Below are positions 1 through 64,000 of a DNA stretch of 64,000 nucleotides, one piece after another. The DNA comes from SAR202 cluster bacterium bin22 (GTDB lineage Bacteria; Chloroflexota; Dehalococcoidia; Lucifugimonadales; UBA3495). Location of the stretch: positions 1 through 64,000 of the forward strand of contig MPMM01000012.1 of NCBI GenBank assembly GCA_002238505.1. The letters run 5' to 3'. The notes beneath the pieces were generated by a model. It ran no database searches, had not been told where the DNA came from, and saw only the letters and a list, made by a program, of their open reading frames with translations. Both the position numbers and the translations under genes were made by a program. The first letter of the stretch is position 1. Each line of letters starts with the position of its first letter.

Positions 1-79
1 ACCTCGTCTTGAAGTGCCTCAATGGTCTCTGATCGGATCTTCAGAGTGGTTGGATGTTCCTGAATAACTGGCCTAATGA

Positions 80-123
80 CCCTGATTATTTTACGATTTT
101 CTGGTAGGTAGTCCCTGATTATT
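80..123. repeat. Direct repeat pair CCCTGATTATT
   Basis: The 11-mer CCCTGATTATT occurs at 80-90 and 113-123 in an AT-richer stretch just before the truncated helicase. A related AGTCCCTGATTA lies at 6148-6159 inside another gene. The helicase reading frame becomes open immediately inside the second copy (TGA at 116-118). This could mark a recombination or insertion boundary, but two copies of a short word are weak evidence. Confidence 0.35.
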
Positions 124-193
124 CACAACCATAATAGCCCAGGACACGCTCCACGGAGCCGAAATACCGCTGGACTTCCTCCTGTACCTGCTC

Positions 194-1441
194 ATGGTGG
201 ACGAGTGCCACCACGCATCCGCCCCCACATGGCTGCAGAGTATTGAACGACTCGCCCCGGAACACCTGGCCGGAGCCTCGGCAACCCCATTCCGACACGA
301 CCGGGAGCCACTGTCGCCCACACCATTCAAGAAAGTTCGCCGACCCGTAACTCCAATAGAGCTGATCGAGGCGGGACTGCTGTGCCCCCCGATCATCGAA
401 TCACCAGTGGTCTACGACCAGAACGGTGAAGTGCAGCCCATCGGGCAGGCCACCAACCTGGTCGCACTCTACAAGAGAACGGTCGAATATGCCATCTCCA
501 GAAACCGGCGGAAAATCGTACTGTTCGTCTCAGCCAACGGCGACGACAGCCCAAGCAAGGTCATAGCAGCCACCAAGCATGCCCTGAACCAGGCCGGAAT
601 CCCCGCCTACGGCGTGGAACAGGACATGAGCGCGTCAAAGAGAAAAGCAGACCTGAAAAGGTTCGAACAGAACCCGGGAATCGCCGTACTAATAAATTAC
701 CTGACCGTCACCGAAGGCACAGACCTGCCCTGCATCGACGCGGTGATCATTGGCCGCACCACGGCGTCGGAGAGCACGGTGATCCAGATGATAGGCCGCG
801 GACTCCGTCCGTTCGGGACCAAAACGGACTGCCTGGTGATTGAATATACCAACAGGCCCGATATGGACGACATAATCAACTACTGGAGAGTTGACGACGC
901 CCAGAACCTGGCCGAAAGCGATGACGAAGAAGAGCCAAAGCCGCGGAACCTGAACAAGAAGGAACTGGTAACCCTGGCAACAGAATTCCCCAGAACACTG
1001 AACCATTTTGCCCAGGCAAGAATAACCTACCCCTGGTTTCAACCCTACGCCAAAGAGCCCATATGGGCTCTGCCGCTTTGGAACAACGACGGTGAGGTGG
1101 GACGTTACATAACGGTGGAACCCACCCGCGGGGGCAAGTGGAAATTCACGGAAATACGGCTGATGAAGAAAGGACCGACGCCAACAAGGCGAAAGCAAAG
1201 AATTTTCGCGACGTCCGCCGAGGCAGCAAACGAAACCCGGCGCATGCTCGGAGGAAAGGCATCCCTGCTGGCAAGAACGGCAGCCTGGCGGCTGAGGACA
1301 GCCAGCGACCAGCAGAAAAGAGCTTGGGAGAAACTCACTGAAAATGACGGTCCGGCACCGACAGACTTGACAGCGGGAGAGGCATCAGACCTGATCGCCC
1401 AGCAGAGGTTCATAAACCGCATCCAGAGGAGCCTCCTATGA
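194..1441 (+). CDS. SF2 DEAD/DEAH helicase, C-terminal part (5'-truncated)
   Basis: This is the C-terminal portion of a superfamily II (type III restriction/UvrB-like) DNA helicase. It shows motif II DECHH at residues 3-7, motif III-like SATPF, and motif VI QMIGRGLRP. Motif I (Walker A) is missing. The frame is open from 119, and the residues encoded before the first ATG (a stretch ending LLYLLM) still look like helicase, so the gene has lost its 5' end rather than starting here. No ribosome site precedes the ATG. A stop at 116-118 lies within a short direct repeat. The product is probably inactive unless an upstream piece outside the window complements it. It overlaps the next gene by ATGA. 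Confidence 0.75.
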   Translation: MVDECHHASAPTWLQSIERLAPEHLAGASATPFRHDREPLSPTPFKKVRRPVTPIELIEAGLLCPPIIESPVVYDQNGEVQPIGQATNLVALYKRTVEYAISRNRRKIVLFVSANGDDSPSKVIAATKHALNQAGIPAYGVEQDMSASKRKADLKRFEQNPGIAVLINYLTVTEGTDLPCIDAVIIGRTTASESTVIQMIGRGLRPFGTKTDCLVIEYTNRPDMDDIINYWRVDDAQNLAESDDEEEPKPRNLNKKELVTLATEFPRTLNHFAQARITYPWFQPYAKEPIWALPLWNNDGEVGRYITVEPTRGGKWKFTEIRLMKKGPTPTRRKQRIFATSAEAANETRRMLGGKASLLARTAAWRLRTASDQQKRAWEKLTENDGPAPTDLTAGEASDLIAQQRFINRIQRSLL

Positions 1442-2190
1442 CCGACGGAAAAGGCGTGTCAATCCAGCTAGTAATCGCAGTGACAGCGATAACCGGCCTG
1501 CTGGGTGGCACAGCACTAGCGCTGCAGATCCACAACGAACCAGCAGCAACAGCTGAAGAACCAGGGCCAGTCAACGTGCGAAGCACGATAAAATTGGACA
1601 GATACGAGGTTGAGGACCTGTACAGGGCAGAAATGACCCTGCAAGCGTGGGCGGAGATCATGAACGCGGCCGCGGCGGGCGAACCCCAGCTCTTCGAGAG
1701 GATGATCGGCTATGAACCAACGCCCGAATGCACGGACAGCCACTGGCCCAAAACCCCGGCCCGAGAGCCGCTGAAGCGGCCCACCCTGAAAACGATAGAA
1801 GACATCTTCATATGTAATCGAATAAGCGCCGTCCAAAGGACGGCGCCAGAAGGAGAATGGGAAACAAACCTGGGCAGGGCAAGCACGCTGCTGTGGAAAT
1901 CAGTCAGCCCCGAAGGGGCCATCAAGCTGGAGATCGCGTCACAAGGCTACCTCGCAGCCGCGAGCAACAACGACGACCTGAAAAACTACGCGAAGACCTT
2001 CAACCACTGCAGGACAGCGCCCCAGATTGAGACCTGGCTCCAGACGGCCTACGGGTCCGGAGAGGCAGCCACCAACTGGCAAATAATGTCCTCCGCTCTG
2101 GGCGACTGCATCCGAGGCACCAACGAAAAGCAATTTCCCCAGGACCACGAAAAAACCAAAACCGAAGTTACAGGGCCGAGACCGCCCTGA
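1438..2190 (+). CDS. Membrane-anchored protein of unknown function
   Basis: This 250-aa protein has one N-terminal hydrophobic segment at about residues 8-28, preceded by few charges, then a soluble remainder. That suggests a signal anchor with the body outside the membrane. It has paired cysteines (in PTPECTDS, FICNR, NHCRTA and GDCIRG) that could form disulfides. Its ATG overlaps the helicase stop (ATGA), so the two are probably translationally coupled. I do not recognise a family. It starts a run of three membrane proteins (1438-3616), perhaps an envelope-associated module of the same element as the T4SS further on. Confidence 0.7.
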   Translation: MTDGKGVSIQLVIAVTAITGLLGGTALALQIHNEPAATAEEPGPVNVRSTIKLDRYEVEDLYRAEMTLQAWAEIMNAAAAGEPQLFERMIGYEPTPECTDSHWPKTPAREPLKRPTLKTIEDIFICNRISAVQRTAPEGEWETNLGRASTLLWKSVSPEGAIKLEIASQGYLAAASNNDDLKNYAKTFNHCRTAPQIETWLQTAYGSGEAATNWQIMSSALGDCIRGTNEKQFPQDHEKTKTEVTGPRPP

Positions 2191-2201
2191 AAGGAGATAA
2201 C

Positions 2202-3071
2202 ATGAAATTGAAATACATACTGATAGGAGTGCTGATTCTGGTAGGAGGCGTAATCACGGCCGAAGCCTACTCCGACACATTTGGCAGGGACACCGCCCCC
2301 AGCAGCCAGCTTAAAAGCGAGGTGGCGAGAACGCAGAGAAGCGCCCGCGACCTTGACCGGACCTACACCAACATAATGCCTCCCGCTCCCCCAGGGCTCC
2401 AAAGCCCGGCGGCCGCTAACCCGGAACCAGACCAGCCCGAGGTTGACGAGTCACCACCAGGGGAACCGCCACCGCCAGGTACCTACACAGACAGCGAGAT
2501 TCCGGTAGAAGAAAGCACACCGCCACCAGCGCCCTATGAGACTAACACAAACCCCGCTGACCAAGCCGCGCTGGAGGCAGTGAGAACAAGCCGAGAGCAG
2601 AGAGCCAACCTGGAGGCCCAGGACAGCGAATACGCAGCCGCGGTCGAAACCTTTTACAACGAATGGACCGCCAGGTACCAGGAGGCCACAGCGCAACACA
2701 GACGCTTCCGCTGGCGCCTAGAACAGGCGGACCGCAGGGCGGGCGAATACTTCAGGACGCAGACCGACCTGACGAGCAGGATGCCCAACGCAACGCGAAA
2801 AGCCCATTACCAGGCCAAAGACCAGGAAGAGCGCGAGCTCTATACCGAATGGCAAGTCCAGGCCCACGACATACTGGGCCAGTCAAACATCATCATGCTG
2901 GAGCTGCGCCAGCTCAACCTGGAAATCACCAAGCAGACGCTTTCCGCAGACTTCGCCACGCTGTACCAGGAATTTCACCAAATACCGGCCGCCATATCCA
3001 CGCTCCATACCGAGCTGGACCTCTTCAGGCAGAGGTCGGAACAGCTCGAAAACCAGTTCAACCGGGGGTAA
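2202..3071 (+). CDS. Membrane-anchored coiled-coil protein with Pro-rich linker
   Basis: The start has a good ribosome site (AAGGAG, 6 nt before ATG). The 289-aa product has a single N-terminal hydrophobic segment (residues 5-22). A Pro/Glu-rich low-complexity linker follows (about 60-110), then a long region rich in Glu, Gln, Arg and Ala that should form coiled coil (about 120-289). No cysteine follows the hydrophobic segment, so it is an anchored protein rather than a lipoprotein. The layout of anchor, extended linker and helical stalk suggests a cell-surface spacer. The family is not recognised. Confidence 0.7.
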   Translation: MKLKYILIGVLILVGGVITAEAYSDTFGRDTAPSSQLKSEVARTQRSARDLDRTYTNIMPPAPPGLQSPAAANPEPDQPEVDESPPGEPPPPGTYTDSEIPVEESTPPPAPYETNTNPADQAALEAVRTSREQRANLEAQDSEYAAAVETFYNEWTARYQEATAQHRRFRWRLEQADRRAGEYFRTQTDLTSRMPNATRKAHYQAKDQEERELYTEWQVQAHDILGQSNIIMLELRQLNLEITKQTLSADFATLYQEFHQIPAAISTLHTELDLFRQRSEQLENQFNRG

Positions 3072-3073
3072 AA

Positions 3074-3616
3074 ATGAACCGAATAAAAGAGTTCGCAGAC
3101 AACCTGCGAACAAAATGGGACCAAGCCGAGCAGGAAGCCTGGCACCATAGGACAAGGATGATAGTGGCGACTGCAGCAGCAGTCGCCATACTGCTGCCAT
3201 GGCTCCCCATAGGGGAGAAAGGCCGAATGTCAGGAAGCCAGTTGCTGACCTACGGCATAACCTCCCCCGAGCTCGGACAATGGATGGGGGCCAACCCCCT
3301 GGGAACAATCCTCTTCGTGGCGTTCGGGGCCCTGATGATAACCGTAACTCTGACGATGGCGTGGAGGACACTCCAGGGCAGGGAAGCCACAGCCCACCAG
3401 ATCTTCCTGATCGTCATGCCGTTCTTAGTAATTGCGACGGCCGAGACCCCGATCTTCGACCAGAACATAAAGCGGCTCGGGCTCATACCAATTCCCCAGG
3501 CCGGGCTGCTACTGATGATTACAGCCTGCGCAGGACTGCTGGGCCACACGGCGCTGCTAAAATGGAAAAGCCGCGCACCAACACCAACAACAGCAAGAAC
3601 AGGAGCAAAGATTTGA
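3074..3616 (+). CDS. Multi-pass membrane protein
   Basis: This is a 180-aa protein. The start at 3074 follows the preceding stop by two bases. A longer open frame exists upstream (from 2663), but it lies in the shadow of the previous gene and lacks membrane character. The N-terminal ~30 residues are charged, then about four hydrophobic segments follow (around 27-43, 75-95, 108-124, 140-160). No family is recognised. It overlaps the next gene's stop/start as TTGA at 3613-3616, so it is likely translated together with the GHKL-peptidase gene, possibly as a membrane partner. Confidence 0.65.
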   Translation: MNRIKEFADNLRTKWDQAEQEAWHHRTRMIVATAAAVAILLPWLPIGEKGRMSGSQLLTYGITSPELGQWMGANPLGTILFVAFGALMITVTLTMAWRTLQGREATAHQIFLIVMPFLVIATAETPIFDQNIKRLGLIPIPQAGLLLMITACAGLLGHTALLKWKSRAPTPTTARTGAKI

Positions 3617-5043
3617 CCACAAAAGCAAGCCAGCGATTCGACGTCGACAGCAATGGAATGCGGAGCCTCCACGCGGACCGCAGACCCCACGAGCTCATCA
3701 AGGAGCTAATTCAAAACGTCTTCGACGAGGACACAGCGACCAAGTGCGAGGTCAAAATAGAGCCCGACCTGGCCGGAATCAGGGTGACCGTAACCGACGA
3801 CGGCGCCGGTTTTGCAGACGTTGCCGACGCCTACACGATCATGGGAGAGACCGCCAAGAGAAGAGACCCCACCAAGAGGGGCCGATTCAACCTCGGTGAG
3901 AAGGAAGTAATATCGGTGGCCATCGAGGCCAAGATAGAAACGGTTGGGACAACCATCCATTTCCCCGCCGAAGGCGGGCGGGAAATAGCCCCGAACCGGA
4001 GGAAAAAGGGAACCCAAATCCAGGCAGTAATGCCCTGGGACACCCGCGACGCGGAACAACTGGCCCAGAGGCTGACCTACTTCAAGGCCCCCGAACACAT
4101 CACGTTCACCATAAATGGAAAGGAGCCGGCGAAACCGCCGGTGAAGCACATAGCCCGGGCCAGGCTCCCCACCATCGTCCAGGAAGAGGACGGCGGGCCG
4201 ATGAAAACAACCCGCCGGATGACAGACCTGCAGATCAGCGACCGCGTCGCCGACGTCGCCCACATCTACGAGATGGGCATACCCATTCAGGAAATCGACG
4301 TACCTTACGATGTCAACATCCTGCAGAAAGTTCCCATGCCCCCCAACCGGGACACAGTCAGCGACGCATACCTGAAGAAGGTCTACAGCCTGGTGCTGGC
4401 GCAGGTCCACGAGGACATGGAAGCCGAATCCTTCAGTGAAACGTGGGTACGCGAGGCAATCGAAGATCCGGAGATCACCGAAGACGCGGTGAAGACCACG
4501 ATCAAAAGTCGTTACGGCGACAAAGTAGTCACCTGGTCTTCCAATACGCAATCAAACATGGATGCACTGGACAAGGGCTACCAGGTAATCCACCCGCGTT
4601 CCCTTTCCCAGAACGAACTCAAAAACCTGAGGCAAAAGGGCGGCCTGCAAAGCTCGCACGCACTCTTCTCAGACCGGACCAACAACGAGCCGGCAATAAT
4701 GGAAAGTGAGGAGGGAAACCCCGCCAGAATAGGCTTCACCAAGTGGGCAAAGCAACTGGCCAGTGCGGCCGGATTTAGCGTTACGGTTGAATACGTCAGG
4801 GACAGCGGCGCCAAACGACTGGCATGCTGCACAATGAACTCCCGGAACCCGACAATGAGGTTCAATACCCACCACCTGGACGATGACTTCTTTCAAGGGA
4901 GAGGAGCAGAGCAGATCGCCATCATCGTCCACGAACTGGGGCACTCCGAAGCCGACGGAGGAACAGACCACGGCCCCACATGGGGCAACTGCTGCGCCGA
5001 CGTTGCAGGTAGGATAATCGAATCTCTCAGAAAGGAGGCATGA
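3613..5043 (+). CDS. GHKL (HATPase) domain fused to HELGH zinc metallopeptidase
   Basis: The N-terminal domain is a GHKL ATPase: N-box around ELIKELIQNVFDE (Asn35), G1 box DDGAGF (62-67), and a glycine-rich lid GRFNLGEK, as in Hsp90, MutL and MORC proteins. The C-terminus carries a zincin motif, HELGH at about 440-444, followed by TDHGPTWG, which resembles the SprT-type third-ligand region. ATP-driven clamping coupled to proteolysis is therefore plausible; this is inference. I chose the TTG at 3613 because AGGAG lies 7 nt upstream and it overlaps the previous stop (TTGA). An in-frame ATG at 3562 lacks a ribosome site. Tmk follows one base after the stop. Confidence 0.75.
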   Translation: MTTKASQRFDVDSNGMRSLHADRRPHELIKELIQNVFDEDTATKCEVKIEPDLAGIRVTVTDDGAGFADVADAYTIMGETAKRRDPTKRGRFNLGEKEVISVAIEAKIETVGTTIHFPAEGGREIAPNRRKKGTQIQAVMPWDTRDAEQLAQRLTYFKAPEHITFTINGKEPAKPPVKHIARARLPTIVQEEDGGPMKTTRRMTDLQISDRVADVAHIYEMGIPIQEIDVPYDVNILQKVPMPPNRDTVSDAYLKKVYSLVLAQVHEDMEAESFSETWVREAIEDPEITEDAVKTTIKSRYGDKVVTWSSNTQSNMDALDKGYQVIHPRSLSQNELKNLRQKGGLQSSHALFSDRTNNEPAIMESEEGNPARIGFTKWAKQLASAAGFSVTVEYVRDSGAKRLACCTMNSRNPTMRFNTHHLDDDFFQGRGAEQIAIIVHELGHSEADGGTDHGPTWGNCCADVAGRIIESLRKEA

Positions 5044-5044
5044 A

Positions 5045-5656
5045 ATGCCAGACCCCTTTTTCATGGCAGTCGAGGGGACCGACAAGTCGGGAAAGAGCAC
5101 AGCGGCATTAAAGCTGATGCAGAAACTCCTGGCGCTGGATGTACCAATAGCATTGGTACAAGACCCGGGCTCAACCAAAACCGGAAACCACGTCAAGCAA
5201 GCCTTCACCGAGGAGAATCGAATGCAGCCCCTCACGGAGGCGCTGCTGTTTGAAGCAGCCAGGCACGAGATGGTGGAAACGCGAATCAAACCAGCGCTGG
5301 CCAAGGGCACCAACGTAATCAGCATCAGGTACACGACCTCAACTACAGCCTACCAAGGGTACGCGGGCGGAGTACCGCTGGACGTAATCGCCAACCTGAA
5401 CCAGTTGGCAACCGGCGGCCTCGAACCGGACCTGACGCTGATCATAGACGTCCCAATACAGATAGCCCGCGACCGGGGAACCTCAAAAGACGCCTTCGAA
5501 ACGAGAAGCAACACCTTCTACGAAAAGGTGAGAGCAGGCTACCTGGACCAGGCGGCCGCAAATAAAGACAAGATAAAAGTAATCGACGGGACACAACCTC
5601 CAGAAGCCGTCGTAACCGAGATGCTCGAGCTGGCGCTGGCACTCCTGAAAAAATAA
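5045..5656 (+). CDS. tmk: Thymidylate kinase-like dNMP kinase
   Basis: Phosphorylates dTMP to dTDP with ATP (known for the family). The 203-aa length is typical. The P-loop EGTDKSGKST is at residues 10-19, the substrate-side DPGSTKTG follows the second strand, and the AYQG motif is near residue 102. The usual DR(Y/H) signature before it reads S-I-R-Y here (I94-R95), so the conserved Asp is lost while Arg is kept. That may alter substrate choice, and a different deoxynucleotide is possible. It is linked by one base to the GHKL-peptidase gene and is far from the other dNTP genes near 55-61 kb. Confidence 0.88.
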   Translation: MPDPFFMAVEGTDKSGKSTAALKLMQKLLALDVPIALVQDPGSTKTGNHVKQAFTEENRMQPLTEALLFEAARHEMVETRIKPALAKGTNVISIRYTTSTTAYQGYAGGVPLDVIANLNQLATGGLEPDLTLIIDVPIQIARDRGTSKDAFETRSNTFYEKVRAGYLDQAAANKDKIKVIDGTQPPEAVVTEMLELALALLKK

Positions 5657-5673
5657 AAGGTAAACCGCAAGAA

Positions 5674-5982
5674 ATGAGAAGATGCGACTCCCGCTGCCAC
5701 ACCGCGCAGCGACACAAATGCACGTGCATCTGCGGAGGAGCCAACCACGGATGCCAGAGGGGACCGCTGACACCGGAAAAAATCCGACAGGAAATGGCAA
5801 ACGAGGCGTTTACCAGGCGCCGAAGACCCCGCCGATGGCGTAGCATATTCAGGGCCGGGACGGTACCCACACAAGAGAGGCAGCTCACGATGGAGCTGCC
5901 TCTTATATTTGACGACCCAACAGACGAGATTCCCGAAGAAGAAACCGAGAACACCGTAGTGATCCTGGACGAGGCTATATAA
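5674..5982 (+). CDS. Small Cys-rich protein of phage/plasmid type
   Basis: This is a 102-aa protein with an N-terminal cysteine cluster: CDSRCHTAQ, then KCTCICGG, then NHGC. The same arrangement (paired Cys, CH, CxCxCGG, NHG) recurs in small actinobacteriophage and plasmid proteins of unknown function; this is from memory of such families. It probably binds zinc. The middle is Arg-rich (residues 47-58) and the C-terminal third is acidic. A perfect 11-bp hairpin lies inside the coding region (5876-5903). The gene ends two bases from the convergent gene on the other strand. Confidence 0.65.
   Translation: MRRCDSRCHTAQRHKCTCICGGANHGCQRGPLTPEKIRQEMANEAFTRRRRPRRWRSIFRAGTVPTQERQLTMELPLIFDDPTDEIPEEETENTVVILDEAI
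5876..5903 (+). other. Perfect hairpin inside the Cys-rich gene
   Basis: The 11-base arms AGAGGCAGCTC (5876-5886) and GAGCTGCCTCT (5893-5903) pair perfectly around a 6-base loop and are followed by TATATTT. It looks like an intrinsic terminator but sits in frame inside the coding sequence, with an ATG in its loop (5890-5892). Confidence 0.5.
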
Positions 5983-5984
5983 GG

Positions 5985-7208
5985 TCAGGGGCCAACGCTA
6001 TGAAGAAGCACCGAACGGGCCGGCGACAAGTCGCTGACGGCACCTGAAGTAACCCGGACCTGAACATCCCAAAATACCGGGACCCGGAGAGGGCAGGGGA
6101 CCACCGCAGGCGCGCCATCCCTAAAACATTCAGAGGGTACCACCAAAGCAGGTAAGTCCCTGATTACAAAGGACCTCGAAGAGGTTCTGTGCCAAACCGT
6201 TAGATCCTCCGGGACCAGGTGGCCGGTGTGGCGCCAATACCGATACTCCAAAGCCCCGGCGGGGGACGAAGGCACGACAACGCGGATGGCCGGGGCATCC
6301 TCCGTATAGTCCTGGGAGAGAACGCTGATGACAGGCCGGGCGGGCCGTTGAACGCCGGGAACAACAGGCAACGGAGTAGTTGTCGGCGGAGCCACCAACA
6401 AGGGAGGAACCCTTGCCCTAGATTCGGCGAACGGCCGGTGGAAGACTTCCTCAACACGATACCAGCTCTGGATACTGTTGGACACCAACGGGTCAAAGCC
6501 GTCAAGAACCGCAGCGAGCTGAAACTCGTAAAACCCCGAACGGGGCGGGGTGATCCACCCCCCACCATAGGGCCGGAAATCGGCCTCAGGAGCGCTGGGA
6601 GACAGTCCCGAAACATGCCAGTACCGCACATGAACTGACCGCCCTGCGGCAACACCGGAATAGTCCAAGCGGATACGCCCGGTAACCGGATGGACCTGGA
6701 CAGAATTAATGCTGGGACCACCCAGGCCAGGCGCGGGATAGACTACCGGGACAGCCATATCAGCAGCATGCGGATAGCGGTCAAAATCCCGGTCCTCCTG
6801 GCCGTGCAGGGGCCCCAGGGCATTAAACTCCGGCTGAATGCCCTCCGCGTGGCTCCAGGCACTGCTACGGGGCGCAAAAACAGTCGGTGCAGGAACAGCC
6901 GCTGGGCCAACGAACACTCGATGCGGCCAGGCAGTTGGAGCCGGAACATTAATCTGAACATTCCGCAATGACCGGGATTCGGTACATACAATGTCATCCA
7001 ACGGAAGCCGCAGGGCGAAGTCCACGGCCTGGCTAACCCGGGGAGTGGAATAATTCCAGTTGCGGCGCGCCGGATGGGGGCCGACGTAATTTTCTATGAA
7101 GCCGGTACGACTGCTGGTAATGCCGTAAAGGTGATACCACCAACGAAGACACGGCGGACACTGGCACACCAGCTGCCCAGCGCAGTCGTTGCAGACAATT
7201 CGCTCCAC
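5985..7208 (-). CDS. Protein with N-terminal Cys cluster and two FN3-like repeats
   Basis: This is a 407-aa protein. The N-terminus has a zinc-binding-like cluster (CNDC, then CQCPPC). The rest contains two copies of a beta-rich module recognisable from the matching strands VHVRYWHVSG and LEYRYWRHTG, each ending in a hydrophobic strand; they resemble fibronectin type III domains. The modules are separated by a Pro/Thr-rich linker. There is no signal peptide, so the location is uncertain. The start is a GTG at 7208; the nearest GGAGG overlaps it, so the true start could be slightly different. It is last in a minus-strand run behind lipoproteins and the T4SS genes, which suggests a role in conjugation or surface contact. 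Confidence 0.6.
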   Translation of the reverse strand: MERIVCNDCAGQLVCQCPPCLRWWYHLYGITSSRTGFIENYVGPHPARRNWNYSTPRVSQAVDFALRLPLDDIVCTESRSLRNVQINVPAPTAWPHRVFVGPAAVPAPTVFAPRSSAWSHAEGIQPEFNALGPLHGQEDRDFDRYPHAADMAVPVVYPAPGLGGPSINSVQVHPVTGRIRLDYSGVAAGRSVHVRYWHVSGLSPSAPEADFRPYGGGWITPPRSGFYEFQLAAVLDGFDPLVSNSIQSWYRVEEVFHRPFAESRARVPPLLVAPPTTTPLPVVPGVQRPARPVISVLSQDYTEDAPAIRVVVPSSPAGALEYRYWRHTGHLVPEDLTVWHRTSSRSFVIRDLPALVVPSECFRDGAPAVVPCPLRVPVFWDVQVRVTSGAVSDLSPARSVLLHSVGP

Positions 7209-7232
7209 CTCCGGTGGCTCGTTAACCTCGCG

Positions 7233-7490
7233 TCAACCAGTCCCAAACTGAGGACACCGCGACGGCCCAGAGATAGGACACGTCCCGCACCGCTGGGCAC
7301 AAAGAGTACAGATAGCCCAGAAGCAGAAGGACCCACACGTATTCTGGGAACAGTTACTGCGTTGATCAGGATAGAAAGGCTCGGCATGAACCCGCCCCAC
7401 AAAAGAGCCGAAAATCGCGAATAGAGCGAAGACTCCGGCAACGGCACACCCACAGAGAAGAAATTTCAGCCAGTTACGACGTACTTTCAT
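7233..7490 (-). CDS. Short secreted Cys-rich protein
   Basis: This is an 85-aa product. An N-terminal signal sequence (basic start MKVRRNW, then a hydrophobic stretch to about residue 32) ends at a plausible signal peptidase site after RVHA. The mature part of about 50 residues has eight cysteines (e.g. CSQNTCGSFCFW, CTLCAQRCGTC), pointing to a disulfide-rich or metal-binding exported peptide. The start was chosen because it overlaps the upstream lipoprotein stop as ATGA (7487-7490). A start six codons earlier is also open. No family is recognised. Confidence 0.55.
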   Translation of the reverse strand: MKVRRNWLKFLLCGCAVAGVFALFAIFGSFVGRVHAEPFYPDQRSNCSQNTCGSFCFWAICTLCAQRCGTCPISGPSRCPQFGTG

Positions 7491-8365
7491 ATGACGAAAA
7501 ACCCCCAAGAACCGATGAGCTCCCCACGGTCGTCCAAGAGTTCCAGGCGATACCCGCCCAGCGGCCAGACCCCGCCTACCGGCGCTCCAATGCCACTGTA
7601 AAAATACGGTTCAACGTGGGTGAGAACACGGCTGTCAGAATACATCTCCAATCCCTCAAGGCCAACACCCTCAGGGCCAAGGCTCATCCACCGGAGGGTC
7701 ACCTCCATCTCAAAATCGGACACCGCCTGACTCATATCGAATCCGACAAACCAGAAGATAAAAGGAGCTGTGTGGGGAATCCGCTCCGAGGTCGGGGGAA
7801 GGCGTGAGAGATCACCCTCCTGCAGGTAGTCGGGAAGCTCGGCCTGCTGCATCACAAAGACAGACTGCCTCTGGAAAGCGGCGCCGTCACGATATAAAAG
7901 GATGCCACCGGCCGGCGGATCCTCAAAACCATCACTGTCGAGAGTAGGCGTGGGCGTGGGCGCCTCAAGGGTAACCACCACATCAACGACGACAGGCTGG
8001 AAGGTCTCCACAGAGACAGAAGTAGCAGTTGGAACCACCACGGCCAGGGTCGGCGCCGGGACCGCAGTCGGAACACGGACCGCGGGAGGGGCCAGTACGG
8101 CTGGAACCAGAGTAGGGTACAAGACAGGCGTGGGCTCGGCCTGAGCAGTAGCCAGAACCGGGGCGACAACCGGCAACGCCGTCGGAACCGGCAACGGGGT
8201 AAAAGTGGGCCACGGCGTTGGAACAGACGCCCTCACAACGGGCGAATCCCCGTCAGCCAGAACCTGCAGAGCAGGCGCGGAAGGCTCAACGGCGCCGCCG
8301 CCACAACCCAAGAGAACCAAACCACCTACGACGCTCAGGACGAAGGTTCGAACGAAAAGAGCCAA
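7487..8365 (-). CDS. Lipoprotein with Pro/Thr-rich linker
   Basis: This is a 292-aa protein with lipoprotein signal VVGGLVLLGC (Cys about residue 21). A long Pro/Thr/Val-rich linker follows (to about residue 140, with PTPTPT runs typical of Chloroflexota surface proteins), then a C-terminal beta-rich domain of about 150 residues. It starts with TTG at 8365, which has GGAGG 7 nt upstream and overlaps the end of the preceding gene by about 30 bases. It is co-oriented with virB4 and the next lipoprotein, so it is likely a surface component of the same conjugation operon. The C-terminal domain is not recognised. Confidence 0.75.
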   Translation of the reverse strand: MALFVRTFVLSVVGGLVLLGCGGGAVEPSAPALQVLADGDSPVVRASVPTPWPTFTPLPVPTALPVVAPVLATAQAEPTPVLYPTLVPAVLAPPAVRVPTAVPAPTLAVVVPTATSVSVETFQPVVVDVVVTLEAPTPTPTLDSDGFEDPPAGGILLYRDGAAFQRQSVFVMQQAELPDYLQEGDLSRLPPTSERIPHTAPFIFWFVGFDMSQAVSDFEMEVTLRWMSLGPEGVGLEGLEMYSDSRVLTHVEPYFYSGIGAPVGGVWPLGGYRLELLDDRGELIGSWGFFVI

Positions 8366-9366
8366 AGGTCATCCTCCGGATCCCAATACCAGCATACTGA
8401 ACCATCAGACGCCAGGTACCCAGGAAGCCAGTTAATCAGAATGGAACCGTCCTCAAAGCGGCCGGTCACTCCATCATGGCGGCAATCACGATTGGAGAAC
8501 AGAGAAGGAAACTGAGACCAGGCGCGGGCATCGCAATCGAGCGGATACGCCTGACGGATAGAGAGCATAACCTCAGAGACCAACTCCGCATCTACGACGT
8601 CAAGTTGAAGAATCAACCGCCGGAGCTCCTCATCACACGAAGATTGAACGACGCGGTCGATGCCCTCGCGGCCGTCCGACAGGGACCAGCCCCAGATTTC
8701 GCGAGAAGAATCGTAAAACCAACAGCCGGACAACGATTCAAAGGGAACAGCGTCGAAATGAATAAGCAGATTGCCTGACTCATCCCGGCCGGTAACACCG
8801 GCGGAACGTTGACCGCCAAACTCGGGAAGGGTCGTTAACCCCTCGGGCAGCAACAAGCCACCAACCCGAAGGCCATGACATACCCGCTGAAGCCCAACCA
8901 CAGGGTCCCACCCTTCAGCCAAGCACGAAGGTGACTCCAGGGCGAAGGTATCAACTGCAGCTGAGACAACCTCAGCGCCAAAAAGCGGCTCGGCCGGTAA
9001 GGAAACAATGAGACTGCGAAACAAAGCCTCGCACCCCGCGGACGAATCGAGATCCGACTGGACCGAACTTAGCCGAGGAACCGGGGTACTGGTTGGAACC
9101 TGGGTCTGACGCTGCCGCAAAGCTCGCGACGAAATGGACACCGACGGAGTAGGAACCACGATCCCGTCAAAATCGAGCCGATCAGCCGACGCGCTGACAC
9201 GAAAGTCATCAGGAGCAGGCAGAGCCGCAACCTCAACACCAAAACCGACGGATTCCCCGTCAGGACCGCCACCAGCGCCAGACGCCGATGAGCCACAGCC
9301 AACGACGAGCGCAGCCAGGAAGGAGAGACACACAAGAATCCTAATTGACAACAGCAGAGACCTCAT
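8335..9366 (-). CDS. Lipoprotein, duplicated C-terminal module
   Basis: This is a 343-aa protein. The start at 9366 gives a lipoprotein signal (SFLAALVVGC, Cys about 18). The long open frame upstream, reaching 9738, is a shadow of virB4. After a Ser/Gly/Thr-rich linker there are two similar modules. Each has a GVTGR segment, a hydrophobic I-NW/IHF strand and a C-WYWD or C-WFYD motif (VTGRDESGN then CWFYDSSREIW; VTGRFEDGS then CWYWDPEDDLW), so the domain is internally duplicated. It overlaps virB4 by 26 bases, suggesting coupled expression. Function is unknown, probably on the outer face of the membrane. Confidence 0.72.
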   Translation of the reverse strand: MRSLLLSIRILVCLSFLAALVVGCGSSASGAGGGPDGESVGFGVEVAALPAPDDFRVSASADRLDFDGIVVPTPSVSISSRALRQRQTQVPTSTPVPRLSSVQSDLDSSAGCEALFRSLIVSLPAEPLFGAEVVSAAVDTFALESPSCLAEGWDPVVGLQRVCHGLRVGGLLLPEGLTTLPEFGGQRSAGVTGRDESGNLLIHFDAVPFESLSGCWFYDSSREIWGWSLSDGREGIDRVVQSSCDEELRRLILQLDVVDAELVSEVMLSIRQAYPLDCDARAWSQFPSLFSNRDCRHDGVTGRFEDGSILINWLPGYLASDGSVCWYWDPEDDLWLFSFEPSS

Positions 9367-11968
9367 CAATACGACGCTCCTGCTCAACGCTGGCCGCCAG
9401 ACGAGCGGCCAACAGCTCAGCGCCAATGCTAAGACCCTCATCGCCAGACCGCTCCTGCATATTGGCAAATTCAGCAGCGAGGGTGGCATCACTCTCACCA
9501 TGGAACCGCCACGACTGGTCAAGAAGCAGCTCACGCTCCTCAGGCGTGGAGACGACCTCCAGGGGAAAGGCCCCACCATCCTGGTCAATAAAGACACCCT
9601 GGCCACGAATGGCGGTGGAAAGGAAGCCCCTGATGTCACGACCCAAGGCAAGAGCCGTGGCCACCTGATCGAGAGCGGCCGGATCCTGAGACAATGCAAG
9701 CTTGGTGGCGCTGTTTTGCAAAAGGGCGAGACCCGCATGGCCGGTAATTACACCGGCGGACGTATCCTCAGCGAGGAAGTCCTGCACATCCTGCGTGATG
9801 GTAATAAGGCCGAGCTGATGCTTCCGAGCCCGCTTAACAATAGTTAGGAGAGACTCAGCCCCGCTGGGGGTGGCCAGAACCGTCCAGCACTCGTCCACAA
9901 TCAGGCGACGGGGCCGCCGGTTGGTAACCGCAAGCGCCCAGACGACCTGGGCACAGACAGCAATAGCCACCGGCTTGAGAGGACCAGCGAGATTCTTCAG
10001 GTTGAAAGACGTTACCGGAGCTTCCCCAGTCATAAGATCAGGAGCGTCGCCGCACATAAGATACTGGGCCGAGCCGGTGGCAAAAGGCGAAAGAAGATGA
10101 TGGAGCTCGACACCCCCCATTTCCCGGGCTTCGTCGGTCAACAGGAACTTATGAAAATCGGCAATACCGCCGGTGCCCAGAAGGGCATAGGGACCCTTCC
10201 GCTCAAGCTCCTGTTCATAAAAAGCCGTCATACAACGGTCGATGGAAGCCTTCAAAGCAGGCTTTACCTGCCCCTCAAGCATAACGCCGATCAATGAACA
10301 GAGACCCGAAATACGGGTGGCCAAATCCCCAGGATCAGAATAGCCAATGACGAACGGATTAAGCCCGTAACCGGGACTGCCAGGCACGAAGACACGGCCG
10401 CCAAGGGACTCAGTAATCACGCCATACTCACCCTCAGGGTCGATGATGTAAATAGGAATATCCCGCTCCGCCTCCCGGGAAACAATCGCCTTCGTAACGA
10501 AGGACTTGCCGCCGCCAGAGCGAGCCATGATGCACATGTGAGCGTTCATAGCTCGGTCATCGAAAGGATCAAACATGACCGGAGTACGGCTGCGCAAGTC
10601 CATTCCAAACAAAGTGCCGGCGCGTCGATCCAGATCATGGGGAGTAAATGGGAAAAGCCGGAGCATGCTCTCTGAGTCGGTGAAGTCGGAGACGGTAAAA
10701 CCGGCACGACAGAGAGGAAACATCCGTGAAAAAGCCGCCCCCTGCCGGAACTTCAAAAGACGCGACGAGGCCATCAGCGAGCGAAAATGGGAGCTGACAC
10801 GCTCAAGCGAAACCCGTAGACCGTCCCGGTCAGGAGAATAGACGCCGACCATAATGGTCCGCCGGTAAAGCCGTGAGACGCCCCTGGACACCTGCTCCGC
10901 AATCCGAGTGGCATCATCGATGGCGGTTTCGACCTCCGGAGAAACAAGTTTGCCGCTCTGATGGGCCGCGATACGAGCGCCCTCGAAGCGGCTCCGCTGC
11001 ATCTGCAGACGGCTGTGAGACTCCCGCTGGGAAATCGGAAATATCCACAGGGACAAGTCCAGCTCTTCACCGGTCCGGAGCAGCCCTTCAATGAGATCCA
11101 GTGAAATCTGCCTAGGCCACTTGTCGACTTCAAGGAAGGAGACATAGCGCCGGTTGAGCTCAAGATAAGAACTCTCAGCCCGGGCCTGGTAGAAATCCTG
11201 GCGGTACCCGTACCCCATGCCGCTGACACAGGCCTGAAAAAGGAGCGACAGCTCCTCATCACCCATGCGGTCCGCGTTGAGCTGGGCCTGGGTGAGAGCC
11301 GATTGCATCTCCATCTCACGGTCGGCAGCGCACGAGACATACCACTTACGGGAAACCACCAGGCCACAGGTCTCGAGTTCCTCGGTAAAGTCCAGCAGAG
11401 AGTTGGCCACCCGGTTGATAGGACCGTCCTTCATATGCTCCGGACGGGCCTCACGCCACTGGCGCCGAACATCAGAATAATCCGGAGCATGCTGGCGGAT
11501 CAGAACCTGAACCGGAAACTCCATGTTGTTCAGCATGGCAATCCAGCCGGCCATGACGTTATCCGACGTGGAATCACGGCCCTGGACCTCCCAGACCACA
11601 AAGCGGTGCCCGGAGAGGTCTTCAAAAGTGCCGTCGACGACGCGCCGCACTTGGACCAGCATGTTAATGGAAGGCAACGCCGACTCCCGACGAAACCGGC
11701 GGGGAACGAGACGGCCGAGAAACCCACGGCTGCGATCCGGAAGAGACAGGTCGAAAACTGACTCGGAAGGAGGTTCAGGGTCCGGAGGATAATAGCCCGA
11801 CTCAAAATACTGATAATCCTCCGGGTCCGAAAAAGCCCCGAAGTCGGAAAACTGGCCCAAGGACTCAAAATCATCAAAGGCCGGTACATCCTCCGGTCCA
11901 ACAACTTCCGAAGGAGACTCGGGCTTCTTCTTGAAGAAATCAACAACGGCTGAGCCTAAACCAGGCAA
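9341..11968 (-). CDS. virB4: VirB4/TraC-type conjugation ATPase
   Basis: This is the cytoplasmic ATPase that powers type IV secretion and pilus assembly. The 875-aa length fits. Walker A ARSGGGKS is at about residue 480, followed by the typical IYIIDPEGEYG. Walker B RRLIVDECW is near residues 685-697 and the downstream TITQD segment is present. The N-terminal ~430 residues correspond to the VirB4 N domain, preceded by an acidic Pro-rich tail of about 90 residues that is unusual. The start is TTG at 11968 with a strong AGGAGGTG 6 nt upstream. Neighbours are pilin-like, PrgI/VirB3-like and VirB6-like genes in the same direction, as in T4SS operons of Gram-positive type. Confidence 0.92.
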   Translation of the reverse strand: MPGLGSAVVDFFKKKPESPSEVVGPEDVPAFDDFESLGQFSDFGAFSDPEDYQYFESGYYPPDPEPPSESVFDLSLPDRSRGFLGRLVPRRFRRESALPSINMLVQVRRVVDGTFEDLSGHRFVVWEVQGRDSTSDNVMAGWIAMLNNMEFPVQVLIRQHAPDYSDVRRQWREARPEHMKDGPINRVANSLLDFTEELETCGLVVSRKWYVSCAADREMEMQSALTQAQLNADRMGDEELSLLFQACVSGMGYGYRQDFYQARAESSYLELNRRYVSFLEVDKWPRQISLDLIEGLLRTGEELDLSLWIFPISQRESHSRLQMQRSRFEGARIAAHQSGKLVSPEVETAIDDATRIAEQVSRGVSRLYRRTIMVGVYSPDRDGLRVSLERVSSHFRSLMASSRLLKFRQGAAFSRMFPLCRAGFTVSDFTDSESMLRLFPFTPHDLDRRAGTLFGMDLRSRTPVMFDPFDDRAMNAHMCIMARSGGGKSFVTKAIVSREAERDIPIYIIDPEGEYGVITESLGGRVFVPGSPGYGLNPFVIGYSDPGDLATRISGLCSLIGVMLEGQVKPALKASIDRCMTAFYEQELERKGPYALLGTGGIADFHKFLLTDEAREMGGVELHHLLSPFATGSAQYLMCGDAPDLMTGEAPVTSFNLKNLAGPLKPVAIAVCAQVVWALAVTNRRPRRLIVDECWTVLATPSGAESLLTIVKRARKHQLGLITITQDVQDFLAEDTSAGVITGHAGLALLQNSATKLALSQDPAALDQVATALALGRDIRGFLSTAIRGQGVFIDQDGGAFPLEVVSTPEERELLLDQSWRFHGESDATLAAEFANMQERSGDEGLSIGAELLAARLAASVEQERRIDEVSAVVN

Positions 11969-12012
11969 GAAGACACCTCCTAGAATTGTGAAATTAAAAA
12001 TTCACCGGAGCC

Positions 12013-12228
12013 CTAAACAACAATGCCAACCATACGGAGCAAGCCACCAAAGTAAAGAACAAGTCGATCCGCGAGCTCCGGTGAAAAGTATTGGACCAGG
12101 TAGGCCACCAGCGCCACGGCGACGACCAAGGCAATAATCGAAAAAACAAGGCCGGCGAGACGCCGCACAATGAAAAAAACCGCTACCAGGATGAGAACAA
12201 TCACGAGCAGTTGCAAAAAGAGTTCCAT
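12013..12228 (-). CDS. Small two-helix membrane protein of the T4SS operon
   Basis: This is a 71-aa protein, almost all hydrophobic, with two transmembrane segments (about 4-20 and 26-46) and a short amphipathic end. It lies between the pilin-like gene (2-base gap) and virB4. Small membrane proteins at this position in T4SS operons can be pilin-like (VirB2) or accessory. No cleavable signal is obvious. Confidence 0.65.
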   Translation of the reverse strand: MELFLQLLVIVLILVAVFFIVRRLAGLVFSIIALVVAVALVAYLVQYFSPELADRLVLYFGGLLRMVGIVV

Positions 12229-12230
12229 AA

Positions 12231-12899
12231 TCAGCCGCCCCGCTCCAAAGCTTCATAAAAGATAGCGCGGTCGCCACTCCAGGCATCAGTGGCGTTGAAT
12301 ATTACTGTGACGGTACCCTCATAAAGAACGTAGGCCATGCCGAGAATGATCATCCCGATGATGATCCGATAGATTCGAGACCTGCTGGCAGCGAGGTCGG
12401 ACCCTGCCGCGGACTCCTGCATATAAACGACGCCGGCAAAAACAAAACTGAGAGACAGGAACCCGGCCCCCAGTGCGACAGCGAAGTACCAGGCACGGGT
12501 AAGATCCTCGCGAAAGAAAGCGAGAGCACAGTGGCGCTTGAACCAGGTATTCTCAACGACCTGAAGATCCTCAGGCACTCCATACCACCGCCTCTCTTCC
12601 ACATCGAACTCAGGTCCACCGACAGCAACTCCGTCACGTTTCTCAGCACGGAAAGGCACTGAGACGCCACCGAAATCCCTATACTCTATTATTTGGCCCC
12701 TTGGAACGGCAGTTTGCGCCGCCACAGGAGCGCAGATGCAGACCTCGCTGTCCGGATTATCACGGCAAGTAGCGCCAAGCCACTTGAGTGTCAACTCATC
12801 AGCGACACCCTGCGCCGAGACGGGATCCCCCGGCAACAAAACCGACGCGACCGCGAACAACACAATTGCAAAGCGCAGGAGAAAGCCCATCCCCGTCAC
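12231..12899 (-). CDS. Signal peptide plus two-helix T4SS protein, VirB2-like
   Basis: This is a 222-aa protein. An N-terminal signal peptide ends near SAQG (about residue 30). A secreted region of about 105 residues with cysteines (CRDN, CICAP, HCALAF) follows, then two hydrophobic helices (about 138-160 and 180-198) separated by a charged turn with SRSRIYR. This helix-turn-helix membrane unit is like VirB2-type pilins of monoderm T4SS. The GTG start at 12899 overlaps the stop of the PrgI-like gene (GTGA). It could instead be a structural channel protein; the pilin-like topology and operon position are the only evidence. Confidence 0.65.
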   Translation of the reverse strand: MTGMGFLLRFAIVLFAVASVLLPGDPVSAQGVADELTLKWLGATCRDNPDSEVCICAPVAAQTAVPRGQIIEYRDFGGVSVPFRAEKRDGVAVGGPEFDVEERRWYGVPEDLQVVENTWFKRHCALAFFREDLTRAWYFAVALGAGFLSLSFVFAGVVYMQESAAGSDLAASRSRIYRIIIGMIILGMAYVLYEGTVTVIFNATDAWSGDRAIFYEALERGG

Positions 12900-13411
12900 C
12901 GGCCGAAAATAGCCTTGAACGCGTCCTTAAAACCCCGTTCCACCGCTACGGCGCCGTCGTTAACCGACCGGCTAACCTCCGCCTGGACCTCCATCCGGAC
13001 CGCCTGGCCCTGCTCGCTGTCAATATATTCGGCCTTCTTCGACCGGAAGAATCCCAACTGATACCACTTCGAAGAACGCCCCTGCTGTTCCAGCCAGACC
13101 AGGTTACCCCCGACGAGAAGCTCGGCCATTTCCTCATACGAGGGCTTAACAAACAAGCCTTTAACGAGATAAAAAAGGCAGGCCGGCAGGCTGAGCCCGT
13201 AGAGGCGGGCAAAGAGCAGAATCGAGGTTATCAACGTGGCAACGCCGGCAATTGCCAGGCGAACCACGGTACCGTAGGGGAACATCAACGAGATAACCAG
13301 CCAGATCAAAGACACGGCGATGACAGTAAATAGCTCCGGGAGGGACAGGCCCAAAAGATACTTGTCCTTGGAACCAAGAAAAGTAGGGCTGTCGTAACTG
13401 TCGAGGGGCAT
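12896..13411 (-). CDS. PrgI/VirB3-like membrane protein
   Basis: This is a 171-aa protein. The start (SPTFLGSKDKYLLGLSLPELF) follows the PrgI family pattern, where a short charged stretch containing D-K-x-L-x-G-L precedes two transmembrane helices (about 25-45 and 50-70). PrgI and VirB3 proteins sit beside VirB4 in the inner membrane part of the channel. The C-terminal ~90 residues are soluble and charged. It is located between the VirB6-like and VirB2-like genes, consistent with T4SS gene order. It overlaps the downstream gene by 4 bases. Confidence 0.75.
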   Translation of the reverse strand: MPLDSYDSPTFLGSKDKYLLGLSLPELFTVIAVSLIWLVISLMFPYGTVVRLAIAGVATLITSILLFARLYGLSLPACLFYLVKGLFVKPSYEEMAELLVGGNLVWLEQQGRSSKWYQLGFFRSKKAEYIDSEQGQAVRMEVQAEVSRSVNDGAVAVERGFKDAFKAIFGR

Positions 13412-13435
13412 CAGAAAACCTCAAGTTAAACAGGA

Positions 13436-16400
13436 TTACATGGAATCGAGAATCTTGTTGAGAGTCTCATTCATCTGTTCCATCTGATTGGTCAAGGCCC
13501 GGGTGCGCTCGGAATCAGCATCGGGGCGCTGCTGCTGTGCGCCGCGGTAGGACTGGCCACGTCGCTCCTGGCCGCCGCCCTCACCCTGACCGCCCGAGCC
13601 ACCCGGGGAACGGGAAGGATAGGCAAAATTGCCACTGAGCAACGAACGAATGCGACCATTAACCTCCTGGGAGCGTCTTATACCGGCACGACCGCCGGCC
13701 ATCCCGGCGTTGAAGCGATCAGAAAGGCTGGGGCCAGGCCTACGGCCAAAAGTACCGCGAGGCTCGCCAGCAGAAGGGGTCTCCGACTCGGAGCCGGAAG
13801 GAGAATCCGCACCACCGTCCGGGGGCAGCGCCGGACGAAAGCCGGAGACCATGCCAGAAGGCGACTGATCACCAGGAGAGGCAGGGCCTACACGCCCACG
13901 GCCGGACTCAGGACCCCCGGACACAACATTACGGGGAGAACCTGGGCGCTGCGCTTGACCACGGCCCACTACGCCAGAAGGACGATTCGCACCAGGACCA
14001 GAGCCGGTTACCTGACCCGCAGCAGGAGACCCAGCAGGTGGAGGAACAACAGCGCCGCTCGGACCCACACCCTGATCAGGCACACCAGAAGCCGAAGCAA
14101 TGCCGCCGCGCGGGCCAACACCGGAGACAGGAGCCCCAGAAGAAGTAAGAGGACGCCCCGCGACAACGGTGCGGTTAAGCGCGCCAAACTCGCCAGGACT
14201 TCGCATAACAGACCACGCGCCACGGGTAGACGCGCCAGGGATACCTCCTGTCATGAGCTGACGGGCGGTATCAACATTAGCGTTGTTATCAAAGGGCTGA
14301 TTGACACGACCCTCCGAATCAGAGAGACCGAGTCGGTCGCGATTCAGACCCAAGCCAATCGAATGCATACGAGTCATACGACCAGGCGGAGTGCGATTCA
14401 ACCCGTCAGGGCCGCGACCCTCAGGTCCCCCAGGCATACCAGGCGCCGGGGGCCCATGCGGGCCGTAAGGAGCGCCGGGAAGGCCGGCCAGAGACGAAGG
14501 CTGAGCCAGCAGACGTCCCCTCCGGTCGCCAGAGTCCGGATACAAACGGTTCGCGGACCTGAACCCAATGTTGCCAACATCCTGACCCATCGCCACAGGA
14601 GCAGGAGGCCCTTCCGGGCCGCCAGGATAGCCCGGCAACTCGCCCTGCACGGGCACCGGCACACCAGCATAGGCGCCGGGCAACGCCCCGGACTGAGAGA
14701 CGGAACCCTCCGGAACCTGGCCGGCTCGGCCGGAAGCAGGGCCGCCGCCAACGGGCGGCGGAGAAGAGCCCGGATCACGCTGACCGGGCAAAGGCGCGCT
14801 GCGGCGCCCAGGAGCCACCTGTTGACCAGATCTCTCATCAGGTCGGCCCACTGCCGGAGGCTGCTGACCTCCAGTAACAGGAGCCCCCGGGCGGGGAGGA
14901 GCCACCACAGCGGCCTGGGCGGTAGGCTCACCGCCGCTGACCTGCCCCGCGGTCTCGCCAGAAGGTGTCTGCATCGACTGCCCGGCGACCACGCCGGACT
15001 CTGCCTGAGCAGACTCAGGGTGGGAAGAAACCGACTGCTGCTGAGGCTGCTCAGACGATACGCTGCCTCCCATACGGCGGCCTAGGTTGAATCCAGCCGA
15101 GCGGACCGAGGAAAATGGGCTGAAGGACCGGCGACCGGTAGTGCTGACGTTCCCAGACTGTCCCTCCGAACCGCCGCCATTATTGACCGAACCGCCGCCT
15201 GGCGGATCATCACCGCCACCGCCACCGCCGCCCGGCGCACGGACGCCGCCGCCAGGGGGCCGCATGCCCCCGCCCCCTCGAACCATGCCCATCATCCCCG
15301 AAGAGGACGAGCCGCCAGCGCCGGCGAATCCGGCCGCAAAGCCAACGCCAGCGGAGGCAACCGTGAGTGCCGCGGCCCCAGCCATCATAAGGAGACTGCC
15401 AAATCCGTCAAAGACACCCTTGGAACCCGGGTTAACGATGTCAGGCACCTTCCCGGCCAGGAAAAAGATGGCGAACGCCATGACAACAGCGATAACGAAG
15501 TCCATCAACGAGTCGGCGTTGGTGCTGTTGAAATAACCCTCGGCGAAGTACAGACCTACAAACAGAACTATTACAACGACAACCTGCTGGAACACCGTGC
15601 CAAGGAACATGGTGACCCACTTGTTGGTCCAATGACTGGTATTAGGAGAGCTGTAGAAGACGAAGGCCAGCGGCGCGAAGACTATGAGAACAGCAAGCAG
15701 AGCCAGACGAATCAACAGTCCAAAGACTACCTTTCCGAAAACATAAAGAATGAAGATGAAAATGAAGAGAACGACGATAAGAATGGCCATCAGGGTGATC
15801 TTGCCCAAAATGAAGCCGGCAACCGCAAGCCCAATGGCATCTCCGAAGGCCTGGGTACTGGAGACAGAGTGCTGGAAAAAAGCAATCAGCGCGTCCAGCA
15901 GGAGGCCGAACACATTTCCCCAGATCCCCCACAGGCTCATGCCGGTATACTGACCGACCAGACAGGTAAGATCACCGGCGAGGATAAGGACCATCTGAAT
16001 GATGTAAAGACTGGAGGCAGCCAGAATGAGACCCAACAGCGCCCGGGGAATGAACTCACGGAGACCCACCGAAGAACGGGGATCAAGGCCAAAGTCATAA
16101 GTCATCCTGAGACCCTGCCAGACCAGAAGAACAAAGAAAACGGCACCGGCAAGAATCCACATAAAGCCCCACATGGAGCGCACGATACTATTGTCCCAGG
16201 TCAGAGCTGAAGGAGTCGCGGTGAGAAAATCAGTGCAAATGGCGGTGCCGGTTAAATTCAACAAGGTGAGGCCAGAAAACGCCTCAGCAAGCACATCGGC
16301 AGGGGGAGCATACGAAGCCCCGGCTGCGCCGTCCTGACATTCATAGAGAAGAGGAATCCTGCGGTCCTCAAACTCGCCGTTCTCATCGCGGGCCAAACAG

Positions 16401-19400
16401 GCCATGGTCGCGCCCTTAATGGGAAGAGGCTGCGACGCAGTCCCGGGTCGGGGAGGATCTCCCTCCTTACCAGGAGTTCCGACGTACGGGGTAACCCATA
16501 TCCGATAATTGAAACCGTCAGCGACGGGCATATCCAGAACGTGCTGATTAAGACCCAGATGGTCGCCATCGACATAACGCGCAGTAGAAGCAGGGGCCTT
16601 CAGCTCAAAAAAAGCTTGACTGGGAAGGTCCCCAGGCTCAGCAGCCTCAAAAGAATGAGGGAAACGGTAAATTGCACCATCCAACTCCTGATTGACACCG
16701 CCGTCAACAGGAAGCATCCCCATGGACCCGAACCAAAAGCCGTCAAGATCATAAATGTACGTTTTATTGTGGTCATCGCCACCACGGAGAGACTTGACCG
16801 TATATTCGCGGGGCAAAAAGAACTCCGCAATCTCGGATCCGGCAGAGGGAGAAGTACGAGTGCCGGCGGCAATAGAAACCTTAACCCCGTCAATGGACTC
16901 ATAGACGTCGCGGCTAACATCCTGATGCCAGCGGTAGTCCCACTCGACGCGAACCAACGAGAGACCCGAATTAAAGGCATGCGGGTTAAAACCTTCCGGC
17001 AATTCCGTATCGGCCGGCGTTCCAACAACCTCCTCAAAGACAGCATTTTCAACCTTGCCAGGATCACGATTATCCGCACCTACAGCATCCGCATACGAAT
17101 AAGCCTGAGCCAGGGACTCTGACGAACCCTGTCCAAAAGAGGCCCCGAGAAAGGGCCGATTGAGATCAAATCTTAGACGGTTAACTACGTCATCATCACC
17201 CTCCGTACTTCTCGGAAAGCTATACCAATCAAGCTTGTTATTGACTGACGGCCCCTCACGCTCTGCCGGATCGAGAGGCACCAAGTCGGCCGGAAGATCG
17301 CCCCGACCACCCTCAAGACTTACGAAATCCACATCGGCAACGCGAAGCTCCAGCGAGGGAAGGGTGACACACGAAGACCCATAGACAACACCTGAACTGG
17401 GGGAGCAAGCAACAGGTTCCTCGACACGAACCTTCTGACAGGTCTCAACGCCAGAGGCAACACTGTCAGCCACGGCATTATGATGAAGAACATCGCCCTC
17501 TACGGTGACCGGGGGCTCATACTCGACCGGACCGCCGTTGGTGGCCCGGGCCAGCTCGTCCAGGCCACCACAGGCGGCCTTGGAGACCTCCTTGGTAGCA
17601 GCCGGAGGCGCATCAGAGCCACCCTGGGCAAATGCCTTGAAAATGCCGGACAGCAGCACCCCCAAACCCTCGCCGATGGCGCCGCCCACAGCGCCAGCCA
17701 CAGCACCAGGAATCGAGGCGACGGCGCCGACGGCAGAACCTACCTTCTTCAGAGCGTCAACAAAAGTATTGGTCTCAGAATCCACCGCACCGGCATAGAA
17801 GACGGGCAACACGGCAAGGCGGCAGACAACCCGGCGAACCTGACGTTTCGGGACAGTGAAAAAGTTCGAACCTCCGGCCGGACCGTCGAAAGTGAGATCA
17901 AGAGATGAGTCTTCGTAGGTGAAAGGACTCCGGGACTCGTAGAAAGCAACCACCAGCAGGTAAGGAGCATTGGGATCAAGATCCGAATCCTCAGGAGTAG
18001 AAGCACAGAGACCTGTTGTCTCAACACACGGCCAGCTGGAGGTATAATCGGCGCGAGCCTCAGGATGTTGAGGGACGCCAAGCCGGTCAGCAGCAATCGG
18101 ATCCGACGAAGAGGCCAAGGTATCAGAGAAGACGCGACTCTCCTTGACAACAAAACTGAACTCATTCAGGGAACGCAGCGACCCGGAGTTATTATCGGAA
18201 GGGGAGGCAACGCCAGCCGAGACCAGGAGAAGCGAAGCGAAAGAGAATCCGGCCCCCCCGCCAGCCCGCTGGAAAGGAAAGAAATTGCCGCCAGCAAGAT
18301 TCTCACAGGTAATATCGGTCCGCGACGCTCCAGAACCCTTATACCCGCAGTTGGTAGCCAGCTGACCAGGCTCGCCTTGAGTGGTAAACCCAGAGTTGAC
18401 CAGCTCCTGAGACCCCTGGGGAGAATTAAACAGGAGCCAGTGCTGATCATCCGGAGAGTTTGACTGGATCTCCGGAAGGGAGAAGATCTGCCAGGACAAG
18501 TCCTCGAAATTGGCAGGCCAGCGTACCCGGGTGAGCGCCGGATCCTGATGGGTAGAACCCGACTGAGACTCAGGGTAAACGGTATCAAGAACCGGACGGC
18601 GGAAGCCCCGGTGAGGACCCTCCGACACAGGAAGATTATCGCGGTACCGCCCAGGAAGAGTACGGTCATGCTGGGTATAAGACCACGGTTTCGTACCAAA
18701 GGCTGGGAGCACAGCCAGATCGGGGCCGATGGACCCAAAGTACCAGCCAAAATCAGAGCGATGGGTCGGATCCAGAGTCAAGTTGACATGCAACTCATCT
18801 CCCCCAGGAACCTGGCGCTGGCTCAGAAACGAGTAACCCGCCCCCAGGCTGCCGACACGGCCCTGAAGCGTCGAGCTACCGATGTAACTCACGTCAACCG
18901 GTATAACATTCCGGGTATAAGTGCCATCACCTACCGGAACCTGTATTTCACGCCCCTGGCTGCTGGCCACAAAAGTAGTGTCGAAAAACTCCCCATTATT
19001 TATATCGGTCCCCTCAAAGTGAAGATCAACCGAGTCCGGCTCCGACCGGGTCACGGTTGACGATGAACAGGAACCGCCATTATAAACACAGGTAACCGTG
19101 GTGCTGCTGCTGATGGTAATCGTTGGAAAAGTGCCAACGAGCGTAATGCGGCGCCCTCCGCCATGAGCAGCAGTCCGGGAGGCGATAGTAATATCCGCAA
19201 TACCAGCAACCAGATCATGGAGGAACTGGGCGTCGTCACGCTGCACCCCACCGCTCGGGTTATCAACGTCCAGCCACTGACCGTTGAAAGAAGTAAGACG
19301 GCTGGCGTCACCCGCAGCAGGATCCGGGGGCTTCTGCGGACCAACACGCCGATACGCGTTATAAAGATCACGATGAGCCTGCGTATTGCCATTAGTCTTA

Positions 19401-19915
19401 TGCCAAGGAGTACGAGGGAAATAGTCGTCAGATCCCACTGACTTGAGAATCGACGGATCTGCGCCTGGCTGACAAGGGTCAAGATTAGTCAAGAGATGAC
19501 GCATGCGGTGAGCCAGGGCGTCATAATTACAGAGGATCTTCAAGTCCGCCCCAGCCGTGTCAAACCGGAAGTAATGGCCAACGTCAATCAGCTCCGCAAT
19601 CGAGCCAAAAGGGGCTACCGCACGCGACTGAGGGTGCTTGCCAGCAAAATCGACCCAAGGTTTGTTGTCAGGAAGAGTGACCGCAGGCCCAGAGCCACCT
19701 GGAAGATACGGAAGGTAATCCTGCTCATCAATGGCATAGACCATCGAAGGGTCACCCCACTGAGACGTCCAGCACATCCAGGTAGAACCGGTATCAGCCG
19801 TCACTGTCGATGACGGCACGAGAACGAAAATAATTAAAAGGAGGCAAGCCACGGCACAGATATACCAGCGCCGCGGCGGCCAAAAGGCACAAAAGAACCT
19901 TAAAAAGTTACCCAT
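13436..19915 (-). CDS. Giant VirB6/TrbL-like T4SS membrane protein with ectodomain
   Basis: This 2159-aa protein has three parts. (1) A signal-anchor (about residues 17-40) and a roughly 1190-residue exported region with many aromatic and beta-rich repeats and scattered cysteines. (2) A polytopic membrane domain (about 1235-1530, some 6-7 helices) resembling VirB6/TrbL channel proteins. (3) A cytoplasmic or flexible tail of about 630 residues made mainly of Gly, Pro, Ser and Gln, ending in a short coiled coil (ERTRALTNQMEQMNETL). VirB6 proteins are usually 300-900 aa. The exported N-terminal part is therefore very large and may reach across a thick envelope or contact the recipient. A TATAAT hexamer lies 7 bases before the ATG, so the transcript may be leaderless. 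Confidence 0.8.
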   Translation of the reverse strand: MGNFLRFFCAFWPPRRWYICAVACLLLIIFVLVPSSTVTADTGSTWMCWTSQWGDPSMVYAIDEQDYLPYLPGGSGPAVTLPDNKPWVDFAGKHPQSRAVAPFGSIAELIDVGHYFRFDTAGADLKILCNYDALAHRMRHLLTNLDPCQPGADPSILKSVGSDDYFPRTPWHKTNGNTQAHRDLYNAYRRVGPQKPPDPAAGDASRLTSFNGQWLDVDNPSGGVQRDDAQFLHDLVAGIADITIASRTAAHGGGRRITLVGTFPTITISSSTTVTCVYNGGSCSSSTVTRSEPDSVDLHFEGTDINNGEFFDTTFVASSQGREIQVPVGDGTYTRNVIPVDVSYIGSSTLQGRVGSLGAGYSFLSQRQVPGGDELHVNLTLDPTHRSDFGWYFGSIGPDLAVLPAFGTKPWSYTQHDRTLPGRYRDNLPVSEGPHRGFRRPVLDTVYPESQSGSTHQDPALTRVRWPANFEDLSWQIFSLPEIQSNSPDDQHWLLFNSPQGSQELVNSGFTTQGEPGQLATNCGYKGSGASRTDITCENLAGGNFFPFQRAGGGAGFSFASLLLVSAGVASPSDNNSGSLRSLNEFSFVVKESRVFSDTLASSSDPIAADRLGVPQHPEARADYTSSWPCVETTGLCASTPEDSDLDPNAPYLLVVAFYESRSPFTYEDSSLDLTFDGPAGGSNFFTVPKRQVRRVVCRLAVLPVFYAGAVDSETNTFVDALKKVGSAVGAVASIPGAVAGAVGGAIGEGLGVLLSGIFKAFAQGGSDAPPAATKEVSKAACGGLDELARATNGGPVEYEPPVTVEGDVLHHNAVADSVASGVETCQKVRVEEPVACSPSSGVVYGSSCVTLPSLELRVADVDFVSLEGGRGDLPADLVPLDPAEREGPSVNNKLDWYSFPRSTEGDDDVVNRLRFDLNRPFLGASFGQGSSESLAQAYSYADAVGADNRDPGKVENAVFEEVVGTPADTELPEGFNPHAFNSGLSLVRVEWDYRWHQDVSRDVYESIDGVKVSIAAGTRTSPSAGSEIAEFFLPREYTVKSLRGGDDHNKTYIYDLDGFWFGSMGMLPVDGGVNQELDGAIYRFPHSFEAAEPGDLPSQAFFELKAPASTARYVDGDHLGLNQHVLDMPVADGFNYRIWVTPYVGTPGKEGDPPRPGTASQPLPIKGATMACLARDENGEFEDRRIPLLYECQDGAAGASYAPPADVLAEAFSGLTLLNLTGTAICTDFLTATPSALTWDNSIVRSMWGFMWILAGAVFFVLLVWQGLRMTYDFGLDPRSSVGLREFIPRALLGLILAASSLYIIQMVLILAGDLTCLVGQYTGMSLWGIWGNVFGLLLDALIAFFQHSVSSTQAFGDAIGLAVAGFILGKITLMAILIVVLFIFIFILYVFGKVVFGLLIRLALLAVLIVFAPLAFVFYSSPNTSHWTNKWVTMFLGTVFQQVVVVIVLFVGLYFAEGYFNSTNADSLMDFVIAVVMAFAIFFLAGKVPDIVNPGSKGVFDGFGSLLMMAGAAALTVASAGVGFAAGFAGAGGSSSSGMMGMVRGGGGMRPPGGGVRAPGGGGGGGDDPPGGGSVNNGGGSEGQSGNVSTTGRRSFSPFSSVRSAGFNLGRRMGGSVSSEQPQQQSVSSHPESAQAESGVVAGQSMQTPSGETAGQVSGGEPTAQAAVVAPPRPGAPVTGGQQPPAVGRPDERSGQQVAPGRRSAPLPGQRDPGSSPPPVGGGPASGRAGQVPEGSVSQSGALPGAYAGVPVPVQGELPGYPGGPEGPPAPVAMGQDVGNIGFRSANRLYPDSGDRRGRLLAQPSSLAGLPGAPYGPHGPPAPGMPGGPEGRGPDGLNRTPPGRMTRMHSIGLGLNRDRLGLSDSEGRVNQPFDNNANVDTARQLMTGGIPGASTRGAWSVMRSPGEFGALNRTVVAGRPLTSSGAPVSGVGPRGGIASASGVPDQGVGPSGAVVPPPAGSPAAGQVTGSGPGANRPSGVVGRGQAQRPGSPRNVVSGGPESGRGRVGPASPGDQSPSGMVSGFRPALPPDGGADSPSGSESETPSAGEPRGTFGRRPGPSLSDRFNAGMAGGRAGIRRSQEVNGRIRSLLSGNFAYPSRSPGGSGGQGEGGGQERRGQSYRGAQQQRPDADSERTRALTNQMEQMNETLNKILDSM

Positions 19916-19922
19916 GGCGGAA

Positions 19923-19928
19923 ATTATA
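19923..19928 (-). promoter_or_regulatory. Candidate -10 box for the VirB6-like operon
   Basis: On the minus strand this reads TATAAT, a perfect -10 consensus. The ATG of the 2159-aa gene begins only 7 bases downstream (19915), so transcription starting at the usual distance would give a leaderless mRNA. No good -35 hexamer is seen at 17 bp. Confidence 0.5.
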
Positions 19929-19947
19929 GCACCGCAAATCGAATAAC

Positions 19948-19965
19948 CACTTTCACGAAGTGAAG
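19948..19965. promoter_or_regulatory. Inverted repeat in the divergent promoter region
   Basis: TTCAC (19952-19956) and GTGAA (19960-19964) form a dyad around GAA between the divergent VirB6-like and lipoprotein genes. The word ACTTTCAC is shared with sites near two other membrane or secretion gene starts (37896-37911 and 53768-53784), so it may be an operator. Confidence 0.35.
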
Positions 19966-19985
19966 TAATAAGAAGGAGACCAAAA

Positions 19986-21788
19986 ATGAAAAAGTTCCAT
20001 TACTGGATAGCGTTGATTATGGCAACGCTGCTGATAGGCTGCAGCGGCGGCGAAGAGACAGCAGAGACTGCAGATGACAACGGACCGCTGCCAACGCTTC
20101 AGGGCCAGTTAGCCCAACCTCAATTACCCAATAGCGAGCCAAATCAAGAAGAACAGGGCACAGGCACAAGGGACGTTGCCGCAGGACTTGCAGAGCCGAA
20201 GCCAACGCCCTTCCGCCTGTTCAGCCAGGAAGAAATAGCCGCTATGCGGGCCGAAAGCGGCGGAGAGGAAATGAGAACACCGATTGTCACGAACGCGCCG
20301 GAGGCCCAAGCGATTCAAAGGACCACAACTGACCCAGCACCAGCGGAGCCAACAGCAACGCCGCAGGCGAGCGACGAAAGACCGGCCAACCCGCAACTCT
20401 CGGAAGGGCCGACGCTGCAGGAAATCTACGCCGGACTGGACACGAGCCGGTACGCGCTCAATCCCAACGAAGCCGTACAGAGACCGACCGGCGGACTGGT
20501 TGACAGACCGTTCGAGGAATACCGGGACCACCCGTACCTGCACCTGTTCCCGGCGCTGGAGACCCATATCGATGATGTACAGGCAAGGGCCGACGAAAGC
20601 GGCGACAGCCACCCCAAGACCTTCACCCACCACCTGTACAACGAAACGGGCTACATTTACAGAGAAACGGAAAACGACGTCCGCGCAATGAAGAACTATG
20701 GCATCGAACAGTTCCTCGCTCACCCCTGGTTCGACCCAATGACCGGAGAAGAGTTGTCACGAACGGAACAAAGAACCATGGGGGTCTTTGAAGAATACTA
20801 TAGAGACGTAACCGACGTGACACCCCCCTACTTCGGGAAGGACAGCCTACGCGAAGTCCTGGCGGAAACCGTAGGAGCGTTGCTGGACCAGGCCAAGCTG
20901 CCGGAAACGACCCCGGCAGAGCTCGTATGGAAATCAGACCGGGACATACAGGGAAGAAGGCCCATCCCGCTGACAGGCGAGCTGACCAACCCGGACTCGC
21001 TGGAGAGCTATATAAAAAGACCCTTCGTCAACCTGACAAGCGAAACCAGGCAGCCATTACTGACCAGAGGAGCATACACGTTGCCCATTGCACAATGGGA
21101 CTTCGTAGACCCGGACCTGCCGATCGTGAAAGTGCACGTCAACGTGAGCGACATACTGCCACTCGAGACACCAGACAGTAGACGAGACGAATATCTCGGA
21201 AAAATGGTCCTCTTTGAAAAGACACATTACAGCGTAGCCTTCGTGATAGCTTTCCAGAATCGCTGGACCAGTTTTGACGACCCGAACCGGTGGGCCATCA
21301 GGTTTGGTGAGGACCTCCAACCCTTTCCGGACGTAGAGTCAGCGCCCGACGACAACCTAGACATATGGCAGGAACTCCTGCCATGCAACAAAGGCAACTG
21401 CTTTTGGGAAAAGAAGCACGGCGCGTTCGACCCGGAGATGGAAGAAGACTGGCCCAATTACTGGCACTCCAGCGACTACATGCAGCACTCGCTGATAGGA
21501 CCCGTGGTCCTGACTGTCCACGACTCTACCGTACTAGCCGCCGGCACCTACTCGGCAGTGCCGAGAGTCAACCACTGGCCTGCCCCCGGGCCAATCCTGA
21601 GCAAAGAGCAATTGACGACACCAGAAAACCCAGAGACAACCACGATCTATGATTTCATCCAGATGAGACCGTACCTGGAATCACCCAACCCCGGATTCCC
21701 ATTACCCGGCCATGTCATGGCCAACAGGGAGACCGGACCGGGGACAAACATCTGGGAACAATACGGCCTCAGCCCGGAATGGGATTAA
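19986..21788 (+). CDS. Large lipoprotein with Pro/Thr-rich N-terminal region
   Basis: This is a 600-aa protein with lipobox LLIGC (Cys19) after a basic start (MKKFHYW), so it should be an exported lipid-anchored protein. Residues 20-150 are low-complexity (Glu, Pro, Thr, Ala). The remainder (about 160-600) is a large folded domain rich in Trp, Tyr, Pro and Asp that I do not recognise. It has a good ribosome site (AAGGAG). It is divergent from the VirB6-like gene and shares its promoter region, suggesting co-regulation with the T4SS. Confidence 0.75.
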   Translation: MKKFHYWIALIMATLLIGCSGGEETAETADDNGPLPTLQGQLAQPQLPNSEPNQEEQGTGTRDVAAGLAEPKPTPFRLFSQEEIAAMRAESGGEEMRTPIVTNAPEAQAIQRTTTDPAPAEPTATPQASDERPANPQLSEGPTLQEIYAGLDTSRYALNPNEAVQRPTGGLVDRPFEEYRDHPYLHLFPALETHIDDVQARADESGDSHPKTFTHHLYNETGYIYRETENDVRAMKNYGIEQFLAHPWFDPMTGEELSRTEQRTMGVFEEYYRDVTDVTPPYFGKDSLREVLAETVGALLDQAKLPETTPAELVWKSDRDIQGRRPIPLTGELTNPDSLESYIKRPFVNLTSETRQPLLTRGAYTLPIAQWDFVDPDLPIVKVHVNVSDILPLETPDSRRDEYLGKMVLFEKTHYSVAFVIAFQNRWTSFDDPNRWAIRFGEDLQPFPDVESAPDDNLDIWQELLPCNKGNCFWEKKHGAFDPEMEEDWPNYWHSSDYMQHSLIGPVVLTVHDSTVLAAGTYSAVPRVNHWPAPGPILSKEQLTTPENPETTTIYDFIQMRPYLESPNPGFPLPGHVMANRETGPGTNIWEQYGLSPEWD

Positions 21789-21828
21789 ACGAAAGGCGGG
21801 AAGGCGGCTCCACCACATAAAATAAAGG

Positions 21829-21852
21829 CCAGGGCCCGTCCCCGGGCCCTGG
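21829..21852 (+). terminator. GC-rich intergenic hairpin without T-tract
   Basis: CCAGGGCCC (21829-21837) pairs with GGGCCCTGG (21844-21852) around a 6-base loop between two lipoprotein genes. There is no run of T after it, so it is a weak intrinsic terminator or an RNA-stability element. Confidence 0.45.
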
Positions 21853-21876
21853 ACGAACATTACTGAGGTGGAGCAA

Positions 21877-22950
21877 TTGAAAAAACTTCTAAGAACCCTC
21901 ACGATCACCCTGCTGCTAACCGCAACACTCGCCGCGTGCGGCGCCGAAGACGAAAACAACCAGGACCTGCTAGTCGACTTCAGCGAGCCGTTGCCGGCGG
22001 CAGCGGCCGAGAACAGCCTCCCGCCACTGGCGACACCAATCCCAACCCAGCCTCCGCCAGAGCCTGAGCCGGCGCCGAGCGCCGCCCCAACGGAACCCAC
22101 GGCGAGCGGCACCGACACCTTCGCCCGCATAGAAACTGCCCTGGCAACCATCCAGTTCGACATCAGCGACCTGGACGCCGCGCTGCAGGACCTGCGCAGG
22201 GACGTCGACGAGATCGACTCCAGGCAGTCCACGGAGAAAGAGGAGCTGCTCAACGAGATCGAGATCGAGCTCAGTAACCTGACCCACCAGTACATAACGG
22301 AACTGGAAAGCCAGATCGCTGAGCTGGTACAGGTAAAAATCGAACAGGAAGAAACAATCTACCGCGATACCGTCGACGAGCTGAAAGCCGCAGTAAGGGA
22401 GCACACCGAAGCCTACACGGCAGCGGTCGAGAAATGGCCGGCGCCCGACGTGAGATTCCAGCCCTTTCAGCAGACGGCAATCAACCGCAGCCAAACGGAA
22501 CTAGAATGGGTCCTGCAACCCTACCCGAACGGGTTGCCGCTGGCATCCCACGGCCAGGCCTTCGTGTTCAACCTGGACTCCAATGACACCGGAAAAGTCG
22601 TAGGGTTCAAGCGCCTGGAAGGAGCCGACGAAGGCAGAGGGATAATCCCCGGCTACGTGCCCCACATGTTCCCCTCCGAGGTATATCGGGCAAGCCACTA
22701 CACCGACGTCCGGTTCTACGAGCCAAACAGCGAGAAGGAAACAACGCTGAACACGGCCAACGGCCAGGGAATACACTACAAGCCAAGGCTGCCGGCCCAC
22801 GTGGACTGCTCTAAAATCATACTCTTCGTTAGCGAGTGGCAGAACGGGACGTGGAAGGACTGGCAGCAGGAAGCAGACGGGTGCAGCCCCAACGGGGTGA
22901 ACATAGGAGGCCGATACATAGTAGCCGTGGCCCTGGACCAACAGAGATGA
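21877..22950 (+). CDS. Lipoprotein with coiled-coil stalk
   Basis: This is a 357-aa protein. The TTG at 21877 is preferred because GAGGTGGAG lies just upstream and it yields a standard lipoprotein start (MKKLLRT, then lipobox LAAC at about residue 20). A GTG at 21868 would add three residues. After a Pro-rich linker (about 45-80) comes a region of heptad-like Leu/Ile/Glu (about 85-180, coiled coil). A C-terminal domain of about 160 residues follows (with CSKIILF and DGCSPNGV cysteines). A similar stalk-plus-head layout is seen in surface adhesin-like lipoproteins; the role is not known. Confidence 0.72.
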   Translation: MKKLLRTLTITLLLTATLAACGAEDENNQDLLVDFSEPLPAAAAENSLPPLATPIPTQPPPEPEPAPSAAPTEPTASGTDTFARIETALATIQFDISDLDAALQDLRRDVDEIDSRQSTEKEELLNEIEIELSNLTHQYITELESQIAELVQVKIEQEETIYRDTVDELKAAVREHTEAYTAAVEKWPAPDVRFQPFQQTAINRSQTELEWVLQPYPNGLPLASHGQAFVFNLDSNDTGKVVGFKRLEGADEGRGIIPGYVPHMFPSEVYRASHYTDVRFYEPNSEKETTLNTANGQGIHYKPRLPAHVDCSKIILFVSEWQNGTWKDWQQEADGCSPNGVNIGGRYIVAVALDQQR

Positions 22951-22953
22951 GGC

Positions 22954-23757
22954 TCAGCGCAAGCGCTCCACCACAACAGAGCCAAGCCAATGACCAGGGG
23001 CCAGGTAATGGACCACGGAACCGGTGCGGGAAGTGGTCTTAACCTGGAGGACCATTACGCCGCCCACGGCAAAAGTCTGGACGGCGTCACCGTCATGAAA
23101 GTCATAGACGGTCCAGACATTGACCACTGGACCGTCGGCGTGGCGGATCTCCCAGCCGAACCGGCGAGAAAAGAGCTCAATAACCTGGGGTGTTGGGCTG
23201 CCCAAGATGGGCATGAATTCAGCGGCGCCGAAGGCTAAACGAGAAGCGATAGCGCGCTGCAAGCTGCCGTCAGCAAAGGAGACGATCCCCTCCGGAGAGT
23301 CAGAACGGTAAAAAAGGTGCCGGTGGCTGTGCGAAGCCCGCAAGCTCCGCGACGTCCAATCCCCACCGTCAAGTCTGAGGAAAGTTAAGCCCTCGGCCGG
23401 GTCGAACCAGAATTCGTCCGCAGGCGGAGGGACAGGGAAGCCATCGGACCAGGCAACCACACGGCTGACAGCCTCCTCAGCGACCTCCGATGAGCCGGAA
23501 GGACCAGGCTCCGAAGTGGGCGTGGGAATAGAACGAATCAAAGAGGCATGCTGCTCGCGGACCCGCCCCAGCTCATCTAACTGCAGCTGGGCCAGACGAC
23601 CCGCGTCAATAAGGTCCTCCTCCAAAAGAGGAGAAGAGTCAGCGACATCAGCGGTGTCTCCACCAAGAACAGGTTCCACCTCGTCCGCGGAGCCACAGGC
23701 CACCAGAAAGGCGGAAACAGACAGCAAAAAGGTGGCTAAAAGAATTCGCTGAATCAT
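22954..23757 (-). CDS. Lipoprotein of unknown function
   Basis: This is a 267-aa protein with lipobox AFLVAC (Cys about 21). An acidic linker and a short helical stretch lead to a PTSEPGPSG segment, then a C-terminal domain of about 170 residues. It is convergent with the previous lipoprotein (stops 3 bases apart). It overlaps the upstream gene as ATGA, so it is last in a three- or four-gene minus-strand operon (22954-26272). The C-terminal part (HADGPVVNVWTVYDF, GSVVHYLAPGHW) resembles the end of the 21877 lipoprotein in having beta strands, but I cannot show homology. Confidence 0.72.
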   Translation of the reverse strand: MIQRILLATFLLSVSAFLVACGSADEVEPVLGGDTADVADSSPLLEEDLIDAGRLAQLQLDELGRVREQHASLIRSIPTPTSEPGPSGSSEVAEEAVSRVVAWSDGFPVPPPADEFWFDPAEGLTFLRLDGGDWTSRSLRASHSHRHLFYRSDSPEGIVSFADGSLQRAIASRLAFGAAEFMPILGSPTPQVIELFSRRFGWEIRHADGPVVNVWTVYDFHDGDAVQTFAVGGVMVLQVKTTSRTGSVVHYLAPGHWLGSVVVERLR

Positions 23758-24788
23758 GGCGACGTCTCCACGAAGATGACAAGATCCTCAGCTAAGGAAC
23801 GGGCCCACAGGCCCTTCAGGACAGCCTGGACACGATCCCTGGAGCGGGCAACGTCCAGAAGAGCAAGCCGGTACTGGGGAAGAAATCCCGACCCGGCAAG
23901 CGCATGAGAATCGAGAGGGTCCATGGCATCGAGAATCAGCCGTGCTTCGTATATATCAGCCAGCAGGAGACCCATCGACGACCAGGATTCCTCCAATAAA
24001 GCCAGGTACGCCGGAGTAGGACACCCGGGCGTAACGCCCTGGGACAGCTGAGTCTCAGTAACAATATCGCATCGCCAGCGGCCAGGGACCTGCGGCCAGG
24101 CGCTGTCGCGCCGCACGAAAGGATACCGCTGCTGCAGAGGATCAAGAACCTGGGCCAGGCGGTCAGAGAAAGAGACCGCGACCGGACCCCCATGCCACGC
24201 CCACAAGACGTCATAAGCCTCAAAAAGAGTGTCGGCCATAAACGACAGCTCCTCCTGCTCTCGGGCGCGCCAATCGTGACGACCGAAGGCGTGGAAGCTC
24301 ATAGCCTCCCGGCGGGAAGCCTGGTCGCGCCACCAAACGCCGTGGCCCCGCGGGCCCGGGGCCTCCACGATGTTCTCAACATCAGTAAAACGAGAAACAG
24401 CGCCGCTATCCCACGCCAGCTCAAAATCAGTCAGCTCGCGAACCTCGCCCGTAACGGCATGCCGAACGACGGGCCGGCCCGTATCTCCCAAGGCCACCGG
24501 GGAGCCAAAATAGGAAGCGACCCTTACCTCAGAGGGATTGAGAGCACGGCCCGAATCAGACACCGGCTCCGCGGGAGAATAAGAGGGCGAAGCTTCGGAA
24601 CCGCCCCCAAGCCAAAGCGGAATAAGCAATAGGGCGAAGATTGCCATAACCACACCGGTGAAGGACCAGCGAGAGTAAAGGAGACGCCCAAGGGCAGTCC
24701 GCCGCCAGAACCGGCGCCGTTCCGTCGAAAGGATATCCGGTACAGAATCGGACGGTGAACCGTCAAGCCGCCGGCCGAACAAGGTCAC
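23754..24788 (-). CDS. Membrane protein with single anchor
   Basis: This is a 344-aa protein. A cytoplasmic basic region (residues 1-40, with RRRFWRR) is followed by one transmembrane segment (about 44-62) and a large outside domain. That domain is rich in Trp, Arg and Asp and has two cysteines (RWRCDIV and PGCPTP). GTGA overlap with the upstream gene and ATGA overlap with the downstream one show tight coupling. The cytoplasmic-tail, helix, periplasmic-domain arrangement resembles VirB8/TrbF-like T4SS proteins in topology only; I cannot confirm the fold. Confidence 0.65.
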   Translation of the reverse strand: MTLFGRRLDGSPSDSVPDILSTERRRFWRRTALGRLLYSRWSFTGVVMAIFALLLIPLWLGGGSEASPSYSPAEPVSDSGRALNPSEVRVASYFGSPVALGDTGRPVVRHAVTGEVRELTDFELAWDSGAVSRFTDVENIVEAPGPRGHGVWWRDQASRREAMSFHAFGRHDWRAREQEELSFMADTLFEAYDVLWAWHGGPVAVSFSDRLAQVLDPLQQRYPFVRRDSAWPQVPGRWRCDIVTETQLSQGVTPGCPTPAYLALLEESWSSMGLLLADIYEARLILDAMDPLDSHALAGSGFLPQYRLALLDVARSRDRVQAVLKGLWARSLAEDLVIFVETSP

Positions 24789-25597
24789 GGCTCGACGGTC
24801 CGGAATAGCTCACCACAGATGGAGCATCCGTAATTGGACATAAACTCATGGAAGACACGAACGCCCTGGTTGACATCGGTCTGATAACCAAGAAGATTAT
24901 CCAGCTCCTCCGGATCGAGCTGACGACCGTCAAGAGAAGCGGTCAGAGCCCGCATGCGCAGCACTCCGGTAGCCCCACGGTGTAGATCAGCCACGACCGA
25001 TTCGTACTCAGTAGTGTAGGCCCGAACCGTATCGCCAACGTCGGTGCTGAGCCGGTCCAACCGAAACCGCTCCTGCTCATCCATCAGCTCCTGCAAATTC
25101 AGAGAGACATCCAGAAGGTCGTCACGCTCCCAAATTAACCCCGGCTGGACCAGCAGATCCCGGAGAACCAGCCAGAGACGGACATTCAGCCAGATAGAAG
25201 GGCCCATGGAGTTGAGATGTTCCATCTCAGGAACAGTCAAAAAAGGATTCCGGCTGGAATCCAAAGCCAGGGGATTGACGGAAACGACACGCTCGGCAGT
25301 AACCCGCTGGGCAGCCAAATCGGCCGAAATAGTGGCGGGCACATTAGGCGTGGCGGTGGGAATCGGGGTCGGAATGTACGCCACAATGGTTGCCTCGACG
25401 AATCGGCGTACATCCGTCTCGGGAAGCATCACAACGGGAGCTTCCTCTCCGTCGGCCGCCTCGCCCGAATCCCCGCCGGTAACTGCGCAGAAGATGCTGA
25501 CCAGGAACACCAACCCAAAGCATCCAGCCAGAGCGAGAAGGACACGCCGGTTGCGAAGCAGGTCAGAAGGAACCACAGATTTAACCGAATCAAGCAT
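24785..25597 (-). CDS. Single-anchor membrane protein with TPIPTATP linker
   Basis: This is a 270-aa protein. About 20 residues precede a transmembrane segment (about 20-40). An acidic linker, an IPTPIPTATPN linker (about 75-85) and a helical domain follow. The C-terminal CSIC pair could form a disulfide or bind metal. It is second in the minus-strand operon that also holds two other anchored proteins and a lipoprotein. No family is recognised. The same anchor/linker/helix pattern as its upstream neighbour suggests related roles. Confidence 0.68.
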   Translation of the reverse strand: MLDSVKSVVPSDLLRNRRVLLALAGCFGLVFLVSIFCAVTGGDSGEAADGEEAPVVMLPETDVRRFVEATIVAYIPTPIPTATPNVPATISADLAAQRVTAERVVSVNPLALDSSRNPFLTVPEMEHLNSMGPSIWLNVRLWLVLRDLLVQPGLIWERDDLLDVSLNLQELMDEQERFRLDRLSTDVGDTVRAYTTEYESVVADLHRGATGVLRMRALTASLDGRQLDPEELDNLLGYQTDVNQGVRVFHEFMSNYGCSICGELFRTVEP

Positions 25598-25603
25598 GCG
25601 TGA

Positions 25604-26272
25604 CTACCTCAAAGATATGGTGGAAACCGCAGAAGAAACAACCTCCTGCTCTTCCTCAAGATAAGTATCCGCCTGGTCAAAATAGAAGGCCGCCTGCCTG
25701 AGCAGACCATCAAACTGAACCCGCTCGTCCACCGAGAGATTCGGAAGGCCGCGGCCCGACGGGCCGATGAGAATGGACGCGGCCAGCAAACGGGTAGCCC
25801 CTTCAGCGGAGATCTGCAGAGACTCAAGCATGCCAAGCTTGTAACGCAAATACTGCTCACGGTTGGTCCCAGGCAGAGGCACGTCCGCCAAAAGGGCAAA
25901 GACCTCCTCAGCCTCCAAGGTGGCGTCGTGGACGTCAATTACCCAGTCAAGATCAACCTCGGACTCCGACTTATAGGAGGTGAGAGTCAGCAGGTCCTGG
26001 TTCAAACGAACCAACAAAGCAAGGTAAATCTGATGGGCAAACATGTAATCAACCTCGATTAGGACCTGGTCAGGAATCTCATAAAAGGCGTCCAACTCAG
26101 ACGCCACATTGGAAGCTGAAGATGAGTAATCGTACTCCTCGACAGGATCGTCACCGAAGTCAATAAGACCAAGCTCGGCGTCGCCGCCAAAAATCAGCCC
26201 AAAGGCTGCCCACCCAACGCCCACCAAGGCGGCGACGATACAAACGGCAATCGCGATCTTCTTATAATCCAA
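25604..26272 (-). CDS. Single-anchor helical membrane protein
   Basis: This is a 222-aa protein with an N-terminal transmembrane segment (about 5-27) followed by an acidic stretch and an all-helical soluble domain. I chose TTG at 26272 because GAGAGGTG sits 5 nt upstream. A TTG 15 bases earlier is open but lacks a ribosome site. It is first gene of the minus-strand operon 22954-26272 and divergent from the small plus-strand genes at 26364. No family is recognised. Confidence 0.62.
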   Translation of the reverse strand: MDYKKIAIAVCIVAALVGVGWAAFGLIFGGDAELGLIDFGDDPVEEYDYSSSASNVASELDAFYEIPDQVLIEVDYMFAHQIYLALLVRLNQDLLTLTSYKSESEVDLDWVIDVHDATLEAEEVFALLADVPLPGTNREQYLRYKLGMLESLQISAEGATRLLAASILIGPSGRGLPNLSVDERVQFDGLLRQAAFYFDQADTYLEEEQEVVSSAVSTISLR

Positions 26273-26303
26273 GAGCGCACCTCTCAAGAAACAGAGTACA
26301 ACG

Positions 26304-26312
26304 AAACGAAAG
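26304..26312. promoter_or_regulatory. Shared AAACGAAAG word in a divergent promoter region
   Basis: AAACGAAAG lies between the divergent genes at 26272 (-) and 26364 (+). The identical word occurs at 37906-37914 upstream of a pilin gene, overlapping a TGACTTTCACAAACGA box. A possible regulator site; short enough to be chance. Confidence 0.25.
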
Positions 26313-26363
26313 ACATGCGCCTTTCATAACAGTGTAAAATACCCCAAATGGAGGGGAGGAGAG

Positions 26364-26750
26364 ATGGACATAAAGACCACAAAAATGGACCTGCCCATGA
26401 GGATCAGGTTCCACGGTGCCATGCTCCACATGGCAATAATCAGCTGCAAAGCACTGGTCGACAACAACCGCAGGACCATGACCGAACTGAGCACCGCGGT
26501 GAACCTCGTCAACCAGCTGGTAGAAGTTGACAACCAGACCGGTGAGATCGCCCGGGTAAATGAAAACCAGTACCTCATCGACATCCAAGTCAAGGACCTC
26601 GAGGAGGCCTGGCAGGCCCAGCTGGACCGCACGCCCAAGTTCCCAGGCTCATCGTCAATCAACCTGAGAGTCACCGAGGCGGTAGACGAGGGCCGCAAAC
26701 TGAGCCAAGCCATCAAGGAGCTGCAGCAGGAGACCTGCGGGAGCAAGTAA
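26364..26750 (+). CDS. Small helical protein of unknown function
   Basis: This is a 128-aa, mainly helical protein with a good ribosome site (GGAGGGGAGGAGAG). No transmembrane segment. The next gene begins at the last base of its stop (TAATG), so the two are translationally coupled. I do not recognise it. It opens the plus-strand run leading to dnaN, so a DNA-metabolism or regulatory role is plausible but unproven. Confidence 0.6.
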   Translation: MDIKTTKMDLPMRIRFHGAMLHMAIISCKALVDNNRRTMTELSTAVNLVNQLVEVDNQTGEIARVNENQYLIDIQVKDLEEAWQAQLDRTPKFPGSSSINLRVTEAVDEGRKLSQAIKELQQETCGSK

Positions 26751-27160
26751 TGAAATCACCCTACGGAGAATGCTTCTGCCTGAAATCCCCGGAACTGGAA
26801 ACGATCATGCCGTCGCTCCTCCTGTGTCACCACAGCGACAGCGACGACCTGGCCCAAGCCCAGCAAAACCTGCAGGTCGCCTTCATTGAGACCTGCGGGG
26901 AGGAGGACCATAACCAGATCCTCACCGACTACTTCGGCCGGAGCAACCGGGACAACATTAAAAGCTACGTGGAGAACCTGATAGGGCAGGAGGCCTACAA
27001 TTCGCTGAACCCGACGGAACAGAAGATAGCGCTACCACGCTACATGGTCATCGAAACCCTCGCCAGGGAGATCATGAGGCTGCAGATTATCCTACGGAGC
27101 TACACCGAGGCGTGGGAGGCCTTTCCCGAGGGCGAATACCAGCCGGAGGGACCGGAATAA
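26750..27160 (+). CDS. Small Cys/His-containing protein of unknown function
   Basis: This is a 136-aa protein. The N-terminus contains CFCLKSP and CHH, possibly a metal site together with the later ETCGEEDH. The rest is predicted helical, with an acidic C-terminus. Coupled by TAATG overlap to the preceding gene. No family is recognised. Confidence 0.55.
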   Translation: MKSPYGECFCLKSPELETIMPSLLLCHHSDSDDLAQAQQNLQVAFIETCGEEDHNQILTDYFGRSNRDNIKSYVENLIGQEAYNSLNPTEQKIALPRYMVIETLAREIMRLQIILRSYTEAWEAFPEGEYQPEGPE

Positions 27161-27374
27161 CAACACTGGAAAACCGGTCAAAACCCGTACGGTAGACAAA
27201 AGACAAGAGGTGGGACCGCCGGGTAAGATGGAAGTCCACTAAACCCCATTCACCTAGTCCCTAACTGGCCAGAGAATCCCCGGCAGCTCCCCTGAATCAC
27301 CGAAAACAAGCCGGCCCCAAGGTTGGTTCGCATAATACCCTTTATGTAAACCGGGAGACCCTCAAGAGGGTCCC
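27161..27374. other. Intergenic region with palindrome before the next start
   Basis: This is 214 bases without a gene. It ends in an inverted repeat, GACCCTC (27357-27363) and GAGGGTC (27366-27372), directly in front of the ATG at 27375, where it could occlude the start or serve as an operator. An AT-rich segment just upstream (27330-27350) could hold a promoter, though no clear -35/-10 pair is seen. No tRNA or repeat array is found. Confidence 0.35.
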
Positions 27375-27893
27375 ATGACCAGGACCGGCGCCGGTACGAA
27401 ACCACAAAAGGGCGCGCAGACCCGCGAGGGAGGCAACCTCATACTGAGCCTGTTCGACAATGAAGCCAAGCCGCCACAAAAAGGGAAGAAAAAGAGACCC
27501 TTCAGGTCTCCCAACACCCGAAATCCCGCAATCGGGCTCTCAGGGGCGTTAGCGGCCACTTGCCGCCACAGCTGGGCAATAATCAAAGCTGAAGCCGGCA
27601 CAAAAAGCCAGGCGACAGCAATGGCCTGCACAAACTGCGGCGCCACCTGGGACCAGTGTCCAACGTGCCAGGGCAACACGCCGCCGGAGGTGGGACCAGG
27701 AGGACTGAGCCACATGCCGTCAACGGCTAACAGGGAGTGGATAAAGGAAAAGCAATGCCCTCCGGACAGTCACAGAGTCCACATACCCGCGATCAACGGG
27801 ACGGCCGGAATCCCGGCGAATACCTTCGCCCTCTACGAGCAAGCAGAGGGCGGCGAGTACCGCCGCACAAAAATACTCACGGGGCACCAATGA
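27375..27893 (+). CDS. Basic protein with CxxC-x5-CxxC zinc finger
   Basis: This is a 172-aa protein. The N-terminal half is basic and Lys/Pro/Arg-rich. Residues around 95-107 contain CTNCGATWDQCPTC, a short zinc finger. A third part may bind nucleic acid. There is no ribosome site within the usual distance; instead a palindrome abuts the ATG, so translation may be regulated or start elsewhere. It is followed by an intrinsic terminator (27924-27952). The family is not recognised. Confidence 0.5.
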   Translation: MTRTGAGTKPQKGAQTREGGNLILSLFDNEAKPPQKGKKKRPFRSPNTRNPAIGLSGALAATCRHSWAIIKAEAGTKSQATAMACTNCGATWDQCPTCQGNTPPEVGPGGLSHMPSTANREWIKEKQCPPDSHRVHIPAINGTAGIPANTFALYEQAEGGEYRRTKILTGHQ

Positions 27894-27923
27894 CCCGGAC
27901 AGCCGGGACAAGACGGGGAAGAT

Positions 27924-27952
27924 AACGGGCGCTGAACAGGCGCCCGTTTTTT
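27924..27952 (+). terminator. Intrinsic terminator
   Basis: AACGGGCGC (27924-27932) pairs perfectly with GCGCCCGTT (27940-27948) around TGAACAG, running into a T-tract that gives TTTTTT overall. It is the only hairpin in the window with a clear T-run and separates the small-gene run from dnaN. Confidence 0.85.
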
Positions 27953-27983
27953 GGATGCCAATTAAAACCGAAAGGAGAGAAAC

Positions 27984-29375
27984 ATGAAGCTTACCTGCTC
28001 CAAAGACAACCTGCGCCAGGGAGTCGCCACGGTCCGGCGCGCCATAAACAACCGCAACACGCTGCCAATCTGCGACAACATATTGCTGGAGGCCCAGGAC
28101 AACCAGATACTCCTCACCGGCACCAACCTGGAAACCACGATCATGACAAGAATTCCAGCGGTCATCGACCGGGAGGGCAGCGTGACCCTGCCCAACCGGC
28201 TGTTCGCCGAATACATTGGAACCATAGCAGAGGAGACGATCAACCTGGACTCGCCAGAGGAAAAGGCATACACCATCTTCACTGCCGGCGGCCACACCGC
28301 CACGATCCACGGAGCCAACCCCGAGGACTATCCCCCGCGGCCCACGGTCAACGAGGGAATCGCCGGCAGCGTAGAGGCCGAGGAATTCGGCAGAGCACTC
28401 AACCGGGTCGTAGGCGCCACCGCCAAGGAAGAAAGCCGACCGGCACTGACCGGAGTCAACATCAGGACCAGCGGCCCCGCCTTCAAGGTGGCAGCCGCCG
28501 ACGGGTTCCAGCTGGCAGTGGACCAGGGCGACCTGCTGGAACCTCCGGCCGAAGACCTGGACGTGATCATCAAAGCCAACACCATCCACGAGATAATCCG
28601 GAACGCCCAGGGCGCCACCGAACCGGTGCGCTTCCTGATGGTTCCCGAACGGCACCAGGCGCTCTTCATGATCGGAAGATTGAAGATCTTCACCCAGCTC
28701 ATTGACCAAGCCTTTCCCAACACCGAAAAGCTGATACCTACAACCTACAGCGCCCGAATGGTGGTGGCCACCAAGGACTTCAACCGGGCCGCGAAGACCG
28801 CCGCCCTGTTTGCCAAGGACGACAGCAAAATTATCCGAATGAGAACGCAGAAGACCGAAGGCCTGGCCGACCCGGGTGTAGGTCAGTTGACCGGCCGCTC
28901 AGACCAGATAGGCGAGACCTCGATCACCTTCCGGGTGAAGGAATACGAGGGCGACAACGCCAAGGTTGCCCTGAACGGCGACTACATGCTGGAAATAGGA
29001 GACGTCGCCGGCGACGACGTGGAAATCCGAATAGACCGCACGGACACGCCGGTCGTCATAGGAATACCGGGAAGTGAACATTACCACAGGGTCATCATGC
29101 CCATGTTCACGAGCTGGCCGGACGAGGGACCAATTATGGTAACCGCAAACGGTCCTGCGCCAAGCCAGCCAACGGCCGGCGAAGACGACGACGTCATCCA
29201 GGTGGAAGACACTAACGAGTCCCCGGAGCCAGCCGCAAGTGTCGAACCGGACGAGGAGAACGAATTCGAAAGGAGCAACGCCAATCCGGAGGACCCATTC
29301 TCCGAACCCACCAACAGTGAAGACTTCGAGGAAGCGGAGAAGGAACAAATGGCCGCCGGCAGCGCCGAAGGCTAA
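27984..29375 (+). CDS. dnaN: DNA polymerase III beta subunit (sliding clamp) with acidic tail
   Basis: This is the ring-shaped processivity factor that tethers DNA polymerase and repair proteins to DNA. The three-domain clamp spans residues 1-373, with conserved landmarks such as the N-terminal MKLTCSKDNL, the central region with ADGFQLAV, and the C-terminal HRVIMPMF, which normally ends the protein. Here about 85 extra residues follow (380-463), strongly acidic and Glu/Asp/Pro-rich. A chromosomal copy presumably exists, so this is probably an element-specific clamp. A ribosome site (AAGGAGAG) precedes the ATG and an intrinsic terminator lies just upstream. It is followed by the ubiquitin-like cassette. 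Confidence 0.93.
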   Translation: MKLTCSKDNLRQGVATVRRAINNRNTLPICDNILLEAQDNQILLTGTNLETTIMTRIPAVIDREGSVTLPNRLFAEYIGTIAEETINLDSPEEKAYTIFTAGGHTATIHGANPEDYPPRPTVNEGIAGSVEAEEFGRALNRVVGATAKEESRPALTGVNIRTSGPAFKVAAADGFQLAVDQGDLLEPPAEDLDVIIKANTIHEIIRNAQGATEPVRFLMVPERHQALFMIGRLKIFTQLIDQAFPNTEKLIPTTYSARMVVATKDFNRAAKTAALFAKDDSKIIRMRTQKTEGLADPGVGQLTGRSDQIGETSITFRVKEYEGDNAKVALNGDYMLEIGDVAGDDVEIRIDRTDTPVVIGIPGSEHYHRVIMPMFTSWPDEGPIMVTANGPAPSQPTAGEDDDVIQVEDTNESPEPAASVEPDEENEFERSNANPEDPFSEPTNSEDFEEAEKEQMAAGSAEG

Positions 29376-29424
29376 ATCAGCGCCGCCGCAGGACAGAACA
29401 GCGGACTACGAAAAGAACAATCAA

Positions 29425-29453
29425 TGCCCGGACCTACAGTGAAGGCCCGGGCA
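29425..29453 (+). terminator. GC-rich intergenic hairpin
   Basis: TGCCCGG (29425-29431) pairs with CCGGGCA (29447-29453) between dnaN and the Ubl gene. There is no T-run. It could reduce, but probably not stop, read-through into the ubiquitin-like cassette. Confidence 0.4.
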
Positions 29454-29476
29454 CTTGCACATCAAAGGAGAGAGGC

Positions 29477-29872
29477 ATGAACAGAGTCTTTCTTTACAAC
29501 GGAACAGAGTACCCGGACCCGGACCCCAACATGAGCGTTGAGGAGGTCAAGAGCCACCTAGCCGAATTCATGCCCGAACTGGCCAACGCAACCGTCGCCG
29601 AGAAGAGCCAAGGGCTGGAAACCGTCTACGAATTCACCGTAAAGGTGGGAACAAAGGGCCTGAACGGGACCGAAGTCATTGCCGCAACGCTCGATGAGTT
29701 GAAGCCCTGCCGTCCAAAGATCCTGAAGATGTTGGCCGAGATTGACGTCTCGGGAGAAGACGTCTACGACGCCCTGGACCAGGGACGGCTTGCCGAGGCA
29801 AGCGCAGAAGCGGACGCGCTGCTGAAATCGGCTCAGCACGTCGCCTCCATGATCAACGACACCATAGGTTAG
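29477..29872 (+). CDS. PRTRC protein C-like ubiquitin-like modifier (Prok_Ub) with C-terminal extension
   Basis: The first 61 residues match the PRTRC system protein C / Prok_Ub family: RVFLYNGTEYPDPDPNMSVEEV near the start, then MPELANATV, and KVGTKG (56-61). Family members I recall end at or near that TKG glycine. Here 70 more residues follow (62-131, mostly helical), so the modifier would need cleavage after Gly61 to expose a free glycine, possibly by the JAB protein encoded three genes on. The ribosome site is AAGGAGAG. It is first of the ubiquitin-like cassette and lies 101 bases behind dnaN. The Ubl assignment rests on sequence pattern; conjugation is inferred. Confidence 0.82.
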   Translation: MNRVFLYNGTEYPDPDPNMSVEEVKSHLAEFMPELANATVAEKSQGLETVYEFTVKVGTKGLNGTEVIAATLDELKPCRPKILKMLAEIDVSGEDVYDALDQGRLAEASAEADALLKSAQHVASMINDTIG

Positions 29873-29875
29873 CAA

Positions 29876-30718
29876 ATGCTGAAGCTCCAGGACCTGTGCC
29901 AAAAGCTTGAACCCATGTTAATTCGAATCGACCACCTGGCCGAGGCGCTAAGCGCCACCAAGGTAAATAACCGGGTTACCCGCCTGATACGGGAGTTCCT
30001 CCCGGGCCTGGAAGGCAGCATACGGAACCAGGGCGCCATGTATACGCTGGCGGCCGGGTTCTACCGGCGATTCTTTCCGCTGGAGCTGGGAACCATCCTC
30101 GACGAGTCAATGGAGGACGGTACCGACGAAGACAACGAGTTCACGATGGAATACTTCGAACACATACGGATAGCTCCAATGGGAGTCCATCCCGAACACG
30201 CCATGTACACGACACAGGGGCAGCACAGCATCTTCTCCTACGCGTACATCCTGGGCGACGTCACCGAGTTCGCAGGCGAGATCATAGAAGAAAGCTACGC
30301 AGGTACCCTGCGCGCCATGCACAGCGAGGAGCTCGAAATGGGAGACAACCTCGGAGAGATAATCGAGGATATACCCCAAAAACCCTTCAAGCTTCAGGAA
30401 ATCAGAGGGGCCCTTACGGGAACCAGATTCCAGCGATTCACCGAGGTTGTCGAGTACGCCATGGCAATACCCGACAACATATTCGTCCGAAAGAACACTG
30501 AAAACCGGTTCGAACTAGCCGACAACGGACCGTGGACGTGGGAAAACGTCCAGCGCCTCACGGCGGAATGGAAAGAGGGAGAACGGCTGCAGAGACGGGC
30601 CCACAACGCGGGCTTAACGTGGGAACCCGTTCTTGAGAAGCAGATGGCCCGAATTCTGAAACTTCTCATAGACTACCGAGAAAAGCAGGAGGGACCACCC
30701 GAGGAGATGCAAACGTGA
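29876..30718 (+). CDS. Helical protein of the PRTRC cassette, possibly PRTRC protein F
   Basis: This is a 280-aa, largely helical, soluble protein. In PRTRC operons, a helical protein (F) accompanies the modifier and E2, and the position between them here fits. I do not see a diagnostic motif, so the assignment is by context. It starts three bases after the Ubl stop. Its stop overlaps the E2-like gene (GTGA), so all are likely expressed together. Confidence 0.6.
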   Translation: MLKLQDLCQKLEPMLIRIDHLAEALSATKVNNRVTRLIREFLPGLEGSIRNQGAMYTLAAGFYRRFFPLELGTILDESMEDGTDEDNEFTMEYFEHIRIAPMGVHPEHAMYTTQGQHSIFSYAYILGDVTEFAGEIIEESYAGTLRAMHSEELEMGDNLGEIIEDIPQKPFKLQEIRGALTGTRFQRFTEVVEYAMAIPDNIFVRKNTENRFELADNGPWTWENVQRLTAEWKEGERLQRRAHNAGLTWEPVLEKQMARILKLLIDYREKQEGPPEEMQT

Positions 30719-31386
30719 TAGCAGGACTGGAATTCGACCCCGACAAGCTGGACTTCCAGACCGACGAAGGAAAGCTAACCCACCGGCTGGACTGCTACGA
30801 GAGCGGCCTGGTGCTGACCAGGTACCTGGACAATGGTATCACCCTAACGCACGTGGACGGAGACGCCCTGTTGCGCGTGATTCAGAGAAACCTGCAGAGC
30901 AGCACGCCACTGCTGCCAGAGGGAACCGTCCACTACCGGAACACCAAGGCCGGCCCGGAATTCACGATCTGGGTTCCGCCCAGGACCTGGCCGGTAACAC
31001 TGGTCACCGGCGCCGCGACCAAGCCCGAGCAATTAAAGATTCCCCTGCCGGGGCTGCTGTTCACCTGCTCAGCGAACCGGCCGCCGGTAATCTTCGCGGC
31101 CCTGGCCAGGCCGAAAACAGGCGACGAAGCCGTCTATAAAGCCCCACTGCTGAACTGCTTCGAGAACGGCACATCGTGCCCGGGAAACCACATATTCCCG
31201 TCCCAGCCGGACAAAATCCCGGCGTCCTTCTTCGAGAGCCGGTTCAGTCCCCACCAGGGCACCGGCATGCTCGCCAGCCACCAGGACAGCATACTCAGCC
31301 TGTGGCGCGACATCGACGGCAAACGAAAATTCCCCAAGGAGTCCTTGAGATACCATGGGACCTTCAACGAAACCTACAATAGGTGA
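30715..31386 (+). CDS. E2-like conjugating protein (PRTRC protein B / Prok-E2_D)
   Basis: This is a 223-aa protein. It has the pattern of PRTRC system protein B, which is considered a prokaryotic E2-like (UBC-fold) family: a hydrophobic PLPGLLF strand, then APLLNCFENGTSC with Cys155 in the position expected for the catalytic cysteine (family pattern: aPx-Nv-dG-xC-G). A second cysteine, Cys148, lies close by. It would receive the activated Ubl from the E1-like enzyme. A GTG start overlaps the preceding stop and AGGAG lies 9 nt upstream. It overlaps the JAB gene by 32 bases. Confidence 0.78.
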   Translation: MIAGLEFDPDKLDFQTDEGKLTHRLDCYESGLVLTRYLDNGITLTHVDGDALLRVIQRNLQSSTPLLPEGTVHYRNTKAGPEFTIWVPPRTWPVTLVTGAATKPEQLKIPLPGLLFTCSANRPPVIFAALARPKTGDEAVYKAPLLNCFENGTSCPGNHIFPSQPDKIPASFFESRFSPHQGTGMLASHQDSILSLWRDIDGKRKFPKESLRYHGTFNETYNR

Positions 31387-31972
31387 GCTGGAGCTGGCAG
31401 ACCTGCCCGCCGGCTACGTCTTCAAGAACCGCAACGGTTACTCAGGTGCAAGAGGACGGGCCTACACATACATCACCGCGGCCAACGGGATCTTCATCAC
31501 TGCAAGCAGCGAATCACTGGAGGCAACGACTCTGGTAGCCCCCTCAGACGTGGCCATCAGAGGCCTCGATGAAGAGCAGGAAAGTATAACGCTGCCCAAC
31601 GGGAAGCTGCCGGCCAAAGCCATCAGAGAGCAAATCCTGTGGACCATGGAAGACCTGGACACCGAACGGCTGTTCAGCATCACATGGGATCCTGAGACCG
31701 GGACATACAAAGCCGCCAGACCGGGCCAAAGTGGCACGGCGACCGCGCTGGAATACGACAAACAGCAAAATGCTGTGCTGGAACTGCACTCCCACGGAAG
31801 GTCACAGCCGTTCTTCTCGAGCACCGACAACGCCGACGAGCAGGGATTCAGGATCTACGGCGTCGCGGGTACCCGCAAGACCGCAGCGGGAACGCACAAC
31901 GCGTTCCAGCTCCGCCTGGGGATCTACGGGGTATTCCGAAGAATTAAACTGACTGAAATAGCCGAGGAATGA
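31355..31972 (+). CDS. JAB/JAMM metallo-isopeptidase (PRTRC protein A-like)
   Basis: This is a 205-aa protein. The JAMM signature HxH-x7-S-x2-D is intact: His145, His147, Ser155 and Asp158. Glu143 or an earlier acidic residue could be the catalytic acid. JAB proteases cleave ubiquitin-like modifiers from targets or trim precursors. In this cassette it probably processes the C-terminal extension of the Ubl and/or removes the Ubl. The gene overlaps the E2-like gene and its stop overlaps the E1-like start (ATGA). PRTRC protein A is the corresponding family. Confidence 0.8.
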   Translation: MGPSTKPTIGELELADLPAGYVFKNRNGYSGARGRAYTYITAANGIFITASSESLEATTLVAPSDVAIRGLDEEQESITLPNGKLPAKAIREQILWTMEDLDTERLFSITWDPETGTYKAARPGQSGTATALEYDKQQNAVLELHSHGRSQPFFSSTDNADEQGFRIYGVAGTRKTAAGTHNAFQLRLGIYGVFRRIKLTEIAEE

Positions 31973-32763
31973 AAATGGCATCGTTAGAAAGCAAAGTCAG
32001 CTGCCCAAAGGTCCACAAAGTCGCAATAGTCGGCTGCGGCGGCACAGGAAGCCTGCTCGCCGAAAAGCTGATGAGACTGCTCACCGGAACAACCGTGGAC
32101 CTGATCCTGATCGACCACGACGAGGTGGAACCACACAACCTGCTCCGTCAAGGCTTCTACGAGAAGGACCTGGGCAAAAATAAAGCCCTGACGCTGGCCG
32201 AGAGGCTGGCCAGGAACTTCCGAAGAAAGGTAACGGCCATCCCCGAAAAGGCTTCAGCGCACAACCTCAACCGAGCGGAGTTAATCATAGGCTGCGTCGA
32301 CAACGCCAAGGCCAGAAGAACGCTCGATGAGCTATACAAGCCGGACCGGTCGGGACTACCGAGAGGCCACGGCTGGTACATCGATGTCGGGAACAGCGAA
32401 AACACCGGGCAGCTGCTGATCGGGAACGCCACGGCGGATAGCAAAAAGCCCGTCACGGACTATTACCGCGAGGTGGAAGGAATTAACCTGATCCAAAAGC
32501 TGCCAACGCCAGGAACCCAGCAGCCAGGGCTGCTGATCGACGCGGTCGAAGAATACAACCCCGACCGGGACTGCGCCATGGCAGTGATGCTGCAGGAACA
32601 GGACCCGGCCATTAACGACGCTATGGCCACGCTGGCCAACAACACGGTCTACCGGTTGGTGACCGGCCGGTGCAACCACATGGCCCAATACCTGAACCTG
32701 GAGTTCGGTAATCTCACGACAATCGCAGCAACGCCGGAAAACATCAAGAAAGTAATATCCTGA
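31969..32763 (+). CDS. ThiF/E1-like adenylyltransferase (PRTRC ThiF)
   Basis: Activates the C-terminus of a ubiquitin-like protein with ATP (role known for E1/ThiF family). The nucleotide-binding GCGGTG motif is at residues 22-27, followed by IDHDEVEPHNLLRQ (aspartates 49 and 51 and the Asn/Arg that contact ATP). The conserved KNKA follows at 70-73. A DRDCAM segment near residue 203 offers a cysteine for thioester transfer. The 264-aa length fits PRTRC ThiF proteins. It starts within ATGA of the JAB gene. MoeB/ThiF relatives would have a rhodanese or C-terminal CxxC pair, which is absent. Confidence 0.88.
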   Translation: MKMASLESKVSCPKVHKVAIVGCGGTGSLLAEKLMRLLTGTTVDLILIDHDEVEPHNLLRQGFYEKDLGKNKALTLAERLARNFRRKVTAIPEKASAHNLNRAELIIGCVDNAKARRTLDELYKPDRSGLPRGHGWYIDVGNSENTGQLLIGNATADSKKPVTDYYREVEGINLIQKLPTPGTQQPGLLIDAVEEYNPDRDCAMAVMLQEQDPAINDAMATLANNTVYRLVTGRCNHMAQYLNLEFGNLTTIAATPENIKKVIS

Positions 32764-32782
32764 AAGAAGGAACCGCAACGGC

Positions 32783-33286
32783 ATGACGCAGGAAAATGAC
32801 GAAACCAGGATCATAGACCTGTCCGAAGAAGAGGACGAAACCGAACCCGTAGAACTTACCGAAGACGACGAGAACGCGGAAGAAGGCGAAGAGGGCAGCA
32901 CAGCGCCAGGGGAAAAGGCGGAACCAAAAGGAGAAGCTACCGCATCAGAGACCCCCCAGCCGGACAAACCGGAGCTGAAGATCGTGATACGGCTTGACGA
33001 GAAGATCACGGTGGGAATACAGGGCAAGGAGACCTACCCGGTCTTCTACACGTTGGAAGAAAGTGAGATCGAAGCGCTGGGCGAGCCCATCGCCGGGTTG
33101 GTGCGCAAGGCGAAGGACCAGTGGGACAAGCAGCCTCAGCTGAACAAGTACGACGCGAAGAAATCAAAGACCAAGCCGTCTCCGCCAGCGGGTACACTGG
33201 CCGCTACAACCACGACCAAGAAGCCGCCGCCAGCGCCGCGGCCCAAGAACACGGCGACAACCCAGTCAGGACCCAAACTGCTTTAG
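32783..33286 (+). CDS. Acidic-N, basic-C protein, possibly PRTRC protein E-like
   Basis: This is a 167-aa protein. Residues 1-55 are highly acidic (Glu/Asp), the middle (about 60-110) is a compact domain with a LKIVIRLDEKITVGI strand, and the C-terminal 45 residues are basic and Pro/Thr/Lys-rich. PRTRC protein E is a small protein with a central strand region followed by a basic tail, and this gene sits where E would be expected. That is a weak pattern match, so treat as tentative. It has a ribosome site (AAGAAGGA). Confidence 0.55.
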   Translation: MTQENDETRIIDLSEEEDETEPVELTEDDENAEEGEEGSTAPGEKAEPKGEATASETPQPDKPELKIVIRLDEKITVGIQGKETYPVFYTLEESEIEALGEPIAGLVRKAKDQWDKQPQLNKYDAKKSKTKPSPPAGTLAATTTTKKPPPAPRPKNTATTQSGPKLL

Positions 33287-33295
33287 GAGGCGGTG

Positions 33296-33757
33296 ATGCT
33301 GGCCTACCACACCGGGAACATCTTCGAGTCCGAGGCTCAGGCCATCGTGAATCCCACCAATTGCCTGGGACCGATGGGAGCAGGACTGGCGAAGCAATTC
33401 AGCCGCCGCTACCCGGCCAACACGGCGCAATACCGCAGGGAATGCGCCCAGGGGCTGATCAAGCCAGGGCGCCTCAACTGGTTCAACACCGGCCGGGAGA
33501 CCCCGGAGTGGATAGTTAACTTCCCAACCAAGAACGACTACCGCCGTCCCAGCAGACTGGAATACATCCAGGAAGGACTGGACACCCTGGCCGAAGAGCT
33601 GACCAAGAGGGCAATAGCATCAATTGCCATCCCGCCACTGGGCTGCGGGCTCGGCGGACTGCCCTGGAACGCGGTCCGCGCAGAGATAGAAACCAGATTA
33701 AGCGGGTTGGAACAATGCACGATAATTCTCCTGGAACCTCCAGTCCAACGACGTTGA
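33296..33757 (+). CDS. Macro domain protein (DarG/TARG1-like ADP-ribosyl hydrolase)
   Basis: This is a 153-aa single macro domain. Signature VNPTNCLGPMGAGLAKQF at about 18-35 and the later PPLGCGLGGLPW loop are as in macro domains that remove ADP-ribose from DNA or proteins. The NFPTKNDYRRPSRLEYI region carries the Lys and Arg typical of the DarG/TARG1 branch. No DarT toxin gene is adjacent. I chose ATG at 33296 (AGGAGG 5 nt upstream); a GTG three bases earlier gives one more residue. It is embedded between the ubiquitin-like cassette and the MrfA-like helicase. Confidence 0.88.
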   Translation: MLAYHTGNIFESEAQAIVNPTNCLGPMGAGLAKQFSRRYPANTAQYRRECAQGLIKPGRLNWFNTGRETPEWIVNFPTKNDYRRPSRLEYIQEGLDTLAEELTKRAIASIAIPPLGCGLGGLPWNAVRAEIETRLSGLEQCTIILLEPPVQRR

Positions 33758-33800
33758 TCAACCAGAGGAGCAAACCGACAGACCAAAGGGGATATCGCCG

Positions 33801-36422
33801 ATGACCAGCTCGACAGGACTAAAATGTTCAAGGTGTCACCAGCCGGCCACAGCCGCCAGAACGGACCCTAACGGGAGTCTCAGCCTGTGCATCGGCTGCG
33901 CGGCGCTGGAATCGCTGACCGTACCGGCCGAGCCCGAAAAGCGGAGCGCCGCGCCCGATAAATACCAGCATGGGGCCGCAGGAACCCTGATCCACAGGGT
34001 TGACGCCCAAGGAAAGATATGGAGCCACCAGGCGCTCTCGCTGGAAATCCTGGGCACCGGCGCCAACCTGGTAGTCTCAACGGCGACGGCGTCAGGAAAG
34101 ACGCTGATCTTCCAAAGCCATGCCATGCAGGTAACAACGGAAACGGACGCAACAGCGCTGGTACTCTACCCGATCAAGGCGCTGGGGAATGACCAGGCTG
34201 AAAAATGGAGGGAGGCCGCGCAGGCAGCCGGTTTGCCCGGAAACGCCATAGGCCGCATAGACGGCGATACCCAGATGCAGCACCGGACGGCCATCCTGGA
34301 CCGGGCAAAGGTGGTAGCGATGACACCGGACGTGTGCCACGCATGGCTGCTGCGAACCCAGGGACAGTCAGCCCAGGCCAGATTCCTGGCAAAACTGAAG
34401 CTGGTAATCATTGACGAAGCACACACCTACGACTCAGTGTTCGGATCCAACGCGGCGTACATGTTCCGAAGGCTAATCAGCGCCGCAATGGCCGAGACCC
34501 ACAGGAAGAATGTCCAGTTTATAGCTGCCACGGCCACAATACTAGAACCGGCGCAGCACATGAAAAACCTGACCGGCCAGGACTTCGAAAGCGTTGCACA
34601 GGAGATGTGCGGCGCCCCGCGCCAGGCGAGGGAAATCCACCACGTTCCCGCCGACGGAGGCAGCCACGTCCTGGAACAAACCACCGCCAGGTTGATGAAC
34701 GCAATCATCAACGCGGACCCAAGCGCCCAAATCATCACTTTCCATGACTCACGCCAAGGCGTAGAAAGAATTGTGCAGTATGCCGGAAGACCCGACGACA
34801 TAGTCCCGTACCGTTCAGGCTACCTGGGAAGCGAGAGAAAGGACATCGAAGACCAGCTCCGCCGAGGGGCCATAAGGGGCGTGGTAAGCACCTCCGCCCT
34901 CGAAATGGGCATTGACATGCCGGACCTGAGCTACGGCCTTAACGTGGGACTCCCAACGACGCGCAAGCAGCTGCATCAGAGATTGGGCCGAATCGGCAGG
35001 ACCAGCCCGGGGACGTTCATAATAGTCGCTCCCAGCAGCCAGTTCGAAGCCTACGGCGACTCAATGGAGGATTACATTCGCGAAAGCGTCGAGGCGACCA
35101 ACCTGTACATTAACAACGAACACATCGGATACCACCAGGCCAGGTGCCTGAAACAGGAACTGGAAACGAGGGGCGCCAACGCCATGATTCCACCGGAAAA
35201 CTGCCGCTGGCCGGATGGATTCCAGCAACTGATGAGGGAAGCCCACAGCCGAACGCCAAGGCTCAATTCAATAAGGCCCCCGGCCAGCGGACCGCCGCAG
35301 CTCAATCACACCATGAGAAGTACAGGAGAAGAAGAACTGCAGCTGATGGCTGTAGACCAAGGGCACGGACAGAGCCAGCCGGAACAGCGGAAAGTGGGAA
35401 CGATAAGCCTTCCCTACGCCATGAACGAGGCTTACCCCGGCGCCATCTACCGACATTACGGGAAGTGCTACGAGGTTCAGGAATGGGCCCGAAACCGCAG
35501 CAGCAAAGAGGGGCGCATAAAGATGCAGCAAATCCCTTCGGTCCGAGAGAGAACACATAGCCTGGAACGGCAGCTCGCCGTTATTGACCTGGACCAGACC
35601 AGAAACAGCCAGGACCTGAAGGAGAAAGAAAGGGGGTTCTACCAGAGAACCGCCATGAACATTATCCAATCGGTGGAAGGATTCGTTAAAACGGGAGACC
35701 CTCCGGTCCTGTACGAAAACCTGTCCCGCATAGACCCGGGCAAGAGCCGCAAACAACGGACCTACGGGACGACCGGACTGCACATCACCATTGACAGCGA
35801 GTGGTTTCAGGGTAACGACAGCCAGGGTTGGGCCAACCGGGTACAGCTCGCCAAGACGCTCAAGAGCCATCTGTGCTACCGCAGAAGCATAGCCAGCGGC
35901 GACATCGACTTCGTGGCCGACAACATCTTCCTGAAAAGCGCCAAAGGCTGCATGCTGAGCGAAAACTCCCTAGTCGTTTACGACGATGTGATCGGCGGGC
36001 TCGGGCTAACGAACCACCTGTTCGAAAACCTGAGGGATTACGCCGACAGCCTGCTCAGGTCTGCGACCGACGAGAAAACAAAGCTGGAGCGCATAGAAAG
36101 GAAGACCGCTCGGCTCTTCCTGCAATGGCTCGACGAGAGGCAACAACAGGCTCCAACGAGCCAGGACGAACAGACCAGCTGGTGGCGGGTACTCCAGCCT
36201 GGCACGAGGATAAGATACTACAGCCCAAGAAAGAAAGCCCTCGACGAGGGGACCACCGAGGAGCCGATCTGGCAGGAAGGGATTAAGTACATACTGAGGA
36301 ATAAGGAAGGGCAGATAGAGCTTGAACCCGTGGGCGAGGACGCGCTGCAGCCGATAAGACCGGCTGACTGGCAACTATGGATGCCAGCGGACAACCGATA
36401 CGAGCGGGTCCGCATCGACTGA
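33801..36422 (+). CDS. MrfA-like SF2 DEAD-box helicase with DUF1998-type C-terminus
   Basis: This is an 873-aa helicase. Walker A TATASGKT is near 95-101, motif II DEAH near 205, motif VI QRLGRIGR near 393. The DUF1998-like C-terminal core follows, recognised by VYDDVIGGLGLTNHLF. The family unwinds damaged DNA (MrfA repairs mitomycin lesions). The cysteines that normally bind zinc in DUF1998 are not visible here. Instead there is an N-terminal finger CSRCH...CIGC (residues about 9-33). It is last gene of the apparent dnaN-Ubl operon, with a dyad-type terminator after it. Confidence 0.85.
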   Translation: MTSSTGLKCSRCHQPATAARTDPNGSLSLCIGCAALESLTVPAEPEKRSAAPDKYQHGAAGTLIHRVDAQGKIWSHQALSLEILGTGANLVVSTATASGKTLIFQSHAMQVTTETDATALVLYPIKALGNDQAEKWREAAQAAGLPGNAIGRIDGDTQMQHRTAILDRAKVVAMTPDVCHAWLLRTQGQSAQARFLAKLKLVIIDEAHTYDSVFGSNAAYMFRRLISAAMAETHRKNVQFIAATATILEPAQHMKNLTGQDFESVAQEMCGAPRQAREIHHVPADGGSHVLEQTTARLMNAIINADPSAQIITFHDSRQGVERIVQYAGRPDDIVPYRSGYLGSERKDIEDQLRRGAIRGVVSTSALEMGIDMPDLSYGLNVGLPTTRKQLHQRLGRIGRTSPGTFIIVAPSSQFEAYGDSMEDYIRESVEATNLYINNEHIGYHQARCLKQELETRGANAMIPPENCRWPDGFQQLMREAHSRTPRLNSIRPPASGPPQLNHTMRSTGEEELQLMAVDQGHGQSQPEQRKVGTISLPYAMNEAYPGAIYRHYGKCYEVQEWARNRSSKEGRIKMQQIPSVRERTHSLERQLAVIDLDQTRNSQDLKEKERGFYQRTAMNIIQSVEGFVKTGDPPVLYENLSRIDPGKSRKQRTYGTTGLHITIDSEWFQGNDSQGWANRVQLAKTLKSHLCYRRSIASGDIDFVADNIFLKSAKGCMLSENSLVVYDDVIGGLGLTNHLFENLRDYADSLLRSATDEKTKLERIERKTARLFLQWLDERQQQAPTSQDEQTSWWRVLQPGTRIRYYSPRKKALDEGTTEEPIWQEGIKYILRNKEGQIELEPVGEDALQPIRPADWQLWMPADNRYERVRID

Positions 36423-36428
36423 AAGAAA

Positions 36429-36452
36429 CGGCCCGGGTGAAGTCCCGGGCCG
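36429..36452. terminator. Bidirectional hairpin between convergent genes
   Basis: CGGCCCGGG (36429-36437) pairs with CCCGGGCCG (36444-36452) around TGAAGT, between the helicase stop (36422) and the pilin stop (36464). T-runs are short (CCTTA on one side, TTTC on the other). Confidence 0.6.
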
Positions 36453-36463
36453 CCTTACATGGA

Positions 36464-37168
36464 CTAATAGCTCTGTGACCAAACCCCGAGACGGGCAACA
36501 TACATCCAGCAGAGAGAGCCGTCAGACGGTTTCTCTTCAGCATCAGTAGACCAATATACAATGATATTATTTGCTCCGTCACGACCAGAAGCGCGGCGCG
36601 GCCACTTAGAAAGGTCATTCTCCAATCGAAGCCCTGACGGAACAGTATTATCACCCACCTTCAAAGTCCCAGACGGAGCGGCAGTTTCATCACCCGCGGC
36701 AAAGCAGTTACTAAGGTTCCGTTCCGACTTAGTGACGTCTGTAGAACTAACACCCGTCGTCATGACGACAGGGTTCCAGACCTCGCGAGCACACTCGCCC
36801 CGCTGAACCTGTATCTGCGAGATGACCTGCTTTATCCTAGAGGCATTGGAAGCGCCGCGCTGGAACACCAACTGGTTCTGCAAAATACCGTCGCAACTGG
36901 TGCCTGAATCGGTCGTAAGAGCAACGCCGCCAACCGGCTCAAGGACCGCCTCGGAAACGACGTTCGGCAAAATGAAGGCCATGCCCATCACGATCAAACC
37001 GACAACGACGCCGATCAGACCCATCTTCGCCTGGGCCATCTTGCTGGGATCCCCTTGGCCCAGCATGAAGTTATAACCGACAAACACGACGGCGACGCCG
37101 GAAATGCTGCCGCCGCAGATGAGCAAAAGACGGGTCAGCCCGCCGATCGCAGTGACAAATTCATCCAT
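36464..37168 (-). CDS. VirB2-like pilin with secreted C-terminal domain (paralog 1)
   Basis: This is a 234-aa protein. Two hydrophobic helices (about 16-35 and 47-70) are linked by a turn with GQGDPSKMAQAK, matching VirB2-type pilins. A ~155-residue secreted-type domain with cysteines (CDGI, GEC, NCFAAG, LCWMYV) follows. The paralog at 37225 has the same layout and the same ending (PSDG-CW-Y-ARL-W). It has a strong ribosome site (GGAGGAGG). Standard VirB2 pilins are short, so the added domain is unusual and might decorate the pilus or bind recipients. A channel-lining role is also possible. Confidence 0.72.
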   Translation of the reverse strand: MDEFVTAIGGLTRLLLICGGSISGVAVVFVGYNFMLGQGDPSKMAQAKMGLIGVVVGLIVMGMAFILPNVVSEAVLEPVGGVALTTDSGTSCDGILQNQLVFQRGASNASRIKQVISQIQVQRGECAREVWNPVVMTTGVSSTDVTKSERNLSNCFAAGDETAAPSGTLKVGDNTVPSGLRLENDLSKWPRRASGRDGANNIIVYWSTDAEEKPSDGSLCWMYVARLGVWSQSY

Positions 37169-37224
37169 TGAAATTCCTCCTCCTTAAAGGTTTTAAACAG
37201 ACCGGGCCCGAACCGGCCCCAAAA

Positions 37225-37863
37225 TCAGCGGTAATGACTCAACCACGTCCGAAGGCGAGCAATGTAAACCCAACAGGGAGCGCCATCCGAAGGCCGCTTC
37301 AGGGGACCGAAGTAAATCACCATTCCGCCACGGCTGCGATAAGTGTCATTGTTAACCTCACCGGTAGGACCGCCCTCCCGCAGGGAGGTAGGTATAGTCA
37401 CGCCATTCAACACACCAGTGCTGTCCTGGCACTCAGCACCCGCCACCACGGAATCAGAAACATCAGGATCCCAGAGCTCCTGAGGACACTGATCGTTAGA
37501 AGCGCGAATCTGGCCAATAGCATTATTCATACGCGCAGGCGTATTAATAGTGGAATTGCCAACAAGCAAATCCCGAAAGAGCTCATCACAATCAACAGAA
37601 TTCCGGGACTGAACGGAAACGCCGCCCGCCGGCTCAACAATGGTGTCAGAGACAAAAGTGGGAATCAGGAATGACATTCCCATAATGACCAGACCGATCA
37701 CCACGCCGACGCCCGCGCCTCGCGCCTGGGCCACCTTGTGCGGGTCCCCCAGGGAACTCATAAAAAGGTAGCCGCAGTAAACAATGAACACGCCGCCGAG
37801 AGCGGCGCCGATGGCCACCATGACCGTAGTCGCATTGCCCAAAAGGTCAAGTATTTGATCCAT
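37225..37863 (-). CDS. VirB2-like pilin with secreted C-terminal domain (paralog 2)
   Basis: This is a 212-aa protein. I start it at 37863 (MDQILDLLG), which aligns with MDEFVTAIGG of paralog 1. A start at 37905 would add 14 residues. Two hydrophobic helices flank a LGDPHKVAQARG turn. The C-terminal domain (about 70-212) has cysteines and ends PSDGAPCWVYIARLRTW. The two paralogs lie in tandem, 56 bases apart. A TATAAT on the minus strand about 100 bases upstream (37963-37968) could drive both. Confidence 0.72.
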   Translation of the reverse strand: MDQILDLLGNATTVMVAIGAALGGVFIVYCGYLFMSSLGDPHKVAQARGAGVGVVIGLVIMGMSFLIPTFVSDTIVEPAGGVSVQSRNSVDCDELFRDLLVGNSTINTPARMNNAIGQIRASNDQCPQELWDPDVSDSVVAGAECQDSTGVLNGVTIPTSLREGGPTGEVNNDTYRSRGGMVIYFGPLKRPSDGAPCWVYIARLRTWLSHYR

Positions 37864-37895
37864 AGAACCAAGCCTACCGCAAACAAGCGGGGTAA

Positions 37896-37911
37896 TGACT
37901 TTCACAAACGA
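37896..37911. promoter_or_regulatory. TGACTTTCACAAACGA box upstream of pilin genes
   Basis: This 16-base word lies upstream of the pilin start. It is nearly identical to TGACTTTCACAAAACGA at 53768-53784 at the start of the DsbA-like lipoprotein gene, and shares ACTTTCAC with the VirB6/lipoprotein divergent region. It overlaps the dyad ACTTTC-ACAAAC-GAAAGT. Candidate binding site for a regulator of envelope or secretion genes. Confidence 0.35.
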
Positions 37912-37962
37912 AAGTTTTTCAGACTACTGACATTTCCTCATTGCAAGTAATCGAACCGGAAA

Positions 37963-37968
37963 ATTATA
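37963..37968 (-). promoter_or_regulatory. Candidate -10 box upstream of the pilin genes
   Basis: The minus-strand sequence is a perfect TATAAT, about 95 bases before the pilin start. No convincing -35 is seen at 17 bp. It would transcribe toward the pilin pair through the TGACTTTCACAAACGA box. Confidence 0.45.
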
Positions 37969-38032
37969 CTTCAAAAAGTAGAGAATACCTGTCATAACGC
38001 ACCCTGCAGGCCGCTTCCGTTAGTGTATTAAA

Positions 38033-38042
38033 ATACCGGTAT
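38033..38042. promoter_or_regulatory. Palindrome ATACCGGTAT in AT-rich divergent region
   Basis: A perfect 10-bp palindrome in an AT-rich stretch between the divergent pilin and 38143 genes, overlapping a TATATTAT -10-like sequence (38040-38047) that would read rightward. It may be an operator. The 279-base region holds no gene. Confidence 0.4.
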
Positions 38043-38142
38043 ATTATGGCTCCCAAGAAAATTAACTGACGGTAGCAAAACACTATCAGGCCGCTGGGAA
38101 CCGCGCGGCCACCTAGGCGCAATAACAGACTGAGAGGACAGA

Positions 38143-38556
38143 ATGAACCCCGCAAGGGTGGCCTATCACATGGAATTAGTCCGACGGAAGAGACAACTGG
38201 AGAACGAGCTCCACCAGGTCAACACGGCACTGGGAGTGTCGGAAACGGAGCTGATAGAGCGGATGATCGACGCCGAAACCCGGCAACTACGAGTCGGCGA
38301 CAACCTGCTGTACATGCAGAGAGAGGTCGTAGCCCACGTAAAGCACGGCGAGGACGGTAACACCGACCAGGCCCAGCGGGCCCTAAGAGCCAGCAAGCTG
38401 GAAACCGTCCTGCGAAGCCAGATCGACGGAAACAAGCTGAAAGAACTAGGCCGGCAGCTGCTTAAAAAGGGCGCCTGCATGCCACATCCCGCATCAAACT
38501 ACATAAAAATCGAGGAGGTGATTCGTCTCAGGTTCCGGGACAGCGAGAAGGGCTGA
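38143..38556 (+). CDS. Small coiled-coil protein of unknown function
   Basis: This is a 137-aa protein. Residues 5-50 have the regular hydrophobic spacing of a coiled coil, followed by a helical remainder and a C-terminal part with one cysteine. Basic overall. It has a ribosome site (GAGAGGA). It is first gene of the large plus-strand replication run (38143-52543) behind an AT-rich promoter region. No family is recognised. Confidence 0.6.
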   Translation: MNPARVAYHMELVRRKRQLENELHQVNTALGVSETELIERMIDAETRQLRVGDNLLYMQREVVAHVKHGEDGNTDQAQRALRASKLETVLRSQIDGNKLKELGRQLLKKGACMPHPASNYIKIEEVIRLRFRDSEKG

Positions 38557-38563
38557 CCGGCCC

Positions 38564-38647
38564 ATGCAGGAGAAGCAACCAACGGTCCGGAAAAAGGCTC
38601 CGGCGCCACCGGGCAGGCGGAAACCCGGCCAACAACCGCCAAATTAA
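38564..38647 (+). CDS. Tiny Pro/Lys/Arg-rich ORF
   Basis: A 27-codon frame (ATG-TAA) in the gap between 38556 and 38701 encodes a basic, Pro-rich peptide (e.g. VRKKAPAPPGRRKPG). It resembles in composition the tiny ORF at 54396. Ribosome site weak (GAGAAGGG). It may be a leader or just noncoding GC-rich sequence. Confidence 0.25.
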   Translation: MQEKQPTVRKKAPAPPGRRKPGQQPPN

Positions 38648-38700
38648 GTTAAGCAACCAGCCTGAAAAAAGACAAAACGACTGAAAAGTAGGTACAACGT

Positions 38701-40020
38701 ATGAGCATGGAACAAGCGGTGAAAGACGAGCCCACGGCCGTCGACCAAGGCTTCGAGGAAGCCAGATTCGACGCGCTGAAGCTCAGCGAGGCTGACCTCA
38801 AGGAAATCGAGCACGTTTTCCGCGAGGACATCGGCAACGATGAGTTCAACGAAAGGAGCCTGGAACGCATCCGGCTCCCGGCGGGCGGGACCACAGTGTG
38901 GACGGTGACCAACGCAGAGGGCACTACCCACCCGGAAACGATAAAGGGAATCATCCTGCAGTACAACCGACCGCGGGCCATGTGGTTCGAGCGGCGCAAG
39001 CACGGGGAACCCGCACGACCACCGGATTGCTACTCGCTGGACGGCGAGAAAGGCAATTACCGGCACCAACCTCCCGGAACGGTTCCTGAAAAGGGAGAAC
39101 CGGGCGCCGACTGCTTCAGCTGCAAGTTCAACCAGCCGGGAAGCAACCCGGAACGGCCTGAATCACGCAGCAAACGCTGTCCAGAAAAGAGAACCCTCTT
39201 CCTCCTGACCGAGAACAGCATGATGCCGGTGATCATACAGCTGCCGGTAACGTCGATCACGAACTTCAACACGTACAAGACCCGGCTCTTCACCGACTTC
39301 AAAAGACTGAGCCGCGTCGTAACCGCCATCAGCCTAGAGGCCGACGAGAACGACACCGGAGACCCGTACACCCGAGCAACCTTCCTCAAGGTCGGTGAGC
39401 TCAACGATCTTGAAAAGATCGGCATGAGCCGCTACGAGGACTACTGCCTCAAAGAGCTGAACAGTTACCTGGAGGCCGACCAGAAACGCCAGTTGCTGAG
39501 CGGAAACCTGGAAGAGCCTGCGGCGCTGACTGAAGGCCAAGGCCAGAACGGTCCGGTACCCCCGGGCGAAATACCCGCCACGGCCCGGAAGGAGCTGGAG
39601 CCTGGCCAAGTAGGCCAGGACAAGATCATCGAACACCAGCCTGCACCACAGGAAGACAGGCCGGTGGAGAGCGTCCAGGTGCCCACCGCCCCAGGTGCGC
39701 CGGAAGCGGCCCAGGCCAATGAAACCATCCCGGCCGCAGGCAGCCAGAACCAAGACGTAACCTGGGAACAGCTGGGCGATAACGCTCCCACCGAAGAGTC
39801 AGCCCAGCCATCGGCTGGCCAGCCGGAAACACCCGCCGCCGAACCGGCGAAGGTCGTGGACGACCCCTTCGGGGACAGCATGCTGGACCACAACGACGAG
39901 GTCTTCGCCCGCGAATACGTCTCGACCGAGGACGAAGACAGCCCCAACCCGCCGGGTGAACCGTTCCAAGGCGGGCCACAGGCCCAACCGGCAGAGCAAT
40001 CGCCCTCCCTTTTCCAGTAG
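38701..40020 (+). CDS. Zinc-finger protein with acidic Pro-rich tail (replication-module type)
   Basis: This is a 439-aa protein. The N-terminal ~250 residues form a domain with a four-cysteine site (PPDCYSL, ADCFSCK, SKRCPEK), then beta-rich stretches (LFLLTEN, VIIQLPVTSI, TYKTRLF). The C-terminal ~170 residues are low-complexity (Gln, Pro, Glu, Ala), ending PSLFQ. Domain layout (Zn-binding core plus acidic disordered tail) resembles single-strand-binding-like proteins of phage and plasmid replication modules; this is inference. It sits directly before the UvrD-like helicase, separated by a GC hairpin. Confidence 0.6.
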   Translation: MSMEQAVKDEPTAVDQGFEEARFDALKLSEADLKEIEHVFREDIGNDEFNERSLERIRLPAGGTTVWTVTNAEGTTHPETIKGIILQYNRPRAMWFERRKHGEPARPPDCYSLDGEKGNYRHQPPGTVPEKGEPGADCFSCKFNQPGSNPERPESRSKRCPEKRTLFLLTENSMMPVIIQLPVTSITNFNTYKTRLFTDFKRLSRVVTAISLEADENDTGDPYTRATFLKVGELNDLEKIGMSRYEDYCLKELNSYLEADQKRQLLSGNLEEPAALTEGQGQNGPVPPGEIPATARKELEPGQVGQDKIIEHQPAPQEDRPVESVQVPTAPGAPEAAQANETIPAAGSQNQDVTWEQLGDNAPTEESAQPSAGQPETPAAEPAKVVDDPFGDSMLDHNDEVFAREYVSTEDEDSPNPPGEPFQGGPQAQPAEQSPSLFQ

Positions 40021-40050
40021 AATTTCCAGGTAAGGACCACAGACCCAAAA

Positions 40051-40087
40051 GGGGCCGGGCGCCGCTGCAAAGCAGGTGACCGGCCCC
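40051..40087 (+). terminator. Two-step GC hairpin
   Basis: GGGGCCGG (40051-40058) pairs with CCGGCCCC (40080-40087) and encloses a smaller stem CTGC/GCAG (40065-40068 with 40072-40075), between the zinc-finger gene and the UvrD-like helicase. No T-run. Confidence 0.45.
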
Positions 40088-40109
40088 CGACTGTTCCAGG
40101 CAGGTAAGA

Positions 40110-41759
40110 ATGGAACCCACAGAACAATCAGACCAAGCAAACAGCTACGAATACCAAACCATCGGGCCACCGGGGACCGGCAAAACAACCTGGATCACGA
40201 GCCAGGTCAACCGGCTGGTTGAGGAAGGCGCAAACCCCATAATAGTCTGCTACAGCCGGGCATCGGTACAGGAAGTAATCGGCAGGGAACTTCCCCTGGA
40301 CACTGGACAAATCGCAACGCTCCACAGTTTCTGCCACCGGCTGCTCGACCGACCAATGATTGCCGAACTCCAGATTGCCGATTGGAACGAAACCCACACC
40401 GAACGGTACCAGCTAAACGCGAGAGCGTCCCGGGGGAACCTGGACAGCAACGCCGCCGATATACCGCAGGGCGACGGCGCAGAGCGCATGATGGCGGAAT
40501 TCATGAGGGCCAGGGCCAGAATGGAACCGCCCAAGGCTTACGCCGAGACATTCGGACAGATGTGGAAGGCCTGGAAGACCAAGAACAACCTGCTCGACTA
40601 CATGGACATGGTCGAGGAAGTCCTTCTCAGAAAAATACCGCCGCCCAACGGCGCCAACATAATTTTCGTGGACGAAGCGCAGGACCTGGACCTCCTGCAA
40701 CTAACCCTGCTACGTCAGTGGGGAGAAGAGGCCGGCTGCCTGGTATTGGTCGGAGACCCTGACCAGACAATATACACCTGGCGCGGGGCAGACCCCAACG
40801 CGTTCACCAACTCCAATATCCCGGAAGAGAACATCCGGGTCCTGAACCAGAGCTACCGGTTGCCCAGACAGGTCCACCAGAAGGCCATGGACTGGATTAA
40901 CCAGGCCACCAACCGGCGCCGGATCTCATACGCGCCGACTGACGCCGAGGGGGAGGTAACCTACGAAGAAATAACCTTCCATGATAAGGAGAAGCTGGTA
41001 GAAAAAGCCTTCTCGCACATGATCGACGGCGACCAGGTGATGTACCTGACCACCTGCGCCTACATGCTCGACCCGCTGATCGCAGAGCTCAAAGAAAAGG
41101 GAGTCCCATACCACAACCCGCTGGCCACAACCAACGGGGGCTGGAACCCCCTAGTGAAGAGACCCAACCAGGTCACGGCCGCCGACCGGCTGACCGCCTT
41201 CATGGGTCTCTCCACGGAGGGAGGGTGGACGGCCCAGGACCTGGCCAACTGGACGGCGTTAATGCCGGTCAAAAACGTGCTGCCCCGCAAGGGCAGGGAA
41301 TTGCTGAAAGAGCTGGAAAACGGCGACGACGGTTTCGTCGACTGGGAAGACGTCGAGAGACTGATAAATCCGGCCGCCATAGAGGCGGGACTCACCGGCG
41401 ACCTCGACTGGCTGAAGGAAAACCTGATGCCATCGAAGAAGGCCAGCCTGGAATACCCGCTACGCGTCGTGGAGAAGAGCGGCATCGGAGCGCTTAACGA
41501 CCGGCCGCCGGTAATCGTGGGAACAATCCACTCCGTAAAGGGCGCCGAAACCGATGTGGTGTACCTCTTCCCCGACCTGAGCCGCAAGGGCTACCAGGAA
41601 TGGATCAGCAAGAACGAGGAGGACCGGAACGGACTCTACCGGCAGTTCTACGTGGCCATGACGCGCGCCAAGAAGAAGCTGGTAATCGGAAAACAGATAT
41701 CCATATTCGCAGTGGACCTGTGGCCCGAGGAAGAAGACGGAGTATCCGAGGACGAATAA
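40110..41759 (+). CDS. UvrD/PcrA-type SF1 DNA helicase
   Basis: This is a 549-aa helicase. Walker A GPPGTGKTT is at 19-27, motif II DEAQD near 188, motif III GDPDQTIYTWRGA, the Y-RLP motif QSYRLP, motif V GTIHSVKGAE and motif VI FYVAMTRAKKKL. It unwinds DNA 3'-5' and is common in plasmid replication and repair. The spacer 1B/2B domains are compact, so it is shorter than UvrD (about 720). The ribosome site (CAGGTAAG) is modest. It is followed by the ardC-like gene. Confidence 0.92.
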   Translation: MEPTEQSDQANSYEYQTIGPPGTGKTTWITSQVNRLVEEGANPIIVCYSRASVQEVIGRELPLDTGQIATLHSFCHRLLDRPMIAELQIADWNETHTERYQLNARASRGNLDSNAADIPQGDGAERMMAEFMRARARMEPPKAYAETFGQMWKAWKTKNNLLDYMDMVEEVLLRKIPPPNGANIIFVDEAQDLDLLQLTLLRQWGEEAGCLVLVGDPDQTIYTWRGADPNAFTNSNIPEENIRVLNQSYRLPRQVHQKAMDWINQATNRRRISYAPTDAEGEVTYEEITFHDKEKLVEKAFSHMIDGDQVMYLTTCAYMLDPLIAELKEKGVPYHNPLATTNGGWNPLVKRPNQVTAADRLTAFMGLSTEGGWTAQDLANWTALMPVKNVLPRKGRELLKELENGDDGFVDWEDVERLINPAAIEAGLTGDLDWLKENLMPSKKASLEYPLRVVEKSGIGALNDRPPVIVGTIHSVKGAETDVVYLFPDLSRKGYQEWISKNEEDRNGLYRQFYVAMTRAKKKLVIGKQISIFAVDLWPEEEDGVSEDE

Positions 41760-41784
41760 AACAAACAAGGAGTAGCACTCGCCG

Positions 41785-42794
41785 ATGGTGAAAAAAATCT
41801 AGCGGAAAACATCGCCAGCCAGATCCTGCAGATGATAGAGGAGGGCGGACTCGCCCCCTGGGAGAAGGACTGGAACAGCAGCGGGCTAATGCCCCTCAAC
41901 GCCAAGACCAATAAGCCGTACCGGGGCATCAACATCTGGATCACCATGGCGTCCCAGATGCTCCACAACTACCAGGACCCCAGGTGGATCACCCTCAAGC
42001 AGGCCAACAATCTTGGCGGCCAAGTAATCAAGGGTGAGAAGTCCACAACCATCGTTTTCTGGCAGTTTCCCAACAGCCCGAAGGCAGAGAGCCGCGACAG
42101 CGACCCCATAATCGACGCAGGCGACGACGCCGCCGACAACGGCGAAGAAACCAGGCGCCAAAACCGGAGAGGGCCGATATGCAAGCCTTACCGCGTCTTC
42201 AACGTAGAGCAGACCACCGGCTGCCGCCTCAAGGAGCTCCAGAGAGCGCTACCGGTCGATCACGATCCGATAGCCGCCGCAGAGCTGATCACCGCCGAGA
42301 TGGCCGACCCGCCTGAAATCATCCACTACGCGACGGCGGACCACGCTCCCCACTACCGCCCGTCCACAGACCAGGTATTCCTGCCGGAGACCTCGCGCTA
42401 CAACCGGATGGAATCCTACTACGACACCAGGTTCCACGAGCTGGCCCACGCCACCGGAGCCCCCAAGCGCCTGCACCGATTCGACAGCAGCAGATTTGAG
42501 CTTCACGACCGGGGCATCGAGGAAATGATAGCGGCGATGACCTCCGCCATGCTGTCGAACGCCTGCGGCCTCCCCAGGGAGACGATAACGCGAAATGCAG
42601 CCTATATCCACGCATGGGCAGACACGATAAGGGAGGATCCAGGGATCCTGATAACCGCGGCCCAAAGGGCCCAGAAGGCGTACAACTGGATCACAAACGC
42701 GCCGCCCGACGGACCGGCCAACGATGACACGGAAGCCGAGGACGACAAAATCATGGCGACCGCCGACAGAGAGCCGGCGCTGGCAGCAGCCTGA
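41785..42794 (+). pseudogene. ardC: ArdC-like antirestriction protein, apparent frameshift at its start
   Basis: An N-terminal ArdC-type ssDNA-binding domain (with GLAPWEKDW and GINIWITM) is followed by a zincin domain (HELAH, 202-206 counted from the ATG at 41832). The family protects incoming plasmid DNA from restriction. The open frame has no usable ATG/GTG/TTG before 41832, yet coding sequence for the normal N-terminus (AENIASQILQ) lies upstream. AGGAG and ATG (41785) precede it one base out of phase, and seven A's (41791-41797) sit between. A -1 slip there would join them. This is either programmed frameshifting, transcript slippage, a real mutation or a sequencing error. If not, translation starts at 41832 without a ribosome site. 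Confidence 0.72.
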
Positions 42795-42842
42795 GAGGCA
42801 GGACGCCCACCAAACCCCACTAACGGAGAGCTGAACCCAAAT

Positions 42843-43445
42843 ATGGACGACACCCAGTTCTACCAGGTAGAAGCCAACGAGTTCATAGCCGGCGTGGAGG
42901 ACTACGCGCTCGACGAGGAGAACCATCTATATTACCTCTCGATGATCGGACCGCAGATAGCGGTCAAGGCCATATCGGCCGCAATGGTAAACTCGCCGCC
43001 CAAACCGGCGATCATAACGCCCCTGGACCAGAACGGCCAGGGGCTTTACAGATTCAGCATCACCGCAAGCCAGCCGGAGCTGAAGCAGAAGACTACCTGG
43101 CGCCGCATCATGAAAAAGCTGCCGGCCACCGGCAGCTACCACATGGTCATGTACCCGAGAATAGCGGAAGAGCGCAGCGTCTCCGGAAACGAGATGCTCA
43201 TGCTGATGAACAGCGAAGAGCCAGAAGAGGAACTCTACTACCGGCTTCTCACCAGGATCACGCACCTCCCGCTGCACAAGAGCTGGAGCCACTGGCTGTG
43301 GAAGCGAGCCCGTGAAATGCGGGAAATCGAGGAGTTGCATACAATCAACATCAAGGCCTACAAGGCCACCTACAAGCCCGGTTACCTGGCAAGAGACATC
43401 TCCGCTGCGGTCGCCAATAAACAGCTGACGGTGAAGGAGGATTAA
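42843..43445 (+). CDS. Unknown soluble protein in the replication run
   Basis: This is a 200-aa protein. It has a good ribosome site (GGAGAG) and base composition like its neighbours. No transmembrane segment; the N-terminal part is acidic and the C-terminal half has Trp-rich stretches (KSWSHWLWKRAREMREIEEL). Between ardC and the methyltransferase gene (3 bases away). Family not recognised; possible partner of the methyltransferase or helicase. Confidence 0.6.
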   Translation: MDDTQFYQVEANEFIAGVEDYALDEENHLYYLSMIGPQIAVKAISAAMVNSPPKPAIITPLDQNGQGLYRFSITASQPELKQKTTWRRIMKKLPATGSYHMVMYPRIAEERSVSGNEMLMLMNSEEPEEELYYRLLTRITHLPLHKSWSHWLWKRAREMREIEELHTINIKAYKATYKPGYLARDISAAVANKQLTVKED

Positions 43446-43448
43446 GGC

Positions 43449-44495
43449 ATGCCCAGACTAGCCTCACAGGCCATCGGCCAGTATTACCCCACGCCGCCGC
43501 GGACCATCGAGCTAATCGCGGACAAAGTGGACATTGCCTGGCCTGACCAGGACAAAGACGACGCCACCGGCCGGGAAAAGATAACCATCTTCGATCCCTG
43601 CTGCGGGCAGGGCAAGGCGGTCGACCAGCTGGCCCAGCTGGCCGGAAACCGGGACGCAACGCTACTCTACGGCATCGAACTCAACTACGGGCGAGCCAAG
43701 GACGCCGCGACGCGGATGAACCACGTGCTGGCATCCGACATCTTCGGCAGCGCCATAACCAACGAGGCTTTCGACATACTTTTCCTCAATCCTCCGTACG
43801 ACTTCGACCCGGAGAGCAAGAGAGCAGAGCTAGCGTTCCTGGAACGGTGCCACCGATACCTCAAGCCCAACGGGCTGCTGGTCTACCTGATACCGCAGCA
43901 ACAGCTGGAGCTGACCGCCCATACCCTGGCGGAGAACTACAGCCAGATCCAGACCTGGAGCATGCAGGACCCGGAGTACGCCACCTTCAAGCAGGTAATA
44001 GTAATGGGGACGAGGAGAACCCAGCCCGGTCTCGACGCGACGAAGGAGAGGGAACTGCAAGGCTACGCGACCCTAAGGCCTCCCATGCTTGACGGTGAGA
44101 GCGGGGAAAACTACTACATCACGCCGGCGGCGCCGGTCCCCATCGGAATGAAGGTAACCCAGATAGACCAGGGCACAGCGATGGAGGAAGCGCGCGACCG
44201 CGGAGTGCTCACCAGCCGGGAGTTCGCAGCGCTGATGACCAGCGCAGTTGAGCACCAAAGCATGCCGCTGATGCCGCTGCGAAAGGGCCACCTCGTGTCG
44301 CTCATAGCAGCCGGACTGCTGAACAACATGAAGCTGGAACACGAGGACCAGGAGATCCTGGTCAAGGGCAAAAGCAGCAAGAAAAAGGTGGTCGAGGTGG
44401 ACAATGCCCAGGAAACCGTCATCCGCGAACGCCTCGAAAAAACGATTATGTACATCAACCTGAGGACCGGGGAACTGGTCAAAGTCGAAGGCTAG
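43449..44495 (+). CDS. DUF6094-type SAM-dependent adenine methyltransferase
   Basis: This is a 348-aa protein with class I methyltransferase motifs: motif I DPCCGQGKAVDQLA at about 49-62 (SAM binding) and motif IV NPPYD at about 116-120 (adenine N6 target). GIELN follows motif I. Such proteins are common beside SNF2-like helicases on plasmids and phages and may protect the element from host restriction. Ribosome site AAGGAGG. It is directly upstream of the SNF2-type helicase (44532). No partner endonuclease is adjacent, so it may act as an orphan methylase. Confidence 0.82.
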   Translation: MPRLASQAIGQYYPTPPRTIELIADKVDIAWPDQDKDDATGREKITIFDPCCGQGKAVDQLAQLAGNRDATLLYGIELNYGRAKDAATRMNHVLASDIFGSAITNEAFDILFLNPPYDFDPESKRAELAFLERCHRYLKPNGLLVYLIPQQQLELTAHTLAENYSQIQTWSMQDPEYATFKQVIVMGTRRTQPGLDATKERELQGYATLRPPMLDGESGENYYITPAAPVPIGMKVTQIDQGTAMEEARDRGVLTSREFAALMTSAVEHQSMPLMPLRKGHLVSLIAAGLLNNMKLEHEDQEILVKGKSSKKKVVEVDNAQETVIRERLEKTIMYINLRTGELVKVEG

Positions 44496-44531
44496 GAGCC
44501 GGCACGAAAGCGAGACTAGGAGCGAAAAAGA

Positions 44532-47033
44532 ATGGTGGCTACGACACGCTACAAAGACGACCTGGACGTCGTCATTGGGGTCGACGATGACGAAGAAGAG
44601 GCCCAGGACGCAGAACCGGATGACATCGGGGAACCGGAGTACCGGACAGAAAAGGTAGGCGAATGGGTCACCACCTACCGGAACAGCATAACGGAGAAGG
44701 TCCTGAACAGCTATCCGCCAACCTACCGGCCCCAGGACTTCCGGGAAGTGCTGCTGCCCGGTCTGTTGAGAACGCCCAAAGGAGGGCAGGGCCACGCCAT
44801 CAAGGCCATATCCCACGCCGTAAACACCTACGGCAGCGCCAACGTAGTTGGTGAAATGGGAATAGGTAAGACGATTATAAGCATAGCAGCCACCGAGTAC
44901 CTCGGGAAAAAACGGGTCCTGGTGCTGTGCCCGCCCCACCTGGTCGAGAACTGGGAACGAGAAATCCGCCAGACGCTGCCCCATCCCTACTGCCATATCG
45001 TGAGGGACACCCGCGACCTGAAGCGGACCGTCGAAAGGGTGGATATCCTCCAGAGAACAACCCCCGACCGGCCGGCATACTTCATCCTGAGCCGGGAGGT
45101 GGCCAAGCGAAACTACCGCTGGAAGGCGGCCTACATAACCCGGCAGGAGAGGACCTTCAACACCGAGGGAGACAGAATCGGAACGGGCTACTACCGGGCC
45201 ACCTGCCCGGAATGCTACGCGCCGGTCACCAAGGCCAACGGCAACGCCAGGACAATTCCGGAACTCGAGGCGAACAGGCTCTACTGCCTGAAGTGCAAGG
45301 GCGCTCTATGGAGCGCAGACCGCAACGGCGAGCGCAAGGAAGCCACCGCCGACTACATCACCAAGAGGATGAAGCGTTGGTTCGACATGATCATCGTGGA
45401 TGAGATCCACGAATACAAAGGGGGCAAGACCGCTCAAGGCATAGCGGCCGGAAACCTGGCCAGCGTCTGCCAGAGCTGCATAACGCTCACCGGAACCCTG
45501 ATGGGAGGTTACTCAAGCACCCTGTTCTTCCTGCTGTACCGGTTCAACCGCCAGATAAAAACCGACTTCGGCTTCCACGATATGCCCCGCTGGGTCGAGA
45601 ATTACGGCTTCGTCGAACAGACGATCAGAAAAGAACAGGGAGACGCGAGGGACGGCCGCATGAGCAAGCGCCAGTCCAACCGGGAACTGCCGCCCAAGGA
45701 AAAACCAGGCCTGGTCCCGGACGCCATACTCCACATCCTCCCGAACACGGTCTTCATAAGGCTGCACGACGTCGCCGACGACCTGCCGCCGTACGAGGAA
45801 AAGCTGGTCCTGGTCCCCATGGAGAGCGACGAGGACCTCAAATTAGAAAGCCAGGAAGACCAAACGAATCCCAGCGCCGACAGCGACAGCGGCCAAGCGG
45901 ACCATGATGCATCAACCGAAGACACAGACGTTCAGGAAAATGAGGGAGCCAGCATCGACGGGCAGGAGGTCGAGGACCTCGACGACGACCAGTACGAGGA
46001 CGAAGTCCACACCGAGGGATTCGACCCGAACGGCAGCCAGGAGTCAAACTACCAGAACCTGCAGAAAATGCTCTTCAAGGCAATAGTAAAGACCCGGTTT
46101 ACCAGGCTGATGTCCAAGGTTGTATCAACCTACGTCCAGTCCCTGCTGACCTACCCGGACCTCTGCACCCAGGGCGAGAACCTGCACCTGCCGGTCAAGC
46201 TCAACGAGGACACCGGGACCTACGTCCACATGGACATCGTGGCGCCCCCGATGGACGCAGACAAGCTCTATCCGAAAGAGGAAGCCCTGATCAAGACCAT
46301 AAAACAGGAACGCGCGGCGGGAAGAAGGGCGTTGGTGTACGTCACGCACACAAACCGTCGGGATATAATCCCCAGACTGGAGCGGGTTCTGAGGGACGCC
46401 GGCATCCATAGCGCCAGCATGCGGACCGGAGACGGCGGCGGCGCCCAGCACCGGGAAACCTGGATCAAGCAGAAACTTTCCCAGGGCATCGACGTACTTA
46501 TCTGCAACCCGCAGCTGGTGGCCACCGGCCTGAACCTGACCCAGTTCCCGGTAATAATCTGGTATGAGATGAACTACTCCATCTACCTGACACGGCAGGC
46601 CTCCAGGCGCTCCTTCCGGATCGGACAGGACCAGAACGTGACCGTATACATGATGGCGTACCGGGGCACCATGCAGGAGGCGGCCATGCGCCTGATTTCG
46701 CAGAAAATGAACCAGTCAATGATGGTCGAGGGCCAGCTCCCGGAAGACGGCCTGGCACAGCTTGAGCAGGACGAGAGCGACAACCTGATAATGGCGCTGG
46801 CCAAATCGGTGCTGGACGGGGCCGAGACGGTCGGCGACCTGGAGACCATCTTCGAGAACGCAAAGCGCCAGGACACGGAGGACGAGGGGTTCATAACCGA
46901 CCAGGAATGGACCAATACCCACCAGTACCAGGAGATCGTCGTAAACCGAATCGGAGCCCCGCCGGAAAATCAGACCCCGGAAGAAACGAAGGCAAGCTGG
47001 GAAGATATATTCGGAGTGACCATCACCAGATAG
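44532..47033 (+). CDS. SNF2-type helicase with zinc ribbon and acidic insertion
   Basis: This is an 833-aa helicase-like ATPase. Walker A MGIGKT is near 108-115, motif II DEIH near 289, the motif III-like TGTLMGG follows, and motif VI QASRRSFRIGQ is near 688. A zinc ribbon (CPEC near 225, CLKC near 252) is inserted in the first RecA domain. A strongly acidic insertion (about 438-496) separates the two RecA domains. SNF2 proteins translocate on DNA and remodel protein complexes. It is the usual partner of the DUF6094 methyltransferase upstream. Confidence 0.87.
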   Translation: MVATTRYKDDLDVVIGVDDDEEEAQDAEPDDIGEPEYRTEKVGEWVTTYRNSITEKVLNSYPPTYRPQDFREVLLPGLLRTPKGGQGHAIKAISHAVNTYGSANVVGEMGIGKTIISIAATEYLGKKRVLVLCPPHLVENWEREIRQTLPHPYCHIVRDTRDLKRTVERVDILQRTTPDRPAYFILSREVAKRNYRWKAAYITRQERTFNTEGDRIGTGYYRATCPECYAPVTKANGNARTIPELEANRLYCLKCKGALWSADRNGERKEATADYITKRMKRWFDMIIVDEIHEYKGGKTAQGIAAGNLASVCQSCITLTGTLMGGYSSTLFFLLYRFNRQIKTDFGFHDMPRWVENYGFVEQTIRKEQGDARDGRMSKRQSNRELPPKEKPGLVPDAILHILPNTVFIRLHDVADDLPPYEEKLVLVPMESDEDLKLESQEDQTNPSADSDSGQADHDASTEDTDVQENEGASIDGQEVEDLDDDQYEDEVHTEGFDPNGSQESNYQNLQKMLFKAIVKTRFTRLMSKVVSTYVQSLLTYPDLCTQGENLHLPVKLNEDTGTYVHMDIVAPPMDADKLYPKEEALIKTIKQERAAGRRALVYVTHTNRRDIIPRLERVLRDAGIHSASMRTGDGGGAQHRETWIKQKLSQGIDVLICNPQLVATGLNLTQFPVIIWYEMNYSIYLTRQASRRSFRIGQDQNVTVYMMAYRGTMQEAAMRLISQKMNQSMMVEGQLPEDGLAQLEQDESDNLIMALAKSVLDGAETVGDLETIFENAKRQDTEDEGFITDQEWTNTHQYQEIVVNRIGAPPENQTPEETKASWEDIFGVTITR

Positions 47034-47043
47034 AACGTCATCA

Positions 47044-47066
47044 GTCCGGCCCTGACCAGGCCGGAC
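47044..47066 (+). terminator. GC-rich hairpin after the SNF2-type gene
   Basis: GTCCGGCC (47044-47051) pairs with GGCCGGAC (47059-47066) around CTGACCA. No T-run follows. It lies between the helicase stop (47033) and the next start (47115). Confidence 0.5.
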
Positions 47067-47114
47067 CCCTGCATGGATTCAGACAAAAATGAGGCAAGCC
47101 ACGCGGGAGGAAAA

Positions 47115-48002
47115 ATGACCCAGGAAATCCACATACCGGACCGGATCGGCAGGACCACGGTCGGAAGGGCTCAGCCAAAAACGCTGATAACCAGAGGCTC
47201 CGGCTTCGTAGACCGGTACGACGGGGTGATCAACCCCTTCATCGGCTGCTCCTTCGGATGTACCTATTGTTACGCCAGCAACTTCGCCAGCTCAGAGACC
47301 ATGCAGAAAGAATGGGGCTCGTGGGTGACGGCCAAAACTAACATCTACCAGCAGATCGACAAATTGCCCAAGGGCAGCCTGAACGGCAAGACAATCTACA
47401 TGGCGACCGCAACAGATCCTTACCAGCCGCTGGAGCGGCAGGCCCTGGCAACCCGGGTCGTCATGGAATGCCTGGTGGATAACCAGCCAAGGGTAAAAAT
47501 GGTGATTCAAACCAGAAGCCCCCTGGTGGAAAGAGACATCGACCTCTTCCAGGAGCTGGTACAAGGCGGCGGCCGCCTGCAGATAAACATGACGGTGACC
47601 ACCGACGACGAGGAAGTCAGGAAGGACTTCGAGCCAGGCTGTCCCAGCAATCCGGCCAGACTGAAATCCGTCGCCAGCCTGACCAGGCAGGGCGTGCAGA
47701 CCTGCATCACCATGACGCCGCTCCTGCCCCTCAGGAACGCCGCCGCCTTCGGCCAACAACTGCTGGACACGGGGTGCCGGCGATTCATAATCCAGGACTT
47801 CCACGCCCCAGCAAAGCCGGGAGTGAGATTCGTCCGAGGGACGGATGCCAGGGCGCCGGAACACCTGGAGAGGCATTACGGCCTGGAGCACAGCGAGGCG
47901 CTGAAAGCGTACCGGCAGGAATACTTCGCCAGCAAGGCGACGCTGGCGGGCATGCTGCCGCAACTGGGTGTCGGCAAGCCGGGATTCGCGCCGCCCTTCT
48001 AA
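47115..48002 (+). CDS. SPL-family radical SAM protein
   Basis: This is a 295-aa protein. The radical SAM motif CSFGCTYC (CxxxCxxC) is preceded by GVINPFIG, characteristic of the spore photoproduct lyase-like branch. The start at 47115 has GGAGG 4 nt upstream. An ATG 14 codons earlier is also open. Members that repair DNA would suit this DNA-maintenance neighbourhood, but many SPL-like proteins have unknown substrates. It lies between the SNF2-type helicase and the primase. Confidence 0.85.
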   Translation: MTQEIHIPDRIGRTTVGRAQPKTLITRGSGFVDRYDGVINPFIGCSFGCTYCYASNFASSETMQKEWGSWVTAKTNIYQQIDKLPKGSLNGKTIYMATATDPYQPLERQALATRVVMECLVDNQPRVKMVIQTRSPLVERDIDLFQELVQGGGRLQINMTVTTDDEEVRKDFEPGCPSNPARLKSVASLTRQGVQTCITMTPLLPLRNAAAFGQQLLDTGCRRFIIQDFHAPAKPGVRFVRGTDARAPEHLERHYGLEHSEALKAYRQEYFASKATLAGMLPQLGVGKPGFAPPF

Positions 48003-48015
48003 AAGATAACCAGAG

Positions 48016-48042
48016 CCCCTCCACAGAGGCACAAGGGAGGGG
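48016..48042 (+). terminator. GC-rich intergenic hairpin
   Basis: CCCCTCC (48016-48022) pairs with GGAGGGG (48036-48042) with a 13-base loop just after the radical SAM gene. No T-run. Confidence 0.4.
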
Positions 48043-48124
48043 ATCCCACAGAGAGGACCCAATCACAACCGCACGAAGAGAATCAGCCCTGATAAGCACC
48101 GCACAATACTGCGAGGAAGGGCTG

Positions 48125-48391
48125 GTGCTGACCGACGAAGGATACCCCAAGGGAGCAGGCTGGCGCCTGCTCAGAGAGCCTGACGGCCTGACCGGCGAGA
48201 TAGCCGAAATTCTGAAGATGGAAGAAGGGACAGCGCACGCTGGCGGAAGACCGCACGAAAGTCACCGGCACTACCGGGACGAAATCTCGTCAAAATATGA
48301 CTGGCACTACTGGATCGAAGACGGCCAATGGTTCGTGGAACACATGGCCACCGGCCGACGCCAATCGCTCCGAGAAGCAATACTCAACTGA
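48125..48391 (+). CDS. Small protein of unknown function
   Basis: This is an 88-aa protein starting at GTG 48125 with GAGGAAGGG upstream. A longer open frame extends into the radical SAM gene but looks like a shadow. The mature sequence has Trp, Tyr and His-rich segments (KYDWHYWIEDGQWFVEHM) and may be a small binding protein. It sits 21 bases before the primase. Family not recognised, and the start is uncertain. Confidence 0.45.
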   Translation: MLTDEGYPKGAGWRLLREPDGLTGEIAEILKMEEGTAHAGGRPHESHRHYRDEISSKYDWHYWIEDGQWFVEHMATGRRQSLREAILN

Positions 48392-48412
48392 AGGCGGCCA
48401 GAGGTGTAGAAA

Positions 48413-49447
48413 ATGCAGGACGAGCTGACACGCGCAGAGGAGGCCCTCCGACACATCCCAGCCGACGACCGGGAGACCTGGGTACGAATGGCATTCGCAC
48501 TCAAGAGACACTTCGGCGACGTGGCTATGGCCATCTGGATGGACTGGAGCAGAACGTCCCCGAAATTCAGCGAAAAAGCGGCCCAGACCTGCTGGCGGTC
48601 GGTCAAGGACAACGGGGTCGTCGACCTGCGGCACCTCTTCCGGACCGCAAGAGACAACGGCTGGAGGCCTCAGAACACGGCCTCAATACGGTTCGAAAAC
48701 CGTCAGGAAGAGATCGCGGAACGGCGCCGCCAGCACGAGGAGCTCAACGAGAAAAGGGCGCGGAACGCCGCGCGGACAGCCCAGGCCAGATACCGCAGCG
48801 CCAGACCCGAGACCCACCCTTACCTGGAGAAAAAAGGGTTCCCGGAACTGATAACCCGAGTGCTCAACAGCCGGATCATACTCCCGATGTCGGCGAGACC
48901 CGGCGACAGCAATTTCGCTGATTCAATAACCGCCGTGCAGAGCATCAGAGAAGACGGTACCAAGCTCTTCGAGCCGCCCTACTGCCGGAGCAGCGGCTCA
49001 AGCATGCACCTAGAACAGAGAGAGAGGCCCGAGATAACCTGGAACTGCGAGGGCTACGCCACCGCCCTTTCAATAAGCGCGGCGCTGGACGTCATGGGAC
49101 GCGACAACGACCTGATCATAGTCGCCTTCTCGGCCGGAAACCTGCTGAAAATAGCCCAGGAGGGTATCGTGGTGGCGGACCACGACCTGTACATCTGCCG
49201 ATACCCGGACTGCGGCCATAAATGGGACCAGGAGACCTGGGAGCCAAGGCCGCCGTGCCCCGAATGCGGCCACGAAGGCATACCGCCCACCGGCCAGAGG
49301 TTCGCCCGAAGCATCGGGCTGACCTGGTGGCAAAGCCCCGAACCCGGAGACGCCAACGACCACCACATGAACCGGGGCCTGGACAACCTGGCCGAGGAGC
49401 TGACCAGAGGGCCACTGGTCGAGTACCGCAGCCGCCAGGCAGCCTGA
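48413..49447 (+). CDS. PriCT-2/Toprim DNA primase with inserted zinc ribbon
   Basis: This is a 344-aa protein. Residues 1-85 follow the PriCT-2 pattern (IPADDRETWVRMAFALK, then TCWRSVKDNG). The Toprim domain has EGYATA near 212 and a DHD triad near 256. Between DHD and the closing ANDHH segment a zinc ribbon (CRYPDCGHKW...CPECG) is inserted, an unusual place. Such PriCT/Toprim proteins are plasmid and phage primases. No helicase domain is fused. It lies directly before the Cas4-like nucleases; a GC hairpin with a GCAA loop follows. Confidence 0.8.
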   Translation: MQDELTRAEEALRHIPADDRETWVRMAFALKRHFGDVAMAIWMDWSRTSPKFSEKAAQTCWRSVKDNGVVDLRHLFRTARDNGWRPQNTASIRFENRQEEIAERRRQHEELNEKRARNAARTAQARYRSARPETHPYLEKKGFPELITRVLNSRIILPMSARPGDSNFADSITAVQSIREDGTKLFEPPYCRSSGSSMHLEQRERPEITWNCEGYATALSISAALDVMGRDNDLIIVAFSAGNLLKIAQEGIVVADHDLYICRYPDCGHKWDQETWEPRPPCPECGHEGIPPTGQRFARSIGLTWWQSPEPGDANDHHMNRGLDNLAEELTRGPLVEYRSRQAA

Positions 49448-49474
49448 AATAACAAGCCACCAAGAGAAGAAAGA

Positions 49475-49494
49475 CCCCGGCCGCAAGGCCGGGG
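49475..49494 (+). terminator. Hairpin with GCAA tetraloop
   Basis: CCCCGGCC (49475-49482) pairs with GGCCGGGG (49487-49494) around GCAA, a stable GNRA loop, after the primase gene. No T-run, so processing or stabilisation is as likely as termination. Confidence 0.55.
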
Positions 49495-49553
49495 CGACAC
49501 AACACGCCCGGAAAAAGGCGGCAGACCACCTGCTGAAGAAAGAAAGGAGAGGA

Positions 49554-50597
49554 ATGACCGAAAACGCCAACCACCCGTGGTACGACCGGCCGAACGCAAC
49601 CATCAACGCAGAAGGCGACCTGGAGATAAGAGCATCCGCAGCACGAAGCTGCCGACGCGCCCTGTGGTACACCGTGACCGGGGTGAAAATCACCGACCCG
49701 CCCACGCGCCAGGACCGGGCCCGAATGGAATCCGGCAAGATGATGGAACCGGTGCTCATCGAACTGATGAGGGAAGAGGGCTGGAACATAAGGCACAACA
49801 GCCAGCTGCAGCCGGAGACCTGCCGCATAAAGATGATGCCCGGCGTATACGTCACCGGAACGTGGGACGCCTTCGGCCGGGCGCCGGAGGGCCAAAAACC
49901 GGCCACTGACTCGGTAATCGAGGTAAAGGTCCGGGGCAACGCCCAGTACAACAACTGGAGCATAAGGGGAGCGGCGCTGGCCACCCCGGACGCAGTATCC
50001 CAGGGCGCCATCTACGTCTGGCAGATGGACCCGACCGGAGACCTGGTCATAGCCACCATGAACCGGGAGACAATGGAATGGGACACCGAGCAGATCGCCA
50101 ACGCCCGGCTGAAGGCCGCCATGTACGACACAGTAGCCTGGCTCGCGCCGCTTCACGAACGGCTGAAGGCCAGCGGCCCGGAAGCGAAGCTGCCCCCGGG
50201 CCGCGACTTCACAATGAAGAACTACCAGTGCCAAAACTGCCCGTTCCAGACGGAGTGCTACGCCAGCGAGAAAAAGGAGGCTGAGCCCCAGGGAACCCGC
50301 CACACAGTGAACATTGAGGACGCCACCCAGGCGCTCCTGGACTACGAGGACGCGGCAGTGGCCATCGACGAACAGACCGAAAAGAAAGCAGCCAGCATGG
50401 CCGTCATTGCCGCCTGGTACGAGTCCACGGAGCAGGGCAAGATGAAGCTGCAGGGCCACAAGAAGGCAAGGACCATCAGCCGGGTCAGCTACCCGTCATA
50501 CCAGGTCAGCGACAAAGCTGTCAGGGAGCTCCTCACTGACGAGCAAAAGGAGGAGTTCGTAACCGAAAAGGAAATCAGCTACGTGCGGGTCAGCTGA
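49554..50597 (+). CDS. Cas4/RecB-like PD-(D/E)XK exonuclease, copy 1
   Basis: This is a 347-aa protein. The nuclease core shows Glu65, Asp105 (GTWDAF) and Glu123-x-Lys125 (VIEVKVR). Cysteines at 33, 226, 229 and 235 (CQNCPFQTEC) are positioned like the Fe-S ligands of Cas4/AddB-type nucleases. Such enzymes process DNA ends during replication and recombination. No cas genes are present, so a CRISPR role is unlikely. Another copy of the same architecture lies at 51518, with an unknown protein between them. Ribosome site AAAGGAGAGG. Confidence 0.85.
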   Translation: MTENANHPWYDRPNATINAEGDLEIRASAARSCRRALWYTVTGVKITDPPTRQDRARMESGKMMEPVLIELMREEGWNIRHNSQLQPETCRIKMMPGVYVTGTWDAFGRAPEGQKPATDSVIEVKVRGNAQYNNWSIRGAALATPDAVSQGAIYVWQMDPTGDLVIATMNRETMEWDTEQIANARLKAAMYDTVAWLAPLHERLKASGPEAKLPPGRDFTMKNYQCQNCPFQTECYASEKKEAEPQGTRHTVNIEDATQALLDYEDAAVAIDEQTEKKAASMAVIAAWYESTEQGKMKLQGHKKARTISRVSYPSYQVSDKAVRELLTDEQKEEFVTEKEISYVRVS

Positions 50598-50637
50598 CCG
50601 GCGTGCGCTAAAATAAAAAGCGAAGGAGTCCCACGAT

Positions 50638-51468
50638 ATGGTAGAAAAAGACAACCACATGCGGATAGTGGAGGCAACCCCCCTGGAGCACGGAGCAGAT
50701 TACACCCGCTTCGACATCCCCAGATGGGGCGTAACGTTCCCCATTACCGTCTACCGGATGAACCCGGAACAGCAGCACATGCTCCCACTGAACCAGACGC
50801 GCGTAATGCTGATGCTGGCTCGGTCACTGAAGCACGGCAAGTCGGCCGACCTCCAGGAAAACTGGAACTGGCAGTTCGTCCGCCTGGCCAGCGACGAGGA
50901 AAAGGAAGAATACTACGTCAAGAATCCGCCGGTCAAAAGGGCGGACGTCCGGATGACCGGACCCGCCGGAATGAGCCCCAACGAGGTTTACCGGCACCTG
51001 AGCATACAGCGGCAGACGGCCCTCAAGCTGGCCATGAAGCACGTGCATGCCGTCATCAAGGACCCTACCGAGGAACAGATCCTGGCCACGGCCGGAAGGT
51101 TCGCCGACTGGATCGAAGAGGGCATACTGAACCAGGCAGGGCAGGGCGACCAGCAGCTGGACAAAGCGCAGCCTCTCTACGAGGAGCCCATCGCCGTCCC
51201 CGAAACCGTGGACGAGGCGGTGGCCAACAGCCAAGAGGCCGCTGAAACCAGCTCCGAAGAGGACATCCTGGTGATACCCGAAGACGACGACTCACCGGCG
51301 GGGTTTATGGAAAATCTGCCGGTGGCCGAGCCGGAAGAGAGGGAGGCAAAGGCCCAGGCGGAGCCAGCCAGCGCCAACGGCGCCGCAGCGCTGCCAAGCG
51401 GGCCAGAAGCACCGCAAGCAGAGGAGTACCACGGAGACCCGTCCGAAATGGAATGGAGCCAGAACTAG
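50638..51468 (+). CDS. Unknown protein with acidic C-terminal tail between two nucleases
   Basis: This is a 276-aa protein. The N-terminal ~165 residues form a soluble domain; the C-terminal ~100 are acidic and Glu/Ala/Pro-rich (low-complexity). It lies between two Cas4-like nuclease genes in the same direction with good ribosome sites, so it could be a partner or single-strand-binding factor. No family is recognised. Confidence 0.6.
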   Translation: MVEKDNHMRIVEATPLEHGADYTRFDIPRWGVTFPITVYRMNPEQQHMLPLNQTRVMLMLARSLKHGKSADLQENWNWQFVRLASDEEKEEYYVKNPPVKRADVRMTGPAGMSPNEVYRHLSIQRQTALKLAMKHVHAVIKDPTEEQILATAGRFADWIEEGILNQAGQGDQQLDKAQPLYEEPIAVPETVDEAVANSQEAAETSSEEDILVIPEDDDSPAGFMENLPVAEPEEREAKAQAEPASANGAAALPSGPEAPQAEEYHGDPSEMEWSQN

Positions 51469-51517
51469 GAAGGAAGCTTTCCCAGGGCCAACCAAAATAG
51501 CGGAGGACAACATAAAA

Positions 51518-52543
51518 ATGGCCGAGAAGAGCTGGCAGGAAATGGTAATGGGGGAACTGAGGGAACCAGAGCAGCCGCAGCACCTCAGAGCATCGGGACT
51601 CCACCACTGCATCAGAGCGCTGGCTTACATCCACAGAGGTACTCCGGTCAGCGACCCGCCAGAGCAGGACGACTACAACAAGATGGCCCTGGGAAACATG
51701 GCCGAGATCCTCATAATCAAGAATATGGAGGACGCAGGCTGGGAAACAAAACACACGATCTGCTCGCCGGAAGGACAGCTGGAAGTCAAAATACCCCTCC
51801 CTGACGGCGAGACATATATCCCCGGCCACCCGGACGGCCTGTGCCGCCACAAGATCTACACGCGAAACGCCTGGCTCAACCTGGAATGTAAATCGATGGG
51901 AGTACGCCGCGGCGCGGAGGTCAGGGCCCACGGCGTTAAGGTCCATTACCCCGGGTATATCGTACAGATAGCCCTGTACGCCCAGGAACTGCACCGCATG
52001 GGATTGACCGAGCATCCTCACCACGGCGTGTTCGGATTAATGGACCGGGACGGAAACAGCCTGCCGCCAGACCGGGCAACCTGGAAGGCGGACACAGCAC
52101 AGAAGGCGCTGGAGAAGGCGGCCAAGGCCGCAGCGACCGCCGACAGCGGTGATCTCCCAGACCGGCCCTTCCACGCGGGGTCCACCGAATGCAACATGTG
52201 CGAATTCAGAACGCTGTGCCGCGGAAAGAGGCCGCCGAGGACGGCGGCAATGGCTCCAATAGAGAGCGACGAAAAGCTGGTGCTGGACGCCGCCGCCGAA
52301 TGGCTGGAGGCGAGGCCCTCAACAGAGCACGCCAAGGCGGTGCTGCAACAGACCTCGGATAACCTGGACGGCAGGACCGTGGCCGCCGGTGAAGTGCTGG
52401 CCGGTTACTTCGAACCAAGAAACCGGCCCAAGTACGACAGCCAGCAGCTGGAGGAAAAGGTGCCCCTGGACATCCTGAGAACCTGCGTGAATGAAGGCCC
52501 GCCGGACCGGGGCGCCTTCTGGATACGCCAGAAAAAAAGCTAA
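51518..52543 (+). CDS. Cas4/RecB-like PD-(D/E)XK exonuclease, copy 2
   Basis: This is a 341-aa protein. It shares the layout of copy 1: N-terminal Cys31, acidic residue near 63, Asp106 (GHPDGL), Glu123-x-Lys125 (NLECKS), and CNMCEFRTLC (225, 228, 234). The two copies differ widely in sequence, so the duplication is old, or the two families were recruited separately. Ribosome site GGAGG. It ends at the convergent lipoprotein gene (overlap of 4 bases). Confidence 0.82.
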   Translation: MAEKSWQEMVMGELREPEQPQHLRASGLHHCIRALAYIHRGTPVSDPPEQDDYNKMALGNMAEILIIKNMEDAGWETKHTICSPEGQLEVKIPLPDGETYIPGHPDGLCRHKIYTRNAWLNLECKSMGVRRGAEVRAHGVKVHYPGYIVQIALYAQELHRMGLTEHPHHGVFGLMDRDGNSLPPDRATWKADTAQKALEKAAKAAATADSGDLPDRPFHAGSTECNMCEFRTLCRGKRPPRTAAMAPIESDEKLVLDAAAEWLEARPSTEHAKAVLQQTSDNLDGRTVAAGEVLAGYFEPRNRPKYDSQQLEEKVPLDILRTCVNEGPPDRGAFWIRQKKS

Positions 52544-52908
52544 CTGGGAGAAAGCCTGCGGTCCAGCTGAACCGTACGTTCCTCGTACTCAAGCTCCAAA
52601 AGCGACAGATCGCGCTCAAGCTCAATATCATACTTCCGCTTCTGATTCTCTGGAGCACGCTCCCGAAGACGGGAGGCCCGTTCCTCCAGGGAGTCCTCCC
52701 GGGCGTCACGATACCGGGCAAGCAACTCGTAGGGATCGACACCCTGGCGGTCCGCCTCCCGGATGATCGAAGAAGCGCTGGGCAGCGACGAACTCCCGTC
52801 GTCCTGACTGACCACAATCCCGCATCCCATTACCAGAAGCGAGAGACACAAAGTGACGACGGCTATGCTTAAAACCAAAGGGTAACGGAAAGGGACCGCA
52901 ACACCCAT
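52540..52908 (-). CDS. Small lipoprotein with coiled-coil tail
   Basis: This is a 122-aa protein. The start at 52908 has GGAGGT upstream; the much longer open frame is an antisense shadow. Lipobox LLVMGC (Cys about 27). Ser-rich linker, then a charged helical region (about 50-122) rich in Arg, Glu and Leu. It lies downstream of the AIM24 gene on the same strand and is convergent with the nuclease gene. Function unknown. Confidence 0.65.
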   Translation of the reverse strand: MGVAVPFRYPLVLSIAVVTLCLSLLVMGCGIVVSQDDGSSSLPSASSIIREADRQGVDPYELLARYRDAREDSLEERASRLRERAPENQKRKYDIELERDLSLLELEYEERTVQLDRRLSPS

Positions 52909-52990
52909 AGATAGACCTCCGCGATAAGACAGATTAGGAAAAGCAGCAGAGCCAGAGAGACTCCAACCAGGGGCAAATACCGGAGACAGC

Positions 52991-53668
52991 TCAGCCCGTC
53001 GGAACAAACTTCCGGACCAACCGCTCCAGCAAGTCCAAGTTGCCAGCCTGCACCCAAACGGAGCCCGAGCCTGCAAACTTGAGGACAACACCCTCTCCGC
53101 CAAGCAACAGAGTGGCCAGACCAGGCATCTTACCGATGCTGTAATCCACGCCGCCGTCAAAGGCGACCAGGTGCCCGGTATCAACGACCAGCTCACCGCC
53201 GGCCTCACTAACGCGGACCTCAGTAATACCGCCGTAAGCCCCGCACCAGACGAAGCCTCCGCCACCGGCAGCCCGCATGCGGGTAAAGAACGCGGACTCC
53301 CCCGAGAACATGGAACCCAGACCCTGGAAGTCAGCGTCCGGCTTCAGATCGCCGGTATAAGCAAGCAACGCGCCAGCTTGAAGGAGCACCTCCTGATAGG
53401 GCTCAACCCACAGCTCGGCAACGGAACCCGGGACCGGGGGCGACAACGCCACCCAGCCGCCGGACGGACCACCGGAAAAGGAATTGAGAAAGAAGGATTC
53501 GCCGGTGAGCTTCCGCTCCAAACCGCTTAAAAAGCCACCCTTACCGCTACTCATACGGACTCCCTGACAGGAGACCATGGCGCCAGGCTCCGCCATGAGC
53601 GCCTCCTCCGGATCGAGCCACACAGTGACCATCGGGAATCCACCCTGCTCCGAATGTTCAGTACGCAC
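52991..53668 (-). CDS. AIM24 family protein
   Basis: This is a 225-aa protein. Members of this family (TIGR00266/AIM24) are small beta-sandwich proteins found in bacteria and mitochondria; their role in bacteria is unclear. The pattern fits: V-LDPEEALMAEPGAMVSCQG near the start, several Gly-rich turns, and a Trp-rich end. GTG at 53668 is the best start (GGGGGG 5 nt upstream). The longer open frame to 53740 adds a poorly matching leader. Divergent from the DsbA-like lipoprotein gene. Confidence 0.8.
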   Translation of the reverse strand: MRTEHSEQGGFPMVTVWLDPEEALMAEPGAMVSCQGVRMSSGKGGFLSGLERKLTGESFFLNSFSGGPSGGWVALSPPVPGSVAELWVEPYQEVLLQAGALLAYTGDLKPDADFQGLGSMFSGESAFFTRMRAAGGGGFVWCGAYGGITEVRVSEAGGELVVDTGHLVAFDGGVDYSIGKMPGLATLLLGGEGVVLKFAGSGSVWVQAGNLDLLERLVRKFVPTG

Positions 53669-53760
53669 GCTAACCCCCCTGTTCAAGGGCCACCGGCCCA
53701 AAAAAGATAGAACCGGAAATGAAAGGCAGGACCGGCCCAAAAAAGGATAACATCAGGGCC

Positions 53761-54399
53761 ATGAACGTGACTTTCACAAAACGACTTAAAAAAATGCTCG
53801 GGCCCACGACCCTGATCATGCTGGCCGCAGCGCTAATGGCGTGCCAGGAAGAAGAGGCCGCCCGACGGCCGGGACCATCGGAACCGACGCCAACACTGAC
53901 CGAATACGGGGACTTCCAATGCAGCTACTGCGCCGCCTTCGCCCTGCTGATAATGCCCGAAATTAAAACGGAGTTCCTGGACACCGGACTGATGAGATTC
54001 GAGTACAAGCACTTACCCATACTGGGGCCCGGGTCATGGGCCGCGGCCAACGCTGCGGAATGCGCCCGCGAACAGGACGCCTTCGATGAGTACCATGACA
54101 GCCTATATACAAATGCGGCCCACGGGACCCTGAGTACGGACCTGCAAGGCCTGATGGCAATAACGGAAGACACGCAGCTGGACCAGGAGGACTTCGAAGA
54201 CTGTCTACGGGACCAACGCCACCAGGCAACCGTGGAAGCAGACCGGGACGAGGCCCGGCGGATAGGCGCAAGGGGGACACCAACGCTGGCCGTGGACGGC
54301 CACATAATCGAATGGACGTCCTACCGGAACCTGAAAACCCAGCTCAACGAGTGGGTCGAGCACTACAACAGCCAAGCAAGAAAGGGGAGCGGAGCGTGA
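53761..54399 (+). CDS. DsbA-like thioredoxin-fold lipoprotein
   Basis: This is a 212-aa protein. Lipobox ALMAC (Cys28) after a basic start; thioredoxin motif CSYC (54-57) preceded by TEYGDFQ, and cis-proline region GTPTLAV near the C-terminus, as in DsbA/DsbG-like oxidoreductases. It probably assists disulfide formation in exported, Cys-rich conjugation proteins. An ATG at 53719 is a possible longer start but 53761 gives the better signal peptide. The TGACTTTCACAAAACGA box overlaps its first codons. Confidence 0.82.
   Translation: MNVTFTKRLKKMLGPTTLIMLAAALMACQEEEAARRPGPSEPTPTLTEYGDFQCSYCAAFALLIMPEIKTEFLDTGLMRFEYKHLPILGPGSWAAANAAECAREQDAFDEYHDSLYTNAAHGTLSTDLQGLMAITEDTQLDQEDFEDCLRDQRHQATVEADRDEARRIGARGTPTLAVDGHIIEWTSYRNLKTQLNEWVEHYNSQARKGSGA
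53768..53784. promoter_or_regulatory. TGACTTTCACAAAACGA box at the DsbA-like gene start
   Basis: Matches the 16-base box at 37896-37911 except for one extra A. It lies inside the first codons of the lipoprotein gene if 53761 is the start, so it is either an operator or coincidence. Confidence 0.3.
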
Positions 54400-54485
54400 C
54401 AGGGCAAAAAGCATTCCAACGGCACGAAAAACCGGCGAGGCCGACAAAGGCCAAGCCCGACAAGAAAAGAAAGGCTCCATGCTAG
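54396..54485 (+). CDS. Tiny basic ORF overlapping the DsbA-like gene
   Basis: A 29-codon frame starting GTG at 54396, overlapping the DsbA-like stop (GTGA), with GGGGAGCGG upstream. The peptide is Lys/Pro-rich (PARPTKAKPDKKRK). Composition resembles the tiny ORF at 38564. Possibly a real coupled microprotein. Confidence 0.35.
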   Translation: MTGQKAFQRHEKPARPTKAKPDKKRKAPC

Positions 54486-54572
54486 GATAGGCTACCCACA
54501 ACCACCACAGCGCGGACAGGCATGGACCAAGCACCCGTAACAGCCGACGATGACGGCGAAAGGAGGCTACCC

Positions 54573-55253
54573 ATGCTGAAAAGAAGAGTTGACTACGAGC
54601 CGGAGGCCAAGGTGCCCGAGACAAGGTTGGAACTGATCCACAACCTGATCCACCACTGCGACCGCTGCCCGCTCCACAGGGAGCGGATTCACGCCGTCCC
54701 CGGCACCGGGCCCGAATCGGCAGAGATATTCATGCTGGGCGAGGGCCCCGGCAAGAACGAGGACGAGGAGGGCAAGCCCTTCGTCGGCCGGGCCGGCAAA
54801 CTGCTGGACGAGCTGCTTGCGTCAGTCGAAATGACGAAGCAGGACATCTACATAACCAACATAATCAAATGCCGCGCCCCGGGAAACCGGGACCCGCTGC
54901 CGGAGGAGCAGGAAGCATGCAGCCGCTTCCTTAGAATGCAGCTGACGACGCTTGAACCGCTTCTAGTCGTAACCATGGGCCAGTTCGCCCTCTCCCACTT
55001 CCTGCCGGGGGAACCCATCGGCAAAGCCCGGGGACGGCTACGCAACGTAGGCGGACAGCTGGTGTATCCGGTAATACACCCGGCCGCAGCGCTGAGGAGA
55101 GGAGACTTCCACGAATGGGCCAAGGAAGACTTCCTGAGACTGCCCGCCATACTGGAGCAGGCAAGAAGCGAGCCTCCGGCCGAGGAAAACCCGAAGGTCA
55201 GAACCCCCAGAAAGCCGCCCAACGACGAAGACAGGCAGCCGACCCTGATCTGA
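54573..55253 (+). CDS. Type-4 uracil-DNA glycosylase with Fe-S cluster
   Basis: This is a 226-aa protein that removes uracil from DNA. Fe-S cysteines at 29, 32, 100 and 116 (CDRC, IKC, EAC), active-site motif GEGPGKNEDEEG (57-68) and the C-terminal HPAA (169-172) are as in family 4 UDG (UdgA). About 35 extra residues at the end are charged and Pro-rich. The ribosome site AAAGGAGG precedes ATG 54573 (the open frame begins at 54522). It opens the DNA-precursor and repair group (54573-61482). Confidence 0.88.
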   Translation: MLKRRVDYEPEAKVPETRLELIHNLIHHCDRCPLHRERIHAVPGTGPESAEIFMLGEGPGKNEDEEGKPFVGRAGKLLDELLASVEMTKQDIYITNIIKCRAPGNRDPLPEEQEACSRFLRMQLTTLEPLLVVTMGQFALSHFLPGEPIGKARGRLRNVGGQLVYPVIHPAAALRRGDFHEWAKEDFLRLPAILEQARSEPPAEENPKVRTPRKPPNDEDRQPTLI

Positions 55254-55284
55254 AAACCAAACAAGTAAAGGAGCCCGCAGGACC

Positions 55285-58200
55285 ATGAACGACACCATAA
55301 CGAACCGGAAACGAATAGCCGACGCGATGACGGCCGCCGGCATAGCCCAGCGGATAAACATGGGCCAGGCCCATACCTCGGAAAACTCCGTAGTGGTGCT
55401 CAAGCGCAGGTACCTCAGGAAAAACAACCAAGGCGAGGCCATCGAACAGCCCAACCACATGTACGAAAGGGTGGCCGACAACCTGGCCCAGGCCGAGCTG
55501 TTCTACAACGCCAGCGAGGAGGACCGACGGGCCGTGAAAGGCCAGTTCTTCGACGTGATGAGCCGCCACGACTTCCTGCCCAATTCGCCGACGCTCATGA
55601 ACGCCGGCCGCGAGCTCCAGCAGCTCTCAGCATGCTTCGTGTTGCCCGTGAACGACTCTATTGAGTCGATATTCACGAGCGCCAAGGACACCGCCATCAT
55701 CCACAAGTCAGGCGGCGGCACCGGCTTCTCCTTCTCCAGAATCCGCCCAGCCGGAGACCGGGTGGGAACCACCGGCGGCGTAGCCTCAGGGCCCGTGAGC
55801 TTCATACGGGTATTCGACACCGCAACCGAGGTGGTGAAGCAGGGCGGGACCCGCCGCGGAGCCAATATGGGAATCCTGGACATATCCCACCCGGACATCC
55901 GAGAATTCATAGAGGCCAAGAATACCGGCGAGTTCCTGCAGAACTTCAATATCTCCGTGGGCGTAAGCGAGGACTTCATAGCGGCCGCACTGGCCGGCGA
56001 AGACTACGACCTGATCAATCCGGCGACCCGCGAGGTCACCGGAAAAGCGAACGCCCGGGAAATTTTCGACCTGATAGTGGACAACGCGTGGGCCACCGGC
56101 GACCCGGGGCTGGTCTTCCTGGACCGGATAAACCGGGACAACCCCAACCCCCAGATCGGCAGGATCGAAAGCACCAACCCCTGCGTCACCGGAGACACGC
56201 TGGTTATGACAACCGAGGGACCCATTCCGGTCAGAGAGCTGGTCGACGTCCACTTTGACGCGCTGCTCCACGGCGCCCCCTACCCGTCGGGACCCAACGG
56301 CTTCTTCGCCACCGGCGCCAAAGAAGTCATACAAATCGTCGGAACGCCGAACCCAGGAACACCGGCAATCACGTTGACCAGGGACCACCTGGTACGCAGA
56401 ATCAGCAACGGGCACACCGAATGGATACCGGCCGGAGAAATACGGCCCGGAGACAAGCTCGAGCTGAACAACCACGAGCTGGCACACCAGGAAGATCCAA
56501 GGGCCATCGGCCAAGCAGCAGTGGAACAGGCCAGAGACAGAGCCCCGTTCTGGGGCAACCGACTGGAAGACCTGCTCTCCCACGCCGTTCTAGCAGTCAA
56601 CGAACACAACAGCAGCGAAGAGACCTCCTGGGACCAGAGACTGCCAGCCCAGGCCGCAACGGTCCTGCTGGACAGAACCAACGCCAATCACGTAGCGACG
56701 AAGGAAATCCTGATCAGGACGTCCAGAAGCACAGAACTGGAGGCCTGGCTACACCAGGTGTCCCGTTGGAACGAAGAGGCTTACAACGAGTGCGCCGTCA
56801 AAGCGGTGGAAATAGCCGACGGGCTATCCCCAACGGCCTTCCACGCCCCCAGGTTCACCACAGTAACAGCAATAGTGGAAGCAGGAACGCAGGAGGTATA
56901 CGACGTCCAGATACCCGGCGCGAACGCCTTCGACGGCAACGGGTTCGTGCTGCACAACTGCGGAGAACAGCCGTTGGCGCCCTACGAGTCCTGCAACCTG
57001 GGCTCCATCAACCTGGCCAGGATGGTCCGCTACACGGAAACAGGAGCCGAGATCGACTACGAAAAACTGGAGGAGACCACCCGCATAGCGGTCAGAATGC
57101 TCGACAACGTCATCGACATGAACAACTACCCGCTGAAGGAGATCGAGGATATGACCCGCCGCACCCGGCGCATCGGGGTCGGTATCATGGGATTCTCCGA
57201 CCTTCTGGTGCAGCTCGGAATCCGTTACGACTCCGAGGAGGGACTGCAGATAGCCGAGGACGTGATGAGCGCCATCCAGCGCATGACCCACGAGGCCAGC
57301 CACGAGCTGGCCAGCGAACGCGGCACCTTCCCGGAATGGGACCACTCCCTCTACAACAGCGGGGATAACCCCCGCCAGATGCGCAACTCGGCGCCGGTAA
57401 CCATCGCGCCAACGGGGACCATCAGCATAATCGCCGACGCCTCCAGCGGCATTGAACCCCTGTTCGCGCTATCCTACGTCCGAAACGTCATGGACAACAC
57501 CAAGCTGTACGAAGGCTATTCCTACTTTGAGGCCGTCGCCAGGCACCACGGCTTCTACAGCGCCGAGCTGATGGAACAGCTGAGCCAGAAGGGAACGCTG
57601 CAGGAACTGGAAGCCCCGGACTGGGCCAAGGAGATATTCAGGACCTCCCACGACATATCGCCCGACTGGCACGTAAGGATGCAGGCCGCCTTCCAGAAAT
57701 ACACCGACAACTCGGTGTCAAAAACGATCAACTTCCCCAACGAAGCCACCCGCGAGGACGTAATGGAAGCCTACCTGCGGGCCTACGAGACCGGCTGCAA
57801 GGGGATTACGGTCTACCGGGACGGCAGCAAGGAGAACCAGGTCCTGAGCACCGGGGCCACCGGCACCGCCGAGTCCGACGTTGACGAAGACAACGTTGTG
57901 CTCTACGCGCGGAACCGTCCCCGCATAACGTCGGGAAAAACGGAACGCTTCCACACCGGTCACGGCTCCATGTACATCACCATCAACGACGACGAGAAGG
58001 GCAAGCCCTTCGAGGTATTTGCCAACCTGGGAAAGGCCGGTGGATGCGACTCGGCGCAGCTGGAGGCCATCTGCCGGCTGGCCTCCATGGCCCTGCGGGC
58101 CGGCGTATGCGAGACCGAGATCATAAGCAACCTGCTGGGAATAACCTGCTGCCCCGCGTGGGACAACGGCATCCAGATCCGGTCGGCGCCCGACGCGGTG

Positions 58201-58398
58201 GCCCGGGCCTTGATAAACCAGGCCACCAACCAGGTAGAGGTCAAGGCGCCGGAGGCCATCCAGATGGGGCTGGAAGCCATGTTCACCACGGTAGAGAACG
58301 AAGTGCAGAACAAATGCCCCGACTGCAACGGCAAGGTGATTTACAAGGAGGGCTGCCTCTCCTGCGTCGACAACTACTGCGGCTGGAGCAAGTGCTGA
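55285..58398 (+). CDS. nrdJ: Class II (B12-dependent) ribonucleotide reductase with intein
   Basis: This is a 1037-aa precursor. The reductase (about 778 residues after splicing) carries the early active-site cysteine in LSACFVLP, ESCNLGSINL, the NPCGEQ active-site motif (split by the intein), a TSCPD-type domain (GSMYITINDDEKG) and C-terminal zinc/redox cysteines (CPDC, CLSC, NYCGWSKC). It reduces ribonucleotides to dNTP precursors without oxygen. An intein interrupts NP/CGEQ between residues 299 and 559. The ribosome site AAGGAG precedes the ATG. It is followed by DUF1937, ThyX and Dcd, completing a dNTP supply set. Confidence 0.92.
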   Translation: MNDTITNRKRIADAMTAAGIAQRINMGQAHTSENSVVVLKRRYLRKNNQGEAIEQPNHMYERVADNLAQAELFYNASEEDRRAVKGQFFDVMSRHDFLPNSPTLMNAGRELQQLSACFVLPVNDSIESIFTSAKDTAIIHKSGGGTGFSFSRIRPAGDRVGTTGGVASGPVSFIRVFDTATEVVKQGGTRRGANMGILDISHPDIREFIEAKNTGEFLQNFNISVGVSEDFIAAALAGEDYDLINPATREVTGKANAREIFDLIVDNAWATGDPGLVFLDRINRDNPNPQIGRIESTNPCVTGDTLVMTTEGPIPVRELVDVHFDALLHGAPYPSGPNGFFATGAKEVIQIVGTPNPGTPAITLTRDHLVRRISNGHTEWIPAGEIRPGDKLELNNHELAHQEDPRAIGQAAVEQARDRAPFWGNRLEDLLSHAVLAVNEHNSSEETSWDQRLPAQAATVLLDRTNANHVATKEILIRTSRSTELEAWLHQVSRWNEEAYNECAVKAVEIADGLSPTAFHAPRFTTVTAIVEAGTQEVYDVQIPGANAFDGNGFVLHNCGEQPLAPYESCNLGSINLARMVRYTETGAEIDYEKLEETTRIAVRMLDNVIDMNNYPLKEIEDMTRRTRRIGVGIMGFSDLLVQLGIRYDSEEGLQIAEDVMSAIQRMTHEASHELASERGTFPEWDHSLYNSGDNPRQMRNSAPVTIAPTGTISIIADASSGIEPLFALSYVRNVMDNTKLYEGYSYFEAVARHHGFYSAELMEQLSQKGTLQELEAPDWAKEIFRTSHDISPDWHVRMQAAFQKYTDNSVSKTINFPNEATREDVMEAYLRAYETGCKGITVYRDGSKENQVLSTGATGTAESDVDEDNVVLYARNRPRITSGKTERFHTGHGSMYITINDDEKGKPFEVFANLGKAGGCDSAQLEAICRLASMALRAGVCETEIISNLLGITCCPAWDNGIQIRSAPDAVARALINQATNQVEVKAPEAIQMGLEAMFTTVENEVQNKCPDCNGKVIYKEGCLSCVDNYCGWSKC
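56182..56958 (+). other. Intein in the reductase gene (nrdJ)
   Basis: The intein is residues 300-558 (259 aa). It starts with Cys (CVTGDTLV), has the N-terminal splicing block TLTRDHLV, ends FVLHN before the +1 Cys of CGEQ, and has the DVQIPGANAFDGNGF block. No LAGLIDADG motif can be seen in the roughly 110-residue middle, so any homing endonuclease has been lost or is degenerate. The insertion point (NPCGEQ) is a known site for reductase inteins, because it is highly conserved. Confidence 0.9.
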
Positions 58399-58438
58399 CC
58401 ACACCAAAAAAGAAGCCACGGACCAGGAGAAGCTTCCA

Positions 58439-58933
58439 ATGACAGGAAAAGGACTGCCCAACACTCCCCCGGACATCGAAGGCCCCAACGGCGACTTCAA
58501 CCGTTACATGCAGGGCCTGAACCGGCCGATACCCGGCTACGTTTACCTGGCAGCGCCCTACTACAGCGAAAACAAGAAGCTGATGGCGCTGAGACGCGAG
58601 GCAATCGCCAAAATGGCAAAGGCGATCATCGGACAGGGCAACGCAGTATTTTCCCCAATAGCCTACACCGTGAAACTGGAGGAAGACGGGATCCACCACC
58701 CGGACGGATGGTACACCCTTGACATGAGCTTCCTGGCCGCGGCGGCCGGGGTTGTCCTGCTCTGCCTGCCCGGCTGGGAGGAGAGCAAGGGAGTCCTCAC
58801 GGAACTGGGCTTCGCAAGAGGAAAAGCGACCCCGATCGCGGTAGTAGACCACAGGGAAATGGAAGAGGCCATCGGCGCCGACCAACTCGAGATGATGAGA
58901 ACCATCTGGAATCAAACCAAAGGGTGCAGCTGA
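58439..58933 (+). CDS. DUF1937 nucleoside 2-deoxyribosyltransferase-like protein
   Basis: This is a 164-aa protein. The start of the fold (GYVYLAAPYYSENKKL) and the acid-containing strand (LDMSFLAAAAGVVLLCLPGWEESKGVLTELGFA) match the DUF1937/2-deoxyribosyltransferase-like group, which salvages or remodels nucleosides. The context (between the reductase and ThyX) supports nucleotide metabolism. The ribosome site AGGAG is good. It is directly followed by the next gene (start touches the stop). Confidence 0.75.
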   Translation: MTGKGLPNTPPDIEGPNGDFNRYMQGLNRPIPGYVYLAAPYYSENKKLMALRREAIAKMAKAIIGQGNAVFSPIAYTVKLEEDGIHHPDGWYTLDMSFLAAAAGVVLLCLPGWEESKGVLTELGFARGKATPIAVVDHREMEEAIGADQLEMMRTIWNQTKGCS

Positions 58934-59473
58934 ATGACGGCGCCGCCGGCCAGAAGCGGCAAACAAGATGAAGCAAGGGCCGTAACGGACCTGCTCCGCA
59001 AGGGCCGGAACTACCGGGAGCTGAGGCTCGACCACCAGATGAGGAAGGGGCGCGGGGACTTCCACGACCACCCCAACGCCCAGGCGGGATTCCACAACAT
59101 ACAGATAGCCATCGACAGATGGAGGAAAACCTGGAAGGCCCGAATGAAACTGCAGGGCAGGGAGGTTCACTCTACACCAGCCGCCGGGCCCTGGCAGAGC
59201 GAGTGCTCCGGCCCCTACAGGATGGAGGAGACCCGCAACGTCCGTTACCTGCGGGCCTGCCTGGAATACGCCTGGGCGAGGGAGAACAAATGGGACAGCA
59301 ACGCGGCCCAGAAACGGGTGCAGGTCACCGCCTGCCGACTGCCCACGCTGAAAGCAGCAACGGAAGCACGAGACCGACGAAAAATGGCGCCGGAAACGGG
59401 AACGAAAACCGCCGCCGGTACCCCGCGAAGGAATGGAGAAACCAATGACACAAAGCCGGCTGCCGGAAATTGA
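58934..59473 (+). CDS. Small basic protein, unknown
   Basis: This is a 179-aa basic protein. Contains HDHP, Trp and Arg-rich stretches (RWRKTWKARMK) and three cysteines. No family is recognised. It starts one base after the DUF1937 stop and overlaps the ThyX start, so it is an integral part of this operon; perhaps a small DNA- or RNA-binding factor. Confidence 0.55.
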   Translation: MTAPPARSGKQDEARAVTDLLRKGRNYRELRLDHQMRKGRGDFHDHPNAQAGFHNIQIAIDRWRKTWKARMKLQGREVHSTPAAGPWQSECSGPYRMEETRNVRYLRACLEYAWARENKWDSNAAQKRVQVTACRLPTLKAATEARDRRKMAPETGTKTAAGTPRRNGETNDTKPAAGN

Positions 59474-60860
59474 CAACCCGGTAACCCGGGTCTACGCGCT
59501 GAACCACAGGGAGACCACCGAAGAAGAAATAGCCGTAACCTTTGCAATGACCTCCCGCAACCCGGAAGCCTTCGACGCCATCGCCAGACAGGTGACCGCA
59601 ACCAGGGCAGAGGAGTTCAACGAAAAGTGGGTGCTGGGGTACGGCCACGCGTCAGTGGCAGAACACGCAGTCCTCCACATCGCGGTGGAAAACTTCTCCA
59701 GGCTCGCCGTGGACCGGCTGGAGGATAACCGGCTCGGCTCCTACACCGAAAAATCCTCCAGATACCAGGCCATCATCCCAGGAAACTTTCATACACCGGC
59801 CGAGCTGGCCGGGAAACCGCAGCTAATCGCCGCCTTCAAGGAGGCGGCAAACCAGCTGATGCAAAGCTACGAGACCATAACCGCCCAGTGCGTAACGCAC
59901 CTGAAAACCACCACAGACAAAAATGCTGGCGAGACCGAAAGGGCTTTCACCAGCCGCCTGGAACGTATAGCCATGGACTCCAGCAGAGGCCTGCTGCCTG
60001 CGGCCACAACAACAAACGTAGGCCTAACCGCCAACGCCAGGACGATGGAACACGCCATCAGCAAGCTGCTGTCAGCGCCCCTCGACGAGGAGAGAGAGCT
60101 GGGACAGAAACTAAAGCAGGAAGCGCTCAAAATCTGCCCCTCGCTGGTTAAGTACGCCGAAGCCTCCGACTACCTGCAGAAGGACTTGAACCGACCGGTG
60201 CAGATGACCATCGGAGCATCGGCGCGAAACAAAAATAAGGGGCCGGCGGCCCGGGTAATACAGGACGACCGGGACGCCGAGGAAAGGCTCGCCGCCGCCT
60301 ACCTTTTCCACCGACATAACACAAGCTACCAGCAGGCGAGGAACACCGCCCAGGCGCTCGGAGAAGAGGAAAGAGCAGAGCTGATCGCAAGCTACCTGAA
60401 GAGGATGGGGCCCCACGACCCGGGGCCCAGGGAGCTGGAACAGATCCACTTCACACTGGAGCTGGCCATGGACTACGGAGCCCTGCGGGAGTTCCGGCGC
60501 CACCGGATCCAATCACTGCTGCCCCAGCAGCCCACCATCTCGCTGGGACGGACCATGCCGGACCTGATAGAGGAAGCCGGCGCAGCCGACGAGTTCGACG
60601 AGGCGCTGGAACAGGCCGCGAGGGCGCACCAGAAAATCGCCGAATACTGCCCGCCAGCGGCCGCCTACCTGGTAACCCACACGCACATCCAGCGGATGAT
60701 CACCACGGTAAACCTGCGCGAGTGCTACCACCTGCTGCGACTGAGGACATCGGAGAAAGCCCACGCTTCAATCAGGCGTCCGATAAAAGAGGCAACGGAC
60801 AAACTGGCCAGCCTGCACCCCAGCCTTTTCCAGGAAGAAGTCTACCGAAGCCAGGGCTGA
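59445..60860 (+). CDS. thyX: Double-length ThyX-type thymidylate synthase
   Basis: Flavin-dependent synthesis of dTMP from dUMP (family role). This 471-aa protein holds two ThyX-like halves. Half 1 has GHASVAEHA near 64-72 and KSSRYQ near 104-109 but lacks the RHR motif. Half 2 has the RHR motif (FRRHRIQS, near 350) with the QPTISLG segment. Together they could form the active site that a homotetramer makes in standard ThyX (about 220-250 aa). Start at 59445, GGAG 6 nt upstream; a start 4 codons earlier is open. Follows the unknown gene with overlap and precedes Dcd. Confidence 0.85.
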   Translation: MTQSRLPEIDNPVTRVYALNHRETTEEEIAVTFAMTSRNPEAFDAIARQVTATRAEEFNEKWVLGYGHASVAEHAVLHIAVENFSRLAVDRLEDNRLGSYTEKSSRYQAIIPGNFHTPAELAGKPQLIAAFKEAANQLMQSYETITAQCVTHLKTTTDKNAGETERAFTSRLERIAMDSSRGLLPAATTTNVGLTANARTMEHAISKLLSAPLDEERELGQKLKQEALKICPSLVKYAEASDYLQKDLNRPVQMTIGASARNKNKGPAARVIQDDRDAEERLAAAYLFHRHNTSYQQARNTAQALGEEERAELIASYLKRMGPHDPGPRELEQIHFTLELAMDYGALREFRRHRIQSLLPQQPTISLGRTMPDLIEEAGAADEFDEALEQAARAHQKIAEYCPPAAAYLVTHTHIQRMITTVNLRECYHLLRLRTSEKAHASIRRPIKEATDKLASLHPSLFQEEVYRSQG

Positions 60861-60927
60861 GAGGACATATACCATGTTGGAAAAGACAGGCCGGACGCCC
60901 CATGAAGATACTCCAACCGGAGGACTG

Positions 60928-61482
60928 ATGCTGAGCGACCAGACGATAAAAAAGCTGATCGACGATGGCGAGATCAAAATAAGCGGCTTCACCGAGCGCG
61001 ACCTGCAAGCCGCCAGCGTGGAGCTCCACCTGGCAGGCCAGCTGAGAACATTCGACGAGACACCGTCACGGATCGTGGACGTAGAGGAAGGAACCAACGT
61101 ACCCACCACAGAGGTCGACATAGGACCGGAAGGATACCTCCTCCTTCCAGGAGACTTCGTACTGGGCAGCACGATGGAGATCATAAGCCTGCCGGACTAC
61201 ATTGTCGGCAGGATAGAAGGCAAAAGCACCCTGGGCCGGGTGGCGCTGGCAATACACGCGACGGCCGGATTCATAGACCCAGGGTTCAGCGGAGATCTAA
61301 CGCTGGAAATAAGCAACCTGGCCAGGCACATCATAAGGCTCCGGCCAGGTATGAAGATCGGGCAGATGGCGCTGATGATGATGGACAAGCCAGCCCGGCG
61401 GCCCTATGGCCATCCGGAACTCGGAAGCCATTACCAGAACCAGCGGGGGCCCACCAACGCCAGGCTTTCAGGACAGCCCTAG
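60928..61482 (+). CDS. dcd: dCTP deaminase
   Basis: This is a 184-aa protein. Converts dCTP to dUTP (and often on to dUMP), feeding ThyX. Signature GKSTLGRVALAIHATAGFIDPGFSGDLTLE, spread over 98-127, includes the catalytic Glu127; the N-terminal MLSDQTIKKLI is family-typical. Start at 60928 has GGAGGA 3 nt upstream; an ATG at 60874 would add 18 poorly matching residues. It ends tail-to-tail with the ParA-partner gene, sharing a CTAG at 61479-61482 as both stops. Confidence 0.92.
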   Translation: MLSDQTIKKLIDDGEIKISGFTERDLQAASVELHLAGQLRTFDETPSRIVDVEEGTNVPTTEVDIGPEGYLLLPGDFVLGSTMEIISLPDYIVGRIEGKSTLGRVALAIHATAGFIDPGFSGDLTLEISNLARHIIRLRPGMKIGQMALMMMDKPARRPYGHPELGSHYQNQRGPTNARLSGQP

Positions 61483-61799
61483 TCATCGAGGGCGAGCTCC
61501 TTCTCAAGCAGCTCAATAGCCTGGTCCACCAGGTCGGAAACGCTACGCTCGGTGATGTAATTCGCGCGACGGAGAAAGGCCTGACGCTCGGCCAATATAT
61601 GAATGGTCGTCTTGACCTTGCCGTTAGCGCGGGGCTTGGCAACCACGTTGGACCATCTGGACTCGGCCGCATCCGAAGAACCAGAACCGTTCTCCGGAGG
61701 AGAATCCGCCAGCTGTCGGCTGACGTCGCGCTCGCGGGCAGCCTCGATGTGCGAGCGACCCGAAAGGGGCACGGAGGGCTTTGAAGACTGGGAACTCAT
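61479..61799 (-). CDS. Small ribbon-helix-helix partner of ParA
   Basis: This is a 106-aa protein. The C-terminal half (KVKTTIHILAERQAFLRRANYITERSVSDLVDQ) has the beta-strand plus two-helix pattern of ribbon-helix-helix repressor/centromere-binding proteins. The N-terminal half is Ser/Pro-rich and flexible. It sits directly downstream of ParA (10 bases), as a ParB/ParG-like partner. The start at 61799 has GAGGTG 6 nt upstream. It shares its stop tetramer with dcd. Confidence 0.7.
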   Translation of the reverse strand: MSSQSSKPSVPLSGRSHIEAARERDVSRQLADSPPENGSGSSDAAESRWSNVVAKPRANGKVKTTIHILAERQAFLRRANYITERSVSDLVDQAIELLEKELALDD

Positions 61800-61809
61800 A
61801 AACATCACC

Positions 61810-62475
61810 TCAAACTGCGGCCGCAAGCCGCGATTCAACGAGAGTACCAAGGGTTTCATCCAACCAGGACCACAGGCGGCCCACCTGAGCCGCAGCGCGG
61901 GACTCAGGAGCGTATTCACACACCCCGTAACCCCATTCGGACGACTCGTGGAAAAGTACCCAGCGGGAGACCATGACCGGACAGATCTTGAACTCGCCGG
62001 CGAAAAGGTCCTCCAGCAGGGACCGCGCCCGCTTGCTGCTGACCGCAACGTGGTTGACGACAAAATAAAGTGGCCACGAGCGTCGCTGGCCAAGAAAGCC
62101 GAGAGAGGTATTCACCGTCCGGTCCTGCGGGCTGGCAGAGATAGGAGCAAGCATAAGGTCCATGCGGTCCATATACTCACGCACCCGGTCGGAGTTAAAG
62201 CCCGGGAAATCGCAGAAGACGATGTCGTAGGAATCCAAGGATCCGTCAAACATCTCCCGCTCCGGCGCACGACTGACGTCCTTGACCTCCAGGTCCCAGG
62301 TAGAAAGCTCCCGCTGGGAACGCCAGAGGAAATGATCACGGGACGACAGCTCCGGGTCGAGATCGACGACACAGACCTTGAGCCCGGCGGCCAGCGCCCG
62401 CTCCGCCATCTGAAAGCAGAGAATAGTCTTGCCGGTCCCGCCCTTGAACCCCACAAACCCAACGAACAGAGACAT
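61810..62475 (-). CDS. parA: ParA-family partition ATPase
   Basis: This is a 221-aa protein with a deviant Walker A KGGTGKT (11-17) and the family's catalytic strand (IVFCDFPGFN). ParA segregates low-copy plasmids. Its small partner gene (61479-61799) follows. The length is typical of the short (type Ib) ParA class. The ribosome site (GGGGGG) lies 7 nt upstream of ATG. The adjacent 62476-62796 intergenic region may hold the centromere. Confidence 0.9.
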   Translation of the reverse strand: MSLFVGFVGFKGGTGKTILCFQMAERALAAGLKVCVVDLDPELSSRDHFLWRSQRELSTWDLEVKDVSRAPEREMFDGSLDSYDIVFCDFPGFNSDRVREYMDRMDLMLAPISASPQDRTVNTSLGFLGQRRSWPLYFVVNHVAVSSKRARSLLEDLFAGEFKICPVMVSRWVLFHESSEWGYGVCEYAPESRAAAQVGRLWSWLDETLGTLVESRLAAAV

Positions 62476-62796
62476 AACTGCAACCCCCCCAAATCGACGA
62501 CAGGCCGTGACGGCTCGCCGCCAGGATGTTAGAGAACCTTAACAGAAGAACGGTGGGCGGGTAAAGCAGTTTTCCGGCAAGTCTCCACGACTTGCAACAG
62601 GAGAGCGGCCAGGACGGGAAGTCACCCGGGCGCTTTGCCATCATACCATCCTGACACCAGGACGCCGTGAAGCCTGGCCGGCGAGAAACAGCGGCCAACA
62701 GGGCCACCAAACCCCGTGGGGAAGAGCCTCGCGCCAGAGCAGCGAGGCCGGAAGGTAAGCGGAAGAACGCGCAACCTGCTCAACGAGGTGTGGAAA
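62476..62796. other. Intergenic region with possible parS/centromere
   Basis: This is 321 bases without a gene between parA and the next plus-strand gene. It includes an inverted repeat GCAAGT-CTCCACG-ACTTGC at 62577-62595. GC-rich elsewhere, no repeat array seen. A partition site next to parA would be expected; the repeat is the best candidate, but it is single. Confidence 0.35.
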
Positions 62797-63228
62797 ATGA
62801 AAAGCCAGAACTGGATCCAGGTTCAACCCGGAATAGTGGAATACATCGGGCCCGACTTCGACGCTACGCTCTACAAGAGCGACCAGTACCATCCCGACGG
62901 AGAACTGGCTCGGCGACCGTCACAGCTGCCCTCAGCAAGGGGATGGTGCTGCATCGGAGACCTGCCCCGCTCGCCGATCCGCGGCATCAGGAACTTCAAG
63001 ACCCTGGAAGAGGGGGAGCACGCCCTGGAAGAGACCTTCAACCGTTACCGGGCTACGATGTCGGAAAGCGGAATGACCACAGCGGAAATAAAAGCCGGAC
63101 TTGAGGCCAACCGGAAGGCCGAGGACGCAAAGTACCTGGACCAGGTGCAAAGAGAGCTGCACGTTCAGGGAAGCCGGCGCAGAGCACCCGGCCGTACGAC
63201 CAACCTGGCCCTGAAGGTTGGGTCTTAA
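62797..63228 (+). CDS. Small unknown protein
   Basis: This is a 143-aa protein starting at 62797 (GAGGTG 6 nt upstream). Longer open frames begin at 62716 but lie over noncoding sequence. The middle has a pattern of acidic and basic turns; the C-terminus is basic. No family recognised. It is followed by the secreted protein gene (one base gap). Confidence 0.55.
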   Translation: MKSQNWIQVQPGIVEYIGPDFDATLYKSDQYHPDGELARRPSQLPSARGWCCIGDLPRSPIRGIRNFKTLEEGEHALEETFNRYRATMSESGMTTAEIKAGLEANRKAEDAKYLDQVQRELHVQGSRRRAPGRTTNLALKVGS

Positions 63229-63229
63229 C

Positions 63230-64000
63230 ATGAAAAATAGGCGAACAACCACCATTCTGCTGGCCGCCCTGCTGACAGCGGCTGTCGCGCAGGCCGCTTG
63301 CATAACCATAAATACCGGCCAGGATAACAACAACCCAGATCACCTGGAGACGCCGACGCAGACCAGCCTGAAGAGCCCTCCCCCACAGCAGGAAGCCACC
63401 GAACCGGAGACCCCACAGGGTTATGACCGGACCGTCAGCCGACTCACGACGGCCGTAGACAGGGCCGAAAGCGGCGATTGCCAGGGCGCCATCGACGCAG
63501 CGAGAGACCACATCGCAAGGCTCAAGCTTGGACACGGCTACGCCGCAGAATCCTCAAGAAGCCACGAACTCATCGGATACTGCCAGGCCCTCGCGGGAGA
63601 GACCAAGGCCGCACTCACGAGCATGCACCACGCCGTCTGGCACGCCGACAAAAGCGGAGCTAACCCGAAACGGACCGAGAAGCTGCGCCAGCGAATGAAC
63701 GACCTGAGATCCGAAGCCTTTGCCTCGAGCGAAAGATTCGAGTGGCAACTTCCAGAGCATATCGCCACCAATCCACGGATCGCGGAGCACAGCCACAGCC
63801 ACACCGCTGAAGAAAGGCAGCAAGATACGACGAAACCGGACAGCGACGGCTGGGCGCCGGGCACGGCAACCATAATCAGGCCGCTTCAGCTGCCGTGGAC
63901 CGGGCGGGAGCTCAACGCCCTGCAAAGAGAAACAGTAGACATCGTAACCGGGCTGGAAAGCCGGCATGACAACGAAGAGCCGGGAGGCATAGCGTCAATG
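63230..64000 (+). CDS. Secreted protein, runs off the window
   Basis: This is an N-terminal fragment (257 codons, open to the last base). It has a signal peptide (MKNRRTTT start, hydrophobic to about residue 22, AQAAC at 20-24, a poor but possible lipobox). A Pro/Gln/Thr linker (about 35-60) is followed by a helical domain with cysteines (GDCQGAI, GYCQALA) spaced like tetratricopeptide-like repeats. Start follows the previous stop by one base. The end lies outside the window. Another envelope protein like those near 20-26 kb. Confidence 0.6.
   Translation, partial: MKNRRTTTILLAALLTAAVAQAACITINTGQDNNNPDHLETPTQTSLKSPPPQQEATEPETPQGYDRTVSRLTTAVDRAESGDCQGAIDAARDHIARLKLGHGYAAESSRSHELIGYCQALAGETKAALTSMHHAVWHADKSGANPKRTEKLRQRMNDLRSEAFASSERFEWQLPEHIATNPRIAEHSHSHTAEERQQDTTKPDSDGWAPGTATIIRPLQLPWTGRELNALQRETVDIVTGLESRHDNEEPGGIASM

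Follow-up and report, generated by a model that had tools for sequence, protein, structure and literature searches.

The DNA window analysed here, a stretch of 64,000 nucleotides, carries a ubiquitin-like (Ubl) conjugation cassette on a plasmid-like element, and we consider it fairly probable that this system works at the DNA sliding clamp, to which an acidic adaptor protein would connect it. The clamp linkage of the cassette is real and widespread. The Ubl enzymes themselves are already known, as the type 6d system of Iyer and colleagues and as PRTRC systems; the sequences suggest that ubiquitin-style tagging may operate at the bacterial replication machinery, as eukaryotes perform it on PCNA. 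The features of the region are the following.

27984..29375, + strand: DnaN, the genome's second sliding clamp; TIGR00663 match of 215 bits (cut-off 138), Pfam clamp domains 1–3 all present, residues of the hydrophobic peptide-binding cleft kept
29477..29659, + strand: Ubl portion of a fusion, 61 residues long with GTKG as the last four; profile scores Prok_Ub 50 (cut-off 25), PRTRC_C 49.3 (cut-off 45.95); split homologs end at GTKG
29660..29872, + strand: extension of 70 residues that continues the protein beyond GTKG; split loci encode it on its own in ~73 codons
29876..30718, + strand: helical protein, placed where PRTRC F would be; conserved family with a helical model
30715..31386, + strand: E2-like protein with catalytic Cys155; Prok-E2_D 50 (cut-off 25); N147, C155 and G157 invariant in 35 homologs
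31355..31972, + strand: JAB metallopeptidase; Prok-JAB 27.8 (cut-off 25); E104, HSH145-147, S155 and D158 invariant in 29 homologs
31969..32763, + strand: E1-like adenylating enzyme with candidate catalytic Cys202; ThiF 73.6 (cut-off 28) and PRTRC_ThiF profiles; GxGG, D49, R60, Q61, K72, D111 and C202 invariant in 29 homologs
32783..33286, + strand: acidic adaptor protein; conserved family, structure model, tails of relatives
33293..33757, + strand: DarG-like macro domain, a neighbour whose membership is not supported; profile match of 65.8
33801..36422, + strand: MrfA/TIGR03817-like helicase, a neighbour whose membership is not supported; DEAD/Helicase_C and TIGR03817 profiles

The Ubl gene begins after a gap of 101 bp behind the end of dnaN, and its stop at 29872 is followed by the start of the helical protein at 29876. 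Thereafter, the genes overlap by 4 bp (helical protein/E2, 30715-30718), 32 bp (E2/JAB, 31355-31386) and 4 bp (JAB/E1, 31969-31972). The overlap coupling from 29876 to 31972 given in a preliminary description of this DNA is thus borne out by the open reading frames, as is, by the profile matches, its placing of Ubl, E2-like, JAB and E1-like proteins behind a sliding clamp; the E2 cysteine and the JAB site, the latter described as intact, proved invariant among the homologs. The macro domain and helicase, which had been taken to complete the run, are both present but are not conserved as cassette neighbours at the relatives' loci, and were rejected as members on that ground. Relatives of the cassette are carried on plasmids and conjugative elements. 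No close DNA relatives of this DNA were found among known plasmids, and a viral origin was rejected, as IMG/VR gave no relatives of the helical protein and just four distant ones of E1.

The preliminary description missed that the Ubl is part of a fusion protein, in which GTKG occupies residues 58–61 and is followed by the extension. In split homologs, the Ubl terminates exactly at the conserved GTKG, and the helical domain that forms the extension is encoded by a separate gene. Given that GTKG is internal here and that the fused domain is encoded separately elsewhere, the JAB peptidase probably matures the fused Ubl precursor. The helical protein between Ubl and E2 represents a conserved family at this place, with a largely helical predicted model. 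It had no Pfam or NCBIfam match, and its model had none in the PDB (Foldseek best E 2.1; VIA best Z 3.9), so that a known enzyme or E3 was rejected; an assignment as PRTRC F found no support from profiles, the likeness being positional.

The acidic protein, which the preliminary description had left unused, belongs to the cassette. Its model comprises a disordered N-terminus, a small beta-beta-beta-alpha core (residues 63–117), a linker and a hydrophobic C-terminal peptide. The C-termini of its relatives, QLSLF, QMSLF and QTPMF, correspond to the clamp-binding motif, for which the published beta-clamp consensus is QL[S/D]LF or QxxLF (PMC12309361). Because the relatives end in this motif, we read the acidic protein as an adaptor that would dock Ubl conjugation onto the sliding clamp. 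C-termini of the form Qxx[LM]F were found in 39 of 62 adaptors, as against 31 of 5574 control ORFs and none of 485 other cassette proteins, although the half of this statistic that comes from 29 upstream adaptors is inflated, these having been chosen from ORFs just upstream of Ubl, partly after their tails had been seen. A QL[ST]LFG tail is present in all seven Chloroflexota cassettes of the dnaN–adaptor–Ubl type. The window adaptor's own tail, QSGPKLL, has neither the motif's Gln nor its Phe, and this degenerate GPKLL ending may bind the clamp weakly or not at all. The Chloroflexota adaptor core is related to the cyanobacterial/Anaerolineae cores (hhalign E 1.2e-5 and 8e-4, compared with 0.2–0.8 for unrelated controls). 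A known fold was rejected for the core, as the best structural matches (Foldseek E 0.8; VIA Z 5.3 to LptE over 72 residues) were not significant. Of note, plasmid-encoded polymerases at loci L109, L211 and L220 share the C-terminal peptide of the adaptor family.

At 15 loci in 13 Chloroflexota genomes, the cassette has a second dnaN no farther than ~8 kb away. In a cross-phylum survey of genome contigs, dnaN was found at 42 of 80 loci, in every one of the 42 on the cassette's strand, and at 20 of the 32 loci with 10 kb on both sides. The linkage was also found on cyanobacterial (Chroococcidiopsis) and actinobacterial (Rubrobacter) plasmids; behind the Chroococcidiopsis dnaN come dnaX, a polymerase and holA. 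At L074 and L073, the dnaN and adaptor genes overlap by 4 bp or adjoin. Three gene orders share the same parts, so the linkage to dnaN has survived rearrangement. The window DnaN is placed together with the chromosomal clamp of its host (support 97/98), the gene of which sits elsewhere in the same genome. Overall, the cassette-linked clamps are polyphyletic, with supported branches forcing a minimum of four label changes, which points to repeated recruitment of dnaN to the cassette. An order-level group (L084, L087, L089, L090, L097 and L100) keeps the adaptor with no dnaN seen nearby, and at six survey loci (L160, L173, L180, L186, L189 and L201) both dnaN and a recognisable adaptor are missing. 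Locus L162, where both are likewise missing, is a contig of 3 kb. The earlier proposal of a link between Ubl cassette and clamp holds up, in that the profiles match and the dnaN linkage is conserved in relatives, and the adaptor tail adds support.

In the mechanism that we favour, JAB would cut the Ubl precursor after GTKG, and E1 would adenylate the exposed glycine, which would pass to Cys202 and then to Cys155 of E2, as the invariant residues and knowledge of these families suggest. The adaptor core, the helical protein or both would hold E2, and the flexible C-terminal peptide of the adaptor, to judge from its conserved motif, would enter the hydrophobic cleft of a clamp loaded on DNA, either the element's or the host's. 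The tagging enzymes would thus be brought to the replication machinery, where they would tag either the clamp or replication or repair proteins bound to it; JAB would remove the tag again. The likely purpose would be to govern how polymerases or partners are exchanged when the element is replicated or damaged.

In eukaryotic PCNA ubiquitination, Ubl enzymes act at the sliding clamp, to which short clamp-binding peptides recruit them, and the mechanism proposed here would resemble it in both respects, as a comparison of workings only. The type 6d/PRTRC Ubl systems were reportedly described in 2006, and we know of no established target for them; a clamp-binding tail on a conserved cassette member gives these systems an address, namely the replication clamp. 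We tentatively extend this to a bacterial counterpart of PCNA ubiquitination, in which the clamp or proteins riding on it would be reversibly Ubl-modified via a clamp-docked adaptor, as the general task of the plasmid-borne type 6d/PRTRC systems found across many phyla. If this is confirmed, either bacteria evolved ubiquitin-style clamp control separately from PCNA ubiquitination, or Ubl tagging and DNA replication share an ancient link.

The preliminary description had put forward the clamp or its acidic tail as the substrate. The window DnaN continues past its VIMPM end with an acidic C-terminal tail of ~85 residues. Such a tail is also present in L085, L086, L095 and the cyanobacterial linked clamps, but is absent from L067, L068, L073, L074, L093, L094 and L099, so it was rejected as a general feature, and no conserved acceptor lysine was found among 16 linked clamps. 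Both results weaken the case for DnaN itself as the dedicated substrate, tagged on lysines or on the tail as in PCNA ubiquitination, which we regard as possible if on the unlikely side. The conserved dnaN linkage argues for it, as does an adaptor that would position E2 at the clamp; moreover, PCNA-type modification needs a lysine that is reachable, conserved or not, so that the missing conservation is compatible with a modified clamp. It is unlikely that dnaN and the cassette merely come together through compact replication and maintenance regions of plasmids, with no biochemical link: carriage on plasmids and conjugative elements and the run of genes behind the Chroococcidiopsis dnaN would fit such a backbone, but the uniform strand, the several gene orders, the repeated recruitment of unrelated dnaN genes, the dnaN–adaptor gene overlap and the clamp-binding tail of a cassette protein all argue against it.

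A distinctly unlikely explanation is that the adaptor tail directs Ubl tagging to host, phage or plasmid clamps and blocks their replication, in defence or selfish competition, with the element's own divergent clamp serving as a resistant copy. The second clamp does differ from that of the host, the cassette is carried by mobile elements, and E1/E2/JAB systems akin to this one serve in defence against phages (CBASS Cap2/Cap3, PMC10097602). PADLOC, for its part, returned generic E1-E2 matches; its hits were confined to generic E1, E1-E2, helicase and DarG models, and a dedicated known defence system was rejected. Against such interference, carriers with an adaptor and no clamp of their own (L087, L097 and L100) would be unprotected, no defence effector was found in the operon, and the cleft is the same in the window clamp. 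Some E1/Ubl pairs (ThiF/ThiS and MoeB/MoaD; PMC1779556) perform sulfur transfer, yet a sulfur carrier or assembly factor accompanied by remnant E2 and JAB proteins is highly improbable here, given that neither the E2 cysteine nor the JAB metal site varies among the homologs and that the cassette has no thiamine or molybdopterin genes.

Among known systems, CBASS type II (PMC10097602) likewise pairs E1/E2 conjugation in bacteria with a protease of the JAB type, whereas the window has separate E1 and E2 genes and its own Ubl, and neither a cGAS-like nucleotidyltransferase nor an effector was found among the genes of 27984-36422. In the type 6d operon of Iyer, Burroughs and Aravind (2006; PMC1779556), a Ubl with a C-terminal glycine, a helical protein, an E2-like protein with a conserved Cys, JAB and an E1-like protein form one operon, with JAB predicted to process the Ubl. 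The window matches this with a beta-grasp Ubl, the invariant E2 Cys, intact JAB and E1 active sites and the helical protein, and differs in adding dnaN, the clamp-binding adaptor family and the fusion of Ubl to a helical domain. DnaN is absent from the text of that paper, in which the word "clamp" occurs once, and no report of clamp coupling of type 6d/PRTRC was found in the literature searched.

The PRTRC system (NCBIfam TIGR03734–TIGR03742; ParB-E-C-F-B-A-ThiF on a Cupriavidus taiwanensis plasmid) has the same C-F-B-A-ThiF order. The preliminary description's complete PRTRC cassette is not supported: protein C scored above its cut-off, but E2, JAB and E1 fell below the equivalog cut-offs (B 54.8 against 131.45, A 51.5 against 101.8, and ThiF, just under, 135.3 against 144.75), and the genome, which is 97% complete, gave no PRTRC ParB match. 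A search with TIGR03741 (protein E) gave no match in the window, nor did it in the controls, and the profile similarity of the adaptor to protein E was not significant (hhalign E 0.07). Protein E nevertheless matches the cyanobacterial and some Chloroflexota adaptors in position, and its layout is like theirs, with a small domain, an acidic linker and a hydrophobic tail (e.g. TDLASLL; DLSLF in L214).

The cassette lies on contig C23 (102,540 bases) of a 4.39 Mb metagenome-assembled genome, the window being the first 64000 bases of that contig, and comprises the following features:

27984-33286, + strand: cassette of DnaN clamp, ubiquitin-like protein (Ubl) fusion, helical protein (F, in the position of PRTRC F), E2-like protein, JAB peptidase, E1-like protein and acidic adaptor
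29876-31972, + strand: cassette genes overlapping one another
32783-33286, + strand: acidic adaptor

The cassette coordinates of the preliminary description were found to be correct when the open reading frames (ORFs) were checked, and its assignment of DnaN, Ubl, E2-like, JAB and E1-like proteins was borne out by curated profile matches. The Ubl stop precedes the following start by 3 bases, and 101 bases separate the DnaN end from the Ubl, with AGGAG-type ribosome sites ahead of both the DnaN and Ubl genes. The closest cassettes were found in Chloroflexota, Dehalococcoidia among them in number. The enzymes correspond to type 6d of Iyer et al. 2006 (PMC1779556), and PRTRC looks like the ParB-containing form of this type; the window does not qualify as PRTRC in the strict sense, as no PRTRC ParB match was found in the genome and three proteins scored below the cut-off. 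The enzymes are known, and their connection to the DNA sliding clamp, which holds across phyla and is testable, is apparently new; no link between type 6d/PRTRC systems and the clamp was found in the openly available literature.

The enzymes look active from the conservation of their residues, with N147, C155 and G157 of E2 kept in 35/35 aligned sequences, and E104, H145-S146-H147, S155 and D158 of JAB, as well as the GxGG loop, D49, R60, Q61, K72, D111 and C202 of E1, each kept in 29/29. Split Ubls end exactly in ..GTKG or ..GAKG at relatives' loci L081, L085, L086, L091, L095, L098 and L099, and also in Deinococcus, Polaromonas and Sphingobium, and in the split Chloroflexota loci a separate gene of ~73 codons follows. 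This second part is fused behind GTKG in the window, L066, L067, L068, L073, L088, L093 and L094, so GTKG marks the mature end, and the fused form needs cutting there before activation. JAB is the obvious candidate for this cleavage, such processing having been predicted for these operons in PMC1779556. Separately, the helical-protein gene of L090 (6591-9851) is interrupted by an inserted 664-aa ORF (7525-9519), and the E2 gene of L151 (6051-9304) bears a similar interruption.

Among 38 cassette-bearing genomes, some of which carry an extra dnaN on a separate short contig where linkage is not decidable, a second dnaN was located within ~8 kb of the E2 gene at 15 loci in 13 genomes, all of which possess another, higher-scoring dnaN elsewhere (on contig C16 in the window's genome). 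A second survey covered 80 loci retrieved by E1 alone, with one genome per species and partly repeating loci from earlier searches; dnaN was present in 42, on the cassette's strand in 42/42; of the 32 loci having 10 kb on both sides, 20 contained it. Among the sources of these loci are Chloroflexota, cyanobacteria, Nitrospira and one bin with the label Deltaproteobacteria. Chance linkage is expected at ~1% per locus (5 Mb genome), and the 20/32 has p ~2e-6 even assuming that both genes always share one 100 kb plasmid. The order was JAB-E1-...-dnaN-dnaX-polymerase on a Chroococcidiopsis plasmid and dnaN-...-JAB-E1 on one of Rubrobacter marinus; on plasmids from Deinococcus, Oceanithermus and Erythrobacter, dnaN had no cassette nearby. 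In one Chloroflexota genome, two contigs (L149 and L151) hold a cassette each, accompanied in both cases by a separate dnaN and adaptor, and both also encode a large protein in which a QL[TS]LF motif lies close to the C-terminus (17068-19671 and 12654-14936, respectively). The linked dnaN of L098 (6314-7449) is split into two overlapping frames by a frameshift or assembly error.

Gene order takes three forms: dnaN-adaptor-Ubl-F-E2-JAB-E1 in L067, L068, L073, L074 and L093; Ubl-small-F-E2-JAB-E1-adaptor-dnaN in L085, L086, L095, L098, L099, L144, L146 and L167, with which the cut contigs L082 and L163 are consistent; and dnaN-Ubl-F-E2-JAB-E1-adaptor in the window. Linked clamps were scattered over the maximum-likelihood tree, with at least four label changes forced by supported branches, and the chromosomal clamp of the same host came out as sister of the window clamp (97/98), whose branch is long and less securely placed. 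Separate lineages have repeatedly acquired dnaN, a pattern for which inheritance of a backbone would hardly account by itself.

The adaptor family was found in most Dehalococcoidia-type cassettes. Its core (approximately residues 63-117) is predicted to form three strands and a helix (block pLDDT 80-92); behind it come a disordered linker of considerable length and a hydrophobic terminus. A protein of this layout is encoded immediately upstream of the Ubl in cyanobacteria, Anaerolineae and Nitrospira, and profile comparison indicates that the groups are related through their cores (cyanobacteria versus Anaerolineae, 99%, E 7e-21; Chloroflexota versus cyanobacteria, 82%, E 1e-5). Clamp binding in bacteria uses the motif QL[S/D]LF, or more broadly QxxLF, which may be C-terminal, as in PolC (PMC12309361). 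Adaptor tails read QL[ST]LFG in 7/7 Chloroflexota adaptors of dnaN-adaptor-Ubl type cassettes (dnaN not in view in L088); QTLRLF, QTPMF, QPPMF, QPKFF, QPKMF or QQALL in other members; and QLSLF, QLTLF, QISLF, QMSLF, QMTMF or PQS[TS]LF in the upstream-encoded proteins of cyanobacteria, Anaerolineae and Nitrospira. C-terminal Qxx[LM]F occurred in 39/62 adaptors (29 of the 62 had been chosen from upstream ORFs with tails in view), against 31/5574 control ORFs (~110-fold commoner in adaptors) and 0/485 other cassette proteins; controls with the strict motif were mostly large proteins, including polymerases of the same elements. The 33 Chloroflexota adaptors collected by profile showed Qxx[LM]F in 11 and two of L/M/F at the end in 31. 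At sequence level, a clamp-binding motif is present in the adaptor family, and the case for docking in general is made by the family rather than by the window copy, whose tail, QSGPKLL, is a weak example; this adaptor may bind weakly or via a co-diverged clamp.

In canonical PRTRC, protein E occupies the adaptor's place, with tails TDLASLL, TDLSSLL, TDLLSLLG or DLSLF (L214), although those of Polaromonas (FDFEM) and Sphingobium (PASLW) do not fit; its position and tails hint that clamp docking is general, but its homology to the adaptor was not significant in profile comparison. As to the clamp's role, alignment of 16 linked clamps revealed no conserved lysine, and the acidic tail of the window clamp was present in only some; the clamp may therefore serve for docking and not be the target itself, and the kept cleft residues fit with docking. 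We infer that the adaptor would dock there and that tagging would occur at the clamp.

C23 shows A > T all along its + strand (AT skew about +0.26 to +0.42 over 102.5 kb, the window together with L002 and L003; at third positions, +0.57 for genes on the plus strand and +0.72 for those on the minus strand). GC skew is small and a switch point is absent; the remaining contigs sampled from this genome were at ~0, apart from one at +0.12, and loci with a cassette elsewhere reached at most +0.16. This uniform asymmetry suggests one-directional or single-stranded replication. Type IV secretion genes on the minus strand (9341-19915), including those for a VirB4/TraC-like ATPase and for a protein of 2159 residues that has a TrbL/VirB6-like segment, make C23 probably a conjugative element. 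Further ORFs of the contig resemble thymidylate kinase, ThyX and dCTP deaminase, and another encodes a protein with a primase C-terminal domain. A lone DarG-like macro domain (33293-33757; 190 bits to DarG, covering only its first half), with no DarT neighbour noticed, may act as an antidote against DNA ADP-ribosylation of the DarT type. Finally, a ribonucleotide reductase-like ORF (55285-58398; 1037 aa) seems to contain an intein, an insert of ~260 residues starting ..NPCVTGDTLV.. and ending ..FVLHNCGEQPLAPYES.., as judged by visual inspection of the translation.

Follow-up and report, generated by a model that had tools for sequence, protein, structure and literature searches.

A PRTRC-type ubiquitin-like protein with a helical tail behind its conserved glycine: a possible fusion precursor for JAMM processing

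Bacterial operons with predicted ubiquitin-like (Ubl) conjugation were described by Iyer et al. in 2006, and in the available part of that account the Ubl of type 6d is a small, unfused protein whose C-terminal glycine is conserved (PMC1779556). According to the accessible sections of the work on Caldiarchaeum, CsRpn11 removes a nine-residue tail of pro-ubiquitin after Gly-Gly, and pro-ubiquitin that has not been cut resists E1 (PMC5654768, PMC6043591). The available text on the bacterial Bil system states that BilC opens BilA, and it also describes the fusion of eukaryotic ubiquitin to ribosomal proteins and the tandem ubiquitin genes (PMC11354881).

We analysed a stretch of 64,000 nucleotides (hereafter, the window) from SAR202 cluster bacterium bin22, corresponding to positions 1 to 64,000 of contig MPMM01000012.1. 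Its PRTRC-type operon is summarized in Table 1. The reading frame 29477-29872 is open from the ATG at 29477 to the stop codon at 29870-29872 and encodes 131 aa; its start is preceded by a good Shine-Dalgarno sequence, AAAGGAGAGAGGC-ATG. The NCBIfam model TIGR03738 (PRTRC_C), which is of the 'domain' type, matches residues 2-61 over its positions 6-66 of 66 with 49.3 bits (cut-off 45.95), a score and a coverage up to the model end that place the window Ubl in PRTRC protein C. Pfam Prok_Ub matches residues 1-59 with 50.2 bits (cut-off 25). The motif KVGTKG occupies residues 56-61, the codon of Gly61 being 29657-29659, and 70 residues lie beyond it. The open frame and the agreement of the two profiles thus bear out what the sequence-only reading had noticed, namely 70 residues after Gly61 of a PRTRC C-type Ubl. 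In an AlphaFold2 model built from a 44-row alignment, the beta-grasp fold was predicted confidently (pLDDT about 90 up to residue 50), and the glycine tip (59-62) was predicted to be disordered (pLDDT <50). The window has a single Ubl unit and not a tandem array of the polyubiquitin type, and the protein continues 70 residues past Gly61, unlike the type 6d Ubl, which ends at its conserved glycine.

Table 1. The Ubl operon of the window and its flanking genes (positions of the window)
Feature	Coordinates	Strand	Remarks
DnaN-like sliding clamp	27984..29375	+	directly upstream; TIGR00663 215 bits
Ubl domain	29477..29659	+	residues 1-61, end ...KVGTKG; TIGR03738, Prok_Ub, AF2 pLDDT
Helical tail and stop	29660..29872	+	residues 62-131; fills the 'Ext' slot of relatives; homology borderline
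H280, alpha-helical, 280 aa	29876..30718	+	conserved next gene; same slot and similar length in relatives
PRTRC_B / Prok-E2_D, E2-like	30715..31386	+	Pfam Prok-E2_D 50.3 bits
PRTRC_A / JAB metalloprotease	31355..31972	+	Pfam Prok-JAB above cut-off
PRTRC ThiF, E1-like	31969..32763	+	TIGR03736 135.3 bits, Pfam ThiF
Acidic protein, 167 aa	32783..33286	+	weakly similar proteins after E1 in several relatives

All genes of the type 6d set (Ubl, helical protein, E2-like, JAB and E1-like) are present together in this operon, and many relatives likewise have a DnaN-like gene close to their PRTRC cluster. Among the frames between DnaN and the Ubl in the window, no ParB or protein E gene was noticed. For H280, no match above chance was obtained with Pfam or NCBIfam. 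The candidate catalytic residue of the E2-like protein, Cys155 (codon starting at 31177), is present in 50 of 50 ungapped rows, and that of the E1-like protein, Cys202 (codon starting at 32572), in 49 of 49. The E1-like protein also keeps its nucleotide site (GxGGTG, D49, N57, R60 and K72); with 264 aa it gives one ThiF match and lacks the two adenylation domains of the Bil enzyme. In the JAB protein, Glu104 is conserved in 46 of 47 rows and the motif H145-x-H147-x7-S155-x2-D158 in 46 of 46, so that the JAMM/MPN+ signature (Glu plus HxHx7SxxD) is found here as E104 and HSHGRSQPFFSSTD from residue 145. Proteins similar to the acidic 167-aa protein were detected by tblastn at several loci with E values of 1e-3 to 1e-8. 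Among the PRTRC proteins, only the Ubl passes its NCBI cut-off; as B (54.8 bits, cut-off 131.45), A (51.5, cut-off 101.8) and ThiF (135.3, cut-off 144.75) fall below theirs, the window system appears to be a divergent relative of PRTRC. Right after the operon, at 33293-33757 (+), we observed a Macro domain close to the DarG antitoxin (190 bits, cut-off 250), whereas no DarT toxin was noticed.

Judged from its other genes, the window seems to belong to a conjugative element or a plasmid. It encodes a TraG/HerA-like ATPase (9341-11968, -), a very large membrane protein (13436-19915, -), a T4SS pilin (36464-37168, -) and an ArdC-type anti-restriction protein with a zincin-like domain (41832-42794, +); the contig C23 measures 102,540 bp. 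The large chain of ribonucleotide reductase is encoded at 55285-58398 (+), where the Pfam barrel domain extends over residues 115-844 against a model of 523 positions, and it carries an inserted stretch (NPC-VTGDTLV...VLHN-CGEQ) that resembles an intein. The ThyX-like protein of 475 aa encoded at 59433-60860 (+) gives two Thy1 matches and is seemingly a duplicated thymidylate synthase fold.

We then compared the Ubl with those of related loci, of which 46 were named from a scan of GTDB contigs (mostly Chloroflexota), 5 came from a viral scan and more from genome searches. Profile searches revealed that the slot after the Ubl in the Chloroflexota relatives is occupied by a helical protein of ~75 aa, which we call Ext. 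In a set of 53 loci (L042-L092, L035 and L036), Ext was present in this slot at 49, as a separate ORF at 39 and fused to the Ubl at 10, and was absent from the other 4. The separate copies lie in frame 0, 1 or 2 relative to the Ubl at 15, 11 and 13 loci, respectively, mostly with their own ATG and a GGAGG-like site; because they occur in any frame and have these signals, we concluded that they are real genes and not sequencing breaks. Their occurrence in all three frames also excluded a programmed stop read-through that would yield the fusion at split loci. The sequence-only reading had pictured the fused protein as a lone anomaly, and this picture had to be given up: the tail of the window stands where relatives encode a separate protein downstream of the Ubl, and the window fusion is one case of a general pattern.

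Modelled alone, Ext gave a confident fold (pLDDT 91.9) with helices at residues 3-11, 19-27, 36-41 and 43-72. Pfam and PHROGs searches with 27 members agreed on no known family; TerB appeared for only 2 of the 27, with a best E of 5e-4 below the TerB cut-off, and was rejected. A sequence search of solved structures for the fold of the tail or Ext gave a best E of 0.42, and Foldseek with the Ext model returned two matches of E 7 or worse, the same two being all that VIA-align gave. With the whole-protein model, Foldseek reached E 0.14 at best. VIA-align paired residues 1-60 of the whole protein with ubiquitin chains (Z about 5) and residues 62-131 with assorted helical bundles (Z up to 6.1). 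In these fold comparisons, neither a match nor its absence proves anything. At one locus, L075, Ext shares a 387-aa frame (ORF about 2012 to 3175) with the next gene, H280, and not with the Ubl; this joint frame could be real or could be an assembly slip.

Is the tail of the window an Ext? AlphaFold2 placed helices at residues 64-74, 81-88 and 102-130, with confidence below that of the Ubl domain, and in this model, whose alignment included Ext rows, the tail looks like a real protein. Counted after Gly61, the helices lie at 3-13, 20-27, 35-38 and 41-69, and their position, length and spacing fit Ext. With the window left out of the Ext profile, the tail scored 4.8 bits, a value reached by 8 of 947 scored shuffles; a wider profile gave 5.0 bits, reached by 12 of 1000, and hhalign of the tail with Ext gave E 0.0058. 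By sequence, therefore, the homology is only suggestive; we regard the tail as probably a diverged Ext. The 1145 six-frame segments of the window contained no other Ext, with nothing better than E 3.4. The idea that an Ext makes up the first part of H280 was rejected, as this protein has the usual length.

We next examined what follows the glycine more widely. An xKG/xRG glycine was present in all 75 Ubls that we tallied, with a motif search that admitted several xKG variants. Among these, 20 were Ext-type fusions, 8 had other long tails, 30 had 1-24 residues after the glycine and 17 ended at it; every tail longer than 24 aa (28 of 28) was found beside an intact JAMM protease. The sequence-only reading would have been refuted by homologs that routinely carry the extension and have no conserved glycine. 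Extension did turn out to be routine, but the glycine was retained at 75 of 75 loci. Its premise that the family ends near the glycine held for one part of the family only: in a larger set of 91 classified loci, 30 stop exactly at this boundary (29 at Gly and one, Pelobacter L170, which is JAB-less, at Ala in GTKA), whereas 61 extend further.

The tails themselves are diverse. E1-based viral scans identified Ubls 140-170 aa long, whose helical tails end in GF and show homology to Ext when profiles are compared (hhalign E 3e-6; the phage-tail profile scores the Ext of L042 at 22.7 bits, and 0 of 500 shuffles scored as high). Tails unlike Ext or each other were found at L089, L090, L140, L151, L162 and L163 and, among named records, in Rhodoferax (L176), Dyella (L172), Azonexus (L185), Burkholderia phage BgVeeders33 (L178) and Manganitrophus (L094 and L174). 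When 16 tails were compared with one another by BLASTP, only short and weak pairs emerged and none was convincing, the best being E 0.002 over 20 residues. The Ubls of L098 and L162 are almost identical up to GTGKG, and what follows GTGKG is unrelated. Similarly, among 20 prophage-like loci, all with distinct proteins, the mean pairwise identity was 93.9% in the 25 alignment columns leading up to the glycine and fell to 18.3% in the next 25. This drop indicates that the break in selection sits at the glycine.

A further likeness to ubiquitin genes was observed in Bacillus phage vB_BauM_KLEB27-3 (OM634661), where a 235-aa ORF annotated as hypothetical (172930-173637, corresponding to L179:5001-5708) consists of four head-to-tail Ubl units followed by MPRIVVK. 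Each unit reads M(T/A)RTVKY...GVKG, and TIGR03738 matches the protein four times (61.0 bits in all) with a DNA period of 171 bp. The units are 89.5-100% identical in protein and 79-84% in DNA, and each pair differs by 18-31 synonymous versus 0-6 non-synonymous codons. Downstream lie a PRTRC_A-like gene with the JAMM motif and a gene annotated as ThiF. Judged from its sequence, this array is laid out like a polyubiquitin gene, and as it makes little sense otherwise, the units are presumably cut apart after the glycine. We did not find a second poly-Ubl in the phage records or viral contigs searched.

We also compared the occurrence of tails with that of JAB. For the 91-locus count, 27 of 28 examined plasmid and phage regions were pooled with the other loci, and JAB was scored as absent when the fetched flank (5-6 kb) contained neither a JAMM ORF nor a JAB-profile match. 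The count gave 61 loci with JAB and a tail, 14 with JAB and no tail, 16 with neither and none with a tail in the absence of JAB (Fisher p 5.6e-10, a value that ignores phylogeny). Outside it stand L035, L053, L056 and L072 (JAB truncated or beyond the contig end), L084 and L085 (incomplete operon), L182 (Ubl unannotated), L061 and L086 (omitted inadvertently; both JAB-positive with a tail), the viral loci L097, L150, L157, L159, L160 and L164 (no Ubl found), and the 20 prophage loci, all of which have both JAMM and a tail. Four of the 16 JAB-less loci (L165, L167, L173 and L187) have no E1 in the flank either. These four are Deinococcus plasmids with a Ubl and an E2-like gene and no E1 or JAB found in 5 kb flanks; they are either reduced PRTRC clusters or have their enzymes encoded elsewhere. 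On the tree, JAB changes four times, of which only two provide supported independent contrasts. When pairs were drawn at random 200 times, the tail changed in the same direction as JAB in a mean of 1.7 of the 2 contrasts, showed no difference in 0.3 and never opposed it; with a sign test p of at least 0.5, the contrasts are too few for a test. Since 14 of the 75 JAB-positive loci have a tail-less Ubl, JAB must have a further role, and it probably removes conjugates as well.

We also asked where the fusion of the window comes from. A tree of E1, E2 and JAB grouped the window, on a long branch, with split-Ext loci (SH-aLRT 99), in which case its fusion would be independent of the clade of 10 fused loci. 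An AU test did not reject a grouping of the window with those 10 (p 0.065), and another E1 tree left its placement unresolved. At L050, the fusion is nested in a group of split relatives. The window locus had no close relative among 393 genomes of its class, the best E1 match being 47%, and viral scans with its E1 and JAB returned distant loci only.

From these comparisons we consider it likely that the Ubl of the window is made as a fusion precursor, and that the JAB of the operon cuts it after Gly61 and so frees a conjugatable Ubl and a helical partner. We infer the cut itself, JAB as the cutter, the conjugation and the role of the tail, and the processing idea, which draws on sequence data, appears well supported by comparison. 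In this scheme, the gene would encode a Ubl precursor, the JAB metalloprotease would cut it after Gly61, and the freed glycine carboxylate would be activated by E1 (Cys202), handed to E2 (Cys155) and attached to targets. The same cut would release the ~70-residue helical protein, which in relatives is the independent product Ext. Such a fusion would supply the Ubl and the helical protein in equal amounts and, as long as the protease is missing, would keep the Ubl from acting, comparable to the eukaryotic ubiquitin-ribosomal protein fusions. For the family as a whole, we lean slightly towards a broader statement: the PRTRC-type Ubls of mobile elements and phages may be precursors with swappable partners, or poly-Ubls, opened after xKG by their own JAMM protease; the partner (here Ext) would be a dedicated one that also exists as a separate gene, and fusion would have arisen several times, only together with JAMM.

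The identity of the tail allows for two other readings. It is somewhat unlikely, and yet worth serious consideration, that the tail is a chance in-frame extension without function and not an Ext, in which case processing at Gly61 would still occur and the tail would be discarded. The weak homology to Ext (4.8-5.0 bits, reached by 8 of 947 and 12 of 1000 shuffles) would fit such an origin, as would the frequency of short, useless-looking tails of 1-24 aa (30 of 75 loci); against it, the tail has the slot, the length (70 residues versus 73-76 for Ext) and the helix pattern of Ext, it scores higher against Ext than any other tail without an Ext label, the following gene shows no extension and no second Ext was detected in the window. 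We give very little credence to an assembly or frameshift artefact that joined two genes. Although the genome is a draft of 58 contigs and one fused relative (L039) is frameshifted, the tail is predicted to be helical, no start codon with a ribosome site lies near residue 62, and 10 related loci make up a fused clade.

The fate of the fused protein can be questioned as well. That it is never cut, and that the Ubl is a fixed module which brings the helical domain to E1, E2 or JAB without being conjugated, seems improbable to us: GTKG is kept in the fused forms despite its disordered tip, the catalytic cysteines of E1 and E2 are conserved, and an uncut scaffold would not predict the unlike tails, the tandem Ubl array or the absence of tails without JAB. 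The 387-aa ORF of L075, with Ext fused to the other neighbour, speaks for the scaffold, as Ext may be a plain complex partner. A cut by a host protease, with JAB only removing conjugates, would explain why JAB is kept at the 14 loci whose Ubl needs no trimming; it is quite improbable given that a JAMM gene is present in the operon of all 28 long-tailed loci, that 16 of 16 JAB-less loci are tail-less, and that JAMM enzymes perform such trimming in archaea and in Bil. Processing after Gly61 by the JAB of the operon is thus the reading that we prefer.

This preferred scheme can be set against the known systems. The window resembles type 6d in having a Ubl, an alpha-helical protein and E2-like, JAB and E1-like proteins; Ext, tails and tandem arrays, in contrast, are not mentioned for type 6d in the available part of that account (PMC1779556). 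It would resemble Caldiarchaeum in that a JAMM protease exposes the C-terminus of the modifier, and differs, as far as the accessible sections go, in that there the tail has nine residues and no domain, the cut site is Gly-Gly and not xKG, and a RING protein is present (PMC5654768, PMC6043591). With Bil it would share the trimming of a bacterial Ubl by a JAMM protease ahead of activation; according to the available text, however, BilA contains two Ubl domains and BilD a pair of adenylation domains, as against the single domain of the 264-aa window E1 (PMC11354881). Eukaryotic fusions and polyubiquitin, as outlined in the same text, would be alike in that ubiquitin is directly followed by an independent protein or by more ubiquitin and is cut at the glycine (PMC11354881). 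Unlike in those fusions, the partner here varies among close relatives. Eukaryotic ubiquitin precursors are, moreover, cut by other DUB families. A literature search of partial coverage found no description of the tail pattern of PRTRC Ubls and no functional study of a PRTRC Ubl. The tails make the conjugation question approachable by a simple cleavage assay with the window JAB and the 131-aa protein, and they suggest a rule open to checking wherever such genes are sequenced, namely that tails do not occur without a JAMM protease. The trimming of Ubl precursors by JAMM proteases is already known from CsRpn11 and, in the text available, from BilC; what is new here are the interchangeable partners, both split and fused, and the poly-Ubl in the PRTRC family, which suggest that the two genetic formats of ubiquitin, the fusion precursor and the tandem array, also occur in bacteria and phages.
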